Source: Nitratireductor indicus C115
Lineage (GTDB): Bacteria; Pseudomonadota; Alphaproteobacteria; Rhizobiales; Rhizobiaceae
Assembly (NCBI RefSeq): GCF_000300515.1
Contig: NZ_AMSI01000001.1
Location: 434,001 to 498,000, forward strand
Direction of reading: 5' to 3'
Length of the DNA stretch: 64,000 nucleotides
In this document: positions 1 to 64,000 of the stretch, piece after piece
How positions within the stretch are numbered: position 1 is the first letter of the stretch
Layout: each line of letters starts with the position of its first letter
Position numbers and translations under genes: made by a program
Notes under the pieces: generated by a model
Seen by the model: the letters and a program-made list of their open reading frames with translations, nothing else
Database searches by the model: none
What the model was told of the DNA's origin: nothing

Positions 1-17
1 CTTTTTCGTGCCCCTGC

Positions 18-53
18 CCAGAGCCCCTTACCTTGCCAGAGCCCCTTACCTTG
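18..53. repeat. Perfect 18-bp tandem duplication
   Basis: The 18-mer CCAGAGCCCCTTACCTTG occurs twice head to tail (18-35 and 36-53) just beyond the stop codon of gcrA. It looks like a replication-slippage duplication. No function can be assigned. Confidence 0.8.
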
Positions 54-60
54 TAAGAGA

Positions 61-579
61 TCAGCGCGCCCGACGGCGCTCCGAAACCGGTTGATAGGCA
101 ATGCGCGAATGATAGTTGCAGTAGGGGCCGGATTCACCGGCCTCATTGCCGCAAAAGCTGAATTCCTCCGAAAGCGGATCGCCATTCGGCCATTTGCAGG
201 TGACCTCGGTGAGCTGCACGAGGGAGAGTTTGCGCGAGATCGGCACCACGACGTCGCTCACGGGGCGAAGATAGGTGCGTGCCACCGGCTCTTCTTCGAA
301 CTGTGCCTGAAGAGCGGTCGCGCCGATGGTCGCGGTTACCGGGCGGGTGTTGCGCGGCCGGCGGGCTGTGCTCGGAGCGTTTGTAGTGGCCTGCGGCGCC
401 TTCTTCTGACGCGTGCGCGGGCTTGCGGCGCGGCCGCGGCTGGAGAGCTTCAGGCGGTGCACCTTGCCGATCACGGCATTGCGGCTCACGCCGCCCAGCT
501 GCGCGGCGATCTGGCTTGCGCTAAGGCCTTCGGCCCATAGCTTCTTCAAGGTTTCAACCCGCTCGTCAGTCCAGTTCAT
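61..579 (-). CDS. gcrA: GcrA cell-cycle regulator
   Basis: GcrA is an alphaproteobacterial transcription cofactor that binds sigma70 holoenzyme and acts at promoters carrying CcrM-methylated GANTC sites. The 172-aa protein starts MNWTDERVETLKKLW and has the GcrA helix-turn-helix (residues 1-45, with SASQIAAQLG and SRNAVIGKVHRL). A basic Ala/Pro/Arg linker follows, then the conserved C-terminal block with CKWPNGDP and a Cys/His cluster (CGN, YCNYH). The frame stays open to 645, but the start at 579 is chosen because AGGAG lies about 9 bases before this ATG and family homology begins there. It is divergent from argD. The intergenic GANTC cluster suggests control by methylation. Confidence in the family is high. 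Confidence 0.95.
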   Translation of the reverse strand: MNWTDERVETLKKLWAEGLSASQIAAQLGGVSRNAVIGKVHRLKLSSRGRAASPRTRQKKAPQATTNAPSTARRPRNTRPVTATIGATALQAQFEEEPVARTYLRPVSDVVVPISRKLSLVQLTEVTCKWPNGDPLSEEFSFCGNEAGESGPYCNYHSRIAYQPVSERRRAR

Positions 580-603
580 CTGGCTGCTCCTGTCCAGCGT
601 GCG

Positions 604-754
604 GAATCCGAATCCTTCAACGCTCGACGAGAGCCGAGCGAGCACCGTATAAAGCTGCTAGGTATGGGTTGCCGCACAAAATGTAGTTTTTGCTGGGTCA
701 GAAGCTACCTTATCGGCTGACTCCGTGACAAGAGTCCTTACCGTAAGCTGATTC
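604..754. promoter_or_regulatory. Cluster of five GANTC (CcrM) sites upstream of gcrA
   Basis: GANTC pentamers occur at 604-608, 610-614, 719-723, 732-736 and 750-754, in the spacer between divergent gcrA and argD. Random expectation is about one per 256 bases. The two proximal sites lie 25-35 bases upstream of the gcrA start codon. CcrM methylates GANTC and GcrA is directed to such promoters in alphaproteobacteria, so methylation-dependent autoregulation is plausible. Confidence 0.6.
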
Positions 755-816
755 GCTTTTTGCGGTTTTCCCCAGTTTGCTTTTTTTGCTGTCATCTTCC
801 CGTTGCGCCGTTTGAA

Positions 817-883
817 TTGACAGGCATCGGGAAAAGACAGATAAAACACAGGCTCTGCCGCCCCTTGGGCGGCATTTTGATTT
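817..883 (+). promoter_or_regulatory. Putative argD promoter with 5' hairpin
   Basis: A perfect -35 (TTGACA, 817-822) is followed after 17 bases by GATAAA (840-845). Right after the predicted start of transcription comes a strong hairpin, TGCCGCCC (856-863) paired with GGGCGGCA (867-874), followed by TTTTGATTT. It looks like an intrinsic terminator but sits at the very 5' end of the argD transcript. It could stabilise the mRNA, attenuate argD, or end a transcript coming from further upstream. Confidence 0.45.
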
Positions 884-952
884 CCTCATCCTCGCGCGGG
901 GCACACGACGTGGCGTGAGGACTAACCCTCAGGCTCAGCGGAGACCGTCTGG

Positions 953-2146
953 ATGCGTGAATCTGCGCTTTATGAAACCTTCGCCCGTCAACCCCTCGCC
1001 TTTGAAAAAGGCGAAGGCTGCTGGCTGGAGACGATCGACGGTGAGCGCTATCTGGATTTTGCGGCGGGCATTGCCGTGAATTCCCTGGGGCACGCCCATC
1101 CGCATCTCGTCGCGGCATTGACCGAGCAGGCGGGAAAGCTCTGGCATGTCTCCAATCTCTATGACATCCCCAATCAGCGCACGCTTGGGGAGCGTCTGGT
1201 TGCCCATACCTTTGCCGACAAGGTGTTCTTCACCAATTCCGGTGCCGAAGCGCTTGAATGCGCCATCAAGACGGCGCGCCGCTATCACTATGTGAACGGC
1301 CAGCCGGAGCGCTATCACGTCATCACGTTTGAAGGCGCGTTCCATGGCCGTACGCTGGCGACCATCGCCGCCGGTGGCCAGGCAAAATATCTGGAAGGCT
1401 TCGGCCCCAAGGTGGAAGGCTTCGATCAGGTTCCTTTCGACGATATTGAGGCCCTTCAGAAAGCCATCGGGCCGCAGACCGCCGCCATTCTCGTGGAGCC
1501 CCTTCAGGGCGAGGGCGGCGTGCGCCGCCTGCCGAACGCATCCCTGCGTCGCCTGCGTGAAATCTGCGACAAGAACGGCCTTCTGCTCATGTTCGATGAG
1601 GTGCAGACGGGCGTTGGCCGCACAGGAAAGCTGTTCGCCCATGAATGGGCTGAAGTCACGCCTGACATCATGGCGGTTGCCAAGGGTATTGGCGGCGGGT
1701 TCCCGCTCGGTGCCTGTCTTGCCACCGATGAGGCGGCCAAGGGTATGAAGCCTGGAAGCCACGGCACCACTTTCGGCGGCAATCCGCTGGCGATGGCCGT
1801 CGGCAATGCCGTGCTGGACGTTGTGCTGGAAGAGGGGTTCCTGGACGCCGTGGTCCAGAAAGGTTTACTCCTGAAACAGAGCCTCGCCGCCATTGCCGAC
1901 GAATTTCCGGACGTCATCGAGACCGTGCGAGGCGAAGGTTTGCTGATCGGTATCAAGTGCAAGGTGCCGAACGCGCTTCTGCAGCAGGCCATGGCCGATC
2001 AGAAGCTGCTGGTGGTGCCCGCCGGCGACAATGTGCTGCGGCTTCTGCCGGCCCTGACGATCACCGACGAGGAGATCCGCGAGGGCGTGCGCCGTATGCA
2101 CGATGCCGCCGCCGCAGTGCACGCCGCCCAAAAAGCCAATGCTTGA
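953..2146 (+). CDS. argD: Acetylornithine aminotransferase ArgD
   Basis: PLP enzyme of class III that interconverts N-acetylglutamate semialdehyde and N-acetylornithine in arginine synthesis; the same enzyme often serves as succinyldiaminopimelate aminotransferase. The 397-aa length matches the family. Visible motifs are the N-terminal [15 protein letters not shown], the phosphate-binding [18 protein letters not shown], and the PLP lysine in [12 protein letters not shown] (about Lys244). The ATG at 953 has only a weak GGAGA upstream. argF follows after 19 bases, and hslO overlaps argF, so the three genes form one operon. Confidence 0.95.
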
Positions 2147-2165
2147 GAAGAACAAGGAGGCGGGC

Positions 2166-3083
2166 ATGGTCAGCGCCCCGCGCCATTTCATCGACCTTTC
2201 GCAAATTGCGCCGCAGGAGTTACGCTCCATGCTGGACGATGCGCGAGCCCGCAAGGAGCGACTGAAGGCCGGAGAGCGGGAAAGGCCGCTGGACGGCAAG
2301 GTCCTGGCGATGATCTTCGACAAGCCGTCGACCCGCACCCGCGTCTCCTTTGATGTCGGCATGCGCCAGCTCGGCGGCGAGACGATCATGTTGACCGGTA
2401 CGGAAATGCAGCTCGGCCGTTCCGAGACCATTGCCGACACGGCTAAGGTGCTGTCCCGCTATGTCGACGCGATCATGATCCGCACGACCGCGCATGAGCG
2501 TCTTCTGGAGCTCGCCGAAAACGCCACCGTTCCGGTCATCAACGGCCTCACGGATGACACGCATCCCTGCCAGATCATGGCCGATGTGCTGACATTCGAG
2601 GAGCATCGTGGCCCGGTGAAGGACAAGCTGTTCGCCTGGACGGGCGATGGCAACAATGTTCTTCATTCCCTGATAGAAGCTTCGGCGCGTATGGATTTCC
2701 GGCTGAACATTGCCGTGCCTCAGGGCAGTGAGCCGATGGCGCAATATGTCGACTGGGCCAGGGCCAATGGCGGCAGGGTCGCCTTCCAGAAAACGGCTGA
2801 AGCCGCCGTCGATGGCGCCGATTGCGTCGTCACCGACACATGGGTGTCCATGGGGCAGGAACATCGCGCCCGTGGCGACAATGTCTTCCGGCCTTATCAG
2901 GTCAATGAAGAGCTGATGAAAAGGGCAAAACCCGACGCGCTGTTCATGCACTGCCTTCCCGCCCATCGCGGTGAGGAGGTGACGGACGAGGTGATCGACG
3001 GTCCTCATTCGGTTGTGTTCGACGAGGCTGAAAACCGCCTGCATGCGCAGAAAGCGGTCATTGCATGGTGTCTCGGCCAGTGA
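2166..3083 (+). CDS. argF: Ornithine carbamoyltransferase ArgF
   Basis: Condenses ornithine with carbamoyl phosphate to citrulline in the arginine pathway. The 305-aa protein has the carbamoyl-phosphate motif STRTR (residues 55-59), the HPCQ motif (HPCQIMAD) and the ornithine-binding HCLP motif ([11 protein letters not shown]). The frame opens further upstream inside argD, but ATG 2166 is preceded by AGGAGG at 2155-2160 and matches the family start. Anabolic type is inferred from linkage to argD. The stop codon overlaps the hslO start region. Confidence 0.96.
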
Positions 3084-4066
3084 GCGCGGACAGGAAAGAA
3101 CTCGGCGAATTCGGTTTCGCCGGCGACGACAACGTCGTTCCCTTCGATGTGGAACCGCTGGATGTGCGCGGCCGTGCCGTTCAGCTCGGTCCCATGCTTG
3201 ACCAGATTCTCGGCCGGCACACCTATCCCGAGCCGGTGGCATGTCTGCTCGCTGAGATGATCACCATGACCGTGCTTCTGGGCAGTGCCCTGAAGTTCGA
3301 GGGGAAATTCATCGTGCAGACCCGCTCCGACGGGCCTGTCGATATGCTGGTGGCTGATTTCTCGACCCCGAGCGCGGTACGCGCCTATGCGCGCTTCGAC
3401 GAGGCACGGCTTGCCGAAGCCGTTGCCGCCGGCAAGACAAAGCCCGAGGACCTGCTTGGCGCAGGCGTCCTGGCGCTGACTGTCGATCAGGGCGCGCATA
3501 TGCAGCGCTACCAGGGCATCGTGCAGCTCGACGGGTCCACGCTTGAGGACGTGGCGAGAACCTATTTCCGCCAGTCCGAGCAGATACCGACCGAAGTCCG
3601 CCTTGGCGTGGCCAAAATGGTGCTGCCCGGCGAACAGGCCGGTCGCGAGCATTGGCGGGCCGGCGGTTTAATGCTGCAATTCCTGCCCAATTCGCCCGAA
3701 CGTATGCGGATGGCCGATCTGCCGGGCGGCGATGGCGACGAGGAGAACGACGGCTCATCGCATCCGGAGGACGATGCCTGGCAGGAGGCGCTTGCGCTGT
3801 TGTCCACGGTGGAGCCAACCGAACTGATCGATCCGACCGTGGGGGCGGAGCGTCTTCTCTACCGGCTTTTCCATGAGCACGGTGTGCGCGTCTATGCAGG
3901 CGTGGATGTGCGCGACGAGTGTTCCTGCTCGCGCGAAAAGATCAAGACCATTCTCGATGGCTTTACGGCAGAGGAGATCGCCGACAGCGTTGAGGATGGC
4001 AAGATCCGCATTACCTGCGAATTCTGCTCGACCGAATACGAATTCGACCCTTCCGACTTCAGTTGA
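3065..4066 (+). CDS. hslO: Redox-regulated chaperone Hsp33
   Basis: Hsp33 is a cytoplasmic holdase activated by oxidation, which releases zinc from a C-terminal cysteine centre. The protein (up to 333 aa) has the alpha/beta N-terminal domain and the zinc motif near the C-terminus, with Cys-X-Cys (ECSCS) followed about 30 residues later by Cys-X2-Cys (CEFC). The ATG at 3065 overlaps argF by 19 bases. A GTG at 3080, whose last two bases overlap the argF stop TGA, is an equally credible translationally coupled start. The argF-hslO linkage is common in this order. Confidence 0.93.
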
Positions 4067-4451
4067 TCTGCACAGGTGCGCCCGGCAGGTCGAGCGAAAA
4101 GGCGGGTATGTCGATTTCGAAGAGAAACCCCTGCGGGCCGCGCATCGTGTAGCGTCCCGACATGATGCCGGAAGGTGTCGGCAGCGGGCAGCCGGAGGTA
4201 TAGGTGTAGCTGTCGCCGGGATTGAGCACCGGCTGCTCGCCGACCACCCCTTCGCCGCGCACTTCCTGAACACGCCCAAGCTCATCCGTAATGTGCCAGT
4301 ATCGCGAAATGAGCTGCACCGTTTCCTGCGACTGATTGGTGATGGTGATGCGGTAGGCCCAGACGAAATGGGCGGCATCGGGATCGGATTGCGCGGGCAG
4401 ATAGCTCGGTTCCGCACACACCTCGATGGATTGTGTCAGCGCTCGATACAT
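4059..4451 (-). CDS. apaG: ApaG (DUF525) domain protein
   Basis: Small fibronectin-III-like protein of 130 aa, full length for ApaG. Recognisable stretches are [38 protein letters not shown] and the ending [11 protein letters not shown]. ApaG is associated with resistance to divalent-cation stress (CorD phenotype), but its biochemical role is poorly defined. It is convergent with hslO and their 3' ends overlap by 8 bases. Confidence 0.93.
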
Positions 4452-4749
4452 GGATTTGCTCTTTCTGAGCCGGTGGTTTTCGACCTTGTCCGATACCGAG
4501 TGAATGCGGCAAAAACATTGGGATGAGGCCGTCCTGGGAAAGCGGGAAGATGGCGCGCACCCATGGCGGCGTCAAGTGTGCTGCATGTAGGCTGCCGGTT
4601 GCCATGACGGTATTGTGAGAGGAATGAGAGCGGCATTTGGGTTAAAGCCATTCTGCGGCGGATGATGTCGCCCTGCGGGTCGCGCGGCGATCGAGGGCTG
4701 TGCGTGAGATAATATTCCGCCGCTTGCCCGCATGAATGGAGTTTTGCCG

Positions 4750-5355
4750 ATGCTCGATGGTTGGGCGCGCAACAGGATCGATCCGGGAATATCCCTTCTG
4801 GCGAAGGCGTTCGCCCGGGCGGGCGTTCGCGCCAACGCTGTCACGTTGGCGGGGCTGGCTCTTGGATTGGCCGCGGCTGGTCTTATTGCCTTCGGACATT
4901 TCCTGCCCGGACTTGTGATGATACTCGCCAGCCGATTATGCGATGGGCTCGACGGGGCGGTCGCGCGCATCCATGGCAAGACCGATTTCGGCGGCTATCT
5001 CGATATCGTGCTGGACTTTGCCTTTTACGGTGCCGTGCCGCTTGGCTTTATCATGTTCGATCCCTCCGCGAACGCGGTGGCGGGTGGGTTTCTCCTGCTT
5101 GCATTCTATGTGAACGGCGCGAGCTTCCTCGCTTATGCGGTCATGGCCGAACGCCGCGGGCTGGAAACGGATGCACGAGGCGACAAATCCCTGTTTTTCA
5201 CGACAGGTCTGGCCGAGGCCACGGAAACGCTGATCGTCTTTGTCTTGATGTGCCTATTCCCGGCCTGGTTTCCGGTCCTCGCATACGCATTCGCAGCCGT
5301 CACGGCCTACACCACGCTGTCGCGTATCGTGCTGGCGGCAAGGGAGTTCGGCTGA
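4750..5355 (+). CDS. CDP-alcohol phosphatidyltransferase family protein
   Basis: Integral membrane enzyme of about 201 aa that transfers a phosphatidyl group from a CDP-activated lipid to an alcohol. The family signature is visible as CDGLDGAVAR followed by GGYLDIVLD, giving the DGxxAR...GxxxDxxxD metal-binding pattern. About five or six hydrophobic segments follow. The start at 4750 is preferred over an in-frame ATG at 4732 because GGAG lies 8 bases before it. The sequence does not reveal the acceptor alcohol (glycerol phosphate, inositol or other). A hairpin after it separates it from convergent metZ. Confidence 0.85.
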   Translation: MLDGWARNRIDPGISLLAKAFARAGVRANAVTLAGLALGLAAAGLIAFGHFLPGLVMILASRLCDGLDGAVARIHGKTDFGGYLDIVLDFAFYGAVPLGFIMFDPSANAVAGGFLLLAFYVNGASFLAYAVMAERRGLETDARGDKSLFFTTGLAEATETLIVFVLMCLFPAWFPVLAYAFAAVTAYTTLSRIVLAAREFG

Positions 5356-5363
5356 GCATACCC

Positions 5364-5393
5364 TTGTCTTTCCGCATGCATGCGGAAAGACAA
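5364..5393. terminator. 30-bp perfect palindrome between convergent genes
   Basis: The arm TTGTCTTTCCGCATG is followed directly by its exact reverse complement. It lies in the 70-bp gap between the convergent phosphatidyltransferase and metZ genes and probably works as a bidirectional terminator. Its core resembles the inner part (TTTTTCCGCATTCATGC) of the dispersed repeat at 14973-15075 and may be a relic of that element. Confidence 0.55.
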
Positions 5394-5425
5394 AAGGACA
5401 GAGCGCGGCCAGGCTGCAAACCGTA

Positions 5426-6616
5426 TCAGACCGCTGCCAGCGCGCGCTCTATGTCGGCCAGAAGATCGTCGCCATGTTCGAGCCCGACCGACAGGCGCAG
5501 CGTGCCGTCGCCGATGCCCAGTTCCGCGCGTGCTTCTTCTGAGAGGTTTTTGTGCGTGGTGGTTGCCGGGTGGGTGATCAGGCTCTTCGCATCTCCAAGA
5601 TTGTTGGAGATCTTCACGATTCTCAGGGCATTTTCGAAGGCGAAAGCTTCTCTCTTGCCGCCTTTCAGTTCGAGGCAAAGCAGCGTCGAGCCGCCGCTCA
5701 TCTGGCGGGCGATGATATCGGCCTGCGGATGGTCCTTGCGGCCGGGATAGATGACGCGGGCGACCTTGCCGTGATCGGCCAGGAAATCGGCAATGCGCGC
5801 GGCGCTTTCGGTCTGCTGGCGCACGCGCAGGGGCAGCGTTTCAAGCCCCTTGAGAAGGGTCCAGGCATTGAAGGGCGACAGGCTCGGGCCGGTATGGCGG
5901 AAGAAATCCTGGAGCTCTTCGTCGATCCATTGCTTGTCGGAAAGAACCACGCCGCCCAGACATCGGCCCTGGCCGTCAATATGCTTGGTGGCCGAATAGA
6001 CAACCACATGGGCGCCCAGTTCCAGCGGTTTCTGCATCATCGGCGTGGCGAAGACATTGTCGACCACGAGACGCCCGCCTACTTCGTTGGCAAGGGCAGC
6101 CACGGCCGCGATATCCGCCACTTCCAGCGTCGGGTTCGTCGGGCTTTCGAGGAAGAAGAGCTTGGTGTTCGGGCGAACGGCGGCCTGCCATTCCTCGATC
6201 CTGGAACCGTCCACCAATGTGGCCTCCACGCCGTAGCGTGGCATCAGCGTCTCGACCACCCATCGGCAGGAGCCGAACAGGGCGCGTCCGGCCACCACAT
6301 GGTCGCCCGCCCGCACCGAGCACAAAAGCGCTGCTGTGACAGCGGCCATGCCGGAGGCCATGGCGCGGGCTTCCTCTGCGCCCTCAAGCGCGCACATGCG
6401 GCGCTCGAAGATGTCGACCGTCGGATTGGCATAACGCGAATAGACGAAGCCGGGCACCTCGCCCTTGAAGCGTGCTTCGGCGGCTTCCGCGCTGTCATAG
6501 ACAAAGCCTTGCGTGAGGTAGATCGCCTCGGAGGTTTCGCCGAATTGCGATCGCTGGACGCCGCCATGCACCAGCGCCGTCTGAGGATTCCAGTCGTCTT
6601 CGGAATGGTCTGTCAT
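5426..6616 (-). CDS. metZ: O-succinylhomoserine sulfhydrylase MetZ
   Basis: Cys/Met metabolism PLP enzyme that makes homocysteine from O-succinylhomoserine and sulfide. The 396-aa protein shows the trans-sulfuration signature: YSRYANPTV near the N-terminus, ASGMAAV, LESPTNPTLEV, DNVFATP, and the PLP lysine in SATKHIDGQGR. The ORF stays open upstream, but the start at 6616 (MTDHSEDDW) fits family homology. Its 5' leader carries a SAM-II riboswitch and an intrinsic terminator, so expression should fall when SAM is abundant. The related MetY and cystathionine-lyase families are less likely given that leader. Confidence 0.92.
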   Translation of the reverse strand: MTDHSEDDWNPQTALVHGGVQRSQFGETSEAIYLTQGFVYDSAEAAEARFKGEVPGFVYSRYANPTVDIFERRMCALEGAEEARAMASGMAAVTAALLCSVRAGDHVVAGRALFGSCRWVVETLMPRYGVEATLVDGSRIEEWQAAVRPNTKLFFLESPTNPTLEVADIAAVAALANEVGGRLVVDNVFATPMMQKPLELGAHVVVYSATKHIDGQGRCLGGVVLSDKQWIDEELQDFFRHTGPSLSPFNAWTLLKGLETLPLRVRQQTESAARIADFLADHGKVARVIYPGRKDHPQADIIARQMSGGSTLLCLELKGGKREAFAFENALRIVKISNNLGDAKSLITHPATTTHKNLSEEARAELGIGDGTLRLSVGLEHGDDLLADIERALAAV

Positions 6617-6631
6617 CGTCTCTGCACTCAA

Positions 6632-6663
6632 CAAAAAACCGGCCGCGAAAGCCGCATGCCGGT
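6632..6663 (-). terminator. Intrinsic terminator in the metZ leader
   Basis: On the minus strand CCGGC and an inner GCG pair with CGC and GCCGG, followed by a run of six T. It lies between the SAM-II aptamer and the metZ start codon, so it is likely the expression platform of the riboswitch, giving transcriptional attenuation. Confidence 0.7.
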
Positions 6664-6675
6664 TCGATGGTCGAG

Positions 6676-6735
6676 CACGGCCTTTTAGCGACTTCTTTAA
6701 CGTGGCTGCAAGCCGACCGGCCAAATCACCACGGG
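6676..6735 (-). ncRNA. SAM-II riboswitch (SAM_alpha) upstream of metZ
   Basis: The minus strand carries the conserved SAM-II core in the right order: TGATTTGG followed by CCGG, then CTTGCAGCCACGTTAAA, then GTCGCTAAAAGGCC. These elements form the H-type pseudoknot that binds S-adenosylmethionine in alphaproteobacteria, typically ahead of metA/metX/metZ. A possible -35 box (TTGACC) lies just upstream, reading from 6747. The aptamer ends about 60 bases before the metZ start, with a terminator between them. Confidence 0.93.
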
Positions 6736-6825
6736 ATAAAGGGTCAATAAACCTTCAAGCGCCTTGCGTCAACGTGAGCCGGCGCTAAACCTCGTTCAGT
6801 TGGTGAGCGTGCAGGGAGACAGGCG

Positions 6826-7917
6826 TTGGCGAAAGCGGGCATCCTTCCGGACAAGGATATTGCGGCTCTGTTCGAGAGAGGTGCGCTGATTTCCGCCCGG
6901 CCGCTGGACGATGACCAGATCCAGCCGGCCAGTCTCGACCTGCGATTGGGCAGTGTGGCCTTCCGTGTTCGCGCAAGTTTTCTGCCGGGCCCGCAGGACC
7001 GTGTTTCCGACAAGCTCGAGCGGCTGAAGTTGCACGAAATCCAGCTCGGCGAAGGGGCTGTTCTGGAAACGGGCTGCGTCTATATCGTGCCGCTTCTGGA
7101 GGCGTTGAAGCTTCCCGCCGGCATATCCGCCTCCGCCAACCCCAAGAGCTCCACAGGTCGCCTGGACATCTTCACCCGCGTCATGACCGATCATGGCCAG
7201 GAGTTCGACAAGATTCCCGAAGGCTATAGCGGCCCGCTCTATATGGAAGTGAGCCCGCGCACCTTCCCGATTGTCGTGCGCACGGGTTCACGCCTATCGC
7301 AGGTACGGTTCCGCACGGGTAAGGCACTGCTGAGCGAGGGCGAGCTCGCCGACCTCCATGCGAGCGAAACGCTGGTCGCTTCGGAAGCGCCGAACATTAC
7401 CGGCGGCGGTATCGCCCTTTCGGTCGATCTGAGCGGCGGTGAGGACGGGCTGATCGGCTACCGCGCCAAGCACCATACCGCGCTTGTGGATGTCGACCGT
7501 CGTGCCGCGCTCGAAGTTGCCGATTTCTGGGAACCCCTGCGGGGCGATGGCGCCGGCGGACTGATCCTCGACCCGGATGAATTCTATATTCTCGTGTCGC
7601 GAGAGGCGGTTCATGTGCCGCCATTGCATGCTGCCGAAATGACGCCTTTCGATCCCCTGGTTGGGGAATTCCGCGTCCACTATGCCGGGTTTTTCGATCC
7701 GGGCTTCGGCCATTCCGGGGCGGGAGGGCGCGGCAGCCGCGCCGTTCTCGAAGTACGCAGCCACGAAGTGCCCTTCATTCTGGAACATGGCCAGATTGTC
7801 GGGCGTCTGGTCTATGAGCAGATGCTTTCACGCCCGAATGCGCTTTACGGAGCGGACCTGAAATCGAACTATCAGGGTCAGGCCCTCAAGCTCTCCAAGC
7901 ATTTTCGCGCGTCCTGA
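6826..7917 (+). CDS. dcd: 2'-deoxycytidine 5'-triphosphate deaminase (bidomain)
   Basis: Deaminates dCTP to dUTP for dTTP synthesis. At 363 aa it is about twice the length of E. coli Dcd and matches the alphaproteobacterial form with two dUTPase-like domains in one chain. The motif NPKSSTGRLD carries the residues used for nucleotide binding and catalysis. Translation appears to start at a TTG (6826), the first codon after GGGAG at about 6814; there is no better ATG. It is convergent with the sodium channel gene, 6 bases away. Confidence 0.88.
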   Translation: MAKAGILPDKDIAALFERGALISARPLDDDQIQPASLDLRLGSVAFRVRASFLPGPQDRVSDKLERLKLHEIQLGEGAVLETGCVYIVPLLEALKLPAGISASANPKSSTGRLDIFTRVMTDHGQEFDKIPEGYSGPLYMEVSPRTFPIVVRTGSRLSQVRFRTGKALLSEGELADLHASETLVASEAPNITGGGIALSVDLSGGEDGLIGYRAKHHTALVDVDRRAALEVADFWEPLRGDGAGGLILDPDEFYILVSREAVHVPPLHAAEMTPFDPLVGEFRVHYAGFFDPGFGHSGAGGRGSRAVLEVRSHEVPFILEHGQIVGRLVYEQMLSRPNALYGADLKSNYQGQALKLSKHFRAS

Positions 7918-7923
7918 CGCGGG

Positions 7924-8721
7924 CTATTTGCCGGCTGTTTCCTTTTGCGCTGCGAGTGTCCGCACGTCCTCGCGCAACGCCCTGATTTCCGCAAGGATCG
8001 TTTCCTGCTCCGCCTGTAGCGCCGTACGCTCGGCGGACGCCTCGGCATCGTGCTCTGCCTGCATGGCCGACACGATGATACCGATGAACAGGTTGAGCAC
8101 CGTGAAGGTGGTGGAGACGATGAAGGGAATGAAGAAGAGCCAGGCGAGCGGATAGACCTCCATTACCGGTCGCACGATGCCCATCGACCAGCTTTCCAGC
8201 GTCATGATCTGGAAGAGGGAATAAGCCGAATGGCCGATTGTGCCGAACCACTCCGGGAAGGAGGCGCCGAACAGTTTCGTCGCCATCACCGCGAAGACAT
8301 AATAGACAAGCCCGAGCAGCAGCATGATGGAGCCCATGCCGGGCAGCGCAGCGATCAGTCCGCCGACGACGCGGCGCAACGATGGCACCATGCTGACCAG
8401 CCTGAGAACGCGCAGGATGCGCAGCGCACGCAGCACGGAAAGCCCGGCTGTCGCGGGAATGAGGGCGATACCCACCACAAGAAGATCGAACACCCGCCAC
8501 GGATCGTGGAAGAAGCGGCCCCGATGGACGGCGAAGCGCGCGATCAGCTCCGCCACGAAAACGCCGAGGATGATGCGGTCGAGCGCAACCAGAAGCGGCC
8601 CCGCCGCCTCCATGGCGCGGCTCGATGTTTCAAGGCCGAGCGTGATGGCGTTGATGACGATGAGGGCGGTGATGAACGCTTCGAAGCGGCGCGACTGGAT
8701 CAGGTTCTTGAGGGCGGTCAC
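7924..8721 (-). CDS. Bacterial voltage-gated sodium channel (NaChBac/NavAb family)
   Basis: Inner-membrane 6-TM ion channel of 265 aa that assembles as a homotetramer. S4 (residues 96-118) shows arginines at three-residue spacing (LRALRILRVLRLV), the hallmark of a voltage sensor. The pore loop contains TLESWSM (174-180), the selectivity filter of bacterial Nav channels; the surrounding residues (FQIMTLESWSMGIVRP) resemble NavAb and NavMs closely. The C-terminus (about 223-262) is an alpha-helical coiled coil rich in Glu, Ala and Leu, as in NaChBac tails. The family selects Na+; physiological roles proposed elsewhere include motility, pH and chemotaxis. Nothing nearby indicates its role here. 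Confidence 0.9.
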   Translation of the reverse strand: MTALKNLIQSRRFEAFITALIVINAITLGLETSSRAMEAAGPLLVALDRIILGVFVAELIARFAVHRGRFFHDPWRVFDLLVVGIALIPATAGLSVLRALRILRVLRLVSMVPSLRRVVGGLIAALPGMGSIMLLLGLVYYVFAVMATKLFGASFPEWFGTIGHSAYSLFQIMTLESWSMGIVRPVMEVYPLAWLFFIPFIVSTTFTVLNLFIGIIVSAMQAEHDAEASAERTALQAEQETILAEIRALREDVRTLAAQKETAGK

Positions 8722-8843
8722 GTCTGCAGTCCGGTTGGGCGGTTATGATGGATCAGGGTGGCACACAGTTGGTGTCTCCTGCTTCTCGCGTCAAGCGACA
8801 AAAGACGGCAAATCGCGCCTGTGTCTCCAAGGATCGGCTGGCG

Positions 8844-9752
8844 TCAGACGCCGGAAGCATCCCGCGGGAAGGATGACGTCAGCCAGTTCTTGACGGTGTT
8901 GGCAAACAAAAGGCCTGTCTGAGGTTTGATCTTGTGCGCGGGCCACAGCAGCCAGACGTTGAGATAGGCCGACGGCAGAAAGGGCTTGGCGACGACGCGC
9001 TCCGGCGAGTAATCGGCCGGCGTGAAGGGGTCGATGATGGTGACGCCCATTCCGTTTGCAACGAAGGCGCAGGCGCTGTCGGAATGTTGCGCCTCGATCT
9101 GGATGTTCCTCTGGATGCCGAGATCGTTGAACACCTTCTCAATGCCCATCCGCTCAGGATCCTCGATGCTGAGCGAAATGAAGTTCTCTCCGCGCAGGTC
9201 GTGCGGATAGACTGCCTTGGCTTGCGCCAGCCGATGGTTTGCCGGCATCACGCAAACGCGTTGCAGTCGGTGAAGGTGCTGGATCTCGATGCCCGAATGA
9301 TCCGACGGCAGAATGCTGAACCCCATGTCGATCTGCTGGGCTGCGACGCTTTCCACGATGCGGCGTGAGGACATGCTGCGCAGCGATATCTTGAGGTCGG
9401 GCCGTTCTCCCAGGAAATCCACAAGAAGCCGCGGCAAGTTCCGGGAAGCGAGCGCAGGAAAGGCGGCAATGGTGAGTTGTCCGCTGCGCTGGTCGCGTAT
9501 GTCGTTGGAGGCGCGACGAATCTGGTCGACGCCGAAAAACATCTGATCGACCTTGCCATAGAGCTGTTGTGCCTCGGGCGTGGGCAGGGTGCGCCCTGCC
9601 TTTCGTATGAAAAGGTCATAGCCGCATGAGGCTTCCAGATGGGCAATCAGTTTGCTGACGGCTGGCTGGGAAATGTGCAGCAGCTCTGCGGCGGCGGTGA
9701 TGGTTCCGCTTTGCATGACGGCCCTGAAGGCTTCCAGCTGGCGCACATTCAT
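8844..9752 (-). CDS. LysR-family transcriptional regulator
   Basis: The 302-aa protein has the LysR winged helix-turn-helix at residues 1-62 (MNVRQLEAFRAVMQSG, ELLHISQPAVSKLIAHLE) and a periplasmic-binding-like effector domain from about 90. It is divergent from the RraA-type aldolase and TctCBA genes across a 138-bp spacer containing a CATAAC-N5-GTTATG inverted repeat, so it very likely controls that operon in response to a pathway substrate. The effector cannot be told from sequence. Confidence 0.9.
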   Translation of the reverse strand: MNVRQLEAFRAVMQSGTITAAAELLHISQPAVSKLIAHLEASCGYDLFIRKAGRTLPTPEAQQLYGKVDQMFFGVDQIRRASNDIRDQRSGQLTIAAFPALASRNLPRLLVDFLGERPDLKISLRSMSSRRIVESVAAQQIDMGFSILPSDHSGIEIQHLHRLQRVCVMPANHRLAQAKAVYPHDLRGENFISLSIEDPERMGIEKVFNDLGIQRNIQIEAQHSDSACAFVANGMGVTIIDPFTPADYSPERVVAKPFLPSAYLNVWLLWPAHKIKPQTGLLFANTVKNWLTSSFPRDASGV

Positions 9753-9771
9753 CGGTCATTGCCTTTCACAA

Positions 9772-9788
9772 CATAACTCTGGGTTATG
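9772..9788. promoter_or_regulatory. Inverted repeat, likely LysR operator
   Basis: CATAAC-TCTGG-GTTATG is a perfect 6-bp inverted repeat. It contains a T-N11-A pattern typical of LysR boxes and lies 20 bases upstream of the lysR start in the divergent spacer. The segment after it (9790-9830) is AT-rich and would suit a promoter for the RraA-like gene. Confidence 0.55.
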
Positions 9789-9890
9789 ATGGTCAGAATA
9801 AATAATATTGGATGGTTATTCCATAGGGCTTTATCCGTTTAGGAGCGAGATGGGCGCTTCCACGACGCCCGGAATTGAAGGGCATAGAGA

Positions 9891-10565
9891 ATGAGCGGAT
9901 CGCAGGAAGAGTTTTTGACCAGGCTTCAAAACGTCGAGACGGGTGTCGTTACCGATGCTCTTTCGCGTCTGGGCCTTTCGGGTTGGATGGACGCGGTCCT
10001 GCCGCTCGGTGCGGCCAACCGGATCGTCGCACGGGCAACCACCGTTAAGTTCGCGCCGCGCACTGGAATGCCCGGCCAGGCCGGCAACATCTACACGGCC
10101 ATCCGGGGTGCGGCGGCGGGAACGGTGCTCGTGGTGGATTCGGGATGCTCCGACACTTGGCTCCTCGGCGAGAACGTCGCTCATGGCGCTTATTTCCAGG
10201 GGCTGGCGGGCATCATTTCGGATTCGCTGGTGCGCGATGTCGCCCAGCTCAGGGAAATGGATTTCCCGGTTTTCGCCAGAGGCATCTCCGTTCGTCCGCC
10301 AATGCTGGAGATGATTGGCATCGACGTGCCGGTCGAGTGCGGCGGCGCGCAGGTGCGTCCCGGCGATTACATCGTGGCGGATGCGGATGGGGTCGTAGTC
10401 GTGCCCCAGGCGCAGATCGAGCGCGTCATGGTGGAGATCGCAGACCTCGAGCAGCTTGAAAAGGACCAGGAACTGGCCCTGGCCGACCAGGCGCCGCTGG
10501 AGGTGATCAACGAGCTTCTCAGAAGAAAGAAGACCCGCAAGGGGTCTCAGGCCGTCAAGGCATAA
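9891..10565 (+). CDS. RraA-like / HMG aldolase family protein
   Basis: The 224-aa protein belongs to the RraA/MenG-like fold that includes 4-hydroxy-4-methyl-2-oxoglutarate and 4-carboxy-4-hydroxy-2-oxoadipate aldolases. Diagnostic features are GENVAHGAYFQGLAGIISD, the conserved Arg-Asp pair (LVRDVAQL) that binds substrate and Mg2+, and GDYIVADADGVVVVP. Family aldolases release pyruvate from a gamma-hydroxy-2-oxo acid. Being the first gene of a TctCBA plus aminotransferase cluster favours a catabolic aldolase over an RNase E inhibitor (RraA proper). The substrate is unknown. Confidence 0.8.
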   Translation: MSGSQEEFLTRLQNVETGVVTDALSRLGLSGWMDAVLPLGAANRIVARATTVKFAPRTGMPGQAGNIYTAIRGAAAGTVLVVDSGCSDTWLLGENVAHGAYFQGLAGIISDSLVRDVAQLREMDFPVFARGISVRPPMLEMIGIDVPVECGGAQVRPGDYIVADADGVVVVPQAQIERVMVEIADLEQLEKDQELALADQAPLEVINELLRRKKTRKGSQAVKA

Positions 10566-10593
10566 CCTCAAAAAGCAAACGGAGGGGAAACCC

Positions 10594-11547
10594 GTGAACA
10601 GACTTTTTAAATCAGCAGCAATGGCATGTGTTGCCGCATTCGGATTGGGCGTTGCTCCGGCAATGGCGGAATATCCCGAAAAGCCGGTCGAAATGGTGGT
10701 GCCCTATGCCCCCGGCGGCAGCACCGACGTTCTCGCGCGCAAATTCGCCCAGTATGCGGAAAAATATCTCGGCAAGCCGATGGTGGTGGTGAACAAGCCC
10801 GGTGCTGGCGGCCAGCTCGGCTTCACCGCGATTTCGACCGCGAAGGCCGATGGCTATACGATCGGCTGGATCAACTCGGGCATCATCACCAACGCGATTA
10901 CGCGTCCCGATGTGAAGTTCAGTGTCGACACCTATGACATGGTCGCCAATCTGGTAACCAATCCGGGCGTGCTCTCGGTTACCGGCGATTCCGGCATCAA
11001 CACGCTTGAGGAGTTCATCGCCGCAGCCAAGAAGGAAAAGCTGACCGTCAGCCACGAGGGCGTCGGAGGCGATGACTTCCTGGCCGTGCTGCAGCTCGAA
11101 CAGGCTGCTGGCATCGAGCTCAACAAGGTGGCCTTCAACGGTGACGCAGAGGCCAAGGCAGCCCTCCTGGGTGGTCACATCAATGCGATCGAGGGCAATG
11201 TCTCCGAACAGGTGGAGATGGCCTCCGAGGGCGGACTGAAGCCGTTGGTCGTGTGGTCCAAGAAGACTGCCGCCGATATGCCTGACGTGCCGACCGGTGC
11301 CGCACTCGGCTACAATATTCTGAGTGCTGCATCCCGAGGCATTGCCGGCCCCAAGGGAATGGAGCCCGAGGCCCTCGAAAAGCTGCGTGAGGTGGCAACC
11401 AAGGTCGCCAACGATCCCGAGTTCATCGAAGATCTGAAGAAGCTCAACATGCCGATGGATGTTATGATTGGCGATGAATACCTGACCTTCATGAAGGAAC
11501 AGGACAAGGCCTATCGCGATCTTTGGGAAAAGAATCCCTGGATGTAG
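10594..11547 (+). CDS. Tripartite tricarboxylate transporter binding protein (TctC/Bug)
   Basis: Periplasmic solute-binding protein of 317 aa with a clear signal peptide (MNRLFKSAAMACV...AMA). The Bug-family N-terminal motifs are present: YPEKPVEMVVPYAPGGSTD and VVVNKPGAGG. It starts at a GTG (10594) with a strong GGAGGGG 6 bases before it. It delivers a carboxylate to the TctBA membrane unit encoded downstream. A GC-rich stem-loop follows it, probably favouring higher yield of the binding protein than of the membrane genes. Confidence 0.92.
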   Translation: MNRLFKSAAMACVAAFGLGVAPAMAEYPEKPVEMVVPYAPGGSTDVLARKFAQYAEKYLGKPMVVVNKPGAGGQLGFTAISTAKADGYTIGWINSGIITNAITRPDVKFSVDTYDMVANLVTNPGVLSVTGDSGINTLEEFIAAAKKEKLTVSHEGVGGDDFLAVLQLEQAAGIELNKVAFNGDAEAKAALLGGHINAIEGNVSEQVEMASEGGLKPLVVWSKKTAADMPDVPTGAALGYNILSAASRGIAGPKGMEPEALEKLREVATKVANDPEFIEDLKKLNMPMDVMIGDEYLTFMKEQDKAYRDLWEKNPWM

Positions 11548-11560
11548 GAAGCGATGATCG

Positions 11561-11578
11561 GGCGGCCCCGAGGCCGCC
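11561..11578 (+). terminator. Stem-loop between tctC and tctB
   Basis: GGCGGCC-CCGA-GGCCGCC forms a 7-bp GC stem with a tetraloop 14 bases after the tctC stop. No U-run follows, so it is more likely an mRNA-protecting hairpin than a full terminator. Confidence 0.5.
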
Positions 11579-11695
11579 TGATCTCAAGTCGTCAAGGCGT
11601 CTTGGAATACGGGAACGGCTTGCCCGCGAGAACCGTTTCGCGGCGACATCAAGCCGGTTTCCGTTTCAAGACCGTGTATCTGAACGAGCTTGAAT

Positions 11696-12145
11696 ATGCG
11701 TAGAGACGTTATCGTCGCGGCCGCCCTGCTTCTTCTGGCCGTGGCATCTGCCGCCGGGGTCTGGACCCTCGAAGGCGGCGCCCGCAATTTCCCAATCACG
11801 ATGGCCGGTCTGCTGGGCGCCGGCGCCGTAATCCTCATGGCGCGATCGATGCTGGGAAACCCTCCCAAGGGACAGGCAGAGGCTGACGAGGCACCTGTCG
11901 CCTATGGCCGTCTGCTGATCGTCGCCGCAATAACCGTGGGCTTCGTGCTGGCCATGCCCTGGATCGGGTTCTATCCGGCAACTTTTCTCTATCTTGCAGG
12001 TCTCTACTGCTGGCTGACGGCGATGCGCCCGGTTGCCGCCGTGGGGCTGGCAGTTGTGCTCACGGCCGCGATCTACGTGCTTTTCGGCCTGTTCCTGGCG
12101 GTCCCGACACCCGGCGGCGCCATCATCTCAACTTTGCTCGGCTAG
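11696..12145 (+). CDS. Tripartite tricarboxylate transporter small membrane subunit (TctB)
   Basis: About 149 aa with four hydrophobic segments, two near the N-terminus, a charged loop around residues 60-72 (PPKGQAEADEAP) and two more after it. This is the size and topology of TctB. The ATG at 11696 is used; a TTG two codons upstream is possible, and the ribosome site is weak. It lies between the binding-protein gene and tctA. Confidence 0.85.
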   Translation: MRRDVIVAAALLLLAVASAAGVWTLEGGARNFPITMAGLLGAGAVILMARSMLGNPPKGQAEADEAPVAYGRLLIVAAITVGFVLAMPWIGFYPATFLYLAGLYCWLTAMRPVAAVGLAVVLTAAIYVLFGLFLAVPTPGGAIISTLLG

Positions 12146-12154
12146 GAGAGACCC

Positions 12155-13648
12155 ATGGAAGCGCTCTTGGTCGCCGCTTCGAACGTATTTTCCCCGGAAG
12201 CCCTGCTCGTGCTGGTGATTGGCACGGTGGTCGGTCTTTTCGTCGGTGCGTTGCCGGGGCTTTCGTCCACGATGGGCGTCGCGCTGTGCATCCCCATCAC
12301 CTTCGGCATGGACCCGGCGATTGCGCTGGTTCTGCTTGGCGCCATCTATTGCAGTTCTGTCTTCGGCGGCTCGATCACGGCAATCCTGTTGCGCACGCCG
12401 GGAACGGATGCCTCCATCGCCACCACTTTCGATGGATATCCGATGGCGCAGCGCGGCGAGGGCACCAAAGCCATCGGAATGGCGCTCGTCGCCTCGCTGG
12501 TGGGCGGTGTGTTCAGCGCGCTCGTGCTGTTGTTCGTGGCGCCGCCGCTGTCCAGGCTTGCCCTGCTCTTCGGCCCTCAGGAATATGTTTTCCTGGCGAT
12601 CTTCGGCATGGTGTCGATTATTGGCGTGGCCAGCGGCCAGGCGCTGAAAGGTTTTGTCACCGCTGCGCTCGGGTTGCTGCTGGCGACCATTGGCCTCGAT
12701 CTTTTCACCGGCTATCCACGCCTGACACTCGGGCAGGACGAATTGCTCGACGGTCTCCCCCTGCTGCCGGCGCTGATAGGCATCTTTTCCGTGTCGCAGG
12801 CACTTTCGTTGTGCATCTCGAATGAAGGCGCGGCTGCGGACAAGCCGATGCTCGATGTGAAGGGAAAGGTCCTGCCCGAATGGGCAGTGTTGCGCCGTGT
12901 TGCGCGCACGCTTCTGCGCTCCTCCGTCATCGGCTCGATCATCGGCATTCTGCCGGGCGCGGGGACAAGTGTGGCCGCCTTCATCAGCTATAACGAGGCC
13001 CGCAGGCATTCCGCACATCCGGAGCGCTTCGGCAAGGGCGAGATCGAAGGCGTTGCGGCCCCCGAAGCCGCTAACAACGCGGTCACCGGCGGTTCGCTCG
13101 TGCCGACCCTGACGCTCGGTATTCCCGGCAATGCGGTGACGGCGGTGTTTGTCGGTGGCCTGACGATCCACGGGCTGATCCCGGGGCCGAAACTGTTCAC
13201 GCAATATGCCGATGTCACCTACACGCTGATCCTTTCGCTGATCCTCGCAAACATCCTGTTTGCCCTGGTCGGGCTCGTCTCCGCGCCGTGGATTTCGCGT
13301 GTCATTCGCGTTCCCAATGCGGTGCTCGGGCCGGCGATCATCGTCTTCAGCGTTGTCGGTTCCTATGCGTTGCGCAACAGCCTTTTCGATGTCTGGCTGG
13401 TTCTGGGGTTCGGCGTTGTCGGCTTTTTCATGGAACGTTGGCGTTTCCCCGGCGCGCCGCTGGTGATTGCACTCGTTCTGGGGCCGATCCTCGAAACGAA
13501 CTTCCGCCGGTCGATGCAGATATCGGGTGGCGACTGGACAACCTTTTTCACCCGGCCGTTCTCGCTGCTGCTGATCGCGCTGATCGTCGTTTCGCTCTGC
13601 TATCCGCTGATTTCGCGGTGGCGCGGTGGCAAGCGACTGCTCGGCTGA
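12155..13648 (+). CDS. Tripartite tricarboxylate transporter large permease (TctA)
   Basis: A 497-aa protein with about 11-12 membrane segments and the two TctA signatures: GLFVGALPGLSSTMGVA near the N-terminus and GSIIGILPGAGTSVAAFISY in the middle. It also has PEAANNAVTGGSLVPTLTLGIPGNA. AGGAG lies 6 bases before the start. Together with TctB it uses the cation gradient to import the carboxylate bound by the upstream Bug protein. Confidence 0.93.
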   Translation: MEALLVAASNVFSPEALLVLVIGTVVGLFVGALPGLSSTMGVALCIPITFGMDPAIALVLLGAIYCSSVFGGSITAILLRTPGTDASIATTFDGYPMAQRGEGTKAIGMALVASLVGGVFSALVLLFVAPPLSRLALLFGPQEYVFLAIFGMVSIIGVASGQALKGFVTAALGLLLATIGLDLFTGYPRLTLGQDELLDGLPLLPALIGIFSVSQALSLCISNEGAAADKPMLDVKGKVLPEWAVLRRVARTLLRSSVIGSIIGILPGAGTSVAAFISYNEARRHSAHPERFGKGEIEGVAAPEAANNAVTGGSLVPTLTLGIPGNAVTAVFVGGLTIHGLIPGPKLFTQYADVTYTLILSLILANILFALVGLVSAPWISRVIRVPNAVLGPAIIVFSVVGSYALRNSLFDVWLVLGFGVVGFFMERWRFPGAPLVIALVLGPILETNFRRSMQISGGDWTTFFTRPFSLLLIALIVVSLCYPLISRWRGGKRLLG

Positions 13649-13678
13649 AACTGTCTTTCTGTTTTTAATGAGGATGAG

Positions 13679-14878
13679 ATGACACTTGTCGCCTCGCGCA
13701 TGGCGCGCGTCCAACCTTCGGCCAGCGGCATGGCCGCCATGCGTGCCCGGCAGCTGATTGCCGCTGGTCACGACATCATCAGCCTCACCGTGGGTGAGCC
13801 GGACTTCGATACGCCCGACCACATCAGGGCGGCAGGAGAGGCCGCGATCCGCAACGGTCAGACCCGCTACACCAATGTCGACGGTATCCCGGCATTGAAG
13901 CAGGCTGTGGCGCGAAAGTTTCTCCGCGAAAACGGCCTGAGCTACGAGAACAACCAGATCGTCATTGCCTCCGGCGCGAAGCAGGTCATCTTCAACGCAT
14001 TCCTTGCTTCCGTCGATCCCGGCGACGAGGTCATCATTCCCGCGCCCTATTGGGTGTCCTATCCCGACATGGTGCGCCTGGCCGGTGGCGAGCCGGTGGA
14101 AGTGAAGTGCCCCGCCGCGGATGGTTTCAAGCTGACACCGGAACGTCTGGAGGCGGCGATTACGCCGCGAACCAAGCTGCTGGTGCTGAACTCGCCCGGA
14201 AACCCCTCCGGCGCGGTTTACACGCGCGATGAACTCAAGGCGCTTGGTGAGGTTCTGCTCCGGCACGAGCGCGTCGGAATTGTCAGCGACGAAATCTACG
14301 AGCACATCACATTCGGCAATGTGCGGTTTGAAAGCATCGCAGCAGCCGAGCCGCGACTGGCGAACAGGACGCTCGTGGTGAACGGTGTATCGAAAGCGTA
14401 TGCGATGACCGGCTGGCGCATCGGTTACGGGGCAGGACCGGCCGATCTGATCAAGGAAATCGTCAAGCTGCAATCCCAGAGCACTTCCAGCGCCTCCTCC
14501 ATCAGTCAGGCGGCGGCACTTGCTGCGCTGGAAGGGCCTCAGGATGAGGTGCACAGGAATTGCAGCGTCTTCGAAAGGCGCATGAAGATCATCCGTGCCG
14601 CATTGAACGAGGCCGGCCTGTTCTGCGAGGAACCCGGTGGTGCGTTTTACGTCTATGCCGACTGCAGCGCATATATCGGCAAGAAGCGGCCGGATGGGCG
14701 CGTGATCGAAACCGACACGGATTTTGCGGAATATCTTCTTGAGGAGGCGAAGGTGGCTGTAATCGCCGGCACGGCATACGGCCTTTCCCCCTTCGTGCGT
14801 TTAAGCTTCGCCGTTGCGGACGATCGGCTTGCGGAAGCTGGCTCACGCATTTTGAGCGCTTGCCGGAAACTCGCATAG
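13679..14878 (+). CDS. Class I/II aminotransferase (aspartate aminotransferase type)
   Basis: The 399-aa PLP enzyme has LTVGEPDFDTP, ASGAKQ, NSPGNPSGAVY and the PLP lysine motif VNGVSKAYAMTGWRIGYG, typical of type I-beta aspartate/prephenate aminotransferases. As the last gene of the RraA-TctCBA unit it may transaminate the imported amino acid, or an aldolase-derived 2-oxo acid, rather than serve housekeeping aspartate synthesis. This is inferred from context. A terminator-like hairpin follows. Confidence 0.85.
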   Translation: MTLVASRMARVQPSASGMAAMRARQLIAAGHDIISLTVGEPDFDTPDHIRAAGEAAIRNGQTRYTNVDGIPALKQAVARKFLRENGLSYENNQIVIASGAKQVIFNAFLASVDPGDEVIIPAPYWVSYPDMVRLAGGEPVEVKCPAADGFKLTPERLEAAITPRTKLLVLNSPGNPSGAVYTRDELKALGEVLLRHERVGIVSDEIYEHITFGNVRFESIAAAEPRLANRTLVVNGVSKAYAMTGWRIGYGAGPADLIKEIVKLQSQSTSSASSISQAAALAALEGPQDEVHRNCSVFERRMKIIRAALNEAGLFCEEPGGAFYVYADCSAYIGKKRPDGRVIETDTDFAEYLLEEAKVAVIAGTAYGLSPFVRLSFAVADDRLAEAGSRILSACRKLA

Positions 14879-14934
14879 CCGAAGGCCGTTCGACGGAACC
14901 AGCTTGTTGCTAAGGGCGAGCAGGTGCTGAAATG

Positions 14935-14970
14935 CGCCGCTCGCCCGGAAGTCCGGGAGGCGGCTTTCTC
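14935..14970 (+). terminator. Hairpin with T-rich tail after the aminotransferase gene
   Basis: GCCGC and CCCGG pair with CCGGG and GCGGC across a short loop with small bulges, followed by TTTCTCTT. It is placed to end the rraA-like-tctCBA-aminotransferase transcript. Confidence 0.55.
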
Positions 14971-14972
14971 TT

Positions 14973-15075
14973 GGATCGGTTCACCGTTTCGCGGAAACCC
15001 CGAACCGATCTATCTCTTTGTTTTTCCGCATTCATGCAGACGTCAGGTGGTTTCACCTGACTGCAAAATGCTCTT
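14973..15075 (-). repeat. Dispersed ~100-bp palindromic repeat, copy A
   Basis: Read on the minus strand it runs AGAGCATTTTGCAGTCAGG, then an imperfect hairpin (TCAGGTG-CACCTGA), a middle segment with TGCGG/AAAACAAAGAGATAG, and a second hairpin (GGTTC-GAACC) enclosing TTTCGCGGAAA. The same architecture recurs at 36209, 61471 and 61613. Size and two-palindrome structure recall rhizobial RIME elements. It abuts the stop codon of the small secreted protein gene. Confidence 0.85.
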
Positions 15076-15337
15076 AGCGGGCCTTGTCGATGCGAAGGGC
15101 GTGTTCGCCGTCCCTGAAAGTGCCGAGCTTTCCATCGACGGTGCGCTCCGTGCCCCATCCGGGGTTCGGGCAGCTCACATTCGATGCCGAGCAGCTGTAA
15201 CCCGCAGTCACCTCGCGCCCGCCATGCATCTCCTTGACGTAGCATTTTCCGTAATGCTTCGTTCCCGTCGCAGCCTGGGCCACGCCCAGCACCACAAGGT
15301 TGGCGACAATAGCGATTGCGATTTTCCCGACAGACAT
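15074..15337 (-). CDS. Small secreted cysteine-containing protein, unknown
   Basis: An 87-aa protein with a signal peptide (MSVGKIAIAIVANLVVLGVAQA) and a mature part of about 65 residues with three cysteines (KCYV, YSCS, VSCPNPG). The frame is open further upstream, but the start at 15337 is chosen because GGAGGAG lies directly before it. I do not recognise a family. The cysteines suggest a periplasmic fold stabilised by a disulfide. Its 3' end touches repeat copy A, which supplies the bases around the stop codon. Confidence 0.6.
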   Translation of the reverse strand: MSVGKIAIAIVANLVVLGVAQAATGTKHYGKCYVKEMHGGREVTAGYSCSASNVSCPNPGWGTERTVDGKLGTFRDGEHALRIDKAR

Positions 15338-15523
15338 CTTGCTGCTCTCCTCCGGTTGTTGATGACGAGCGGCAAGGTGAACGATACCAAATGAACGCTT
15401 TCTGTGAGGAAGGTTCATTGCCTGTTCAGTCAAGGAGATTGGCAAAGACCCCTTATCTGAAGTTTCTTCTTCTGAAGATTTCAGGAGATGAGGTACTTTT
15501 CTCAAAAATGTGTGTTTTCCTGC

Positions 15524-16432
15524 TCAGAATGCGCGCTTGTGCGGTCGAAGCGGAATTGTCTTGCTTCCGTGAATTCTGTCGAGAATATCCAGGAACACTT
15601 TTATTCTATAGCTGGGAGGGCGCAGCGAAGACGCAATCGCACAGCCAGTGTGCTGGAATTTCGGGCTGTCGGGAGCTTCAACCAGGCTGAACCTCTTCTC
15701 GATCAACTGGGCATAGTTCGTCGGCAGCAAGCCCTGATAATGCCCGGTCGCAATCATCGCAGCCACGGAGTCCAGGCCGGTTGCTTCAGGCCCCCTTTGA
15801 TAGCGCCCGATCCTGAGCGTTTCTTCGACATAAGGGTGTGGCCGATAGACCAGCGGAAGATACTCTATCTCCGCATCCTTGACCCGGCTTGAGACGAATA
15901 TGCGATGAATTTCCGTGTAGAGCGGCAAATAGGAGAGATCGCGATCCCCTCGATAGTTCCCGCGGATGATCAGGTCGACACGCCCGTCTCTCAGCGCGAG
16001 TTCCAGCTCGGGGAATGTCATCACGTAAATCTGAGGTTCGACATTTGGAGCCCGGTCCCGCATGGCCTCCAATGCTTCAGGCAGCCTGCAGCCTGGATGG
16101 GTGAGTGTGTGCTCCCCGAGGCCAATCGCCAGCCGCCCCGACAAGACGCCGTGTACCGCATCGATCTCCGGGCGGATGCGGCTCAACGCCTGTAACGCAG
16201 CGGAAGCCAGGTCGAGCGCAACTATGCCTTCCGCAGTCAACCGGAAGCCGCTTGGCCCGCGTTCGCACAATTTCACGCCAAGCCTCTCTTCGACCTCCCG
16301 GACATGACGACTGATCGAAGGCTTTGACATCGCCAGCTTTTTCTCGGCAGCCGCGAAGCCTCCTGCCTCCGCTACCCCGCAGAACACCCGAAGAGACCGC
16401 AGATTGCGTTCATCAAAGTCAAGTTTCCTCAT
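15524..16432 (-). CDS. LysR-family transcriptional regulator
   Basis: 302 aa with an N-terminal winged helix (RNLRSLRVFCGVAEAGGF, KLAMSKPSISRHVREVEERLG) and a LysR substrate-binding domain. It is divergent from the RidA-ABC-MmgE/PrpD-ureohydrolase cluster across a 171-bp AT-rich spacer and is the obvious candidate regulator for it. No perfect operator palindrome stands out in the spacer. Confidence 0.88.
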   Translation of the reverse strand: MRKLDFDERNLRSLRVFCGVAEAGGFAAAEKKLAMSKPSISRHVREVEERLGVKLCERGPSGFRLTAEGIVALDLASAALQALSRIRPEIDAVHGVLSGRLAIGLGEHTLTHPGCRLPEALEAMRDRAPNVEPQIYVMTFPELELALRDGRVDLIIRGNYRGDRDLSYLPLYTEIHRIFVSSRVKDAEIEYLPLVYRPHPYVEETLRIGRYQRGPEATGLDSVAAMIATGHYQGLLPTNYAQLIEKRFSLVEAPDSPKFQHTGCAIASSLRPPSYRIKVFLDILDRIHGSKTIPLRPHKRAF

Positions 16433-16603
16433 ATTTGAAAGGTATTGAAAAATGAAACTTAGGCAACAAAAAAATCGCTTTTCGAAATGATGATGCCTTC
16501 ATAACATTTCCTCGTGGCCGGCTGCTGATCGGAAGGCTGACCCACCCTGATCGCGACTTGAGAAGTAAGTTGCGAATGAAAAGTATTCCATAGGAAGAAT
16601 TCG

Positions 16604-17017
16604 ATGGCGCATACGCGAATCCGAAAATTCAATACAAAAGAAACATACCCTGAACAGAAGATCGATAATGATCTGTGTCAGGCGGTTGTCGCTCGTGGAA
16701 CCACGGTATACTTGCGTGGCCAGATCGGTCAGAATCTGGATACTTCCGAATGTGTTTGTGTCGGTGATGTCGCCGGGCAGACAGAGCAGGCAATGAAAAA
16801 CATCGACATGCTGCTCAAGGAATGCGGAAGCCAGCTCGATCATATCTGCAAGCTGACCATCTACATCTCCGATCCGCGTTACCGGGAGGACGTGTACCGT
16901 GTGGTCGGCCGTTGGCTGAAGGGTGTATTCCCGGTCTCGACCGGCATCGTCGTCACGGCGTTCGCACGGACCGAGTACCTGGTTGAGGTGGACGCCACGG
17001 CCGTTATCCCGGACTGA
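16604..17017 (+). CDS. RidA family protein (YjgF/YER057c/UK114)
   Basis: The 137-aa protein has the RidA fold signatures: RGTTVYLRGQIGQN, QTEQAMKNIDMLLKECG, ICKLTIYISDPRYRE and the C-terminal TAFARTEYLVEVDATAVIP with the arginine and acidic residue used for imine hydrolysis. Archetypal RidA hydrolyses reactive enamine/imine intermediates to keto acids and ammonia. As first gene of a nitrogen-compound catabolic cluster it probably acts on, or protects from, an imine formed in that pathway. Confidence 0.85.
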   Translation: MAHTRIRKFNTKETYPEQKIDNDLCQAVVARGTTVYLRGQIGQNLDTSECVCVGDVAGQTEQAMKNIDMLLKECGSQLDHICKLTIYISDPRYREDVYRVVGRWLKGVFPVSTGIVVTAFARTEYLVEVDATAVIPD

Positions 17018-17104
17018 GCGCATGCCTCGGATGAGGAGAGTGTTGCCGCAGGGATAACCTGCGGCATCGTAGCAAGACCAAAAATCAATAAAGGGGAACT
17101 TATC

Positions 17105-17887
17105 ATGAAGACCAAACTATTCATCGCAGCCATGGCCGCGTTGGTCACCTCATTCGTGGCCGCGCCCGCGTCCGCGGATATGCTCGACGACATCATCGCA
17201 AGAAAGACGATCCGCGTTGCGGTTCCTACCGATTATCCTCCGTTCGGTTCTGTCGGAAGCGATATGCAGCCGCAGGGCATGGATATCGACATGGCGAGGT
17301 TGATCGCAAAAAGCCTGGGCGTCGAAGTCGAGCTTATCCCGGTAACGGCGCCGAACCGCGTGGCCTATCTGCAGACCGGCAAGTCGGACCTCACCATCTC
17401 GTCCCTCGGCAAGACGGAAGAGCGGGCCAAGGTCATCGATTTCAGCATCGCCTATTCTCCATTCTTCGATGCCGTATTCGGCGCCAAGAACCCGCCTATC
17501 GAAAAGCATGAGGACCTGACCGGTCATACCATCGCAGTGACCCGCGGTTCGATGCAGGACCAGGAATTGGAAGAACTCGCACCGGGTGCCGTGGTGAAGC
17601 GGTTCGAAGACAACAACAGCACGATAGCAGCATTCATTTCCGGCCAGGTGGCGATGTTTGCCTCCGGCACGCCGGTTGCCGCCGCCATCAAGAAGCGCTC
17701 GCCCGATCTCGATCTCGAGCTGAAGATCGTTCTGGCAAACTCGCCGTGCTATGTCGGTGTCGCGAAGGGCGAAACGCGCCTTCTGGAGAAGGTGAACTCC
17801 ATCATTCGCGAAGCCAAGGCCAGTGGCGAAATCGACCGCCTGTCGCTCCAGTGGCTGGGTGCACCGAGCGGCGACCTGCCTGAATAA
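17105..17887 (+). CDS. Polar amino-acid ABC transporter substrate-binding protein
   Basis: Periplasmic binding protein of family SBP_bac_3, 260 aa, with a signal peptide cleaved after about residue 24 (FVAAPASA-DM). It shows the HisJ/GlnH-type opening (IRVAVPTDYPPFG) and DIDMARLIAKSLG, followed by DLTISSLGKTEERAKVIDFS. It feeds the two permeases and the ATPase encoded downstream. The ligand is probably a small amino-acid-like compound. Confidence 0.9.
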   Translation: MKTKLFIAAMAALVTSFVAAPASADMLDDIIARKTIRVAVPTDYPPFGSVGSDMQPQGMDIDMARLIAKSLGVEVELIPVTAPNRVAYLQTGKSDLTISSLGKTEERAKVIDFSIAYSPFFDAVFGAKNPPIEKHEDLTGHTIAVTRGSMQDQELEELAPGAVVKRFEDNNSTIAAFISGQVAMFASGTPVAAAIKKRSPDLDLELKIVLANSPCYVGVAKGETRLLEKVNSIIREAKASGEIDRLSLQWLGAPSGDLPE

Positions 17888-17926
17888 CAGCGTTCTGGAC
17901 CTGTCTCGTTTCCGGTTCACGCAGGA

Positions 17927-19330
17927 ATGATCGTGGCGATGAAAGCTTCCCGCAATGCTTCGGCATTGCTTGCGGAATGGGCAAGCAATGTGCGCACATC
18001 CGATATCCCCGACAAGGTCAGGGCCGTTGCACGCACCTGTGTGACGGACACCATCGGGGTCGCCATGGCGGGAACTGCTTCGCCGGTTTCCTCCCTGGCG
18101 CGACAGGTCGCGCTGGAGAATGCGGGCCCCGGCTGGGCCGATGTTCTGGGGGCGGGAACGAAATGTTCGGCATCGGCGGCAGCGTTCTGCAATGGCGTTG
18201 CCGCCCATGCGCTCGATTTCGACGACAATTGCTATGCTGGCTTCGTCCATGGCTCCGCCATTATCGTTCCCGCAGCGCTTGCCGTCGCCCAGGAGCGGGA
18301 TTTGACGGGGGCTGACCTCGTCACGGCCATCGTTGTCGGTGCGGAATGCGAATATGCGGTGGGCGCGGCTGCCGGGGTCGATCTTTACGAAAAAGGGTGG
18401 TGGACGACTGGCCTGCTTGGCCCCATAGGCGCAGGTGTCGCTGTCGGGCGGCTCCTTGGGCTGGATGCAGAGGCGATGCAGTCCTGTATCGGTTTTGCGG
18501 TTGCCGGTGCCGGCGGCACGAAAGCCTGTTTCGGAACGGATGCGAAAGCCCTGATGGCCGGGGCGGCGAGCGAAGCGGGCGTGAAGTGGGCACTTCTCGC
18601 TTCCCGCGGCGCGAATGGTCCGGTCGATGCATTTTCGCATGTGGCGGGGTTTGCCAACCTCTTCAACAATTCGATCTTCAACGTCGAGGAAGTTGCCCGG
18701 CTGGGTACCGACTGGCGCCTTGTCGAGCCGGGCATCGACATCAAGAAATACCCGGTATGCCTGTCCTCCCACGCCGCGATCAACGTTGTTTCCGGCATTG
18801 TGAGGCGGGAGGGCATTGCCGCTGCCGATATTCAGGAAATCGTCTGCGACGTGCCGCCCGTCGTCGTGGCCAATCTCATCTATGTTTCTCCGGAAACGGT
18901 GAGGGAAGCGCAATTCAGCATGGAGTTCGCAGTGGCTGCGGCCGCGTGTTTCGGCGAACTCGGTCTCGACCAGCTAAAGCCGGAAATACTGCACAGCGAA
19001 GAGGTTCGGGCGCTGATGGCGCGCGTCCGTATGCTCAGCGGGCCCGACTGGGACCTGCCGCGCCGTATCGCTGCTCCTGAAGGAGCCTCGATCCTGCTGA
19101 CGCTGAAGGACGGACGCCGGTTTTCAGGCTTCTGTTCGCATGCCCCCGGAACGGCGGCGAACCCTCTGCCTGCCGAAGAGATCGAGACAAAATTCCTGGG
19201 CTGCACGCAAACCGTCCTGGGCGCCCGTCCCGCCCGCGATCTCTTGCAGGCGCTCAATCTTCTCGATGCGGATGTACCGGTTCGCGATCTTTTAAAACCC
19301 GTTTTCCCGGGAGCACAGAAATGCGGCTGA
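17927..19330 (+). CDS. MmgE/PrpD family protein
   Basis: The 467-aa protein spans the MmgE/PrpD fold (2-methylcitrate dehydratase, cis-aconitate decarboxylase, iminodisuccinate epimerase). Visible landmarks are the alpha-helical start, AHALDFDDNCYAG, the Ala-rich ALMAGAASEAGVKWA, and KYPVCLSSHAAINVV. It lies inside an amino-acid ABC transporter operon next to RidA, which fits an imino- or amino-dicarboxylate substrate better than methylcitrate. A second, divergent paralogue is at 52913. The reaction cannot be fixed from sequence. The start could also be ATG 17939. Confidence 0.85.
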   Translation: MIVAMKASRNASALLAEWASNVRTSDIPDKVRAVARTCVTDTIGVAMAGTASPVSSLARQVALENAGPGWADVLGAGTKCSASAAAFCNGVAAHALDFDDNCYAGFVHGSAIIVPAALAVAQERDLTGADLVTAIVVGAECEYAVGAAAGVDLYEKGWWTTGLLGPIGAGVAVGRLLGLDAEAMQSCIGFAVAGAGGTKACFGTDAKALMAGAASEAGVKWALLASRGANGPVDAFSHVAGFANLFNNSIFNVEEVARLGTDWRLVEPGIDIKKYPVCLSSHAAINVVSGIVRREGIAAADIQEIVCDVPPVVVANLIYVSPETVREAQFSMEFAVAAAACFGELGLDQLKPEILHSEEVRALMARVRMLSGPDWDLPRRIAAPEGASILLTLKDGRRFSGFCSHAPGTAANPLPAEEIETKFLGCTQTVLGARPARDLLQALNLLDADVPVRDLLKPVFPGAQKCG

Positions 19331-19337
19331 TCCAAAC

Positions 19338-20018
19338 ATGAGTCTATCGAGTTTCATCGACGTTCTGTCAGCATGGCCCAGTCTTCTCAACGGGCTGATG
19401 ATGACCATCGTTATCACGGCCGTGGCCTCCTTCCTCGGTGTTTGCCTTGGCACATTGTGTGCTTGGGGAAGCCTGAAAGCTCCGAAATTCCTGCGGATCA
19501 TCATTCGCTGTTACGTCGAGTTCACGAGGAACACGCCGTTCCTGGGGCAGATATTCTTCATCTTTTTCGGGCTGCCCACGCTGGGGCTGAAGATGAACAG
19601 TCTGACCGCCGCCATCGTGGCGATGACGTTCAATCTCACGGCCTATGCCTGTGAAATCATTCGGGCGGGGATCGAGGCCACGCCTCGAGGTCAGTTCGAG
19701 GCCTCCGGCGCCTTGGGGCTGAAGCCGGTTCAGACCTTCTTCCTCGTGGTGATCCCGCCCGCATTCCAGCGTGTCTGGCCAGCCATGACGAGCCAGCTCG
19801 TGATCATTCTGCTCGCTTCGGCGCTGTGCAGCCAGATCTCGGTCGCTGAGCTTTCGTATGTCGCCAACGTCATAGCAAGCCGGACCTTCAGGAACTTCGA
19901 AGCCTATATCGTCGTGACGATCCTCTATCTGTTCCTCGCCATCCTCTTCAGGAAGCTGTTGGTTTGGGTCGGACACCAGTTCGTGTTTGGGCATTTCGGA
20001 ACGGTGGGGCAACGATGA
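19338..20018 (+). CDS. Amino-acid ABC transporter permease
   Basis: 226 aa, HisM/GlnP type, with a central ABC-permease EAA loop (ASGALGLKPVQTFFLVVIPPAFQRVWPAM). About five membrane helices are visible. It starts 7 bases after the MmgE/PrpD gene and overlaps the next permease by four bases (ATGA). Confidence 0.9.
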   Translation: MSLSSFIDVLSAWPSLLNGLMMTIVITAVASFLGVCLGTLCAWGSLKAPKFLRIIIRCYVEFTRNTPFLGQIFFIFFGLPTLGLKMNSLTAAIVAMTFNLTAYACEIIRAGIEATPRGQFEASGALGLKPVQTFFLVVIPPAFQRVWPAMTSQLVIILLASALCSQISVAELSYVANVIASRTFRNFEAYIVVTILYLFLAILFRKLLVWVGHQFVFGHFGTVGQR

Positions 20019-20665
20019 TCAGCGATTTCTCGACCTGGGATATTTTCCGGAATCTCATCGCGGCTGTGCCGTGGACGATCTATCTTTCGTTGATTGCCTT
20101 TGTCGGTGGGGCCTCGCTCGCCCTCCTTCTTCTGGTCTTGCGGCTCACCTATCCCCGTACCCTGTCCCGGCCAATCAGCCTCTATGTGAGCGTTTTCCAG
20201 GGCACACCTCTGCTCATGCAGCTGTTCCTGGTCTATTTCGGGTTGGCGCTGATCGGGTTGCAGACAACGCCGCTTCTGGCAGCCAGCCTTTGCCTGTGGA
20301 TTTATAGCAGCGCCTACCTGACCGAGACCTGGTATGGCTGCGTGCTCGCAATTCCCAAGGGGCAGTGGGAGGCGTCCTCGAGCCTCGGTTTGAAAAGCTG
20401 GCCGCAGATGCGGCTCATTATTCTGCCGCAGGCCGTGCGCATTTCGGTGCCGCCGACGGTCGGAATCCTGGTGCAGGTCGTCAAGAACACGTCGCTTGCC
20501 TCCATCGTTGGTTTCGTGGAGCTGACGCGGGCCAGCCAGATGATCGCAAACGCTACCTTCGAGCCGTTCCTGGTCTATGGCGCGGTGTCGCTCATCTATT
20601 TCGTGATCTGTTTTTCGATCTCTCTCGGCGGCAAATGGGTCGAGGAGAGGACGAAGATTGCATGA
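20015..20665 (+). CDS. Amino-acid ABC transporter permease
   Basis: 216 aa, second permease of the heterodimer, with the EAA loop ASSSLGLKSWPQMRLIILPQAVRISVPP. The start at 20015 (ATGA overlap with the upstream stop, GGTGGGG before it) is preferred over an upstream in-frame codon at 19964. About five membrane segments are present. Confidence 0.9.
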   Translation: MISDFSTWDIFRNLIAAVPWTIYLSLIAFVGGASLALLLLVLRLTYPRTLSRPISLYVSVFQGTPLLMQLFLVYFGLALIGLQTTPLLAASLCLWIYSSAYLTETWYGCVLAIPKGQWEASSSLGLKSWPQMRLIILPQAVRISVPPTVGILVQVVKNTSLASIVGFVELTRASQMIANATFEPFLVYGAVSLIYFVICFSISLGGKWVEERTKIA

Positions 20666-20767
20666 GCCCGCCGCGCTTTTGAAAGCCAGTGAACAACGCA
20701 ATTTTCCTGTCGGGCGGTCATCTCGACCCGCCGGGCACTGGACGACTTATGTGAGGTATTGAACCAA

Positions 20768-21568
20768 ATGGAACCTGCTCTTGTTACGGCCAAGGCTGGC
20801 GCGCCGAAATTCCGACCGGACACCGGCGGCGCCGGGGCGGCCATAGAAATCTTCAACATGAACAAATGGTTTGGGGATTTTCAGGTTTTACGCGACATCA
20901 ATCTGACGGTCATGAAGGGCGAACGCATCGTCATCGCCGGGCCGTCCGGTTCCGGCAAGTCGACCATGATCCGCTGCATCAATCGCCTGGAAGAGCATCA
21001 GAAAGGAAGGATAGTTGTTGGAGGCATCGAACTCACCGACGATCTGAAGAAGATCGATGAGGTGCGCCGGGAAGTCGGCATGGTCTTCCAGCACTTCAAT
21101 CTCTTCCCGCATCTGACGATCCTGGAAAACTGCACGCTCGCTCCGATCTGGGTGCGGGGGATGTCGAAGAAGGCCGCGGCGGAAGTGGCCATGCACTATC
21201 TGGAACGGGTCAAGATTCCAGAACAGGCAAACAAGTATCCGGGACAGCTTTCGGGTGGGCAGCAGCAGCGTGTCGCCATCGCCCGCTCGCTTTGTATGAA
21301 GCCTCAGATCATGCTGTTCGACGAGCCGACATCCGCTCTTGACCCGGAAATGGTCAAGGAGGTGCTCGACACGATGGTTTCGCTCGCCGACGAAGGCATG
21401 ACCATGCTTTGCGTCACGCATGAAATGGGTTTCGCCCGTCAGGTCGCTGACCGGGTGATCTTCATGGATGAAGGCAGGATCGTCGAGGAGAATGCCCCGG
21501 CCGAGTTTTTCGACAACCCGCAGCACGAGCGGACAAAACTCTTTCTCAGCCAGATTCTTGGGCACTGA
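20768..21568 (+). CDS. Amino-acid ABC transporter ATP-binding protein
   Basis: GlnQ/HisP-type ATPase of about 266 aa. Walker A is GPSGSGKS, the signature is LSGGQQQR, Walker B is [14 protein letters not shown], and the switch His is in [11 protein letters not shown]. The ATG at 20768 has GAGG 11 bases before it; a TTG at 20759 is an alternative. It energises the permease pair for import. Confidence 0.93.
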
Positions 21569-21652
21569 ATACAGCAATGACGAGGCAGCGCGCGGTCATC
21601 GCCCTCAGCGATGAAACGCAGGAGCCTGCCTGGACAATTCAAGGAGGAAATT

Positions 21653-22624
21653 ATGCCGCTTACAATTCCCGCAAAGGCCGAGCACCGGACGTTCCTGTAT
21701 TCGGAGCCATGTCTCGATCTGGATGCGCTCTCTGCCGATATCGCCTATCTGGGAATTCCCTATGGGGCATCCTACACCTTCGGCGAAATCGCCAATGACC
21801 AGAGCCGCGGCGCTTTGGCCATGCGCCGGGCGACCGACAGAATCCTCCGCTCGATAGAGCGATATGATTTCGACCTTGGCGGCCCGATGTATGACCATCG
21901 ACCCATTCGCGCAGTCGACTGCGGCGATGTATATGCCGATCCGCGCGAGCATGGGGATCATCTTCAGCGTGCCGAGGAGGTTGTCCGCAAGATCGTGGCT
22001 TCGGGTGCGCTGCCGATCATACTGGGTGGCGATCACTCGATTCCCATACCGGTTATAAAGGCACTCGACACGGAGGGGCCGATCACGCTCATCCAGCTGG
22101 ATCAGCACCTTGATTGGCGTGAGGAAATCAACGGCGTTACGCAGGGCCTGTCCAGCCCGATCCGCCGGGCATCCGAGATGGATCATGTCGGCGAGATTTT
22201 TCAGATCGGGCTGCACGCAACCGGCAGCGGGCGTCAGGAAGAGTTCGACGCAGCGGAAGCCTATGGCGCACATCTCGTATCGGCCTATGATCTGCATGAT
22301 CACGGTGTCGAGCCTGTCCTGGACATGATCCCCGATGGCGGTCGTTATTACATCACGGTCGATCTGGATGCCTTCGAGCCTGGGGTCGCCCCCGGCGTCG
22401 CCGCGCCATGTGCCGGCGGCATGACCTTCCTGCAGGCGCGCAAACTGATCCACGGTCTCGTCAAGAAGGGCAGGGTTGTCGGGATGGATGTCGTGGAGAT
22501 CACGCCTGCGACCGACGTCAATCAGATTACCTGCATAACGGCGGGGCGCTTGATCGTGAACCTGATCGGCGCGGCGGTGCGCGCCAACTATTTTGAAGGT
22601 CGCGCCGGCAAGAGCGGCGTGTGA
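21653..22624 (+). CDS. Ureohydrolase (agmatinase/arginase) family protein
   Basis: The 323-aa binuclear-manganese hydrolase probably removes urea from a guanidino compound. Metal ligands are visible as GGDHS (His128), LDQHLD (Asp150, His152, Asp154) and VDLDAFEP (Asp237, Asp239). Two positions differ from the usual family pattern: Gln151 replaces Ala in DAHxD, and Glu242 stands where Asp is common in DxDxxDP. Start at 21653 follows AAGGAGG. Location downstream of an amino-acid importer and before an M20 deacylase points to catabolism of an acylated or substituted guanidino acid, not polyamine synthesis. Confidence 0.88.
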   Translation: MPLTIPAKAEHRTFLYSEPCLDLDALSADIAYLGIPYGASYTFGEIANDQSRGALAMRRATDRILRSIERYDFDLGGPMYDHRPIRAVDCGDVYADPREHGDHLQRAEEVVRKIVASGALPIILGGDHSIPIPVIKALDTEGPITLIQLDQHLDWREEINGVTQGLSSPIRRASEMDHVGEIFQIGLHATGSGRQEEFDAAEAYGAHLVSAYDLHDHGVEPVLDMIPDGGRYYITVDLDAFEPGVAPGVAAPCAGGMTFLQARKLIHGLVKKGRVVGMDVVEITPATDVNQITCITAGRLIVNLIGAAVRANYFEGRAGKSGV

Positions 22625-22666
22625 AAGCGCGCAATCCGGACGGTCTCCTGAAGTTGGAAAATCTAA

Positions 22667-23791
22667 ATGAACGCTGTTGAGATACTTGACCAGTTGATCG
22701 GCTTTCCGTCGGTCGTCGGAACAGGCAATGGCGACATAGTCGACTGGATTTCCCGCTATCTGGAAAGTCACGGCATCACGGCCTCGGTCCTGCCCGGCCC
22801 GGAGGGCGACAGGTCTAATCTCTTTGCGACCATCGGGCCGGCCGATCGGCCCGGTTACATTTTCTCGGGCCACATGGATGTGGTTCCCGCCGGTGAGGCG
22901 GAGTGGTTATCCGATCCCTTTTGCCTGAGAGAAGAGACCGGTCGTCTTTATGGGCGCGGTACAACGGACATGAAGGGGTTTCTTGCCGCGGTCCTGGCAA
23001 GCACCCCCATGCTTCAATCATTGAAATTGGAGCGCCCCATTCATATCGCCTTCTCCTATGACGAGGAGGCAGGGTGCCGCGGCGTTCCGCACATGATATC
23101 GAGATTGCCGGAGCTTTGTGCAAAGCCCGTTGGCGCAATCATTGGCGAGCCCAGCGGCTTGCAGGCGGTTCGTGCGCACAAGGGCAAGGCGGCTGCTCGG
23201 GTGACGGTAAGGGGACGTTCCGGTCATTCGTCGCGCCCGGATCTCGGTGTGAATGCAATCCACGTCATGACCAGGGTTATGGCGAGGGCTGTCGCAGAAG
23301 CGGAACGCCTGACGCAGGGCCCTTTCGAGGAGACCTTTGCACCCCCTTATTCCTCCTTGCAGATCGGCAGGGTGGGAGGGGGACAGGCGCTTAATATCAT
23401 CCCCGAACTCTGCACGGTCGAAATTGAGGCCCGCGCCATATCTGGAGTTCGACCGGAAGAGCTGCTGCAGGCGGTTCGCGACGAGGTGGAAGCGCTTGCG
23501 GACAGCGGCATCGATATAGAGTGGACATCGCTGAGTGCTTATCCCGCACTGTTCCTTCCCCAAGACACCTCGCTGGTTGCCCTTCTGGAACAGGCCACCG
23601 GCAAGCCATCGCGCGCCGCTGTGAGCTTTGGAACCGAGGCGGGGCTGTTTCAGGGCGCGGGCATTGATGCCATCATCTGCGGCCCAGGTGACATCGGCCG
23701 CGCACACAAGGCAAATGAGTTCATCGAGCTGGACGAACTGATGGCCTGCCAGAGATTGATCGAGACCCTGGGCAGAACCTGTACCGGATAA
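22667..23791 (+). CDS. M20 family deacylase (ArgE/DapE type)
   Basis: Zinc amidohydrolase of 374 aa resembling acetylornithine deacetylase. Metal-binding residues are visible: His69 and Asp71 (GHMDVV), Asp101 (GRGTTDMKG), the Glu133-Glu134 pair (YDEEAG) and a C-terminal His (AHKANE). It is the last gene of the cluster. Since argD-argF point to normal arginine synthesis elsewhere, this copy is likely catabolic, cleaving an N-acyl amino acid related to the ureohydrolase substrate. Confidence 0.88.
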   Translation: MNAVEILDQLIGFPSVVGTGNGDIVDWISRYLESHGITASVLPGPEGDRSNLFATIGPADRPGYIFSGHMDVVPAGEAEWLSDPFCLREETGRLYGRGTTDMKGFLAAVLASTPMLQSLKLERPIHIAFSYDEEAGCRGVPHMISRLPELCAKPVGAIIGEPSGLQAVRAHKGKAAARVTVRGRSGHSSRPDLGVNAIHVMTRVMARAVAEAERLTQGPFEETFAPPYSSLQIGRVGGGQALNIIPELCTVEIEARAISGVRPEELLQAVRDEVEALADSGIDIEWTSLSAYPALFLPQDTSLVALLEQATGKPSRAAVSFGTEAGLFQGAGIDAIICGPGDIGRAHKANEFIELDELMACQRLIETLGRTCTG

Positions 23792-23809
23792 CACCCGGCG
23801 CTCTCGAAA

Positions 23810-24592
23810 CTATTGATAGCAGAGCTGCAGCCTTTCTGCTGCCGAAAGCAATGAGGGGAGGTGCTGTCGCAGGTCCGAGATTTTCATCCGGGCGCTCGGC
23901 GCCGCTATGGCCAATGCCAGCGCCGGCTTTTGCTCGCCGAGTGAAATCGGGACAGCCATTCCGATCACGCCGTCGAGATATTCTTCATTGTCGAAGGCTA
24001 TGCCGAGAGCCGACACCCGGGAGAGCTCCGCCCGCAACTCATCGCGGTCGATGATCGTGTTGTCGGTGAATTTCTGCAGGGCAAGGGTATCGATGTATTT
24101 GTCCTGCTGCTTTGACTGCAACTGGCTCAGGAGCACTTTGCCGATGGCGGAACAGTGCAAGGGAACCTGGCTTCCCGCCTCCAGTCGAAGCGACAAGGGC
24201 CATGTCGCTTCGACACGGTCGACATACATCGCCCGGCCATTCGCGATGATGCCGACATTGCAGGTTTCCTTTGTTTCCTCCGCAAGCTGAAGCAGGATAT
24301 CGTGCCGGGGGCCGCGATGCGCGGCGTTGATGATGACCGACAGCGCCATGTCCAGAAGCTCGTCGCCCTCGATCAGGTGAGAGCGTTTGGGCTCCCGCTT
24401 GAGCATGCCGAGCTTGATCAGATTGCTGATTATTCGGTTGGCGGTCGGACGCGGCAGGGAAAGTGCCTCCGCGATCTGGGCAACGGATGGCGAGAAGTAA
24501 GGATCCCGCACAACGAGCCTCATTACCTCCAGGGATTTTTGAAGCGGACCAGTGGCGTCCTTGTTTTCCTGGCTGCGGCTGGTCTTCTTCAT
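23810..24592 (-). CDS. IclR-family transcriptional regulator
   Basis: About 260 aa, with a winged helix (PSVAQIAEALSLPRPTANRIISNLIKLG) and the IclR effector domain (CNVGIIANGRAMYVDRVEA, PLHCSAIGKVLLSQL, AIAAPSARM). The frame opens further upstream, but residues before MKKTSRSQ are low-quality, so start 24592 is chosen. It is divergent from the TRAP/E1/E2/Xsc operon. A palindrome placed between the -35 and -10 boxes of that operon is its likely operator, suggesting repression lifted by a pathway metabolite. Confidence 0.88.
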   Translation of the reverse strand: MKKTSRSQENKDATGPLQKSLEVMRLVVRDPYFSPSVAQIAEALSLPRPTANRIISNLIKLGMLKREPKRSHLIEGDELLDMALSVIINAAHRGPRHDILLQLAEETKETCNVGIIANGRAMYVDRVEATWPLSLRLEAGSQVPLHCSAIGKVLLSQLQSKQQDKYIDTLALQKFTDNTIIDRDELRAELSRVSALGIAFDNEEYLDGVIGMAVPISLGEQKPALALAIAAPSARMKISDLRQHLPSLLSAAERLQLCYQ

Positions 24593-24824
24593 GGGCGGGT
24601 CACGTCTCCGGATGCTGAATCGGCTCATTTTTTGATTGCATATAGAGGATATTTCGATCCGGGCCAATAATACCTTGTGCGCTTCCGCGGCGAGCGTTCT
24701 CGCTTGCGTGTCTCGCTTAAGCCCGGGTGAAGGCACTTGATCCCCTGCTTTCGCAACAATTGAAATGCATGCGAGGCGCCTCCGCCGCTTCCGCAACCGA
24801 TAGAGAAACTCTCTCACAAGTTGA

Positions 24825-24871
24825 TTGACAACGTATCATTTAACGATACGATTAGATCAAAATAATGATAC
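24825..24871 (+). promoter_or_regulatory. Promoter and operator of the sulfonate operon
   Basis: A perfect -35 TTGACA (24825-24830) and TACGAT (24847-24852) are 16 bases apart. Between and over them lies CGTATC-N7-GATACG (24832-24850). A third half-site, AATGATAC (24864-24871), is the exact reverse complement of GTATCATT (24833-24840). The arrangement suits repression by the divergent IclR protein. The rest of the 381-bp spacer between iclR and dctQ shows nothing further that I can name. Confidence 0.6.
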
Positions 24872-24973
24872 AAAATTTAGCGTCTCACCGAGGAGGACGG
24901 TTATGTACGCTGAAAGTCGCACTATCGGGCGCATTGCGCTGGCGCTTGGCGTCGGCAGGGAGGGGCGCCCGAA

Positions 24974-25486
24974 ATGAAGCATCTCTCGCGCTTTCTACGC
25001 AATGGCGAACGCTGGGCCATGCTGTGGCTGTATGCCTATGTCGTTCTCGTTATCGTCATCGAGGTTATCCGCCGCTTCGCCTTTGGATACTCGTCCCTGT
25101 GGGGAGAGGAGGCGGCCCGTTATGCCTTTGTCTATCTGGTGTGGATCGGGGCGGCCGTTGGTGTCCGCAACCGCTCCCACATACGCTTCTCAGCAGTCCT
25201 CGACATGCTGCCGCCCAGGCCTGCGGCGGCGGTCAGCGCGGTCGGCAATGTTGCGATCATCATCTTCGCCTGCTTCGCGGTCTACTGGTCTCTGGAACCG
25301 ATCGCGACGTCATTGAAATTCGGTTCGGTCACCGAGGGTTTGCGGCTGTCGCGCGCCTGGTTCCTCGTGGCTGTGCCTTTCGGTTTCTCGCTCGTCCTCC
25401 TGCACGCGTTCCAGGCCCTGGCGCAGGACGTTTCCGATTTCTGGCACCGGCGCGTGCCCGAAACCGGCGAAAAGCTCTTTGACTGA
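24974..25486 (+). CDS. TRAP transporter small permease (DctQ)
   Basis: 170 aa with four membrane segments. It has the DctQ landmarks EVIRRFAFGYSSLWGEEAARYAFVYLVWIGAAVGVR and a HIRF segment, followed by RAWFLVAVPFGF. GGGAGGGG lies just before the start. First gene of the operon; dctM follows after 14 bases, while the binding protein gene is displaced to 31570. Confidence 0.9.
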   Translation: MKHLSRFLRNGERWAMLWLYAYVVLVIVIEVIRRFAFGYSSLWGEEAARYAFVYLVWIGAAVGVRNRSHIRFSAVLDMLPPRPAAAVSAVGNVAIIIFACFAVYWSLEPIATSLKFGSVTEGLRLSRAWFLVAVPFGFSLVLLHAFQALAQDVSDFWHRRVPETGEKLFD

Positions 25487-25500
25487 GGGGGAGGCAAACG

Positions 25501-26808
25501 ATGTTGTATCAATCTTATGACGCCGGTATCGCGATCGGGTCGGACGTTCTGCTTTCGCTCGCTCTTCTGGCCGTGCTTTTCCTGCTTGCGGTGCCGGTGT
25601 GGATTGCGCTTGGCATATCCGCGCTCGTCATGCTGTGGTCGACAGGCGTTCTGCCTCTGTCCCTTTTGGGCGAGAGCCTGTTCGGGGGCGTCAATCATTA
25701 CGCACTGATCGCCATACCGCTTTATCTGCTCACCGGCGATGCGCTGGTGCGATCCGGCCTGTCCAAGCAACTGCTTGACGTTGCTGAGGCAACGATGGGG
25801 TCGCTGCGCTCGGGAATGGGGACGTCGACCGTTTTGGGGTGCGGCTTCTTTTCCTGCATTTCCGGTTCGGATGCCGCCGGTTGCGCTGCCGTCGGCCGCA
25901 TGACCTATTCCCGGCTCGTGGAGAAGGGGTATCCGCCAAATTATGCATCGGCGCTGGTCGCAGCCGGCGCCTGCACGGGGATTCTCATCCCGCCATCCAT
26001 CGCCTACATCATCATCGGCATGATCCTCGGCGTGTCGGCTGCCAGCCTGTTCGTTGCCGCCATCGTGCCGGGCGTTCTGGTGCTGACAGCGATCATGGTC
26101 ACGAATGTGGTCGTGAACCGGGTCTGCGGATATGAAAAGAGCGGTCAGTCGTTCTCCTTCCGCCGGTGGCTGGAAGCGGTCTGGGAGGCAAAATATGCCC
26201 TCTCCATTCCGTTGATCATCTTGGGTGGCATCTATTCGGGCATATTCACGCCCACGGAAGCCGCTGCGGTGGCGGTCATGGTGACCTTGCTGATCGGCTT
26301 CTACAAGAAGACGCTCACCTTCGCCGATATTCCGGACATGCTGTGGAGTTCGGCAAAGGTGAATGGCATCATCGTGCCGATCATCGCCGTTGCCCTGCCG
26401 CTCGCGCAGGCCCTGACGCTGGTGCATGTGCCCCAGAGCTTTGTGGGGATGATCACCTCTCTCACCGACGACCCGGTCTACATCGTCCTGCTGATGCTGG
26501 CTGTGCTGCTGGTGGCCGGTTGCTTCATGGAGGCCACCCCCAATATCGTGATCCTTGCCCCCATCATGTATCCGCTGGGCCAGGAAGTAGGGATGCATGA
26601 GATTCAGTTCTGCATCTTCATGATCACGGCGCTGGGCGTCGGTTTCATCACGCCGCCGCTGGGCCTCAACCTGTTCGTGATCTCGAGCATCACGGGTGGG
26701 TCGATCTTCTCCATCGCAGCGCGCTCAATTCCGTTCGTGATTGTGATGATCGGGGTTGTGCTGGCGATCGCATTCTTTCCCTCTCTTTCCACCTGGGCGT
26801 TCCAATGA
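25501..26808 (+). CDS. TRAP transporter large permease (DctM)
   Basis: 435 aa with 12 or so membrane segments and DctM signatures FAIPLYLLTG-like AIPLYLLTGDAL, SCISGSDAAGCAAVG, LIPPSIAYIIIG and PTEAAAVAV. It is the sodium-coupled translocation subunit for the DctP/DctQ system of this operon. Its stop overlaps the SDR start by four bases (ATGA), so transport and catabolism are translationally coupled. Confidence 0.93.
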   Translation: MLYQSYDAGIAIGSDVLLSLALLAVLFLLAVPVWIALGISALVMLWSTGVLPLSLLGESLFGGVNHYALIAIPLYLLTGDALVRSGLSKQLLDVAEATMGSLRSGMGTSTVLGCGFFSCISGSDAAGCAAVGRMTYSRLVEKGYPPNYASALVAAGACTGILIPPSIAYIIIGMILGVSAASLFVAAIVPGVLVLTAIMVTNVVVNRVCGYEKSGQSFSFRRWLEAVWEAKYALSIPLIILGGIYSGIFTPTEAAAVAVMVTLLIGFYKKTLTFADIPDMLWSSAKVNGIIVPIIAVALPLAQALTLVHVPQSFVGMITSLTDDPVYIVLLMLAVLLVAGCFMEATPNIVILAPIMYPLGQEVGMHEIQFCIFMITALGVGFITPPLGLNLFVISSITGGSIFSIAARSIPFVIVMIGVVLAIAFFPSLSTWAFQ

Positions 26809-27608
26809 GCGGGGCCTCTTCCATGCAGCCGCAACCGGCGTCATATCTTTCCGGGCTCTTCTCCCTTTCGGGACGTGTTGCCCTGGTAACGGGCGGAAAC
26901 ACCGGATTGGGCGCGCAAATGGCCGAAGCACTTGCGGGCGCCGGTGCAGAGGTCGTTCTGGTCGCGCGCCGCGCCGATGCCCTCAGGGAAACGAGTGCGC
27001 GTATCCAGCGCATGGGCGGGCGGGCTCACACCTTGCCGGTCGATCTTCTGGGTGAGGCCGCCGTCGAAGAGGTCGCGCGAGGTGTCGAAGCGAAGGGCTG
27101 CAAGGTCGACATCATCGTCAATGCGGCGGGCATCAACATTCGAAGGGATGCCGAGGCCGTGACGCAGGAAGACTGGGATCGCGTATTGCGTCTCAATCTC
27201 GGGGTCCCCTTCTTCCTTGCCCAGCATTTCGCTCCGGCCATGTCGGCGTGCGGCTGGGGACGGATCATAAACATGGCCTCGCTCCAGTCTGTCCGGGCAT
27301 TTCCGCAGAGCGTGCCCTATGGCGCGTCAAAAGGGGGGATCGTTCAGCTGACGCGTGCCATGGCTGAGGCGTGGTCCGGACGCGGAGTATGTTGCAACGC
27401 CATCGCTCCCGGTCTCTTCCCGACCGAGCTCACGGCCCCGCTTTACAGCGATGCCGCGACGCTTTCCCAGATGGCTGCCAGGACCTGCTGCGGTCGGAAC
27501 GGGGAGCTTGAAGACATCGCAGGGCTCACGGTCTTTCTGGCCTCCGACGCCAGTCGATTCGTGACAGGACAAACGATCTTCCTCGATGGGGGGCTCACGG
27601 CCAAATGA
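26805..27608 (+). CDS. SDR-family oxidoreductase
   Basis: Classical short-chain dehydrogenase/reductase of 267 aa. It has TGGNTGLG (cofactor loop), NAAG, catalytic Ser159 (NMASLQS) and Tyr172-X3-Lys176 (YGASK), and ends LDGGLTAK. It resembles gluconate 5-dehydrogenase/KduD-type enzymes that oxidise secondary alcohols of polyols or sugar acids. Both ends overlap neighbours by four bases (dctM and E1), so it is a core pathway enzyme. I infer that it oxidises the imported hydroxy-sulfonate to a ketone that serves as E1 substrate. Confidence 0.88.
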   Translation: MSGASSMQPQPASYLSGLFSLSGRVALVTGGNTGLGAQMAEALAGAGAEVVLVARRADALRETSARIQRMGGRAHTLPVDLLGEAAVEEVARGVEAKGCKVDIIVNAAGINIRRDAEAVTQEDWDRVLRLNLGVPFFLAQHFAPAMSACGWGRIINMASLQSVRAFPQSVPYGASKGGIVQLTRAMAEAWSGRGVCCNAIAPGLFPTELTAPLYSDAATLSQMAARTCCGRNGELEDIAGLTVFLASDASRFVTGQTIFLDGGLTAK

Positions 27609-29866
27609 ACGCTTTCGAAAAATGCCCTTCAGCGACGTTTGAAAAAATTCAGCAACAGGATGGAACCGCTTTGCAATCGAAGAGCCTGAAAAAACGCAGC
27701 ACCGGAACGCCCTGGTGGGAACTGCAGGTCTCCGACGCCGATATGCGGAAGGTCGAGCGAACTGAACTGGTCCGCATGCTTGAGCAATTATTGCTCATCC
27801 GCGAGTTCGAGGAACGGCTTCTGGATTTGAGCACGGCCGGCATTCTGCATGGTCCGGCGCATGCCAGCATCGGGCAGGAAGGCGCAGCGGTTGGCGCCAT
27901 GTCTGCGTTGGGGTCCACCGACAAGATCAACGGCACGCACCGCATGCACCATCAGTTTCTTGCAAAGGCGCTCAATCATGCAGCGCCGAAGGGATATTCC
28001 CCCCTGGAAACGCCGTTTCCCGAAGAGCTTGTCGATGTGCTTTTCAAGACTTATTCCGAGATTCTCGGCCTTTCGACGGGATATTGCGGCGGTCGTGGGG
28101 GGTCGATGCATTTGCGGCTGCCCGAGGCGGGTGTGCTTGGCTCCAACGCCATTGTGGGCGGCAACCTTCCGCATGCGGTTGGCTATGCGTTTGCCGACAA
28201 GCAACTTGGCCGCAAGGACATTTCGGTTGCGTTCTTCGGCGATGGCGCCATGCAGAACGGCGCCACCTATGAAGCCATGAATCTTGCCGCGCTCTATCGC
28301 ACGCCCACCGTATTCTTCGTCGAAAACAATCTCTATGCGGTTTCCACGCATGTCAGCGAGCAGACCCGCGAATATCGGCTGGCAGCGCGCGGACAAGGCC
28401 TCGGAATCCCATCCATCGAATTCGATGGAATGGACGTCATCGCGGCGCGGCGGGCGATGGAGCTTGCACGCCAGATCATCGACGATGAAGGCGGTCCCGT
28501 CCTACTCGAAGCGAAGACCTATAGATATCTCCACCAATCGGGCGCCCTGAAGGGAAGCGCGTTCGGATACCGCGACAAGGAGGAGGAAGAGGCGTGGGGT
28601 CTGCGCGATCCGGCAACAGCCTTTCCGGCGCAACTGGAGAAGCTCGGCATCATTGAGGCTGGCGCCGCCGAAACCCTGAAGGAACGGGTTGCCGAAGCCG
28701 TCAGGAATGTCCTGGAGAGGCTCGTCGAAAACTATGGCGATGAGCAGCGCCAGAAAATCCGCGCATCGCTCTGGCCTGATCCCTCTCGCGTGGAAGAAGG
28801 TATTCGCGGCGATCTGAAGGAGCTCGCCGGACAGAAGCATCGCGAAGTCGAGGACATCGAGGAAAAAGACCGCATCGAGGCGAAATTCATCGATGTGATT
28901 TCGCAGACCATGCTGCGCAACATGGAGAAGTTCGAAACCCTTTTTGTTCTGGGAGAAGACGTGCACCGTCTGCGCGGCGGCACCGCGGGCGCCACACGGG
29001 GGATTGCGGAGAGATTTCCCGACCGTCTTGTCGGCACCCCGATCAGCGAGAACGGCTTCACCGGTCTTGCGCTGGGCGCGGCATTGAACGGGATGCGTCC
29101 GGTTGTCGAGATCATGTATCCCGATTTCGCCCTGGTGGCGGCCGATCAGCTTTTCAATCAGGTCTCGAAAGTGCGCCATATGTTTGGCGGCGACTTCGCG
29201 GTTCCGGTTGTGGTGCGCAGCCGTGTTTCCCAGGGAACCGGCTATGGCTCGCAGCACTCGATGGACGCCAGCGGCCTGTTCGCTCTCTATCCGGGCTGGC
29301 GCATCGTCGCGCCTTCCACCCCGCATGATTATATCGGTCTGATGAATGCAGCGGTCGCCTGTGACGATCCGGTTCTTGTGGTCGAATACAGCGACCTCTT
29401 CCAGGAGCGCGGCATGATCCACGCCACCGACTGGGACTATGTGGTTCCCTTCGGAAAGGCGCGGATCGCGCGGCCCGGCAATAGCTGCACCATCCTCACC
29501 TACGGGCCGATGGTCTCCACCTGCTGCGCGGTTTCTGAACGGGGAGGTTTCGACGCGGAGGTCATCGACCTGAGAACCATCGATCCGCTCGGTGTCGATT
29601 GGGAGACTATTGCGGAGAGCGTGCGCCGCACCAATGCCCTGATGATCGTCGAACGTACGACACGCGGCACGTCCATCGGTTCCCGCATGGTCAGCGACGC
29701 GCAGTCGCGCCTCTTCGACTGGCTCGACCACGAGATCATTCATGTCTCCGGCACGGAGTCTTCGGCGGTTGTCTCGAAAGTTCTCGAAGAGGCGGCGTTT
29801 GCCGGTGCCGAAGCGGTTGAAGAGGCACTGAAGCAGCTTGTCCGCCGGCAGCAGATGGCGGCCTGA
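27605..29866 (+). CDS. Fused E1 alpha-beta of a 2-oxoacid/acetoin dehydrogenase-type complex
   Basis: The 753-aa chain contains an E1 alpha domain (about 55-370) and an E1 beta domain (about 425-745), normally two polypeptides. The ThDP motif is GDG (212-214) followed by NN (241-242), the standard 29-residue spacing. The beta part shows PISENGFTGLALGAALNGMRP and SQGTGYGSQHSMDASG. Such E1 enzymes add ThDP to a carbonyl, cleave the adjacent C-C bond and pass the acyl group to a lipoyl E2; one is at 33047. Relatives act on pyruvate, branched-chain oxo acids or acetoin. Because the operon feeds Xsc, I infer cleavage of a sulfonated alpha-hydroxyketone. No E3 gene is nearby. Confidence 0.85.
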   Translation: MNAFEKCPSATFEKIQQQDGTALQSKSLKKRSTGTPWWELQVSDADMRKVERTELVRMLEQLLLIREFEERLLDLSTAGILHGPAHASIGQEGAAVGAMSALGSTDKINGTHRMHHQFLAKALNHAAPKGYSPLETPFPEELVDVLFKTYSEILGLSTGYCGGRGGSMHLRLPEAGVLGSNAIVGGNLPHAVGYAFADKQLGRKDISVAFFGDGAMQNGATYEAMNLAALYRTPTVFFVENNLYAVSTHVSEQTREYRLAARGQGLGIPSIEFDGMDVIAARRAMELARQIIDDEGGPVLLEAKTYRYLHQSGALKGSAFGYRDKEEEEAWGLRDPATAFPAQLEKLGIIEAGAAETLKERVAEAVRNVLERLVENYGDEQRQKIRASLWPDPSRVEEGIRGDLKELAGQKHREVEDIEEKDRIEAKFIDVISQTMLRNMEKFETLFVLGEDVHRLRGGTAGATRGIAERFPDRLVGTPISENGFTGLALGAALNGMRPVVEIMYPDFALVAADQLFNQVSKVRHMFGGDFAVPVVVRSRVSQGTGYGSQHSMDASGLFALYPGWRIVAPSTPHDYIGLMNAAVACDDPVLVVEYSDLFQERGMIHATDWDYVVPFGKARIARPGNSCTILTYGPMVSTCCAVSERGGFDAEVIDLRTIDPLGVDWETIAESVRRTNALMIVERTTRGTSIGSRMVSDAQSRLFDWLDHEIIHVSGTESSAVVSKVLEEAAFAGAEAVEEALKQLVRRQQMAA

Positions 29867-29891
29867 GCGAGAAAGGGAGGAGATTGCGAGG

Positions 29892-30341
29892 ATGCTGAAG
29901 GATGAGCTTCTCGATGTGCATCACACAGCGGTTTGCGTGACGGATTTCGAACGCGCGCGGGACTTCTATGTCGATTTCCTCGGCTTTGAACTCGAGGGCG
30001 AGGCGGACAATCGATCCGAATCCGCCCTTGGTGACGTGGTTGGCCTCAAGGGAGCAACAATCCGCTGGGCCATGCTGCGCCGTGGGTCTCACTGCGTCGA
30101 GCTCTTCAAATACTACCAGCCGGAGGGAAACCGGACGCCGCGCGAACAATGCGACCTGGGCTACACCCACATGGCGATGCGGGTGCGCGATGTCGATGCG
30201 GTTTTCGAGCAGGCTGTCGCTGCCGGATATGAACCTGTTTCCACGCCGCGCGTGCTTCGGGGAGGAAAGACGAAGGTTTTCTATCTGCGTGAGCCGGAAG
30301 GCGCGATCACCGAGTTCATCCAGTTCAACGAACTCGGCTGA
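29892..30341 (+). CDS. VOC (glyoxalase/bleomycin) family protein
   Basis: 149 aa with two beta-alpha-beta-beta-beta modules. Likely metal ligands appear at the canonical places: His in DVHHTAVCV, Glu in CVELFKY, His in YTHMAMRV and Glu in AITEFIQF. VOC members include glyoxalase I, methylmalonyl-CoA epimerase and ring-cleavage dioxygenases. At one module pair and 149 aa it fits an isomerase, epimerase or lyase rather than a dioxygenase. GGGAGGAG precedes ATG 29892. It may epimerise or isomerise the sulfonate intermediate; that is an inference from position only. Confidence 0.8.
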   Translation: MLKDELLDVHHTAVCVTDFERARDFYVDFLGFELEGEADNRSESALGDVVGLKGATIRWAMLRRGSHCVELFKYYQPEGNRTPREQCDLGYTHMAMRVRDVDAVFEQAVAAGYEPVSTPRVLRGGKTKVFYLREPEGAITEFIQFNELG

Positions 30342-30373
30342 CCTGCGCGAGACAAGGGGAAGGAGTGATGGGC

Positions 30374-31282
30374 ATGAAGACGGTGGCATTCATAGGCCTT
30401 GGAACCATGGGCGGACCCATGGCTGCCAGGCTTGCCGCGAACGGTTTCGATGTGCGCGGATATGATCTGGACGATCGCAAGGTCGAAGCGCTTGTCGCCG
30501 CGCATGGAACCGGTTGCACCAGCATTGGCGATGCCTGCCGGGGTGCGGAATGCGTCGTGACCATCTTGCCACGCGATGAGCATGTCCGCTCCGCCATGCT
30601 TGGCGAAGGCGGTGTATTGGAGAACATCGGCCCGGGCGTTCTTGTTCTCGAGATGAGCACCATCTCGCCGTCGACCAGTCTGGAAATCGCCGCCCGGCTT
30701 TCCGAGCGAGGTGTGAGGATGCTGGACGCGCCGGTGGGCAGAACCCCGCAGGATGCCCGCGATGGAAGGCTTCTCGTGATGGCCGGCGGTGCCCCTGATG
30801 ATTTTGCAGCGGCGCACGAGGTGTTCTCAGCCTTTGCCGACAAGATCCTTCATATGGGACCGCAGGGATGCGGCATCCGCATGAAGGTCGCAAACAACTA
30901 CATGTCGATGGTAACCATGGTGCTGACGGCCGAAACCCTTGCTCTTACGGGCAAGGCGGGGATCGACGAAAAGCTCGCGGTCGAGGTGTTGCAGAACACC
31001 GTGGCGGGCAAAGGTCAGATCAATACGAATTTTCCCAGGAAAGTGCTCGCCGGCGACCTGACGCCCGATTTCCCTTTGGCGCTTGGCCACAAGGACATAT
31101 CGCTCGGCGTGCGCCTCGGCGAAGAGTTGAAGGTGCCGCTGTTTCTTGGCGCATCGGCCCGTGAACTTTTCGGGCTGGCGCCCGCGATGGGGCTCGCGGA
31201 GCTGGATTGCACCGCAATGCTTCTGATTCTCGAAAAATTGTCGGGCATGGACGCCGTCAGAGAGGGAGGGTTGAAATCATGA
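30374..31282 (+). CDS. Beta-hydroxyacid dehydrogenase resembling sulfolactaldehyde reductase YihU
   Basis: NAD(P)-dependent enzyme of the 3-hydroxyisobutyrate dehydrogenase superfamily, 302 aa. It has the Rossmann start FIGLGTMGGPMA and catalytic Lys171. The usual substrate loop SGG is replaced by GRT (122-124), and NNYMS lies at 174-178. From memory, E. coli YihU has PVGRT, KLINNYMS, AAGKG and KVLSGDLSP at the same positions, and its Arg123, Asn174 and Asn175 hold the sulfonate group. The match (VAGKG, KVLAGDLTP) extends over the C-terminal half. It probably handles a sulfonated aldehyde/alcohol pair. Start 30374 follows AGGAG. Confidence 0.88.
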   Translation: MKTVAFIGLGTMGGPMAARLAANGFDVRGYDLDDRKVEALVAAHGTGCTSIGDACRGAECVVTILPRDEHVRSAMLGEGGVLENIGPGVLVLEMSTISPSTSLEIAARLSERGVRMLDAPVGRTPQDARDGRLLVMAGGAPDDFAAAHEVFSAFADKILHMGPQGCGIRMKVANNYMSMVTMVLTAETLALTGKAGIDEKLAVEVLQNTVAGKGQINTNFPRKVLAGDLTPDFPLALGHKDISLGVRLGEELKVPLFLGASARELFGLAPAMGLAELDCTAMLLILEKLSGMDAVREGGLKS

Positions 31283-31494
31283 CAAAAGAAAAAATTATTG
31301 CCGCGAGAAAATATTCTGGCGCCGGATCCTTGTTATTTTTCGCGGTATTTTTCGTCAATGTGATATCTGCCGGATTTTTGAAGAATTATATACCAAGTTA
31401 TTATTTATTGTCTTCTTTTGGAGAATTCATCCTGTTTGGAATGGCGTCTCTTTTTCTTGTAGTTTTCTTGATCATACACAACGAATTTTCCTGA
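31279..31494 (+). CDS. Small AT-rich membrane protein, unknown
   Basis: 71 aa with two predicted membrane helices (about 15-33 and 46-68) separated by KNYIPSYYLLSSFGE, and a short basic N-terminus (MTKEKIIAARK). The start ATG overlaps the stop of the dehydrogenase gene (ATGA) and GAGGGAGGG precedes it, so translation looks real and coupled. Base composition is strikingly AT-rich compared with neighbours of about 60 percent GC. I do not recognise a family; it is too short for DctQ. It lies directly before the TRAP binding protein gene. Confidence 0.65.
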   Translation: MTKEKIIAARKYSGAGSLLFFAVFFVNVISAGFLKNYIPSYYLLSSFGEFILFGMASLFLVVFLIIHNEFS

Positions 31495-31569
31495 GGCGTC
31501 ACCCGGTGCGCGCGGTTTGGGAGGAAAACAATCGCTGCGCGGGCTCAACATCAACGAATGGAGGAGAAC

Positions 31570-32733
31570 ATGAAACAACACGACAATGAGACGGGTATCG
31601 CGACCACTCTGCAGTCTCGGCGCGACTTCATGCGATTGGTCCGCAATGCGGGCTTTACGGTGGCTGCTGTGGCTGCCGGCAGCGGCGCGCTGGGCATACC
31701 GGAGGCAGAAGCCCAAACCCGGGCGGAAGAATCCGAGCGCGAATCCGCGGCTCAGTACAAGATGACGATTGCGACGGCTTACAGGCTGGGCACGGATCGC
31801 AGTTTCCCTGTGATGCAATTGCAGCTCAAGGAGAACATCCAGAACGCCACCCGCGGCAAAGTCTATGTCAGGCTGGTGCCCGACGGCGCACTGGGTGCCG
31901 GTGCCGAACTCGCGGAAAAGGTCCAGAACGGAACCATTCAGGCAGCGCAGCACTCGATTGCGAATTTCGCACCATTCGCCAAGACGGTCGATGTTATCAA
32001 TCTGCCCTATTGGTGTGGCGACAACCAGCAATTCGTCAATCTCGTAACCTCCGACATCTGGAAGCAGGAGGTGGATACGCGTGTTGAGAAGAACGGCTTC
32101 AAGGTGCTTCTCTATCAACCCGTCGATCCCCGAACGGTCTCCCTGCGTCGCGGTCTGCGCGATGAACCCGTGCGTCGCCCGGATGATCTCAAGGGGCTCA
32201 AGTTCCGTGTGCCGGGATCGGCCATTCTCGCGCAGCTCTACAGGTTGCTGGGTGCAAACCCCACCCCCATTGCCTGGGGCGAAACTCCTTCCGCATTGCG
32301 TCAGGGCGTTGCCGATGCGCTCGATCCCAATGTGATGGGGCTGAACCTCTTCGGGTTCAAGGACATCGTTTCGCGCGTGACCTTCGTTCGCAGTGTTCCA
32401 GACGGTGGCGTCTATTCGTGCAACCTTGCCTGGCTCGAAACACTTGATAACGACACGCGGGAAGCTGTGGAATGGGGAGCTCACATCACCTTCCTGCAGA
32501 ACCTGTCGCAGGTGCCTGCTTCCCGGGAATACTCGATGGCGGAGATGGCTGCTGCCGGCGTCAAATTCTATTCGCCAGCAGAGGACGAGATGGCCGAATG
32601 GCGCGAACGGGCCGGTGCCCAGCGGTCGGAATGGGATGATATCAAGAAGGATCTCGTCGGCTCGCTGGATGTGTTCGACCGTTTGAAGGAAGCCGCAGAT
32701 ACGCCTTCGGCATTTTACGTCCACGACGCCTAG
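31570..32733 (+). CDS. TRAP transporter substrate-binding protein (DctP), Tat-exported
   Basis: 387-aa periplasmic binding protein. It carries a twin-arginine signal (SRRDFMRLV, then a hydrophobic stretch and AEAQ), unusual but known for DctP proteins with a folded or cofactor-bound export form. The ligand arginine is in the conserved KFRVP (Arg213), which in DctP proteins salt-bridges the acid group of the substrate. Start 31570 is chosen over 31558 because GGAGGAG lies 3 bases before it. Together with DctQM at the operon start it should import the sulfonate substrate. Confidence 0.9.
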   Translation: MKQHDNETGIATTLQSRRDFMRLVRNAGFTVAAVAAGSGALGIPEAEAQTRAEESERESAAQYKMTIATAYRLGTDRSFPVMQLQLKENIQNATRGKVYVRLVPDGALGAGAELAEKVQNGTIQAAQHSIANFAPFAKTVDVINLPYWCGDNQQFVNLVTSDIWKQEVDTRVEKNGFKVLLYQPVDPRTVSLRRGLRDEPVRRPDDLKGLKFRVPGSAILAQLYRLLGANPTPIAWGETPSALRQGVADALDPNVMGLNLFGFKDIVSRVTFVRSVPDGGVYSCNLAWLETLDNDTREAVEWGAHITFLQNLSQVPASREYSMAEMAAAGVKFYSPAEDEMAEWRERAGAQRSEWDDIKKDLVGSLDVFDRLKEAADTPSAFYVHDA

Positions 32734-32945
32734 GCGGCCTTGGTGTGCGGCGTGGACGGTTCATGCCGCACACTCCAGGGCGCAAGGGCGCTGACTGGCC
32801 CATCCTTCCTGCGGTCGGGGGAGCGATCGGGCAGGGAAATGATGGCTGGCCGCCGATCGAGGCGGCCGACCCCTTTCGGAGAATTACGGCGAGGTTTGCA
32901 TGCGTTGGCTTCAGGGGCGTCGAATTTTGCCTTGAGATAAATTCT

Positions 32946-32982
32946 GATCGTTATTCGATCCATTTTAAATCGAATAACGATC
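32946..32982. promoter_or_regulatory. 14-bp perfect inverted repeat before E2-xsc-pta
   Basis: GATCGTTATTCGAT (32946-32959) is exactly complementary to the sequence at 32969-32982, with a 9-base AT-rich spacer. No T-run follows, so it is an operator candidate rather than a terminator. It shares the heptamer TAACGAT with the palindrome in front of dctQ, hinting that the same IclR protein may bind both. The remainder of the 313-bp gap (32734-33046) holds no credible gene. Confidence 0.6.
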
Positions 32983-33046
32983 TTAAAAGCTGTGCTTGGC
33001 GCAGGTGAGCGGTGAATAAGAGCATGCAGCAAGAGAAAGTGAACTG

Positions 33047-34390
33047 ATGGCAATCGAGATTCTCATGCCCTCTCTCTCCCCCGGAATGGAGGAAGGAAAG
33101 CTTGCGAAGTGGCTTGTCCAAGAGGGCGCGGAGGTGTCGGCCGGCGATATCATCGCGGAGATTGAGACGGATAAGGCCACATTGGAATTTGAGGCGCATC
33201 AGAGCGGCGTTCTCGCGCGGCTGATAGTGCCTGCCGGAACCGACGGCGTTGCCGTGGGAACCCCGCTGGCCGTCATGGCGGGCGATGAGGACGGGGAGAT
33301 GGAGGCAGGGCCCGCCGAAACGCCCGAGCCGCATTCTACCAGCCCGGCAAGACAACCGGCTGCCGTTACGGCCAGTCCCGGAAGGGACAATGCCGCTACT
33401 GCAGAGCAGGCGGCAATGGAAAGCGCAAATGCTCCCCGCATTTTCATGTCGCCCCTTGCACGCCGTCTGGCCCGGGAAGCGGGGCTTGATCCTGCGGGTC
33501 TTTCCGGAACAGGTCCGCGTGGCCGTATCTTGCGCGCCGATGTCGAGGCGGCTTTGACGCCGGACAAACATGCAGATGCGCGCCCTGCTGGTGGCAGCCA
33601 TGCTGCGGATCGGGAGGACACAGGGCCTGTCTCCTCGCCGGCGGACGACGACATGGTGTTGAAGGTCTTCGAGGAGGGCAGCTTCAGGCGTGTGCCGCAC
33701 GATTCCATGCGCAAAACGATCGCGCGGCGCCTTACTCTCGCAAAGACGACGATCCCTCATTTCTATCTGACTGTGAATTGCGAGATCGACACGCTTCTGG
33801 AACTGCGCGGAAGGCTCAATGCGGCTGCTCCGATCAAATCCGCAGCCGAAACCTCGGAGCCAGCCTACAGGATTTCCGTGAACGACATGGTGGTCAAGGC
33901 ACTGGCTTCGGCTCTGGCGGCGGTTCCGAATGCCAATGCATCCTGGACCGAAAGCGAAATGCTGATCCACGAGCACGCCGACATTGCCGTTGCCGTGGCG
34001 CTGGATGGCGGCCTGATAACGCCTGTGGTGCGGCGTGCGGAGCAGAAGGCCATTTCCGTGATCTCGAACGAGATCAGGGAATTGGCCCGCCGCGCACGCA
34101 ACAAGGAACTGCGTCCGGAAGAATATCAGGGTGGAACCACGGCGGTTTCCAATCTGGGCATGTATGGCATCAGCGAATTCAGCGCGATCATCAATCCGCC
34201 TCACGGAACGATCCTCGCCATAGGCGAAGCCGTTCAGAAGCCGGTTGTCAAAAATGGCGCAATCGTCCCGGCGACGATCATGCGCGTGACACTCTCAGCC
34301 GATCATCGCGCGGTGGACGGTGCGCTTGGCGCGCAGCTGCTCGCAGCTTTCAGGAACGGCATCGAAAACCCCTTGAGCCTGCTGGTCTGA
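33047..34390 (+). CDS. Dihydrolipoamide acyltransferase (E2) of the 2-oxoacid/acetoin dehydrogenase type
   Basis: 447 aa. An N-terminal lipoyl domain holds the modified lysine in IETDKATLEF (Lys43). An Ala/Pro-rich linker follows, then a peripheral subunit-binding domain (about 128-166, MSPLARRLAREAG, GTGPRGRILRADV) and the acyltransferase domain, ending with the active-site motif DHRAVDGA (His420, Asp424). It takes the acyl group from the fused E1 at 27605 and gives acyl-CoA. It starts the E2-xsc-pta block, separated from E1 by four genes. A dihydrolipoamide dehydrogenase must come from elsewhere in the genome. Confidence 0.92.
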   Translation: MAIEILMPSLSPGMEEGKLAKWLVQEGAEVSAGDIIAEIETDKATLEFEAHQSGVLARLIVPAGTDGVAVGTPLAVMAGDEDGEMEAGPAETPEPHSTSPARQPAAVTASPGRDNAATAEQAAMESANAPRIFMSPLARRLAREAGLDPAGLSGTGPRGRILRADVEAALTPDKHADARPAGGSHAADREDTGPVSSPADDDMVLKVFEEGSFRRVPHDSMRKTIARRLTLAKTTIPHFYLTVNCEIDTLLELRGRLNAAAPIKSAAETSEPAYRISVNDMVVKALASALAAVPNANASWTESEMLIHEHADIAVAVALDGGLITPVVRRAEQKAISVISNEIRELARRARNKELRPEEYQGGTTAVSNLGMYGISEFSAIINPPHGTILAIGEAVQKPVVKNGAIVPATIMRVTLSADHRAVDGALGAQLLAAFRNGIENPLSLLV

Positions 34391-34435
34391 CATGCCGACC
34401 GGCCGGGCCAAAACCAATAAGCAAGGAGATTCCAC

Positions 34436-36211
34436 ATGAAAATGAACACTGAAGAGGCATTCGTCAAAGTCCTGCAAATGCATGGAATCCGGCAGGCTTT
34501 CGGCATCATCGGTTCTGCGATGATGCCGGTTTCCGATCTGTTTCCCAAGGCAGGCATTACGTTCTGGGATTGCGCGCACGAAACGAACGCGGCGCTGATC
34601 TGCGATGGCTATAGCCGCGCCACGGGCCAGATGGCCATGGCAATCGCTCAGAACGGGCCGGGCGTTACCGGCTTCGTGACGGCCGTCAAGACGGCTTACT
34701 GGAATCATACGCCTATGCTTCTCGTAACGCCTCAGGCTGCCAACAAGACGATTGGGCAGGGCGGCTTTCAGGAAGTCGACCAGATGGCGATGTTCGAGGA
34801 AATGGTCTGCTACCAGGAAGAGGTGCGCGATGCCTCCCGGGTGGCCGAAGTGTTGAACCGCGTCATCGAGAAGGCGTGGCGCGGTTGCGCGCCGGCGCAG
34901 ATCAACGTTCCGCGCGATTTCTGGACGCAGGTGATCGACATCGAACTGCCGCAGATCGTGCGGCTGGAGCGCCCTTCCGGTGGCGCCAGGGCTATTTCTG
35001 AAGCTGCCCGCCTTCTCTCGGACGCGAAGTTTCCAGTCATTCTGAATGGTGCAGGGGTCGTGATCGGCAACGCCATCGAGGATTCCCGGATGCTTGCCGA
35101 AAGGCTGGATGCGCCCGTGTGCTGCGGATATCAGCACAACGACGCCTTCCCGGGCAGTCATCCGCTGTCCGTTGGACCATTGGGGTACAATGGCTCCAAA
35201 GCGGCAATGGAACTGATCGCCAAGGCGGATGTGGTTCTGGCGCTGGGAACGCGTCTCAATCCCTTCTCCACCCTGCCGGGATACGGCATCGACTACTGGC
35301 CGAAGGATGCGAAGATCATTCAGGTCGATATCAATGCCGACCGCATTGGCCTGACCAAGAAGGTCACCGTGGGCATCTGCGGCGATGCCCGGCACGTTGC
35401 GCAACAACTACTCTCCCAATTGGCGTCCCATGCCGGTGACGCCGGCCGCGAGGAGCGGAAGAACCTGATCCATCGGACGAAATCCGCCTGGCTTCAGATG
35501 CTGTCGTCCCTCGATCATGAGGAAGACGATCCTGGCACGGTGTGGAACGAGGAAGCGCGCAGGAGGGACGCGGACCGCATGTCGCCGCGCCAGGCATGGC
35601 GGGCCATCCAGGCGGCACTGCCCGATGATGTCATCATCTCCACCGATATCGGCAACAACTGTGCCATCGGGAACGCCTATCCGTCGTTCGACACATCGCG
35701 CAGCTACCTCGCGCCAGGCATGTTCGGTCCCTGCGGCTATGCATTCCCCTCGATCATCGGCGCCAAGATCGGCTGTCCCGACAAGCCGGTGATCGGGTTC
35801 GCCGGCGATGGGGCTTTTGGAATATCCATGAACGAGATGGGGTCGATCGGGCGTGAGGATTGGCCGGCTATCACCATGGTGATCTTCCGCAACTATCAGT
35901 GGGGGGCGGAGAAGCGGAACACCACGCTCTGGTACGACAATAATTTCGTCGGCACCGAGCTCAATCCAAAACTCAGCTACGCGAAAGTCGCTGAAGGATG
36001 CGGTCTGAAAGGCGTGGTCGCAAAAACGCCGCAGGAACTAACGGAGGCCCTGCACAAGGCCGTGGAGGAACAGGCCAAGGGTATTACGACCTTTATCGAG
36101 GTGATCCTGAATCAGGAACTTGGCGAGCCCTTCCGGCGTGATGCGATGAAAAAGCCGGTCCCCGTCGCCGGCATCGATCCGAACGATATGCGGGATCAGA
36201 TCCCCGCTTAG
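34436..36211 (+). CDS. xsc: Sulfoacetaldehyde acetyltransferase Xsc
   Basis: ThDP enzyme that converts sulfoacetaldehyde and phosphate into acetyl phosphate and sulfite, the desulfonation step of C2-sulfonate catabolism. The 591-aa length and the N-terminus (MKMNTEEAFVKVLQMHGI, FGIIGSAMMPVSDLFPKAG) match Xsc almost word for word as I remember it. The catalytic Glu49 lies in CAHETNAAL, and the ThDP motif is GDG (457-459) with Asn486. AAGGAG precedes the start. pta follows, as in known xsc loci. The stop codon is part of repeat copy B. Confidence 0.96.
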   Translation: MKMNTEEAFVKVLQMHGIRQAFGIIGSAMMPVSDLFPKAGITFWDCAHETNAALICDGYSRATGQMAMAIAQNGPGVTGFVTAVKTAYWNHTPMLLVTPQAANKTIGQGGFQEVDQMAMFEEMVCYQEEVRDASRVAEVLNRVIEKAWRGCAPAQINVPRDFWTQVIDIELPQIVRLERPSGGARAISEAARLLSDAKFPVILNGAGVVIGNAIEDSRMLAERLDAPVCCGYQHNDAFPGSHPLSVGPLGYNGSKAAMELIAKADVVLALGTRLNPFSTLPGYGIDYWPKDAKIIQVDINADRIGLTKKVTVGICGDARHVAQQLLSQLASHAGDAGREERKNLIHRTKSAWLQMLSSLDHEEDDPGTVWNEEARRRDADRMSPRQAWRAIQAALPDDVIISTDIGNNCAIGNAYPSFDTSRSYLAPGMFGPCGYAFPSIIGAKIGCPDKPVIGFAGDGAFGISMNEMGSIGREDWPAITMVIFRNYQWGAEKRNTTLWYDNNFVGTELNPKLSYAKVAEGCGLKGVVAKTPQELTEALHKAVEEQAKGITTFIEVILNQELGEPFRRDAMKKPVPVAGIDPNDMRDQIPA

Positions 36212-36313
36212 AGCATTTTGCAGTCCGGTGGAATCACCTGACGCCCGCATAAATGCAGAAAAACAAGAAGATAGGGCGTGAAAGCGTTTCTGCGAAACGA
36301 TGAAGCGCTCTAG
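36209..36313 (+). repeat. Dispersed ~100-bp palindromic repeat, copy B
   Basis: Begins TAGAGCATTTTGCAG and ends GCGCTCTAG, so its ends are inverted (TAGAGC / GCTCTA). It contains CCGGTG-GAAT-CACCTG and a second hairpin around CGTTTCTGCGAAACG. It overlaps the xsc stop codon and separates xsc from pta. Confidence 0.85.
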
Positions 36314-36327
36314 GCGGGCCGGGTGCG

Positions 36328-36353
36328 GCGGAGGCCTCAAATCGGGCCTCCGC
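36328..36353 (+). terminator. GC-rich hairpin between xsc and pta
   Basis: GCGGAGGCC (36328-36336) pairs perfectly with GGCCTCCGC (36345-36353) across 8 bases. No U-run follows, so termination would be partial at best. With repeat B it may lower pta expression relative to xsc. Confidence 0.5.
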
Positions 36354-36478
36354 TCCCTGCTGGAATCATGCGTAATGTGCAAACTCCGTTTATCCATGTT
36401 CTCGCCACAGCAGACCGTTCATCACTGCAACAAGCCGGGTCTTCAGGCGTGCCGGTTCGAGTGGATGCGGGGACGGGT

Positions 36479-37513
36479 ATGAACGAGCTCGATCGCTTGG
36501 TCGAACGCGCCAGCCGCGATCCGGCGCGCATTGCGCTTGCGGAAGGAGAGGACCGGCGCGTTCTTGAAGCGGCCGTGCGGGCGCAGGCCGACGGCCTTTC
36601 GGCTCCCATCCTCGTGGGCGACGCTGGCAAGATTTCTGCCGGTCTGAAGGACCTTGGAGCAAATGCCGGACGTTTCCGAATAGAAGACCCGAAAGCTTCG
36701 GGGCTCTCGAAACGTTTCATCGACCGCTATCTCGAGCTGCGGCGAATGAAAGGCGCGAGCGAAGCTGATGCACAGGCGGCGATAGCCGACCCATTGGGAT
36801 TTGCCGCCATGCTCGTACGCGAGGGGGAAGCCGATGGCATGATCGGCGGAGCCGTAGCGACCACGGCCCATACCGTAAGAACGGCCCTTCAGATTGTCGG
36901 GCGGGCAGCCGATGCGACGATTGTCTCCAGTTTCTTCCTGATGCTTTTGACAGCCCGGCAACACAGGGAAAAGGGCGCGCTTGTCTTCGCCGATTGCGGG
37001 TTGGTCGTGGAACCGAATGCGGAAGAACTGGCGCAGATCGCCTTGTCCTCGGCGCGTTCGTGCCGTGCGCTCATCGGTGCTGATCCCCGGGTGGCGATGC
37101 TGTCGTTCTCCACGATGGGCAGTGCCATTCACGAACGGGTGGATAAGGTGGTGCGGGCGACGCAGATCGTGCGCCGGGCCGAGCCGCAATTGCTGATCGA
37201 TGGCGAAATGCAGTTCGACACGGCCTTCGAGCCCGTGGTGAACACCATGAAGGCTCCGAATTCCTTGACGCGCGGGCAAGCGAATGTCTTCATTTTCCCG
37301 AATCTCGAAGCAGGAAACATAGGCTACAAGATCGCGCAGAGGATCGGTGGAGCGACGGCGATAGGCCCGGTTCTGCAAGGCTTGGCAAAGCCGTGCAACG
37401 ACCTGTCGCGCGGCTGCAGTGTCAATGACATCTACGCGATGATCGCAGTCACGACGGTTCAATACCGCTCTCTTGTCCAGGGAACCGGGCGCCAAGCGCA
37501 CACTGGCTGCTGA
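36479..37513 (+). CDS. pta: Phosphate acetyltransferase Pta
   Basis: Converts acetyl phosphate to acetyl-CoA, completing the Xsc reaction. The 344-aa protein is the short form consisting only of the PTA/PTB domain: LAEGEDRRVLEAA, MIGGAVATTAHTVRTALQ, ADCGLVVEPNAEELAQIA, MLSFSTMGSA, NVFIFPNLEAGNIGYK. The frame is open upstream to 36323, but family similarity begins at MNELDRLVERA (36479), where the ribosome site is weak. It is separated from xsc by repeat B and a hairpin, so it may have its own promoter. Its 3' end faces the cspA terminator. Confidence 0.93.
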   Translation: MNELDRLVERASRDPARIALAEGEDRRVLEAAVRAQADGLSAPILVGDAGKISAGLKDLGANAGRFRIEDPKASGLSKRFIDRYLELRRMKGASEADAQAAIADPLGFAAMLVREGEADGMIGGAVATTAHTVRTALQIVGRAADATIVSSFFLMLLTARQHREKGALVFADCGLVVEPNAEELAQIALSSARSCRALIGADPRVAMLSFSTMGSAIHERVDKVVRATQIVRRAEPQLLIDGEMQFDTAFEPVVNTMKAPNSLTRGQANVFIFPNLEAGNIGYKIAQRIGGATAIGPVLQGLAKPCNDLSRGCSVNDIYAMIAVTTVQYRSLVQGTGRQAHTGC

Positions 37514-37597
37514 GACCTGCGAATGCTGGGGAAAAGATGCGAGGTCCGGCCTTATTCTTCTATAGTGGCCGCTATGAACTCCCGGGAGGCGCAAGAA

Positions 37598-37627
37598 AAC
37601 AAAAAGGCCGGGCATGAGCCCGACCTC
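37598..37627 (-). terminator. Intrinsic terminator of the cold-shock gene
   Basis: On the minus strand GGTCGGGC-TCAT-GCCCGGCC is followed by TTTTTGTTTTC, a classic rho-independent terminator about 60 bases after the cold-shock stop codon. It is also placed to stop read-through towards pta. Confidence 0.85.
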
Positions 37628-37685
37628 TCGTCGTCATCTTCGTTCCGTGCCAGTACATCCGTGGTCACGGGACGGGATGAAAGCT

Positions 37686-37895
37686 TTAGACAGCCTGAAG
37701 GTTGTCCGCAGCGTTCTTGCCGCTGCGTTTGTCCTGGACAACGTCAAAGCCGATCTTCTGTCCCTCGGTAAGGCTGTGCATGCCAGCGCGCTCGACGGCA
37801 GAAATATGAACGAAAACGTCGTTCCCGCCATCATCCGGGGCGATAAAACCATAGCCCTTGCTCTGGTTGAAGAACTTTACGGTACCAATAGTCAT
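37686..37895 (-). CDS. Cold-shock protein, CspA family
   Basis: 69-aa single-stranded nucleic-acid-binding OB fold. RNP1 (KGYGFIAPDD) and RNP2 (DVFVHIS) are intact. The start at 37895 follows GGAGA; a methionine four codons upstream is less likely. The upstream region is long and AT-rich, as in cold-shock mRNAs with structured leaders. Confidence 0.95.
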   Translation of the reverse strand: MTIGTVKFFNQSKGYGFIAPDDGGNDVFVHISAVERAGMHSLTEGQKIGFDVVQDKRSGKNAADNLQAV

Positions 37896-38475
37896 GACGA
37901 TCTCCATAAAAGTCGGTCACAAGAAATTTCCACCACGTTTTTTGGCGTAGCAGAGCCATTGATCGATTTTGAAAGAGGAAGATCGCAAAGACCGTCTGAC
38001 GGCAGAGACAAAGTTCGACAGGCAAGATCGATATTTCGCAAATATGGGTTGCATTCGTGTCGGAAGCAAGGCGTACGGAAATTTTATTTCGGTGAATTTT
38101 TTCACTGCGAAGACAGTCGGATTGCCGGCCGGTTGTCGTGAACGGCTGCCAAAGCACGCTTGACGGTCATGATCGAGGCGCGAACTGATGTGCGCTGCAC
38201 GGTATGATCCGCCGTCAGCCTGCCTCCTTCTTGGGGTGCAAGCGACCGCGAAATGAGGAATGTATTAAGCGCAGATGATGGTGAAAACCGTATCCCGGAT
38301 TTCACGAAACTGAGGAGGATAGCGGGCGGACATCGATTCGCGTGAACCTGGCGTACCGATTTTCCATTCTCTTTCAGGTACTCTAATAACGGTGGGAACC
38401 TGAGCGCTGCAATCATGGGGGCGATCCGGGCTTGCAGGAATTATCGAGTTTTCCGTTTATCGGTGTAAGGTCACA
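37896..38475. other. 580-bp gene-free region between cold-shock gene and GntR gene
   Basis: The left part (37896-38110) is AT-rich and probably holds the long leader and promoter of the cold-shock gene. The middle holds a copy of the tRNA-Gly upstream region (38126-38222). The right part (38223-38475) leads into the GntR gene. None of the short open frames here has a ribosome site or family likeness. Confidence 0.6.
38126..38222 (+). repeat. Diverged copy of the tRNA-Gly promoter region, with a tRNA-like 5' remnant
   Basis: GGTTGTCGTGAA, CGCTTGACG and GCGCTGC followed by GGTATGAT and a GTCAGCCT-like stretch appear here in the same order as in 58954-59045, just before and inside tRNA-Gly(CCC). 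The tRNA-like part breaks off after about 20 bases and cannot fold as a tRNA. It looks like the debris of a duplication or integration event at the tRNA locus. Confidence 0.55.
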
Positions 38476-39462
38476 ATGCGAACCAAGACATATTATCAGC
38501 TGGTGCGGGATGTCCTTGCTAGGAATATCGAAACCGGAAGATTGCCGGCCGGTACCCGTCTTTATACGGCCGCCGTGGCCGATCGTCTCGGTATCAGCCG
38601 CCCCCCAGCCAAACGCGCAATAGAGATGCTGGCCAGTGAAGGGCTTTTGAGCGCTTTGCCCAAGCAGGGATATCAGGTTGGTGGACCCGATATAGGCGCA
38701 ACCGCAGTGCGCGAGAATCTGCATCTGCTGGATCTCGATCTGTCCATGATGACAAATCAGAGCAGTACACCTTTGGCGCCCCGTTGGGGTGAAGTCCATG
38801 ATCGGTTGAAGGGGCAGCTTCTGAATGTCATCCCCTTTGGCACCTACCAGATTTCCGAGAGTGCGGTGGCGGAGACCTACGGCGTTTCCCGTACGGTGGC
38901 GCATGAAGCCTTGGCGCGGCTCGATGCTGAAGGCATCGTTCGCAAGAGCAGGACCTCCCATTGGACTGCTGGTCCTCTTTCGGTGAGAATGCTCGACGAG
39001 GCCCAGGAAATTCGTATTCTGCTGGAACCCGCAGCACTGGTTCAGGCGGGGCCGGATATGTCTCGCGAAGAGCTACTTGCAATAAGGGCAGCCTTGCGCA
39101 ACGCGGCTGCCGACGGTCCGGCGCTTTCCATTCCTCGCCTCGCCGAACTGGAAACCGCGCTGCATGTAACTTGCCTTGCGACGTTGAAAAACCGCAAGCT
39201 GCATGATCTCCTGATACGGCTTCAATTGGATCACATCGTGAATGAGCTGTTCCGACGCCATGTCACCACACCCGATGACCGCGATATGATCGCAGAACAC
39301 TCTCTGGTTATCGATCATTTGCTGATTGGAGATTTTACAGGAGCCGGGGAGTCCTTGCGGTATCATCTGCATGAAGACCACCAAAGGACACGCGCGCGCC
39401 TGAAGGTCCTGTCGCTCTTCAGGGAGCCGCAGATTGCCCCCTGGCTTAGCCCATTGAATTGA
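38476..39462 (+). CDS. GntR-type regulator with two winged-helix domains and an FCD domain
   Basis: 328 aa. A first GntR winged helix spans residues 5-68 (PAGTRLYTAAVADRLGISRPPAKRAIEMLASEGLL). A second, complete one spans 105-170 (PFGTYQISESAVAETYGVSRTVAHEALARLDAEGIV). The FCD ligand-binding domain follows (172-315) with metal-type histidines (HVTCLA, EHSLVIDHLL, RYHLHED). Ordinary FadR/FCD regulators have one DNA-binding domain and about 230 aa. A weak AAGGT precedes the start. A binding-protein-like gene follows after 7 bases, so the pair is co-transcribed and may act together on the amidohydrolase-Dpp genes. Confidence 0.85.
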   Translation: MRTKTYYQLVRDVLARNIETGRLPAGTRLYTAAVADRLGISRPPAKRAIEMLASEGLLSALPKQGYQVGGPDIGATAVRENLHLLDLDLSMMTNQSSTPLAPRWGEVHDRLKGQLLNVIPFGTYQISESAVAETYGVSRTVAHEALARLDAEGIVRKSRTSHWTAGPLSVRMLDEAQEIRILLEPAALVQAGPDMSREELLAIRAALRNAAADGPALSIPRLAELETALHVTCLATLKNRKLHDLLIRLQLDHIVNELFRRHVTTPDDRDMIAEHSLVIDHLLIGDFTGAGESLRYHLHEDHQRTRARLKVLSLFREPQIAPWLSPLN

Positions 39463-39469
39463 GGGGGCG

Positions 39470-40624
39470 ATGATGCGTACAGGCAAGACACCGGCCCTGC
39501 GTGTGATTATTCGAAGCGAGATGATCGGGCAGCCGATCATAGACCGTGCGCGGGTGGAACTCCCGTTTCCGATTGTGTTCGAAACGATCGATAGCCTGGA
39601 AAGCTTGCGCAGGGTGGTGCAGCAGCCCGAGAGCTACGATGTATACCATCAGTGGCATACGGTCGATCTCATGTGGACTGCGCGTGCCATACAGCCGATC
39701 GAGTTGTCCCGCCTCGGCAACGGCAATGCCGTTTTGGCACGGGCGCGCAGGCCGTTGGGCAATTATCCGTTCGCCGGCATATTCGTACAGCCCGATGGGA
39801 GACTTGGTTCTGCCCACAGTTCCCATGTTGCAATCATGCCGGTCGCGCAGGGGGTGGATTGCTTCGGCTACAATCCGGCGCTGCGGGAAAAGATCGGCGA
39901 CGACGAGCCGGAAAGCTGGGGTTGGCTGCTGGATTCCCGGCTGAGAGGCCGGGTTGCGCTGCTTGCAGATCCCGTTCTGGGCATGATCGAAGCCGCGCTG
40001 GCGACCGAAGCGGCGGAGGGGTTGCGCTACAATAATGTGGCCAATCTCAGCATCGACGAGATCGATATGGTCGTGGACGGGTTGATCCTGCGCAAGAAGA
40101 AGGGCCATTTCAAAGGGTTCTGGTCCAATTCCGATGAATCCGTGCGGCTGGCGCGACGTGGCGGGGTTCTTATCCAGAGCATGTTCGGGCCAACGGTTCA
40201 GCGTCTGCGCCGCGAAGGGATTCCTTTGCGGATCGCCAGCGCTATAGAAGGTGGGCGCGGATGGCATACGGACCTTTGTATCTCTAGGGATACGAAGGGG
40301 GAGCGGCTGGACGCTGCTTATGCATATCTGGACTGGTGGTTGTCGGGCTTTCCCGGTGCGGCGGTTTCGCGGCAGGGATACTATTCGATCCTGCCGGAAA
40401 CGGCGCGTGGGTATCTGAGCATTGATGAGTGGGACTATTGGTACGGCGGAAAGCCGGCGTCGCAAACGCTTCTTGACGGCGATGCGCAGCCGACAATCCG
40501 CGAAGGCGATGTCAGGGATGGTGGCTCGTATTACGAGCGCATGGCTGGCGTACGTGTCTGGAACGCTTTCATGGATGAGCACACCTATCTCACCCACCGC
40601 TGGCAGGAATTTCTGAGCGCCTGA
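39470..40624 (+). CDS. Periplasmic-binding-protein-like protein without signal peptide
   Basis: 384 aa. The middle shows features of spermidine/putrescine-type ABC binding proteins (YPFAGIFVQPDG, VDCFGYNPALREKIGDDEPESWGWLLD, AAYAYLDWWLSGFPGAAVSRQGYYS). The N-terminus, however, is polar and has no signal peptide, Tat motif or membrane helix, and there is no PotBC gene beside it. GAGGGGG precedes the start. Coupled to the double-winged-helix GntR gene, it may be a cytoplasmic ligand sensor for that regulator. Alternatively it is an ABC binding protein whose signal was lost. Confidence 0.7.
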   Translation: MMRTGKTPALRVIIRSEMIGQPIIDRARVELPFPIVFETIDSLESLRRVVQQPESYDVYHQWHTVDLMWTARAIQPIELSRLGNGNAVLARARRPLGNYPFAGIFVQPDGRLGSAHSSHVAIMPVAQGVDCFGYNPALREKIGDDEPESWGWLLDSRLRGRVALLADPVLGMIEAALATEAAEGLRYNNVANLSIDEIDMVVDGLILRKKKGHFKGFWSNSDESVRLARRGGVLIQSMFGPTVQRLRREGIPLRIASAIEGGRGWHTDLCISRDTKGERLDAAYAYLDWWLSGFPGAAVSRQGYYSILPETARGYLSIDEWDYWYGGKPASQTLLDGDAQPTIREGDVRDGGSYYERMAGVRVWNAFMDEHTYLTHRWQEFLSA

Positions 40625-40829
40625 GCCTTGGGATTCCGCGTCGTTGAATTTGCTGCTGCCCGATATTCGTATCGGGTGATGTGCAATCAAAAATTCTGAA
40701 TTTCGAGCGCATTATTCCGTTTTAGATCATGGAGAATCTCTCTGTGGTTGTGGGGCTTTGCGTCTGGAAATGTGGGTGTGCTTGCGCGGGATATCCATAA
40801 AGTCTTGAAAATAATAGCTGTATTTCGCC

Positions 40830-40849
40830 AGATATCGGTAGATATCGGA
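40830..40849. promoter_or_regulatory. Tandem AGATATCGG repeat before the amidohydrolase gene
   Basis: AGATATCGG occurs twice, one helical turn apart, in the 371-bp AT-rich gap 40625-40995. Each copy holds the palindrome GATATC, so this could be a double binding site for the upstream GntR protein. I see no gene in the gap: an open frame that continues upstream of the amidohydrolase start is compositionally unlike coding sequence. Confidence 0.4.
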
Positions 40850-40995
40850 CGGCTCATCTCGTCTTCCAAGGAGGCGGGGTCGGTGTTTTTCTAGCGGTGG
40901 TTTTGCTTCATTGTCATCGATTCTCTTTTGAAAAAATGTTGATCGCATGCGTTGTTCATTTTAGCTTGATCGAAAGTCACGAGGAGAGACCCATT

Positions 40996-42432
40996 ATGGT
41001 GGTGAAGCTAATCCGCGCAGGCCATATCATCGCGTATCAAAACGGAACCCATGCCCATCTTCGCGATGGAGTAATCGTGGTCGAGGATGATCGCATCGCA
41101 TATGTGGGTAAAACGTTTGACGGTGAGGCGGACGAGGTGATCGACGCGTCTGACAAGATCGTCACGCCGGGCTTCATAAACACCCATGTTCACATGAGTG
41201 AATCGCCGCTCGACCGTTCGTTCGTGGAAGATCGGGGGCCTCGCAATTTCTATCTTTCGGGCTTGTTCGAGTTTCTGACCGCGCGCGATGGCGCAATCAC
41301 CGATCAGGCGCGCAGGGCTTCGATTGCGATGTCAGTGCCGGAGATGATCCGCACCGGCACCACAACTGTCGTCGAAATGGGAAGCCATGGCGATTACGTT
41401 GCAGAGCAGTGTGAGAAGGTGGGGCTGCGGGCCTATATCGGAGAGATGTATCGATCCGGCCGCTGGTATACCGATGACGGGCGCAGCGTGAAATATGAGT
41501 GGTGGGAGGATGATGGCCGTGAGCGCATGGACCATGCGGTCGACTTCATCGAGCGGCTCGAGGGACGCGGCAATGGGTTGCTCAAGGGATTCCTGACCCC
41601 TGCGCAGGTGGATACCTGCTCGGCCGCCCTTCTGAAGCGCACGGCAGAGATCGGGCGGGAGATGAAGGTACCGGTCGCGTTGCACGTCTCCCAGTCAGTT
41701 CCCGAGTTCCAGGAGATGGTCCGCCGCAACGGATGTTCTCCGGTGGAATGGCTGCATGAGCTGGGTTTCCTCGGCGATAACGTGTTGTTGGGGCACGTCA
41801 TCATGCCGGCGGGATCGAGCTGGGTGAACTACCACGGAAACGACCTGGAGATTCTGTCGGACACCGGCACGAACGTGGCGCACAACGTCTGGGTATTTGC
41901 GCGGCGCGGTATCGCGATGGAGAGCTACGCTCGCTATCTGGAAAAGGGAATCAATATGGTTCTCGGCACAGACACCTGTCCTCAAAGCATGATCGAGGCG
42001 CTTCGCTGGACTGCGGTGATAAGCAAAATCCAGGATCGCCGGACCGAGGTGGCCACGGCGGCGGATGTCTTCAATTCCGCAACGCTTGCAGGCGCGAAGT
42101 CGCTGGGCCGGGACGATCTCGGACGTATCGCCAAGGGCGCAAAGGCAGACATGCTTTTCTGGGAGGGGCAGGGGCTGTTCATGACACCGCTTCGCGATCC
42201 GATCCGCAACATCGTCTATTCGGCAACGCCGGAAGATCTGCACTCCACGATGATCGACGGGCGGATGGTGATGGAGAACCGGGTTATCCCGGGCGTCGAC
42301 CTGGACAAGCTGTCCACGGATCTTCAGCTCGGAGCCCAGCATATGTGGGAGCACATGCATGTAACTGACTGGGGCAAGCGCAATATCGAGCAGCTTTCCC
42401 CGTCCAGTTATCCCGAGTTTCGCGCGCAGTAA
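40996..42432 (+). CDS. Amidohydrolase of the Atz/Trz/guanine-deaminase type
   Basis: Metal-dependent hydrolase of 478 aa. Metal ligands appear as HVHMSES (TPGFINTHVHMS), a central His in ALHVSQS, a following His in LLGHVIM and a late Asp in VLGTDTCPQ. The C-terminal IAKGAKADMLFW is typical of the superfamily. Substrates of relatives are N-heterocycles: triazines, guanine, cytosine, S-adenosylhomocysteine. It stands before a Dpp/Opp-type importer, so it probably hydrolyses the imported compound. GGAGAG precedes ATG 40996; the longer frame from 40897 is unlikely. Confidence 0.85.
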   Translation: MVVKLIRAGHIIAYQNGTHAHLRDGVIVVEDDRIAYVGKTFDGEADEVIDASDKIVTPGFINTHVHMSESPLDRSFVEDRGPRNFYLSGLFEFLTARDGAITDQARRASIAMSVPEMIRTGTTTVVEMGSHGDYVAEQCEKVGLRAYIGEMYRSGRWYTDDGRSVKYEWWEDDGRERMDHAVDFIERLEGRGNGLLKGFLTPAQVDTCSAALLKRTAEIGREMKVPVALHVSQSVPEFQEMVRRNGCSPVEWLHELGFLGDNVLLGHVIMPAGSSWVNYHGNDLEILSDTGTNVAHNVWVFARRGIAMESYARYLEKGINMVLGTDTCPQSMIEALRWTAVISKIQDRRTEVATAADVFNSATLAGAKSLGRDDLGRIAKGAKADMLFWEGQGLFMTPLRDPIRNIVYSATPEDLHSTMIDGRMVMENRVIPGVDLDKLSTDLQLGAQHMWEHMHVTDWGKRNIEQLSPSSYPEFRAQ

Positions 42433-42443
42433 GCGTTTCGACA

Positions 42444-42467
42444 CTGAGCCGTCCCGTTTGGGGCGGC
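42444..42467 (+). terminator. Hairpin between amidohydrolase and dppA-like genes
   Basis: GAGCCGTCCC-GTTT-GGGGCGGCTC forms a 10-bp stem with one G-U pair, 11 bases after the stop. It is followed by TCATAAC, without a clear U-run, so it may be a weak terminator or a processing site. Confidence 0.5.
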
Positions 42468-42503
42468 TCTCATAACAAACATAAATCAAAAAGGGGAATT
42501 TCC

Positions 42504-44072
42504 ATGAAACACCGCAGCCTTGCATTGGCTTTGATGGCGGCTGTCCTGAGCGGGCCTGCCTGTGCCGAGACACTCAAGATCGTAATGGAAAGCCGGCTCG
42601 GCAATCTCGATCCGATTCTTTCCGCATCCCATCAAACCCGCGAGCACGGTTATCTCATCTACGATACGTTGTTCGCGGAGGATGCACAGGGGCAGGCACA
42701 GCCGCAGATGATCGACGAATATTCGGTCTCAGAAGACGGCAAGACATATCGTTTCAAACTGCGCGAAGGGTTGGCCTTCCATGACGGCGCTCCAGTAACG
42801 GCGAAAGATGCGGTCGCATCGATCAAACGCTGGGGACAGCGCGATCGAATGGGGCTCGCTATCATGAAAGCGACAGACAGCCTTGAGGCGGAAGACGACA
42901 GCACCTTCGTTCTTAAACTGAACACGCCCCTGGGTGTGGTGATCGACGCTTTTGCGAAGCCAAGTGGTGTTCCCTTGTTCATTATGCCGGAAGCGGCTGC
43001 GGCAACGCCGATCACGGAGGCCATCACCAATTACGTTGGCTCAGGCCCCTTCAAGTTCGTTGAAGATGAATATTCTCCGGGCGTGAAGAGCATTTATGTG
43101 AAGAATGAGGACTACAAGCCGCGCAGCGAGGAGCCGAGCGGTATGGCTGGCGGAAAGGTTGCGAAAGTCGAGCGCATCGAGCGTATTGAAATCGCCGATC
43201 CGCTGACTGCCGTCAATTCGCTCACTGAAGGCGAAGTCGACTTCATGCAGAATGTCCCTCTCGACCTTGCCCCCCTCGTGGAGGGCAATGAAGAGATCAC
43301 AACCGCGCATCTGGACAAGGCGGGCTATCAATACGGCTATCGGTTGAACTTCCTCCATCCGCCCTTCGACAATAAGTTGGTCCGGCAGGCCGCACTGTAT
43401 GCGGTCGGTCAGAAAGAGATACTCCAGGCTCAGTTCGGCGACGCTGACAATTATCAGGCCTGCGGTGCGATCTTCGGGTGCGGAACCACGTATGAATCCG
43501 ATGTGATGGCGGATATCGCGATTGAGGCCCAGCCTGAAAAGGCAAAGGCCTTGCTGGCGGAAGCCGGGTACAATGGCGAGACTGTTCTCCTGCTTCATGT
43601 CACGGATAACCCGGCCATGGCCGCTGTCGGTCCCGTCATGGCGCAGCAGCTGCGAGCTGCCGGATTCAATGTCGAAATGCAGGCCATGGACTTCATGACG
43701 ATGTTGTCCCGGAGAGCATCGCAGGAGGCCGTCGACAAGGGGGGCTGGAGCATTTTCATCACCTCCTGGCAGGTGCCGGAGGTTTCCGATCCTGTCCGTT
43801 CGTACATGATCGTTTCGGAAGGCACGAAGGGCTATGCCGGTTGGGGAGACGTTCCTGCCATCGATCAGAATATCCAGGCATTTCTGGCTGAACCCGATGT
43901 CGCCAAGCGAAAGGAAATCGCTGCTGAAATTCAGAAGATCGTCTACGAGGAGGGCATCTACGCTCCGCTCGGACAAAGCAGCCGCCTGAATGCATGGACC
44001 AATAAGGTCGACGGCCTCATTCCGAACGGGCCGACCGTCTTCTGGAACGTGACCAAGTCGGCAGAAAAATGA
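42504..44072 (+). CDS. Dipeptide/oligopeptide-type ABC substrate-binding protein
   Basis: SBP_bac_5 protein of 522 aa with a signal peptide (ALALMAAVLSGPACA). Family landmarks are YLIYDTLFAED, YRFKLREGLAFHDGAPVTAKD and the C-terminal NAWTNKVDGLIPNG. Relatives bind peptides, but also opines, heme, nickel complexes and herbicides. It shares ATGA overlap with the first permease gene. Confidence 0.92.
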   Translation: MKHRSLALALMAAVLSGPACAETLKIVMESRLGNLDPILSASHQTREHGYLIYDTLFAEDAQGQAQPQMIDEYSVSEDGKTYRFKLREGLAFHDGAPVTAKDAVASIKRWGQRDRMGLAIMKATDSLEAEDDSTFVLKLNTPLGVVIDAFAKPSGVPLFIMPEAAAATPITEAITNYVGSGPFKFVEDEYSPGVKSIYVKNEDYKPRSEEPSGMAGGKVAKVERIERIEIADPLTAVNSLTEGEVDFMQNVPLDLAPLVEGNEEITTAHLDKAGYQYGYRLNFLHPPFDNKLVRQAALYAVGQKEILQAQFGDADNYQACGAIFGCGTTYESDVMADIAIEAQPEKAKALLAEAGYNGETVLLLHVTDNPAMAAVGPVMAQQLRAAGFNVEMQAMDFMTMLSRRASQEAVDKGGWSIFITSWQVPEVSDPVRSYMIVSEGTKGYAGWGDVPAIDQNIQAFLAEPDVAKRKEIAAEIQKIVYEEGIYAPLGQSSRLNAWTNKVDGLIPNGPTVFWNVTKSAEK

Positions 44073-45010
44073 TCTTCTACATCCTTAGGAGAATCGTTGC
44101 GACCATTCCTGTCATGGGGGTGGTCGCCCTTCTGGTTTTCAGCTTGCTGTACTTGGCTCCGGGGGACCCTGCGGTGATCATCGCGGGTGAATCGGCCAGT
44201 ACCGAGCAGTTGGAAAAGATGCGAAAGGACATGGGCCTGGATCAACCCTTGCCCGTGCAGTTTGCTAAATGGATCGGAAAGGTCGCCTCGGGAGATCTGG
44301 GCACCTCTCTTCATTCGGGAAAGAAAGTTTCGGAGATGATCGGTGCGCGCGTCGGGCCGACGCTCTCCCTGGCGACCGTGACGATCCTCCTGTCGCTGAT
44401 ACTTGCAATTCCGATGGGGATCTTTGCGGCCTGGGCGCGAGGCCGGTGGCTGGACAAGTCGCTGATGAGCATTGCTGTTCTTGGGTTCTCCACGCCGGTC
44501 TTTGTCGTCGGCTATGTGCTGATCTTCCTTTTTTCGGTGAAAGCGGGTTGGTTCCCGGTGCAGGGGTTCACACCGATCAGCGAAAACCCGTTGCGTTTCC
44601 TGCGAACGGTTACGTTGCCAGCGTTCACGCTGTCTCTGGCTTATGTGGCTCTCGTCTCCCGCATCACGCGGTCGAGCCTGCTTGAGATGCTGGGAGAGGA
44701 TTTCATCAGAACAGCCAGAGCCAAGGGAGCTTCGGAAAGGCGTGTCCTGTTGCGACACGCACTGCGCAATGCCGCGGTGCCCATTTTGACGGTGGCGGGT
44801 TCTGCCGCGGCATTTCTGATCGGCGGGGTCGTTGTCACGGAAAGCGTTTTCAATCTACCGGGCATGGGACGCCTGGTCGTGGAATCCGTTCTTGCTCGCG
44901 ATTACCCTTTGATCCAGGGGCTGATCCTGCTCCTGTCGCTGGTCTATATCGGCATCAATCTCCTCACCGATATTCTCTATTCGGTTTTCGATCCACGCAT
45001 CCGTTACTGA
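44069..45010 (+). CDS. Peptide-type ABC transporter permease (DppB-like)
   Basis: 313 aa with six membrane helices and the EAA loop ARAKGASERRVLLRHALRNA. The N-terminal helix (IFYILRRIVATIPVMGVVALLVFSL) and the ending LLTDILYSVFDPRIRY are typical of DppB/OppB. It overlaps the binding protein gene by four bases. Confidence 0.93.
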   Translation: MIFYILRRIVATIPVMGVVALLVFSLLYLAPGDPAVIIAGESASTEQLEKMRKDMGLDQPLPVQFAKWIGKVASGDLGTSLHSGKKVSEMIGARVGPTLSLATVTILLSLILAIPMGIFAAWARGRWLDKSLMSIAVLGFSTPVFVVGYVLIFLFSVKAGWFPVQGFTPISENPLRFLRTVTLPAFTLSLAYVALVSRITRSSLLEMLGEDFIRTARAKGASERRVLLRHALRNAAVPILTVAGSAAAFLIGGVVVTESVFNLPGMGRLVVESVLARDYPLIQGLILLLSLVYIGINLLTDILYSVFDPRIRY

Positions 45011-45029
45011 GATGCGACGGGGGAACCCA

Positions 45030-45911
45030 ATGAATACACTTCCTCATTCACCCAGCGTTGAAAGCAATGAGCTGCGCGCTATCCGGATGCGACGCATTGC
45101 GCTGTTCTTGCATGACAACATATTCGCAATAACGGTTCTGGCCCTGGTGATGCTTGCTGGGCTTTTGGCGCCGTTGCTGACCTCGGCAGATCCGGATTTC
45201 ATCAACCCCGGCATGAAGCTGAAACCGCCTTCCGCGGAGGCGCTCTTCGGAACCGACCTTCTCGGACGCGATGTGCTTGCCCGTGTTCTCTACGGCACCC
45301 GTGCCTCGCTCTTGGTAGGGCTTTTGGTGGCCCTGGTCGCTCTCGTGGTTGGCCTTCTGATCGGTCTTGTTAGTGGATATTTCCGGTCTCTGGATGGTGT
45401 CATAATGCGTGTCATGGATGGCATTATGGCAATACCCGCCATCATCTTGGCGGTTGCCCTCGTTGCCATCATGGGAGCCAATTTCATCACTGTCGTTACG
45501 GCGATCGTAGTGCCGGAAGTTCCCCGTGTTGCGCGTCTTGTGCGCTCGGTCGTCTTGTCCCTGCGAAGCGAGCCTTATGTCGAGGCGGCGGTTTCACTCG
45601 CAACTCCGACCTGGCGTATCCTCTTGCGCCACATGCTGCCCAATACACTGGCACCGCTGATCGTCCAGGGCAGCTTCATCGTGGCATCGGCGATCCTCAC
45701 GGAATCAGCCCTGAGCTTCCTTGGAGTGGGTCTTCCACCTGAAATTCCCACCTGGGGAAACATCATGGCGGAGGGGCGCAGGTTCTTCCAGCTTCTGCCC
45801 GGCCTCGTTTTCTTCCCCGGCCTGTTTCTGTCGCTGACAGTCCTTGCGATCAATCTGCTTGGCGATGGGCTACGGGACCGTTTCGATCCCAAATTGATTA
45901 AGCGAGCATGA
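45030..45911 (+). CDS. Peptide-type ABC transporter permease (DppC-like)
   Basis: 293 aa with N-terminal helix, FGTDLLGRDVLARVLYGTR and the EAA loop EAAVSLATPTWRILLRHMLPN. ATG 45030 is preferred over ATG 45012 because GGGGGA lies just before it. It ends in the start of the ATPase gene (ATGA). Confidence 0.92.
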   Translation: MNTLPHSPSVESNELRAIRMRRIALFLHDNIFAITVLALVMLAGLLAPLLTSADPDFINPGMKLKPPSAEALFGTDLLGRDVLARVLYGTRASLLVGLLVALVALVVGLLIGLVSGYFRSLDGVIMRVMDGIMAIPAIILAVALVAIMGANFITVVTAIVVPEVPRVARLVRSVVLSLRSEPYVEAAVSLATPTWRILLRHMLPNTLAPLIVQGSFIVASAILTESALSFLGVGLPPEIPTWGNIMAEGRRFFQLLPGLVFFPGLFLSLTVLAINLLGDGLRDRFDPKLIKRA

Positions 45912-47560
45912 TGATGACGAATGAAGCCAATCAGCGAGAAATCGTCCTTCAGGTCGACGGCCTGACCGTGTCGCTGCATTCGGGGCGCGAGATCGTTTCC
46001 GACATCAGCTTCAACGTGCACGCCGGTGAAACGCTTTGTATCGTCGGTGAGAGCGGTTCGGGCAAGTCGGTGACAAGCTTCGCGGTCATGCAGCTTCTGG
46101 ACCCGGCTGCATTGCGACCCACAGCCGGCTCCATCCGGCTCGAAGGCGTGGATTTGCTGAAAGCCAGTTCTCAGGAGCTACGGCGTCTCAGGGCGGCCCG
46201 TATGTCCATGATTTTCCAGGAGCCGATGACCGCGCTCAATCCGGTGGAGCGGATCGGCAAGCAGGTCATGGAGGTTCTGGAAATTCATCGGGAGGGCGAT
46301 CACGCTGGTCGGCGCGCTCGTGTCCTGGAAATGTTTCAAATGGTGAAGCTTCCCGATCCCGAGCGGGTCTTCAATGCTTACCCTCATGAACTTTCAGGCG
46401 GGCAGCGCCAGCGTGTCGTCATCGCCATGGCGCTGATCCTGCGTCCGCGTCTGCTGATTGCGGATGAGCCGACCACGGCTCTTGATGTGACCACCCAAGC
46501 CCAGATTCTGCGGCTCATTTCCGAGCTGCAGCAAGAGATGGGAACGGCGGTGCTGTTTATCACCCACGATTTCGGAGTGGTGCATGACATCGCCGACCGG
46601 ATTCTTGTGATGAACAAGGGGCGGGTCGTCGAGCAAGGCAAGAGCTCGGATATCCTGACCTCTCCCACTGCCGATTATACGCGCCGATTGATTTGTGCCG
46701 TTCCCAGCCTCGTTCCGGTGCCCAGCCGTCAACTGACAGGCGAGGGCGTTCTGGAGGTGGAGGGCATGGCGAAGCGGTATGTCATGGGCAGTTTTCCGAG
46801 GAAGCGCCATTTCGATGCGCTACATCCTACAGACCTGCTTCTACGCGAAGGAGAGATACTCGGCGTCGTCGGTGAGAGCGGCTCGGGAAAGACAACGCTT
46901 GCGCGCTGCATCGCCCGGCTTGTGCCCGCAAGTGCGGGTGTCGTCCGGCTGAAGGGTGCGAGCGTCGAGGAACTTTCATCGGCGGAAAAGCGCCGTAGCC
47001 GCAAGCATGTTCAGATCGTTTTTCAGGACCCGTATCGGTCGATGAACTCTCGTCTGAAGCTGCGCGACATCATTGCCGAAGGCATGGTGAATTTCGATTT
47101 CGCTCCTGCGGAAATCGAAAGGCGCTGCAACGAACTGGTTCAGGCCGTAGGGTTGCAGCCAGCCATGCTGGATCGGTATCCGCATCAGCTTTCGGGTGGT
47201 CAAAGACAGCGTATTTGCATCGCCAGAGCACTGGCCCTGGAGCCATCGGTCCTCATCTGTGACGAGGCCGTTTCGGCATTGGACGTCTCCGTGCAGGAAC
47301 AGGTAATCAAGCTGCTGCTCGATCTGCGGGACAGGCTTGGGGTGGCCATCCTGTTCATCACCCACGATCTGAGGGTGGCAGCGCAGTTGTGCGACAATGT
47401 GATCGTCATGCGCAACGGCCGGGTTGTCGAGGCGGGCAGTGCTGCCGACATCCTCACGCATCCGAGGGATGAGTACACGCGCTATCTCATCGATGCGGTG
47501 CCCGCGCGTGAGTGGAATTTTCGGGAGCGCGTCTCGGGAACTATTGCAACAACCGGGTAA
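45908..47560 (+). CDS. Fused double ATP-binding protein of a peptide-type ABC transporter (DppD-DppF)
   Basis: 550 aa with two complete ATPase domains. Domain 1 has [16 protein letters not shown] and [14 protein letters not shown]; domain 2 (from about residue 275) has [16 protein letters not shown] and [14 protein letters not shown]. Walker B of domain 2 has Glu-Ala instead of Glu-Pro, a known tolerated variant. The fusion corresponds to DppD plus DppF/GsiA. It completes the importer of the amidohydrolase module. Confidence 0.93.
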
Positions 47561-47823
47561 ACGCGGCTTGGAAGCGTCGGCCGTCGCTGACGAAAATCAC
47601 GGAGATTTCGAGCGTCTGGAGTCTGCATTCTGTCCGTTGCGGTGGGCCAGCGGTCAGGCCTTGCCCAGGGGCTGGTTTGCACTTCTCCAATTGCCGTCAA
47701 TCCGCGACGCCCTGCGCATGCCGCACTCAGACGAAAAGTCTCGGTGTCCACACCTGTGCCGGAAAACGAAGAACCTTGAGGAAATGCCGATTGTGCGAAG
47801 ATTTCAGCCGTAACGGAGCGTCC
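47561..47823. other. Gap between ABC ATPase and MFS genes
   Basis: 263 bases with no credible gene, palindrome or terminator that I can see. The MFS frame is open through it, but the translated part is cysteine- and arginine-rich and unlike protein coding sequence. It may hold the MFS promoter. Confidence 0.5.
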
Positions 47824-49080
47824 GTGGCATTTCCCGGTGAGCCGGATTCTGGAAGGCATGCGGTCAGCCGCAGTGCCTGGCCGGCCATCATTGTCCTGGC
47901 ACTTGGCGCTTCATGTTTCGTTACCTCGGAGCTTCTGCCGGCGAGCCTGCTCAGCCCGATAGCCGAGGGACTGAACGTATCGGAGGGGGTTGCCGGACAA
48001 GCGATTTCAGTCACCGCATTCTTTGCGGTTCTTGGAAGCCTGTTTGCCTCCACCTTTACGGGGATGCTCGACCGTCGTCTTGTGGTGATGATCTGCATCC
48101 TCATGGCGGTTCTGGGTGCCGTGTCGGTGGCGCTCGCTCCGAATTACTATGCGATGCTGACGGGCCGGGCATTGTTCGGCTTGGCCTTGGGGGTCTTCTG
48201 GGCAACGTCAGCGTCTATCATCCTGCGGCTCGCCAGGCCGCATCATGTTCCTCTGGCGCTTTCCCTGATGTTCGGTGCAATCCCGATCGCGATGACAATA
48301 ACCGTGCCGGTCGCAAGCGCATTAGCCGCGTTGTGGGGCTGGCGTTCTGCGTTTTTCCTGATCGCCGGTCTCGGCACGATGTTCCTGCTGTTGCTGGCAG
48401 TTGTGCTGCCTCCGTTGCCGGCGCATCGGCGCGCGAACATCGTGGGTGTCCTGCGCTTGCCGATGCGGGAGGGGATTCCGGTTGCCATGCTTGCCCTGTT
48501 TCTCGTCTTCGCCGGAAAATTTTCGCTTTTCGCGTATGTGCGCCCCTTTCTGGAGGGCGAATTCGGTCACCAGAGTAGTGCAATAGTAACGATGCTGTTC
48601 GTCTTCGGCGTTGCAAACCTTGCCGGCACATCCGTCTCTTCCTTCATGATCCGACACGACTTGACAACGACCCTGTCTCTATCGTCGCTGGTGGTCTCGT
48701 TATCGGCGATCGGCCTTGTCCTGTTTTCCGGCAGCATTTGGAAGATCGGGATGCTCATAGCCTTTTGGGGATTTTCCGTCGGCTGTATTCCGCCGGCGTG
48801 GACCACATGGATGACACGCAAGCTCGAAGACGATGCCGAGAATGCGGGTTGCCTCCAGTTCTCCGTCATGCAGCTGGCAATTGCTGCGGGAGTGGTGTCC
48901 GGTGGAGTGGGAATTGAGCAATTCGGCAGGTCAGGCCCCTACATTCTTGGTGCGATCTTCCTGATATCCGCAGCCATTCTGATCCGGTGGAAACTTTCCC
49001 GGCCCGAAATGCCTGTCAGTCGTACGATGCCTCAATCGCATCAAACCGTTTGCGAAGCGCGCGCAGAAGAGCTGGGGTGA
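47824..49080 (+). CDS. MFS transporter, drug/arabinose efflux (DHA1) type
   Basis: About 418 aa with 12 membrane helices. After helix 1 come ELLPASLLSPIAEGLNVSEGVAGQAI, FASTFTGMLDRR (motif A region) and GRALFGLALGVFWA. It resembles AraJ/YdhP-type exporters. The start is probably GTG 47824 (GGAG 6 bases before); the much longer open frame from 47512 is not supported. It is convergent with the quinone oxidoreductase gene, so its substrate need not be linked to the upstream module. Confidence 0.88.
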   Translation: MAFPGEPDSGRHAVSRSAWPAIIVLALGASCFVTSELLPASLLSPIAEGLNVSEGVAGQAISVTAFFAVLGSLFASTFTGMLDRRLVVMICILMAVLGAVSVALAPNYYAMLTGRALFGLALGVFWATSASIILRLARPHHVPLALSLMFGAIPIAMTITVPVASALAALWGWRSAFFLIAGLGTMFLLLLAVVLPPLPAHRRANIVGVLRLPMREGIPVAMLALFLVFAGKFSLFAYVRPFLEGEFGHQSSAIVTMLFVFGVANLAGTSVSSFMIRHDLTTTLSLSSLVVSLSAIGLVLFSGSIWKIGMLIAFWGFSVGCIPPAWTTWMTRKLEDDAENAGCLQFSVMQLAIAAGVVSGGVGIEQFGRSGPYILGAIFLISAAILIRWKLSRPEMPVSRTMPQSHQTVCEARAEELG

Positions 49081-49157
49081 ATAGAACGCTGTCCACAACG
49101 CCGTTTCGCTCGGCCCGGAACCGGCTGTGTAATCCATTGTAGCGAGCAGGCCCGCCT

Positions 49158-50144
49158 TTAAGGAATCACAACAATGGCGCCGCTGACGCGGCGCTCTTCG
49201 GCCGCGCGGTGGGCTTCCACGATGTCATCCAAGGCAAAGCGCTGACCGATCTCGACGGAAACATGCCCCTTTTCCACGGCATCGAAAAGATCTGCCGCGT
49301 TCGCCCTGAAGCGTGCCGGGTCGGCGTTGTGCGGAAACACGGATGGCCGGGTCAGAAAAAGACAGCCTTTGGCATTCAATGTCTCGAACTCTATCGCAGG
49401 CGCTTTTCCCGACGAGGCACCGTAGACGACAAGAAGGCCGAAGGGCCTGACGCAATCGAGCGAGTGCATCACGGTATCCTTGCCGACCGCATCATAGACG
49501 ACATGCGCTTTTTCACCGCCTGTTGCCTCGAGGAAGGCGTCTGCCCAGCCATCCTCGCTGGTGTCAACGACGGCTATGCAGCCCGCATCGAGTGCCGCCT
49601 GTCGCTTCTTCGCTGTTCCTGTCGCGCCGACAACGCGCGCACCCAATGCCGTTGCCCAACGCGTCAGAATCTGGCCGACACCGCCCGCCGCCGAATGAAC
49701 GAGCAGAAGCTCGTCGGGTTGGACCGCGTGGGTATGGCGGATGAGATATTGCGCCGTCATTCCCTTGAAGAACAACGACACGGCTGTTTCGTCGTCAATT
49801 GCATCCGGTACGCGAACAAGTTTGTGTTCCGCAACGTTGCGACGGTCTGAATAGGCCCCGACCCCTGCATTCATATAAACGACCCGGTCGCCGATGCGCA
49901 GATTCTGGACCCCAGCTCCAATTCGTTCCACAAAGCCGGCTGCTTCAAACCCCAGCCTGGTCGGCAAAGGCAATGGATAAATGCCTTTGCGTTGATAGAT
50001 ATCGATGAAGTTGAAGCCTATCGCGGTGTGACGGACTTGCACCTCGTTTGCGTCCGGGGGCGGCAGTTCTTCCGTCACGATCTTCATAACGGAGGGAGGG
50101 CCGAATTCGGACACCAAGACGGCTCGATTGCGTATGGTTGCCAT
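49158..50144 (-). CDS. NADPH:quinone oxidoreductase, QorA type
   Basis: Zinc-free medium-chain dehydrogenase of about 328 aa. The N-terminal domain shows FNFIDIYQRKGIYPLPLPTRLGFEAAG, and the cofactor domain VHSAAGGVGQILTRWATALGARVVG. Members reduce quinones or enals with NADPH and often respond to electrophile stress. It is divergent from arsR, whose operator palindrome lies in the shared promoter, so ArsR most likely represses it. A start two residues into the frame at 50162 is possible. Confidence 0.9.
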   Translation of the reverse strand: MATIRNRAVLVSEFGPPSVMKIVTEELPPPDANEVQVRHTAIGFNFIDIYQRKGIYPLPLPTRLGFEAAGFVERIGAGVQNLRIGDRVVYMNAGVGAYSDRRNVAEHKLVRVPDAIDDETAVSLFFKGMTAQYLIRHTHAVQPDELLLVHSAAGGVGQILTRWATALGARVVGATGTAKKRQAALDAGCIAVVDTSEDGWADAFLEATGGEKAHVVYDAVGKDTVMHSLDCVRPFGLLVVYGASSGKAPAIEFETLNAKGCLFLTRPSVFPHNADPARFRANAADLFDAVEKGHVSVEIGQRFALDDIVEAHRAAEERRVSGAIVVIP

Positions 50145-50176
50145 TGTCACATCAATCCCCATAACCTAGAATCTTT

Positions 50177-50196
50177 GGTATGATAATCATCATACC
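50177..50196. promoter_or_regulatory. ArsR-type operator palindrome
   Basis: GGTATGAT-AATC-ATCATACC is a perfect 8-bp inverted repeat in the 67-bp spacer between the divergent qor and arsR genes, 16 bases before the arsR start. Size and position match operators of ArsR/SmtB repressors. Confidence 0.7.
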
Positions 50197-50211
50197 TTGT
50201 GAAGTCTAGCT

Positions 50212-50550
50212 ATGAACAGCCTGCTCCCCGAACCGAACGTGGAAGATCTCGACCTTGCGACGGTTTTGGCGGCATTGGCCGATCCGCATCGGTTGAGTAT
50301 TGCTCTGGCTCTTGCCGCAGCGCCCGAGACCGTCTTGAGATGCGCCGCGTTTGATATACCAGTGACCAAGGCCACGCGGACGCATCATTTTCGCGTGCTG
50401 CGTGAGGCAGGTATTATCCGTCAACACGATCACGGCAACGGACGATCCAATCAACTTCGCCTTGCCGATCTGCGGCAGCGATTTCCGGGGCTGGTCGAGA
50501 TGCTTTTGGCTGAACAGGCCGAAAGAGGATCAGCAATACGGGATGGTTGA
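50212..50550 (+). CDS. ArsR-family winged-helix regulator
   Basis: 112 aa with the ArsR fold: LAALADPHRLSIALAL, ETVLRCAAFDIPVTKATRTHHFRVLREAGII and RQHDHGNGRSNQLRLADL. The metal-binding CVC motif is absent; this subtype (short, with RTHHFRVLREAG) usually senses organic or redox signals rather than arsenic. The gene and about 110 bases after it are repeated in decayed form at 58487-58917. Confidence 0.9.
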   Translation: MNSLLPEPNVEDLDLATVLAALADPHRLSIALALAAAPETVLRCAAFDIPVTKATRTHHFRVLREAGIIRQHDHGNGRSNQLRLADLRQRFPGLVEMLLAEQAERGSAIRDG

Positions 50551-50690
50551 TGCGTCTGGCCCTTCACGCGTCTGAGCAGCATCTCTTCCGGGTGATTTCG
50601 ACCGTTGTGAACGGGTCAGATTTCCGGGGGGAATGGCATGCGGGAATTTTGTTTGGATTAACTTGTTCAGGATGAGGATAAGGACTGGGG

Positions 50691-51677
50691 TTAAATGTGC
50701 GCCTTGAACTGGTTCACGCTTAGCCCTCCGATCCGCAGGGCCTCTGTTGTAGTCAGGCCGCCGAGGCCGGAAATCTTGGGAAGAAAGCCGGTAAAGATAG
50801 CTTCCTGAGCCGCTTTGGCGATGCGTTGGCTCAGTTCTGCATTTTCTGTTCGTTGTGCGATGAGCCACAGCGTGCGCGACATCGGTGCTTTGCTGAGCGG
50901 ATAGATGCGCAGGTCCGTGTCGGAGCGGACGCTCTTCAGGACAACAAGCGGTGTTGCAATGGTCCATCCGATGCCGGCGCCTACCATTCCAAGAACGGCA
51001 TCTGATGTATCGAGCTCATAGCGGTGCTGGGGGCTCAAGGCGTGTTCGCGTAGATAGTCGTCTACCTGTCTGCCGAAAAAGGACGATCGCGAATAGCGAA
51101 TAAGTGGCATTTCCTCGCATAGCTGCTCTGCCGTTTTCGGCTCCGGGCTGCTTGAAGGCGGGGCTACGATAAAGAATGGCTCCTCGAAAATCGGTAAAAC
51201 TGTCAGTTCGAACAGGTTGTGCGAATTGTCAGAGGTGATCACGAAGTCCACCCGTCGTTCGAGAAGGGCGCGAACACTGGTTTCGTTGATTCCAGACAGG
51301 ACCGACCATTGCGCGGCGATCGTATCGAGGGCTTTGACCAGATGCGGACCAACCGTCGCTGCGAAGGAATCCACCATGCCGATCCGCAGGAGCGGGAGCA
51401 GCTTGTTCATGTCGAGATCGACACTTTGCTCGAGGATCCGGGCGCGGCCCAGAAGCTCCAGGGCCCCCTTGTAGAAGGTGGTGCCGAGCAATGTCAGGCG
51501 CGCCGGCCGCACCGTGCGGTCCACCAGCTGGGCGCCGATCGATTTCTCCAGATTGGCGATTGCCTGCGAGACGGCGGACTGTGTCAGACCGAGGCGCTCG
51601 GCGGCCCGGGACATGTTGTCCTCTTCAACCGAGGTAACGAAAATTTCCAGCGATCTCAGGTTCATCCAGCTTTTCAT
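50691..51677 (-). CDS. LysR-family transcriptional regulator
   Basis: About 328 aa with the N-terminal helix-turn-helix (MNLRSLEIFVTSVEEDNMSRAAERLGLTQSAVSQAIANLEK) and effector domain. It is divergent from the TRAP-MmgE/PrpD-ECH-ligase genes across a spacer with two overlapping AT-rich palindromes, and presumably activates them. Start 51677 or 51665; a longer frame to 51722 lacks support. Confidence 0.88.
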   Translation of the reverse strand: MKSWMNLRSLEIFVTSVEEDNMSRAAERLGLTQSAVSQAIANLEKSIGAQLVDRTVRPARLTLLGTTFYKGALELLGRARILEQSVDLDMNKLLPLLRIGMVDSFAATVGPHLVKALDTIAAQWSVLSGINETSVRALLERRVDFVITSDNSHNLFELTVLPIFEEPFFIVAPPSSSPEPKTAEQLCEEMPLIRYSRSSFFGRQVDDYLREHALSPQHRYELDTSDAVLGMVGAGIGWTIATPLVVLKSVRSDTDLRIYPLSKAPMSRTLWLIAQRTENAELSQRIAKAAQEAIFTGFLPKISGLGGLTTTEALRIGGLSVNQFKAHI

Positions 51678-51720
51678 ACGCGCTCTTGGCTCCCGGAATC
51701 TTTCCGGTTGACTATACCGC

Positions 51721-51745
51721 ATATAAGCCTTATATTAAATATAAG
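51721..51745. promoter_or_regulatory. Overlapping AT-rich palindromes, likely LysR operator
   Basis: ATATAA-GCC-TTATAT (51721-51735) overlaps the 17-bp perfect palindrome CTTATATT-A-AATATAAG (51729-51745), together three copies of a TTATAT-type half-site. They lie 60-80 bases before dctP in the divergent spacer, the usual place of LysR activation sites. Confidence 0.6.
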
Positions 51746-51803
51746 TAAAGCTAATAATAAGGTGAATGAACGCCTGCAAGCAGAGGGTAACAAGGAGAGT
51801 TGC

Positions 51804-52793
51804 ATGGCACATATTTCTCTCAGAAAGCTGATATTCGCGGGAGCCGCGCTGTTGGTCGCCAGCACCGTAGCCGGCGCGGAAACCGTGACGCTGCGCCTCG
51901 GCAACATCACCGATCCGCAGCATTCCGAAACGAAGGCTCAGGAATATTTCGCCAAGCTCGTCGAGGAGAAGACGAATGGCGAGGTCAAGATTCGCATCTT
52001 CTCCGGCGGGCAGTTAGGCGATGCCCCCAGCCAGTTGGAGGCGATCCGTCTGGGCGCACAGGACATGTATGCCGGCGGGACTGGTAATTTCGGCAAATAT
52101 GTCAGCGATTGGAACATCACCACGGTGGGTTTCGTGTTCCGGGACACGGATCACTTCATGAAGGTGCTCGACAGCGAGCCCTACAAGAAGATGGAGCAGG
52201 ACCTGCTCGACAAGGCGGGCTTCAGGATGGTGTTGCGCAATGGTGCCCGTCCCGGCAAGCCAGTCATCTCCACCAAACCGATCATGAGCCCCGATGACTT
52301 CAAGGGCCTCAAGGTGCGCGTTCCGCCATGGGAAGGCTTTGTGAAAACCTTCGAGGCGATGGGTGCGAAGACTGTAAGCCTCCCCTGGGGCGAGACCTAT
52401 CTCGCACTCAAGCAAGGCGTGGCCGAAGTGGCCTGCGCGACAGTTTCGGGCTTCTACGGCCAGTCGCTTCAGGAGGTGGCGCCCTACCTGACATTGGTCG
52501 ATTTCTTCAGCGACAGCTTCACCATCGTGATCGGCGACAGGAAGTTCCAGGGACTGTCACCGGAACATCAGCAGGCACTGCTCGATGCGGGCACTGAGGC
52601 CGGTGAATATTACACGAAACTCGCCGTCGAGGATCAGAAGGAAATCATTGAAAAGATGATCGACGATGGCGCTGTGGTCATTCGCGTGAATCCCGAGCCG
52701 TTCATCGAAAAAATGGGTCCTGTGGTTGCTGACATGGAAACCAAGGTCTGGTCGACCGCAGGCTTGTTCGACGCGATCCAGGCGATCAAGTGA
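51804..52793 (+). CDS. TRAP transporter substrate-binding protein (DctP)
   Basis: 329 aa with a Sec signal peptide (KLIFAGAALLVASTVAGA-ET). The conserved ligand arginine is Arg172 in GLKVRVPPWEGF, which in this family binds the carboxylate of the substrate. Start 51804 is set by AAGGAG 6 bases upstream; the open frame extends back into the lysR region but is not coding. A strong stem-loop follows, then MmgE/PrpD and the DctQM genes. Confidence 0.93.
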   Translation: MAHISLRKLIFAGAALLVASTVAGAETVTLRLGNITDPQHSETKAQEYFAKLVEEKTNGEVKIRIFSGGQLGDAPSQLEAIRLGAQDMYAGGTGNFGKYVSDWNITTVGFVFRDTDHFMKVLDSEPYKKMEQDLLDKAGFRMVLRNGARPGKPVISTKPIMSPDDFKGLKVRVPPWEGFVKTFEAMGAKTVSLPWGETYLALKQGVAEVACATVSGFYGQSLQEVAPYLTLVDFFSDSFTIVIGDRKFQGLSPEHQQALLDAGTEAGEYYTKLAVEDQKEIIEKMIDDGAVVIRVNPEPFIEKMGPVVADMETKVWSTAGLFDAIQAIK

Positions 52794-52801
52794 TCCTGTG
52801 T

Positions 52802-52829
52802 GGCACGGAGAGGTTCACCTCTTCGTGCC
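52802..52829 (+). terminator. Stem-loop after dctP
   Basis: GGCACGGAGAGG-TTCA-CCTCTTCGTGCC forms a 12-bp stem with one G-U pair, 8 bases after the dctP stop. No U-run follows. It probably protects the dctP message, giving more binding protein than permease. Confidence 0.55.
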
Positions 52830-52912
52830 GCATTCCACTCCTTTAAAAACTGAGCGTCGACTTCGATCCGCGAGATCGGGTTGTACGGTCATGTCGTCCA
52901 GGGAAAACCCGC

Positions 52913-54280
52913 ATGCTGAAAACCACGATTCCCCCGATCACAAAAGTTCTTGCCGAATTCGTTGCTTCTCAATCCTGGGACACCTTGCCGGAAGATGCGC
53001 GCGAATGTTCCAAGCAGGCGATCGCCGATTGCATCGGCGGGGCCATCGCGGGGGCCACGGAGCCTCCCAGCAAGGTAGTGATGGAACTTGCGCGCTTTGA
53101 ACCGGGCAATGTGGCCATTTGGGGTAGTGACATCATGACCACGGAGCGCATGGCCGCGCTGGCCAACGGCACCCTGGCGCACGCACATGATATCGACGAT
53201 ACAAACGAGTCCATGCGAGGGCATCCATCCGCCCCTGTAGTGCCGGCAATCTTCTCCATGGTTCCGGCGGTCAAGGCAGGAGGCAAGGCGTTGATCGCCG
53301 CCTATGCGGTCGGAGTCGAGATCGAGGCAAAGCTCGGTCGTGCGATGAACATGGAACATTACGAGCGCGGTTGGCACACGACCTCCACGCTCGGCACGCT
53401 GGGAGCTGCTGCGGCGGCGGCGAACCTTATGGGCTTGGACAGCGAGGCTTGTGCGCGCACGCTTGCGATCGCGGGCACGATGGCCTGCGGGGTTCGCGCC
53501 AATTTCGGCACCATGACGAAGCCGCTGCATTCGGGACTGGCTTCTGAGCATGGTGTCACGGCAGCGCGGCTAGCGGCGGCCGGGTTGAGCGCAAATCCCA
53601 ATGCGCTGGAGGCGAAAGAAGGGTTCATCGACCTGTTCTGCGGCTTCGATCACGTGGCCGCCAGCTTGGCCGTATCGGACCTCGGCGCGCCTTTCGACGT
53701 GGTGAATCCGGGCATCCTCTTCAAGATCTACCCGACATGCTCCCTGACGCATCACGTGCTCGATGTTCTGCTGGAAGGGCTCGCGAGCGGCGCCATCCGG
53801 CCCGGTCAAATCAAGCAGCTGAATTGCGGTATTGGATATCGCTGCGAGAACACGCTTCCCTACCATCGCCCGACGACGGGGCTGGAAGGTAAGTTCAGCA
53901 TGGAATATTGCGTTGCCGCCGCGCTGCACTACGGGAAGGTGACCTTCGCCGAATTCTCGGACGAAGCCGTGAACGCTCCGGCCATTCAGGCCCTGTATCC
54001 GAAGTTGAACGTGTATATTCATCCTGAGCTTCGCGAACGGGATTCGGTCTTCAACGATTTTGCCGATATCGAGGTCATCCATGAAGATGGCGAGGTGTAC
54101 AGCAAGCGTCTCTACAAGCCGAAGGGGCACCCGACCAATCCTCTTTCCTGGGAGGAGCTGGCCGCGAAATTCGTCGATTGCGCGGAGCCGGTCGTCGGGG
54201 CGGAAAAAACGAAGCAAGCATGGAATGGTCTGCGTCATCTGGAAACGCTGACGGGCTCCGAAATCGTTTCCTTGTTATGA
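52913..54280 (+). CDS. MmgE/PrpD family protein
   Basis: 455 aa, same fold as the protein at 17927 but clearly divergent. Landmarks are GTLAHAHDIDDTNESMRGHPSAPVVPAI, the long Ala-rich helices and FKIYPTCSLTHHVLDVL. The family performs dehydration, decarboxylation or epimerisation of di- and tricarboxylates. Set inside a TRAP transporter operon with a CoA ligase and an enoyl-CoA hydratase, it likely acts on an imported carboxylate before or after activation. The exact reaction is not evident. Confidence 0.87.
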   Translation: MLKTTIPPITKVLAEFVASQSWDTLPEDARECSKQAIADCIGGAIAGATEPPSKVVMELARFEPGNVAIWGSDIMTTERMAALANGTLAHAHDIDDTNESMRGHPSAPVVPAIFSMVPAVKAGGKALIAAYAVGVEIEAKLGRAMNMEHYERGWHTTSTLGTLGAAAAAANLMGLDSEACARTLAIAGTMACGVRANFGTMTKPLHSGLASEHGVTAARLAAAGLSANPNALEAKEGFIDLFCGFDHVAASLAVSDLGAPFDVVNPGILFKIYPTCSLTHHVLDVLLEGLASGAIRPGQIKQLNCGIGYRCENTLPYHRPTTGLEGKFSMEYCVAAALHYGKVTFAEFSDEAVNAPAIQALYPKLNVYIHPELRERDSVFNDFADIEVIHEDGEVYSKRLYKPKGHPTNPLSWEELAAKFVDCAEPVVGAEKTKQAWNGLRHLETLTGSEIVSLL

Positions 54281-54306
54281 TTTTTCGGAAATGGAGAGTT
54301 CCGAAA

Positions 54307-54774
54307 ATGAGTTTTATCGACAAATGGCTGAAACATCTGGAAGAGGGAGCGGCGACCATCCTGATCGCGCTCCTCACCCTGACCATCGCCGCACAGATCT
54401 TCTTTCGCTATTTCCTGAACTCACCCTTGAGTTGGAGTGAGGAGCTATCGCAGTTTCTGCTGATCTGCCTCTGTTTCGTTGCGGCAACGGCTGTTCTCAA
54501 ACGTGGTGAGCACTACTCCATCGATACGTTCATAAGCATGCTGCCAGTGGAGGTGCGGCGTTTTGCCGAAGCCGCGGCGCTGCTTGTTGAACTGTTGTTG
54601 CTGGTGGCGCTTGCCTACTATTCGTTCCGCATCGGGGCACTTTATGTCGGCACATACTCGTTGATCCTGAAGATACCCGAAGAAGTGAAAGCTTATCTGA
54701 TGAGCTACTGCTTCTTCTCCATGGCCCTCCACGTGGTGGTCCGGATATCTAAAACCTTCAAGCCGGGGGCGTGA
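54307..54774 (+). CDS. TRAP transporter small permease (DctQ)
   Basis: 155 aa with four membrane helices. It has FFRYFLNSPLSWSEELSQFLLICLCFVAAT and a GEHYSIDTF segment, the DctQ hallmark pattern. GGAGAG precedes ATG 54307; a longer frame from 54178 overlaps the MmgE/PrpD gene and is unlikely. Confidence 0.9.
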   Translation: MSFIDKWLKHLEEGAATILIALLTLTIAAQIFFRYFLNSPLSWSEELSQFLLICLCFVAATAVLKRGEHYSIDTFISMLPVEVRRFAEAAALLVELLLLVALAYYSFRIGALYVGTYSLILKIPEEVKAYLMSYCFFSMALHVVVRISKTFKPGA

Positions 54775-54777
54775 ACC

Positions 54778-56067
54778 ATGGAGGGCATAGTCTTCGGTGT
54801 TATCCTGGTCGTACTTTTCGCGGCGAATGTGCCAGTTGCTTTGACGCTTCTTGCCGCAACGGTGGGGTTCATTCTGACGGGCAGCGATTTTCCGCTGGAG
54901 ATCGTGACACAGCGCATGTGGGGCGGAGTACAGTCCGTGGTTCTGTCGGCCATTCCCATGTACATCCTCGCTGCGATCCTGATGAACAATATGGGTGTGA
55001 CGGAACGCATATTCCGTTTCGCCTGCGCGTTGGTGGGGCATCTGCGAGGAGGGCTCTACTACGTCAACATTCTGGCGAGCGTCATATTCTCCGGTATGTC
55101 GGGGTCCAACACAGCAGATGTCGCTGGTTTGGGTCGTATCGAGATTCGCGCAATGATCGATGCTGGATATGATCGTGCATACAGCGCGGCTATTACGGCT
55201 GCATCTTCCATCATCGGACCCATCATTCCGCCGAGCATCATTCTGGTGGTCTATGCCCAGCTTGCGAATGTCTCTACCGGCAAGCTGTTTCTCGCCGGCG
55301 TCCTGCCTGGCTGCCTGATGGCGTTCTGCCTGTCACTGATCGTTTTCACGGCGGTGCGTGCAAAGCCCGTACTGGCGGGCAATCCCCTTCCACGTGCGAG
55401 CCTGAGGGAATTCCTCATGAGTGCGCGCGACGGGTTCTTTGCTCTGCTTTCTCCCGCCATCATCGTCGGGGGCATGACGCTCGGCATCGTCACGCCTTCC
55501 GAGGCGGGGGTGCTTGCGGTTCTCTATTCGATGCTGCTCGGTCTGATCTATGGCAGCCTTTCCCTGGAAGTGGTCATCCGTTCGCTGCGTGAGGCGGCCT
55601 TCTTCACCGGCGCGATCATGTTCGTCATAGCGGCATCCGGTGCATTCGGATGGGCCGTGAATATCATGGAGGTTCCCGAGACAATCGGCACGGCGATCCA
55701 GGCCGTGACCGCAAGCAAGTGGATTGCCCTCATCCTCATCAACATTGGTCTGCTGATGTTGGGAGCGCTGGAGGCCGGGTCCGCTGCGCTGATCATCGTC
55801 GCACCGGTGCTGATCTATCTCGGACGGCTTTACGGGATCGATCCGGTGCAGCTCGGCATCATCGCGGCCGTCAATCTGACGATGGGCTCAATGACACCTC
55901 CGGTGGCACTCTCCCTGTTCATTTCGGCGCAGATCGCCGAGGTGCCCATGAAGCGCGCCGTGCTGGCGGCGATCCCCTTCTTTCTGGCGCTGATCGCTTC
56001 GTTGCTGATCATAACCTATGTGCCGGAGTTTTCTCTCCTGCTGCCGAACCTGTTGATGGGAACGTGA
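54778..56067 (+). CDS. TRAP transporter large permease (DctM)
   Basis: 429 aa with about 12 membrane helices. Signatures are AIPMYILAAILMNN, FSGMSGSNTADVAGLG, IIPPSIILVVYAQLANVSTG and TPSEAGVLAVLYS. It starts 3 bases after dctQ and is followed 1 base later by the hydratase gene. Confidence 0.93.
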   Translation: MEGIVFGVILVVLFAANVPVALTLLAATVGFILTGSDFPLEIVTQRMWGGVQSVVLSAIPMYILAAILMNNMGVTERIFRFACALVGHLRGGLYYVNILASVIFSGMSGSNTADVAGLGRIEIRAMIDAGYDRAYSAAITAASSIIGPIIPPSIILVVYAQLANVSTGKLFLAGVLPGCLMAFCLSLIVFTAVRAKPVLAGNPLPRASLREFLMSARDGFFALLSPAIIVGGMTLGIVTPSEAGVLAVLYSMLLGLIYGSLSLEVVIRSLREAAFFTGAIMFVIAASGAFGWAVNIMEVPETIGTAIQAVTASKWIALILINIGLLMLGALEAGSAALIIVAPVLIYLGRLYGIDPVQLGIIAAVNLTMGSMTPPVALSLFISAQIAEVPMKRAVLAAIPFFLALIASLLIITYVPEFSLLLPNLLMGT

Positions 56068-56068
56068 A

Positions 56069-56830
56069 ATGCTGGAACTGGAAAAACATGGCAGACTTCT
56101 GGTGCTGCGTCTCAACAACCCGGCCAAGCTCAATGCCTGGAGCGGCGCTGTGCGGGAGGACATTCGCAAGGCTCTCGCATCGGCGGACAAGGATCCGCAG
56201 ATTGTCGCGGCCGTCATCACCGGAACGGGCGAACGCTCGTTCTGCGCAGGCGCGGACCTTTCCGACCCGACCATGAGCATACCGTCCGCCGCCGCGGGGC
56301 GTATGACGGCGTTCCAGGACTTCTATGTCGGCATCCAGTCTTTCAGGAAACCGCTGGTCGCGGCTCTGAACGGCTTTGCGCTGGGTTCGGCGTTCCAGGC
56401 GGTCTTGCTGATGGATTATCGTGTTGCCCATGCGGGCGTTCGCTTCGGGTTGCCGGAGATCAATTCCGGCATGCCCTGCATAACGGGCTCGGCTATCCTT
56501 TCCTGGTCCGTCGGTCCCATGCTCGCCCGCTCCATTGCTGTGAGTGGGCGGTTCATGGAGGCGCAGGAGGCGTCGAGTTTGGGGATGCTGGAAGAAATCG
56601 TTCCTGCGGAAGCAGTGGAGGAGCGATCCTTGCAAGTTGCCGACGAACTCGCGGCGAAATCTCCCGAAGCTTTCGCCGAAACGAAGCTGTGGCTTCGCGA
56701 TCTCACGCTACCTGCGCTCGAGGCCGCCTTTGCCCGCGCGGCGGAGGTGAGAGCGAAGGAAGAAATAACCCGGTCAGTTAAGTCCGGCATTTCGGGCTTT
56801 TTCGCCGGACACAATGCCAGGAATGCGTAG
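56069..56830 (+). CDS. Enoyl-CoA hydratase/isomerase family protein
   Basis: Crotonase-fold protein of 253 aa. The oxyanion-hole loops are SFCAGADLSD and LNGFALGSAFQAV, and the active-site acid region is GLPEINSGMPCITGSA. Possible reactions include hydration, isomerisation or C-C bond cleavage of an acyl-CoA. It works on the product of the CoA ligase encoded next to it. Confidence 0.87.
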   Translation: MLELEKHGRLLVLRLNNPAKLNAWSGAVREDIRKALASADKDPQIVAAVITGTGERSFCAGADLSDPTMSIPSAAAGRMTAFQDFYVGIQSFRKPLVAALNGFALGSAFQAVLLMDYRVAHAGVRFGLPEINSGMPCITGSAILSWSVGPMLARSIAVSGRFMEAQEASSLGMLEEIVPAEAVEERSLQVADELAAKSPEAFAETKLWLRDLTLPALEAAFARAAEVRAKEEITRSVKSGISGFFAGHNARNA

Positions 56831-56891
56831 AGCGTTCTCCACTCCGAACAAGTGAGTGAACTGGCGTCCAAGAAAATTCTGGAGAATGACC

Positions 56892-58478
56892 ATGAGCGGC
56901 AGGAACTCAGCCGACTTCAACATGCGTGCGCATTGGCCGGCGCCGGGAGAAGGTACCTTTCGGACAATCCTTGAACAGCGGGCGAACACCGACCCGGATC
57001 ACCCGTTCTGCGTCTGGGAAGGGGGGCAGTTGACGGTGCGGGAGCTTCATGAGCGCTCGACGAAATTAGCGAACGCCCTGCTCGACCTGGGCATCGGCAA
57101 GGGTGACGTCGTCGCTCTCATGCTCGATCAGCATGCCGAGCACATCATCGCGCTTTATGCCTGTGCCCAGATCGGTGTCGCGCGGACCTCCGTCAATGTG
57201 AATGCCAAGGGCGACTACCTATCGCTTCTGCTGGCCGATGCCCGGCCCCGCGTTCTCATCGCGGAGACCACCTACCGGCCCTTGCTGGATCAGGCCCTTG
57301 GCGAGACGGAAATCGCGCATGTGATCTGGAACGACGACAGCGGAACGGGTCAACTCGACAGGCTCATCGAAGGGGGCGCAACCACACCGCCCGCACTGTC
57401 GGCCGGGCCTGATGATCCGCTGGTCATAAATTATACGTCGGGAACGACGGGAGCGCCGAAGAAGTTTTCACGTTCAGACCGCGTCGTGCAGATCGGTTCG
57501 ATCGGGTGCCTGCTGATCGGGGAGATGGAGCCGGGCGACGTCCTGTTGTTCTGGGAGCCCTTGTATCATGGAGCGGGGCATCAGACCGTCTTTGCCGCGA
57601 TCATGGAGAAGCTTACGCTCGCCATGGTTCCCCGCTTCAGCGCCTCGCGCTTCTGGGATCAGGCCCGCCGTTTCAACGCCACCAAGATCCATTACATTGG
57701 AGGCATTCTGCCGATCCTGCTGAAGCAGCCGGCCCGTGACAACGATCGCGATCATGCGGTGAAGGTTGCCTGGGGGGCGGGGTGTCCGGAGGACATTGGA
57801 GAAGAGTTCGAACGACGCTTCGGGGTGACCGTCAATGAAGGTTACGGTTTGAGCGAGGTGGCGAACTATGTCTCGATCAATGTCGGGGGACCGCGCGGTT
57901 CCATCGGAAAACCCCTTCCGTGGTTCTCGGTGAGGATTATCGATGACGGGGAACAGGATGTTCCACAGGGAGAAACGGGCGAGATCGTCGTGAAGGGCAA
58001 GAGCGAGGGGCATACGTCCGTTTCGCTCAACAAGGTTCAGACCAGAACGCAGGCCGGTTGGATCAAGACGGGCGACCTCGGCCGGTTCGACGAGAACGGA
58101 TATCTGTTTTTCACGGGACGTAAGAGCGACAGCCTACGGCGCCGGGGAGAGAATGTTTCGGCTTGGGAAGTCGAGCGGATCGTGGCCCGCCACCCGTCGG
58201 TGGAAGAATGCGCCTTGGTCGGTGTCGACAGCGGTCTTGGGGCTGGCGATGATGACTTGAAGCTCTTTGTGAAGTTAAAGCCGCAGGAGATGCTTGAACC
58301 GTTGGATCTCATCCAGTGGTGCGAGGACAAGATGCCTTATTTCCAGATCCCCCGTTACGTCGACTTTACGCAGGAGTTTCCGAAGACACCGAGCCAGCGT
58401 ATTCGCAAGGCAGAGCTATCGCGATCAATCGATGATTGCTGGGATATTCAAAACAGCGGCTACATTCTGAAGCGATAG
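56892..58478 (+). CDS. AMP-dependent acyl-CoA ligase
   Basis: About 528 aa of the ANL superfamily, closest in appearance to crotonobetaine/carnitine-CoA ligases. Core motifs are INYTSGTTGAPKK (P-loop), VNEGYGLSE, KTGDLGRFDENGYLFFTGR and SLRRRGENVSAWEVE. The A10 motif reads FPKTPSQRIRKAEL, so Arg stands where the adenylation lysine (GK) is usual. GGAG 7 bases before fixes ATG 56892. It should activate the imported acid for the hydratase. Last gene of the module; the decayed arsR copy follows directly. Confidence 0.88.
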   Translation: MSGRNSADFNMRAHWPAPGEGTFRTILEQRANTDPDHPFCVWEGGQLTVRELHERSTKLANALLDLGIGKGDVVALMLDQHAEHIIALYACAQIGVARTSVNVNAKGDYLSLLLADARPRVLIAETTYRPLLDQALGETEIAHVIWNDDSGTGQLDRLIEGGATTPPALSAGPDDPLVINYTSGTTGAPKKFSRSDRVVQIGSIGCLLIGEMEPGDVLLFWEPLYHGAGHQTVFAAIMEKLTLAMVPRFSASRFWDQARRFNATKIHYIGGILPILLKQPARDNDRDHAVKVAWGAGCPEDIGEEFERRFGVTVNEGYGLSEVANYVSINVGGPRGSIGKPLPWFSVRIIDDGEQDVPQGETGEIVVKGKSEGHTSVSLNKVQTRTQAGWIKTGDLGRFDENGYLFFTGRKSDSLRRRGENVSAWEVERIVARHPSVEECALVGVDSGLGAGDDDLKLFVKLKPQEMLEPLDLIQWCEDKMPYFQIPRYVDFTQEFPKTPSQRIRKAELSRSIDDCWDIQNSGYILKR

Positions 58479-58486
58479 CCTTGGAC

Positions 58487-58917
58487 GAGTACTGGGCAGT
58501 TGCCGCTGCGTCCAAAAGCCGTCTTGGGATGCACTGCGTTCGATATACCGGTGAGCAAGGCCTGTCTGAGCGCGTCATTTTCGCGTGTTTCTCGAGGTGG
58601 GTGTCGTCCGTCAATGCGATCATTGCAACGGACGCTCCAGCCAGCTTCGCCTTGCCGATCTGCGGCAGCGATTTCCGGGACTGGTCGAGATGCTTTTGGC
58701 TGAATAAGCCGAAATCGGCGATGTGGGATGCTTGAGGGCACATAGCCCGTTACGCCGCCGTCACGGTGTAGATCATGTCGTTCTATAGCGGCTGGCAAGC
58801 GCATCACCACCCCGCGCTGCCTGATCGGCATCTTTCCTCGGTGATTTCGGTCGTTGTGAATGGGGCGGATTTCGGCGGAGAGCCGTAAAGGCATGTGGGA
58901 ATTTTGTTTGGATGGAG
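58487..58917 (+). pseudogene. Decayed copy of arsR and its downstream flank
   Basis: Bases 58497-58720 align with the middle and end of the arsR gene at 50212-50550. Shared blocks include GCGTT(C/T)GATATACC, CATTTTCGCGTG, CTTCGCCTTGCCGATCTGC and GATGCTTTTGGCTGAA. Frameshifts and a missing 5' third destroy the reading frame. Bases 58829-58917 match 50577-50666 downstream of arsR (GGTGATTTCG, GGAATTTTGTTTGGAT). The copies bracket the TRAP/MmgE/ligase module. No functional gene lies in 58479-59019. Confidence 0.8.
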
Positions 58918-58980
58918 CCTGGTGGCGGTAAAGGCCGTCAGGCTGCCGAACGGTTGTCGTGAATGGCGATCAAAACCCGC

Positions 58981-59009
58981 TTGACGCCCGGCCTCCGGTC
59001 GCGGATTAA
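58981..59009 (+). promoter_or_regulatory. Putative tRNA-Gly promoter
   Basis: TTGACG (58981-58986) and GATTAA (59004-59009) are 17 bases apart and end 11 bases before the tRNA. The -35 core CGCTTGACG is shared with the copy at 38157-38165. Confidence 0.45.
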
Positions 59010-59019
59010 TGCGCGCTGC

Positions 59020-59093
59020 GCGGGTATGATGTAATGGTAGCCTGTCAGCTTCCCAAGCTGAACGCGCGGGTTCGATTCCCGCTACCCGCTCCA
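59020..59093 (+). tRNA. tRNA-Gly (anticodon CCC)
   Basis: Acceptor stem GCGGGTA pairs with TACCCGC, anticodon arm TCAGC-TTCCCAA-GCTGA gives anticodon CCC (59052-59054), and the T arm is GCGGG-TTCGATT-CCCGC. The 3' CCA is encoded (59091-59093). It reads GGG codons. Confidence 0.97.
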
Positions 59094-59240
59094 TCTTGCC
59101 GGGCAGGTTCCAAGTCCCTCTCATTTTCCCGAGCTTTGCACGCAGCCACGCAGGAGAAAAGCCCTTCTCCAGCCCTGAAAAGAGCGTTGTGAAATGATCG
59201 TCAGGAAGCGCGCCGGAACGTCTTGGATGGGGTGTCGACC

Positions 59241-59447
59241 TCAGTCGCCCATCTTGTTCAGAAACATTTCCTCAAGATAGAACTTCGATCCGATACCCTC
59301 GGCAGAGCGACCGCACATGTCGGCGGCGTCCTTGACCACCGACCGAACCTCGTCGTGCTTCAGGACGCCCTGTTCATCCAGGGCGCGTAGCAAGCTTGTC
59401 ACGAGCGTGGTCATTGCATTCAACTGGTCGCCGGAACTATATTTCAT
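59241..59447 (-). CDS. Small hypothetical protein
   Basis: 68 aa, soluble and largely helical (MKYSSGDQLNAMTTLVTSLLRALDEQGVL, VVKDAADMCGR). GGGAGG 7 bases before ATG 59447 makes it a believable gene; the longer frame to 59519 does not fit. No family recognised. It lies in the same direction as the next small gene. Confidence 0.6.
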   Translation of the reverse strand: MKYSSGDQLNAMTTLVTSLLRALDEQGVLKHDEVRSVVKDAADMCGRSAEGIGSKFYLEEMFLNKMGD

Positions 59448-59570
59448 AGTAATTCCTCCCAAGAATTGCAGTGTGATTGAAGCAAATCGTCCGACCGAAG
59501 TCGAGCGCTTACTTTTCACTTTAAATGACTTTTTCTCAGAAGAAGGCGTCCTATGGCGCGGCCGTCCCGA

Positions 59571-59765
59571 TCAGGATTGGCAGGAGTGCTTCTGTTCGGG
59601 GAATGCGATCACATTTGAAGCGGGTTTGCGAAATTCGGCATGCGTAACCGCATCCAGCAACATGTCTATGGCCTGGCGGGCCTGGTCGCTGGTTTCGTCG
59701 CTTCCGCGAAGATAGTCCTGAGCCCGTTGCAGATGAAGCCTTGCGGCGGAAAAATCACTCTTCAA
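59571..59765 (-). CDS. Small hypothetical protein, TTG start
   Basis: 64 aa with a helical N-terminal part (SAARLHLQRAQDYLRGSDETSDQARQAIDMLLDAV) and a basic tail. It begins at TTG with GGAGA 7 bases upstream. Similar short proteins are, as far as I recall, common in rhizobial relatives, without known function. Confidence 0.55.
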   Translation of the reverse strand: MKSDFSAARLHLQRAQDYLRGSDETSDQARQAIDMLLDAVTHAEFRKPASNVIAFPEQKHSCQS

Positions 59766-60000
59766 GATTGTCTCCAGTTTGCCGCCCGGTCCCTATGTGC
59801 CGGCTAACTGAAAACACGGGGCTAATCTCCACAGATCGATTTATCTCAAATTTGCACGAATTCTGCCTTGCAGAAGGAGGCCGCAGGGAAAAGGCGGTGT
59901 ATTCGCGCGGCTTCCGGGCGGGGAAAACGGCGTTGAAATCGTTGCGACCATATCCGTTTCAGGAGTTATCGTTTTGACGGTATGGGGAAAGGAGGGTGCC

Positions 60001-60783
60001 TTATCCGAAGGTCACGCGGTCGAATTTGAAGCGCTCGATGCCCTTGATCCGACGATAAAACGCACGTGCCTGCCGGAATGGCCGCAAGAGCTCCCGTTTG
60101 AGCTTTTGCGCGATCCCGCTTTTCGGTGCCTGTATTTTGCGCTTGTTTGCGTCGAAGCGCTCGGCGTCGATCGTGCTGCGGAACGCGCCTGTTGCCTCTT
60201 CTTGAAACATGCTCTTCTGTTTCAGCGGCGCAGGCGCCATTTGATAGATGACTGCATCCCGAACGAAATCATGTCCGAACACCACAAGGTCGACAGCCTC
60301 GGTGAAGTCTTCTGTAATATCCAGCAGCCTTTCGGCGGCACTGCGGGTGATGATATATCCCGCACATCCCCAGCTGTCGGAATGCAGTCTGCGCAACACG
60401 CGTTCCCCTGATAGCGCTATTGCGTCCATCGACAGGAGCTGTTTCTGACCGGTTGCCTCGACCCGGACCACATCGGCCTGTTGCGGGAACCAGCCGTCCT
60501 CATGGATCAATTCAGCGAGCGAAGGCAGGAGTTCCGCGTCGTCTTCGAGTATGAGGGCGCGTTGGTGAGGGGAGGATATGAGGCGCTGCCAGGCCAGCCG
60601 ATGGCTCATGAAGCACGCGGTCGCGCCAGGCATGAGTCCGTGGCGTTTGAGCGTACCGGGATCGATTGCCTTTCCGTCGACCGCCGGAACCCGCTCGAAG
60701 TCCAGGGAAAGCGCTTCGCACTGCTCGCGCATGAAGTCCATTCGACCGGCGGACCGGTCGAGGTTGATAATGTAGATATGCAT
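60001..60783 (-). CDS. Glycosyltransferase family 25 (LPS biosynthesis type)
   Basis: 260 aa. It opens MHIYIINLDRSAGRMDFM, with RVPAVDGKAI, GATACFMSHRLAWQRLI and the acidic motif ILEDDAEL, followed by WGCAGYIITRSAAERLL, all typical of GT25 (Lex2B/LpsA, lob1). It probably adds a galactose or related sugar to the lipooligosaccharide outer core. The C-terminal 50 residues are strongly basic. It stands alone; the region to 61073 holds no gene I can support. Confidence 0.88.
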   Translation of the reverse strand: MHIYIINLDRSAGRMDFMREQCEALSLDFERVPAVDGKAIDPGTLKRHGLMPGATACFMSHRLAWQRLISSPHQRALILEDDAELLPSLAELIHEDGWFPQQADVVRVEATGQKQLLSMDAIALSGERVLRRLHSDSWGCAGYIITRSAAERLLDITEDFTEAVDLVVFGHDFVRDAVIYQMAPAPLKQKSMFQEEATGAFRSTIDAERFDANKRKIQAPKSGIAQKLKRELLRPFRQARAFYRRIKGIERFKFDRVTFG

Positions 60784-61073
60784 TGCACCCCACCTGATAG
60801 CTCCAATTAGCTGAGAGCCGTGCCCGCTTGCAAGTGCGCTGGTGTTGGGATTCCAGAGGGGAGACGGAAGTTATTTTATCTAGCGTGGTGAGAAAAGATG
60901 CGGGAGGGCGCGGAGGTATGAATGCCTGCGCTGTATTTCGTTAAGCGGCGAAAATAAAAGGCATTTCTCCGCTATGTGTTAGTTCAGCTGTACAAATGGA
61001 TTTTCATATACGCCTGTGATGAACCCCCTTCGATGGCGCGGGAGCTTGATTTCATCCTTAAGATTTGGGGGAA

Positions 61074-61412
61074 ATGGTGAGAAATATTCTTTTTGCAATG
61101 CTCGGGCTGTCCTTGGCGGCCTGCAGCACGATTGCGGATGGCCCGGGTAGCGACGTATCGGCGTCGAGCCGGAAGGGCAGTGCCCAATCCGGTCAGCGGA
61201 GGGAGGCAGCCTCGGCAAAGGATGCATGCGGGCAGGCCGTGCAGTCTCAGGAAGGAGCTGCCGTATTGGGCGCTGTGCTCGGTGCCGTCGGTGATTATGC
61301 TCCCTATAGCAGTCGCAATGGCTGGGCAGTGCGGCGGGCCGCTCATGCGGGAAGCCGGATGGCCGGTGCAGCTGAATCCGCGAGTGCCCGGGAAGCTGGG
61401 CGCAGGTGCTGA
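61074..61412 (+). CDS. Putative outer-membrane lipoprotein
   Basis: 112 aa with a lipoprotein signal (MVRNILFAMLGLSLAACS; lipobox LAAC, Cys18 in the predicted mature N-terminus). A short Gly/Ala-rich stretch (GAAVLGAVLGAVG) resembles a truncated glycine zipper. The C-terminal 40 residues are Arg/Ala-rich and may come from a frameshift. GGGGGA precedes the ATG. Function unknown. Confidence 0.55.
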   Translation: MVRNILFAMLGLSLAACSTIADGPGSDVSASSRKGSAQSGQRREAASAKDACGQAVQSQEGAAVLGAVLGAVGDYAPYSSRNGWAVRRAAHAGSRMAGAAESASAREAGRRC

Positions 61413-61470
61413 AAAGATCGGATGAGATAAAGGCGGGTTGAAATGACCGGCCCGCTTCGATTGGAACATC

Positions 61471-61573
61471 TAGAGAATTTTGCAGTCAGGTGGAATCACC
61501 TGACGTCTGCATAAATGCGGAAAACAAAGAGATAGAGCGGTTCAGGGTTTCCATGAAACGATGAACCGATCGA
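61471..61573 (+). repeat. Dispersed ~100-bp palindromic repeat, copy C
   Basis: TAGAGAATTTTGCAG, hairpin TCAGGTG-GAAT-CACCTGA, then TGCATAAATGCGG and a second hairpin CGGTTCAGGGTTTCC...GAAACGATGAACCG. It lies 58 bases after the lipoprotein gene and is followed by a separate strong hairpin and copy D. Confidence 0.85.
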
Positions 61574-61606
61574 TGCGCAGCCAGATGAAGACGCCTGGCT
61601 GCGCAT
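61573..61606. terminator. 12-bp hairpin between repeat copies C and D
   Basis: ATGCGCAGCCAG (61573-61584) pairs perfectly with CTGGCTGCGCAT (61595-61606). It may terminate transcription from either side (lipoprotein gene or ABC genes); only a TTCC tail follows. Confidence 0.55.
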
Positions 61607-61612
61607 TTCCTG

Positions 61613-61715
61613 GAGCATTTTGCGGTCAGGTGGAATTACCTGACGCCCGCATAAGTGCCTGAGAACAAGACGATGAAGCGGGACAGGTTTCTGTGAAACG
61701 ATGAAACCGCTTTAG
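61613..61715 (+). repeat. Dispersed ~100-bp palindromic repeat, copy D
   Basis: GGAGCATTTTGCGG, hairpin TCAGGTG-GAAT-TACCTGA, then a second hairpin GGTTTCTGTGAAACGATGAAACC. Its last bases include the stop codon (TAA, minus strand) of the permease gene. Confidence 0.85.
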
Positions 61716-62491
61716 CGCTGGGACACGTGCCAGGGCAGGGCAAGGCGTTCCGCAATATCGACAATGTAGAAAAGCACCGTCCCCATGAGTCCCAGCAGAA
61801 CGAGGGATACGAAGACGCGCGTCGTGTCGAATTGCCCCTGAGCGGTGAGCACCAGGAAGCCCAGCCCTTTGCCTCCCGCCACGAACTCGCCGACGATCGC
61901 GCCAACGAGTGCGAAGGATATGGCCACTTTCATGCCGGCGAAGAGGCTCGGCAGGGCATTTGGCAGGCGAATTTTCAGGAGGACGTCGAGCTTCGAAGCG
62001 CGTGTCGCCCTGGCCATGTTCAGCATGTCCGGGTCAACCGAACGCAGACCGAGAACCGTGTCGATGACGATGGGAAAAATCGCCAGCATCACGGCAACCG
62101 AAATCTTCGGTTCGAGCCCGGTCCCAAGCCAGATGACGAAAAGCGGCGCTAGCGCCACTTTCGGAACCGAATTGATGGCGACGAGCAATGTGTAGACGGT
62201 GCGTTCCAGGAATTTCGATTGCACGATGCCAATGGCCAGGATGACGCCGAGCGCGACCGAGATTGCGAAGGCGAGCGCGGTCGTTCCAAGCGTATAGAGC
62301 ATGTTGCGCAGGAAGGTGCCTGGGGTCGCGATGAAACTCTGCCAGATGTCGGAGGGCGCCGGCAGGATAATGGCGGGCGGCTGGAAGAGCCAGACGCAGC
62401 CTTCCCACAGGAGCAGCGAGCCGATCAGGACGAGAGCGATATCGCGTGTGCGCGATTCGCCGGTGAAGAGCGAGCGGAACCAGTCGGTCAT
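61712..62491 (-). CDS. ABC transporter permease, nitrate/sulfonate/taurine type
   Basis: 259 aa with six membrane helices and the EAA loop ARATRASKLDVLLKIRLPNALPSLFAGMKVA. It has VGAIVGEFVAGGKGLG, typical of TauC/SsuC/ThiX-like proteins. The start at 62491 overlaps the ATPase stop (ATGA). The substrate cannot be told: members transport sulfonates, nitrate, pyrimidines or aromatic acids. Confidence 0.88.
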   Translation of the reverse strand: MTDWFRSLFTGESRTRDIALVLIGSLLLWEGCVWLFQPPAIILPAPSDIWQSFIATPGTFLRNMLYTLGTTALAFAISVALGVILAIGIVQSKFLERTVYTLLVAINSVPKVALAPLFVIWLGTGLEPKISVAVMLAIFPIVIDTVLGLRSVDPDMLNMARATRASKLDVLLKIRLPNALPSLFAGMKVAISFALVGAIVGEFVAGGKGLGFLVLTAQGQFDTTRVFVSLVLLGLMGTVLFYIVDIAERLALPWHVSQR

Positions 62492-63279
62492 TCTTGGAGG
62501 ATCCCGAGTTCTGCGAAATGGTGCCGAATGCACTGCGTGTAAGCGCCGAAAGCCGGTGTTTCGCGAATGGACAGGGAGCGCGGTCGCGGCAGGTCGATAT
62601 CGATCACATCGACGATTCTGCCGGGGCTCCGGGACATCATCACGACGCGATCCGCCAGGAAAACCGCCTCCGAGATGGAATGCGTGATGAAGAGAACGGT
62701 CTTGTTCGTACCCTGCCAGATGCGCGACAATTCGACATTCAGGTCGTCGCGGGTCATCGCGTCAAGGGCGCCGAAGGGTTCATCCATCAGCAGCAGGTCG
62801 GGATCGCAAAGCAGGGCCCGGCAAATGGAGGCGCGCTGGCGCATGCCGCCCGAAAGCTCCCAGGGGTGCCGCTTTTCGAAGCCGCCAAGCCCAAAGCGAT
62901 CGAGCAATTGCATGGCCCTGTCGCGGTATTGCGCCCGCGGACGCCCCATGAACTCGGCCTGCAGCAGGACATTGTCGAGGATGGTGCGCCAGTCCAGGAG
63001 CACATCGCGCTGGAAAACGACGCCCATGCCGTCGGGCGGGCCGGAGAGTGGCTGTCCGGCGACGGAGATCGTCCCGCCGGTGATTGTCTCCAGCCCTGCA
63101 ACGCATTTCATCAGCGTGCTCTTGCCGCAACCGCTGGGGCCGACAATGCTGATGAATTCGCCCGGCCGGATGTCCAGATTGATGTCGCTTAGCGCGGTGA
63201 CCGCCCCATGCGAGGAAGGATAGACCTTCCCCGCATTCGCGATCGCCACATAAGGAACGGGACGTACTGTGGCGTTCAT
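62488..63279 (-). CDS. ABC transporter ATP-binding protein, nitrate/sulfonate/taurine type
   Basis: 263 aa with Walker A GPSGCGKS, FQRDVLLDWRTILDNV (the Q-loop pattern of TauB/SsuB), signature LSGGMRQR, Walker B LLLMDEPFGALDAM and FITHSISEAVFLADRV. Start 63279 begins family likeness; the frame is open beyond it into the binding-protein gene. Confidence 0.92.
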   Translation of the reverse strand: MNATVRPVPYVAIANAGKVYPSSHGAVTALSDINLDIRPGEFISIVGPSGCGKSTLMKCVAGLETITGGTISVAGQPLSGPPDGMGVVFQRDVLLDWRTILDNVLLQAEFMGRPRAQYRDRAMQLLDRFGLGGFEKRHPWELSGGMRQRASICRALLCDPDLLLMDEPFGALDAMTRDDLNVELSRIWQGTNKTVLFITHSISEAVFLADRVVMMSRSPGRIVDVIDIDLPRPRSLSIRETPAFGAYTQCIRHHFAELGILQE

Positions 63280-63290
63280 GTCGGCCACGC

Positions 63291-64000
63291 CTACTGCTTG
63301 ACCAGATCGTTGGTGTAGTAGTCTCCGGTCTTCCAGCCGGGCTTCACGACGCCGGCCCGCTCCATGCCCTTCAGGGCAGCGGTCCAATCCTCTTCCGCCT
63401 GCCAGCCGATGGGTTTCCCCTCGGTTGCCGGAGTGTTGAAATACTCGATGGTGAGCTTGATCTGTTCGCGCAGCACATCACGGTTGAGATTGGCGTCGGG
63501 GCGCTGCGCGATCATGGCGTCGACACCCGCTTCCGGATCTTCCTCGATGGCCTTCCAGGCGCGTTGTTGCACTTCGACAAGCTTGGCGAGTGCCTCGCCC
63601 TTCTGGTCGATTGTCTCATCGGTGGCAATCAGGCCGTAGCTCGGGAAATAGAGATCGGCGAGGTCCGATGTCAGGCATTTGGAGGGACGGTTCGCCTCCG
63701 CCACGGGCAGGGCCGATGACACCGTGGACATCAGGCCATCGGCGCGCTTCGCCGTATAGGTGCCCCACAATGCGGCTGGATCGACGAACATGATCTCGAC
63801 CTTGTCGCGGTTGAGGCCGCCGCCCTCCAGAAAGGCGTCGATATAAGGCGCCCACGGGCTTGCCGCGAAAACGGTGATCGATTTGCCGTCGAGCTCCGAA
63901 ATCTTGGTGATCGGCGAATCCTTGTCGATCAGGACGCAAAGATCGGTCTTGCGGACGAAGCCCGCGAAAGACTTGACCTTCGCGCCCTGCTCGCGTGCCG
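63291..64000 (-). CDS. ABC transporter substrate-binding protein, NMT1/TauA-like (partial)
   Basis: The frame runs off the right window edge, so the N-terminus and signal peptide are not visible. At least 236 codons are present. Visible parts are EGGGLNRDKVEIMFVDPAALWG and YFPSYGLIATDETIDQKGEALAKLVEVQQRAWK, and TIEYFNTPATEGK before the end, typical of NMT1/TauA/SsuA binding proteins. It lies 11 bases before the ATPase gene and defines the ligand of this importer. Confidence 0.85.
   Translation of the reverse strand, partial: AREQGAKVKSFAGFVRKTDLCVLIDKDSPITKISELDGKSITVFAASPWAPYIDAFLEGGGLNRDKVEIMFVDPAALWGTYTAKRADGLMSTVSSALPVAEANRPSKCLTSDLADLYFPSYGLIATDETIDQKGEALAKLVEVQQRAWKAIEEDPEAGVDAMIAQRPDANLNRDVLREQIKLTIEYFNTPATEGKPIGWQAEEDWTAALKGMERAGVVKPGWKTGDYYTNDLVKQ

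Follow-up and report, generated by a model that had tools for sequence, protein, structure and literature searches.

A run of genes in Nitratireductor indicus C115 ends in xsc and pta and raises the question of where Xsc would obtain its sulfoacetaldehyde. We analyzed a stretch of 64,000 nt (contig NZ_AMSI01000001.1, positions 434,001-498,000 of the forward strand; hereafter the window, to which all positions refer). Our answer, to which we assign a probability of about 0.5, is that the locus is a second, alternative operon for 2,3-dihydroxypropanesulfonate (DHPS), in which cleavage of 3-sulfolactaldehyde (SLA) would feed Xsc-Pta.

Organization of the locus

Eleven open reading frames lie in the same direction between 24974 and 37513. 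None contained an internal stop on translation, and four-base overlaps were found at three junctions (dctM/SDR, SDR/E1 and YihU/small membrane protein). An earlier, sequence-only reading had described eleven co-directional genes with ATGA overlaps ending in xsc-pta, and reading frames, overlaps and domain assignments agree with it. The features are:

23810..24817, minus strand: IclR-family regulator (Pfam IclR_C and HTH_IclR), divergent from the operon
24974..25486, plus strand: dctQ, DHPS-type TRAP small permease (Pfam DctQ)
25501..26808, plus strand: dctM, DHPS-type TRAP large permease (above the TIGR00786 cut-off)
26805..27608, plus strand: SDR, HpsO-type (R)-DHPS dehydrogenase by structure match (8wwf) and active residues
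27605..29866, plus strand: fused E1 alpha-beta, ThDP-dependent, proposed to cleave SLA (Pfam E1_dh, Transket_pyr, Transketolase_C)
29892..30341, plus strand: VOC protein, glyoxalase-like (Pfam Glyoxalase), proposed SLA epimerase or SLA/hydroxyketone isomerase
30368..31282, plus strand: YihU-like SLA reductase / (S)-DHPS dehydrogenase by structure match (6sm7) and motifs
31279..31494, plus strand: small membrane protein (sTM), 71 aa with two hydrophobic segments, position and segment pattern common to relatives
31570..32733, plus strand: dctP, DHPS-type TRAP solute-binding protein (Pfam DctP)
32946..32982, no strand: perfect inverted repeat with 14-base arms and a 9-base spacer, candidate operator before E2-xsc-pta
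33047..34390, plus strand: E2 of the PDH type with lipoyl, E3-binding and 2-oxoacid_dh domains (Pfam, TIGR01349)
34436..36211, plus strand: xsc, sulfoacetaldehyde acetyltransferase (TIGR03457)
36323..37513, plus strand: pta, phosphate acetyltransferase, start codon uncertain (Pfam PTA_PTB from residue 57)

The set probably consists of two units, dctQM-SDR-E1-VOC-YihU-sTM-dctP and E2-xsc-pta, because dctP and E2 are separated by a 313-base gap that contains the inverted repeat, and because the nearest E1 relatives (L019 and L020) have the dctQ-to-dctP block with no match to E2, window-type xsc or pta within the locus stretches covered. The lone 27% hit for xsc in L020, some 2.5 kb past the block, is probably another ThDP enzyme. 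The exact repeat arm was found in one of 170 loci, the window site itself, and the repeat may serve as an operator. Homologues of the IclR regulator (48-52% identity) lie near E1 in L019, L022, L026, L029, L030, L033, L034, L038 and L039.

The xsc product scores 988.5 bits against TIGR03457 (cut-off 676.4), and pta adjoins it. As listed, pta begins at GTG and matches Pfam only from residue 57, so that its true start may be further downstream. ComD, ComE and SlcD had no match in the window, and the earlier claim that known sources of sulfoacetaldehyde are absent holds for ComDE. HpsN and HpsP gave no tblastn match in the window; both are found at C24 of the same genome. Nowhere in this genome does a ComE exceed the cut-off (149.2 versus 221.5 bits).

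Transporter and dehydrogenases

By homology, the TRAP transporter is of the DHPS type. Its dctQ, dctM and dctP are 46, 58 and 59.6% identical, respectively, to the counterparts in the hpsNOP operon of the same genome (L169). Homologues of dctM occur in 19 plasmid records, and the three that were examined (57-59% identity) all belong to TRAP-hisD(HpsN)-SDR-ADH operons. A small reading frame with the same two-segment pattern precedes dctP in L019, L022, L030 and L033, and likewise in three canonical DHPS TRAP operons (L171-L173).

The best solved structure for the SDR is the (R)-DHPS dehydrogenase HpsO (8wwf, E 7.5e-82), and the alignment retains all four active residues reported for RpHpsO, Ser145, Gln147, Tyr158 and Lys162 (PMC11131964). 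These residues and the structure match place the SDR among the HpsO-type DHPS dehydrogenases. For the YihU-like protein, the best solved structure is a 3-sulfolactaldehyde reductase (6sm7, E 1.5e-60). It stays under the curated NF012005 cut-off (269 versus 348 bits) and retains PVGRT and NNYMS, where the next-best structure matches carry PVSGG and NNQLL. Among the close E1 loci (43 loci with relatives 56-75% identical to the window E1), PVGRT is present in all 26 YihU homologues, and the H/E/H/E positions of the VOC protein are retained in all 33 VOC homologues. The Pfam Glyoxalase match of the window VOC protein was obtained with the reading frame taken from an upstream start; a role as SLA epimerase or isomerase is proposed.

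From these assignments it is very likely that the substrate is DHPS, a C3 sulfonate. The sulfonate operon proposed in the sequence-only reading is supported. The substrate that it suggested, sulfonated acetoin or some C4 sulfonate, is not supported: the SDR, the PVGRT-bearing YihU-like enzyme and the transporter belong to known DHPS/SLA types and point to C3.

The fused E1 and its E2 partners

E1 remains below the cut-off of the PDH E1 alpha model TIGR03182 (229.7 versus 393.85 bits) and of three other PDH E1 models. In the tree, it forms its own clade apart from PDH and aco-type E1, and a branch with support 100 separates the fused E1 from the split, AcoC-linked E1 rows L161-L163, which are references and not biochemically proven AcoAB. 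The active-site loop is rebuilt: a long loop (HQ.G..GS.F.YR) characterizes 54 of 55 fused-family rows, L036 matching neither pattern, and a short GH loop all 29 rows outside the family; the window E1 does not have the short GHS.SD form seen in PDH and aco-type rows. Clade, loop and scores indicate that E1 is not an ordinary pyruvate-type or other 2-oxoacid dehydrogenase E1.

The window E2 scores above the cut-off of TIGR01349, the model for PDH E2 (478.1 versus 445 bits), and falls below the AcoC model NF011457 (84.1 versus 307 bits). AcoC-type E2 stands beside the E1 relatives in 18 of the 43 close loci and PDH-type E2 in none, the remaining 25 showing no E2 core within the stretch covered; the E2 of L030 exceeds the NCBIfam AcoC cut-off (NF011457, 357.7 bits). 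AcoC-type E2 has an alpha/beta-hydrolase domain, in place of which the window E2 has 2-oxoacid_dh. The analogy to acetoin dehydrogenase drawn earlier is supported for the unusual E1 and for the AcoC-type partners of its relatives, but not for the window's own, PDH-type E2.

A PDH-like complex whose E2 exceeds the PDH model might also be a sulfopyruvate dehydrogenase, producing sulfoacetyl-CoA by oxidative decarboxylation. We regard this as highly improbable: homologues of HpsN and SlcD are missing from the window, E1 has no short loop, AcoC-type E2 occurs in the relatives, and sulfoacetyl-CoA would not suit Xsc.

Neighborhoods and genome co-occurrence of E1 relatives

Near E1 in the 43 close loci, within the stretch covered, we found YihU in 26, HpsO in 16, HpsN in 15 and HpsP in 13. 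Of the 29 loci that make up the window E1 clade and its nearest lineages, 26 have YihU, as against none of the 14 in the next group, which makes an SLA-type reductase the most constant E1 partner besides VOC. For this grouping, four loci outside the tree were placed by identity; L040 and L041 diverge close to the base. Among the E1 neighbors in the selected loci L019, L022, L023, L026, L029, L030, L033 and L058, we saw none that would clearly use formyl-CoA or formate; a SerA-like protein in L058 is below the cut-off of the NAD formate dehydrogenase model (136.3 versus 329 bits).

The wider fused-E1 family (about 50% identity) has other transporters alongside. Five of its plasmid loci were examined: SDRs lie near E1 in four, and none of the five has annotated hps, xsc or comDE genes. 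One of them, L102, has a TauE/SafE-family permease.

Of the 30 genomes that carry this E1, 25 have HpsN; among relatives of the window genome, itself included, the figure is 48 of 201. The co-occurrence of E1 and xsc that the sequence-only reading had proposed as a check was found in 25 of 30 genomes, the five exceptions (G203, G223, G225, G226 and G227) being four MAGs and one bin. It is nevertheless weak evidence, because xsc also occurs widely in HpsN genomes that lack E1 (of the 48 HpsN genomes in the set of 201, 31 have xsc, own genome counted) and in Achromobacter is present in almost all genomes (39 of 43). Physical linkage of E1 to xsc was seen in the window and, within the stretches covered, in none of the other E1 loci.

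This isolated linkage, the 313-base gap with its palindrome and the wider family with its other transporters could mean that the E1 block handles some hydroxy compound that is not a sulfonate, xsc-pta being its neighbor by chance. There is only a slim chance of this, as HpsO, the DHPS-type TRAP transporter and the PVGRT-type YihU all lie within the E1 block, HpsN lies near E1 in 15 of the 43 loci, and a TauE/SafE-family gene directly follows the block in L030.

Other fates for the sulfonate exist, since many E1 genomes carry SuyB (19 of 31, own counted) and some ComE above the cut-off (4 of 31); L034 holds ComDE and L058 SuyAB at the E1 locus itself. Aldehydes can serve PDH-type E1. The complex could oxidize SLA uncleaved to sulfolactyl-CoA, which would then be hydrolyzed to sulfolactate, perhaps in the hydrolase-fold domain that AcoC-type E2 carries; the frequency of SuyB would fit such an outcome. 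We find it quite improbable: the adjacent Xsc would not be fed, the window E2 lacks the hydrolase domain, and sulfolactate is made more simply by HpsN and GabD-2 (PMC11131964).

Proposed pathway

In the cleavage scheme that we prefer, DHPS would be imported by the TRAP transporter, and SLA would be formed from R-DHPS by the HpsO-type SDR and from S-DHPS by the YihU-like enzyme, working in the oxidative direction. The VOC protein, which is related to glyoxalases and has a metal site, may epimerize SLA or interconvert it with its hydroxyketone isomer. The ThDP of the fused E1 would attack the aldehyde carbon of SLA and break the C1-C2 bond in a retro-benzoin step, freeing sulfoacetaldehyde; the C1 fragment, oxidized in its transfer to the E2 lipoyl arm, would leave as formyl-CoA. 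From sulfoacetaldehyde, Xsc would produce sulfite and acetyl phosphate, which Pta would turn into acetyl-CoA. The three known steps by which the Xsc branch passes from SLA through sulfolactate and sulfopyruvate to sulfoacetaldehyde would be replaced by one.

The scheme builds on what the sequences show: the gene families with their diagnostic residues, the DHPS genes linked to them, and Xsc-Pta. From these we infer in which direction YihU works, what VOC does, which substrate E1 takes, where it is cut and which two products arise. We hold the odds that E1/E2 splits SLA into sulfoacetaldehyde and formyl-CoA to be even. The earlier idea of a cleavage that hands sulfoacetaldehyde to Xsc gains support from the E1 relatives with AcoC-type E2, and keeps its conditional status. 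Sulfoacetaldehyde is what the adjacent Xsc-Pta requires, and we counted this for cleavage, together with the separate E1 clade and the lack of an above-threshold ComE in the own genome. On the other side stand the PDH-type E2 of the window, an E1-xsc linkage seen nowhere else, the other fates open to the sulfonate, and neighbors of E1 in the selected loci that offer no evident use for formyl-CoA or formate.

The reaction of HpsO itself is disputed. The products of RpHpsO and RpHpsP were identified as SLA (PMC11131964), whereas HpsO and HpsP were originally proposed as DHPS-2-dehydrogenases, acting at C2 (PMC11382572, introduction). With HpsO acting at C2, E1/E2 could convert HOCH2-CO-CH2SO3- into formaldehyde and sulfoacetyl-CoA, which a reductase encoded elsewhere would turn into sulfoacetaldehyde for Xsc. 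This hydroxyketone is the closest acetoin analogue, and the SDRs near the wider-family E1 would agree with its use. We consider it unlikely, given an operon without sulfoacetyl-CoA reductase, the SLA-type reductase that accompanies E1, and the SLA product of both Rp enzymes.

Relation to known systems and significance

Acetoin dehydrogenase (AcoA, AcoB, AcoC) converts acetoin into acetaldehyde and acetyl-CoA and resembles the proposed complex in its ThDP E1 and lipoyl E2, with AcoC-type E2 in the related loci; it differs from the window E1, a single fused chain in a separate clade with another active-site loop, and from the window's PDH-type E2. ThDP cleavage to formyl-CoA and a carbonyl compound has a precedent in 2-hydroxyacyl-CoA lyase, which, in contrast, is a member of the ThDP decarboxylase superfamily (PMC8760513); it also takes a CoA ester as substrate and works without lipoyl E2. 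The window YihU-like protein has E. coli YihU as its best solved relative and shares its motifs, but is under the NCBIfam cut-off and is proposed to run oxidatively. The Xsc branch of the DHPS pathway comprises HpsN/HpsO/HpsP, SlcD, ComDE and Xsc (PMC11382572). The window shares with it the TRAP transporter, HpsO, the small membrane protein and Xsc-Pta, and likewise C1 of DHPS would be lost and sulfoacetaldehyde formed; E1, VOC, YihU and E2 stand in place of HpsN, HpsP, SlcD and ComDE.

Among the open-licence PubMed Central papers listed in our searches, we found none with a title or abstract opening that ties DHPS or SLA to a ThDP/lipoyl complex; PMC12965863, PMC12608037 and PMC10991766 contain both kinds of term.

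DHPS has been described as an organosulfur compound of global abundance that serves as a currency between phytoplankton and bacteria (PMC11131964). The known routes by which DHPS yields sulfite number three, each via sulfolactate; of 272 HpsN sequences, 93 were assigned to the SuyAB route, 51 to CuyA and 37 to Xsc, two-route organisms apart (PMC11382572). If our scheme is right, a one-step shortcut from SLA to sulfoacetaldehyde would be shorter than the routes described so far, and, because it skips sulfolactate, DHPS use would have to be scored differently, both in genomes and in the sea. It would also add a new type of substrate for pyruvate-dehydrogenase-like complexes. Tentatively, the complex may represent a new ThDP/lipoyl class that cleaves the alpha-hydroxyaldehyde SLA into an aldehyde and formyl-CoA, and the wider fused-E1/VOC/SDR family may be a general toolkit for cleaving hydroxycarbonyl compounds.

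Operon layout

The eleven co-directional genes that the sequence-only reading had placed at 24974-37513 are all intact, and the gene overlaps it noted are present. An IclR regulator lies divergently ahead of the set. Features discussed here are:

24974-37513: dctQ, dctM, SDR, fused E1 (a ThDP-dependent alpha-beta protein), VOC, YihU-like dehydrogenase, 71-aa membrane protein, dctP, E2 (the lipoyl acyltransferase partner), xsc, pta, in this order
17927-19330: MmgE/PrpD family gene
51219-56067: further TRAP set
51219-52793: DctP-domain protein of this set
52913-54280: second MmgE/PrpD family gene, inside this set
54778-56067: DctM of this set

E2 is preceded by a 313-base gap containing a perfect 14-base palindrome, and E2-xsc-pta is absent beside the E1 block in the two nearest relatives (loci L019 and L020), which suggests that the eleven genes form two transcription units, split before E2. 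A shared operator based on the 14-base arm was dropped, with zero exact copies elsewhere among 170 loci.

Substrate

Sequence comparisons of the SDR, the TRAP transporter, the small membrane ORF and the YihU-like protein, all of which resemble types associated with 2,3-dihydroxypropanesulfonate (DHPS) or sulfolactaldehyde (SLA), together point to DHPS, a C3 sulfonate. Among solved structures, the SDR is closest to 8wwf, an (R)-DHPS dehydrogenase named HpsO (E 7.5e-82); we take it for the Ruegeria pomeroyi enzyme of PMC11131964, the residue numbering of which agrees. At the positions that this paper names as catalytic or DHPS-binding, the aligned window SDR carries Ser, Gln, Tyr and Lys; the paper reports that gluconate dehydrogenase does not conserve Gln147 and that most activity is lost in the Gln147Ala mutant.

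A second operon of this genome (L169), which also encodes homologues of HpsN (57%), HpsO (53-56%) and HpsP (49%), has transporter genes with 46% (dctQ), 58% (dctM) and 60% (dctP) identity to those of the window operon. Among 19 plasmid records with dctM homologues, the three examined all had a TRAP-hisD(HpsN)-SDR-ADH operon, followed downstream by ComDE in two and by two UxaA-family genes matching SuyA/SuyB in one. In these three operons, dctP is preceded by a small ORF with the two-segment hydrophobic pattern that is also seen before dctP in the window. The YihU-like protein matches best to 6sm7, the E. coli SLA reductase; the two agree at PVGRT and NNYMS, and the next best matches diverge there. 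The Arg of PVGRT binds the sulfonate. A C4 sulfonate or sulfonated acetoin, the substrate proposed from the sequence alone, is rejected because the transporter, SDR and YihU are of C3 type.

L169 (C24:2000-21999) is a canonical-looking DHPS operon with TRAP, HpsN, HpsO, HpsP and a LacI-type regulator, and SuyA/SuyB homologues are also found in the genome (L170, C10:34000-53999). With the window operon and the canonical-looking one both present, N. indicus C115 has two DHPS systems.

E1 relatives and their neighbours

A single scan of species genomes yielded 79 distinct loci, kept from the best 80 of 155 relatives; 43 of these (L019-L061) carry an E1 56-75% identical to that of the window. Near E1 in these 43 loci we found VOC in 33, YihU in 26 (PVGRT kept in 26/26), HpsO in 16, HpsN in 15, HpsP in 13 and the window-type TRAP in 9; partner genes of L040 and L056 were scored by tblastn, as gene calls there are partly wrong. 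For the HpsN of L023, the best solved relatives are 8v35, a sulfopropanediol 3-dehydrogenase (E 8.5e-216), and 8wwe, an (R)-DHPS dehydrogenase. Eight of the HpsN-linked loci belong to Achromobacter, four to other Burkholderiales (two of these to a single genome), one to Azospirillum and two to unclassified Pseudomonadota; they show several gene arrangements. The tie of E1 to DHPS genes is strong and physical. In L058 (3156-17468), YihU, HpsN, HpsO, HpsP, E1, VOC, an AcoC-type E2, SuyA, SuyB and a SerA-like dehydrogenase form a single cluster. ComDE (81% to Leisingera) shares locus L034 with E1. A molybdopterin oxidoreductase in L033, considered as a sign of formate use beside E1, is NapA and was rejected.

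YihU accompanies E1 in 26/29 loci from the clade of the window's E1 and the lineages closest to it, versus 0/14 of the next E1 group (L044-L047, L049, L051-L055, L057, L059-L061), which may therefore have another substrate. At the thresholds used, neither YihU nor Hps genes were found in the loci of this group; its records are nearly all titled MAG, many being Rhodospirillales. Among 201 relatives of the window genome, the window's type of E1 is sporadic (9 at E up to 1e-120; the best besides the window's own gene 55% identical) and may therefore have been acquired.

E1 and its E2 partner

An ordinary pyruvate dehydrogenase (PDH) or branched-chain complex is rejected for E1, by scores, clade and loop, though not for E2. 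E1 reaches the curated cut-off of none of the four PDH E1 models compared. In a quick 84-row tree with SH-aLRT support only (long branches L165, L090 and L083; 16 loci of odd length after simple ORF extension left out), it falls in a 20-row clade with HpsN-linked E1s (100), apart from the genome's own PDH E1 and from the E1s of split, aco-type operons (100). A scan of 11 genomes with NF011457, aimed at classical acoABC operons for comparison, gave E1-linked matches, one over-cut-off match (L146, in the L022 genome but on a different contig) and partial matches. Three plasmid loci, of which L161 alone is annotated, and the own-genome paralogue L166 therefore serve as aco-type references.

Two motifs, GDG and the beta-chain QHS, are retained in E1. 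In place of the short GH loop of E1 alpha, 54/55 rows of the fused family have an extended loop of the type HQ.G..GS.F.YR (the exception, L036, has neither pattern); all 29 rows outside the family have the short loop, as GHS.SD in PDH and aco-type rows and as GHARKD and similar in far rows.

As in the acetoin dehydrogenase complex, E1 relatives can have an AcoC-type E2: the AcoC alpha/beta-hydrolase domain is found in E2 of 18/43 loci and the 2-oxoacid_dh domain in 0/43. The E2 of Roseovarius nubinhibens ISM (L030) exceeds the AcoC model cut-off, with those of L023 and others below it. The window E2 differs, being of PDH type and an exception among E1 partners; among plasmid sequences it best matches E2 genes of Sinorhizobium and Nitratireductor (50-51% identity), PDH E2 where annotated.

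Association with xsc

Whole-genome searches of 30 E1 genomes, chosen among the closest loci (30 of the 43), found HpsN in 25 and xsc in 25; with the own genome counted, SuyB is present in 19/31 and ComE over cut-off in 4/31. The 201 relatives, own genome included, comprise 48 with HpsN, 58 with xsc and 31 with both. Fisher comparisons were made for HpsN (25/30 versus 47/200) and xsc (25/30 versus 57/200), but their values overstate the case because the 30 genomes are non-independent (8 Achromobacter) and taxonomically unlike the relatives. Against HpsN genomes among the relatives (xsc in 31/48, or 30/47 without the own genome), 25/30 gives a Fisher p of 0.076. In Achromobacter, xsc occurs in 39/43 genomes and this E1 in 11/43. 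Co-occurrence of E1 with xsc thus holds at the genome level but is weak as proof, and only in the window are the two physically tied.

The genome carries another xsc-pta pair (L132, C9:174500-194499; xsc about 8819-10603), with 78% and 50% identity to the window copies. Near it are genes for an aldehyde dehydrogenase, a fused TRAP permease and a choline-dehydrogenase-like protein of GMC type; at a guess, it possibly serves isethionate use.

Proposed pathway

A relative of the window SDR, the HpsO of PMC11131964, is reported to convert R-DHPS to SLA, and the window SDR would do the same. YihU would form SLA from S-DHPS, the reverse of its known reaction, making SLA the meeting point of both branches. 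The ThDP of E1 would attack the SLA aldehyde and break the C1-C2 bond; the C1 unit would pass to lipoamide and then CoA, giving formyl-CoA and sulfoacetaldehyde, the substrate Xsc requires. HACL is likewise a ThDP enzyme yielding formyl-CoA and a carbonyl compound (PMC8760513). The H/E/H/E positions of the VOC protein are conserved in 33/33 homologues, which would fit a role in SLA epimerisation or isomerisation. We take these positions to be comparable to the glyoxalase I metal site.

Elsewhere in the genome (L133, C10:118000-137500, at 7642-14475), a paralogous fused E1 (51%) is accompanied by two SDRs and an E2 of PDH type, next to a sugar-type ABC transporter gene. The wider fused-E1 family (about 50%) occurs on plasmids (L098-L102, L164) of Agrobacterium, Phaeobacter, Caballeronia, Pseudomonas, Salipiger and Shinella, with varying sets of SDR, VOC, E2, lpdA, and semialdehyde or shikimate dehydrogenase; these clusters look like oxidative cleavage of other hydroxyketones.

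The component families are already known, and the three routes of DHPS degradation described in PMC11382572 all pass via sulfolactate. Among the open-access papers listed by our searches, none combines a ThDP/lipoyl complex with DHPS or SLA in its title or the opening of its abstract. We read the window operon as a novel variation on DHPS/Xsc catabolism, in which E1/E2 would possibly represent a new reaction class.
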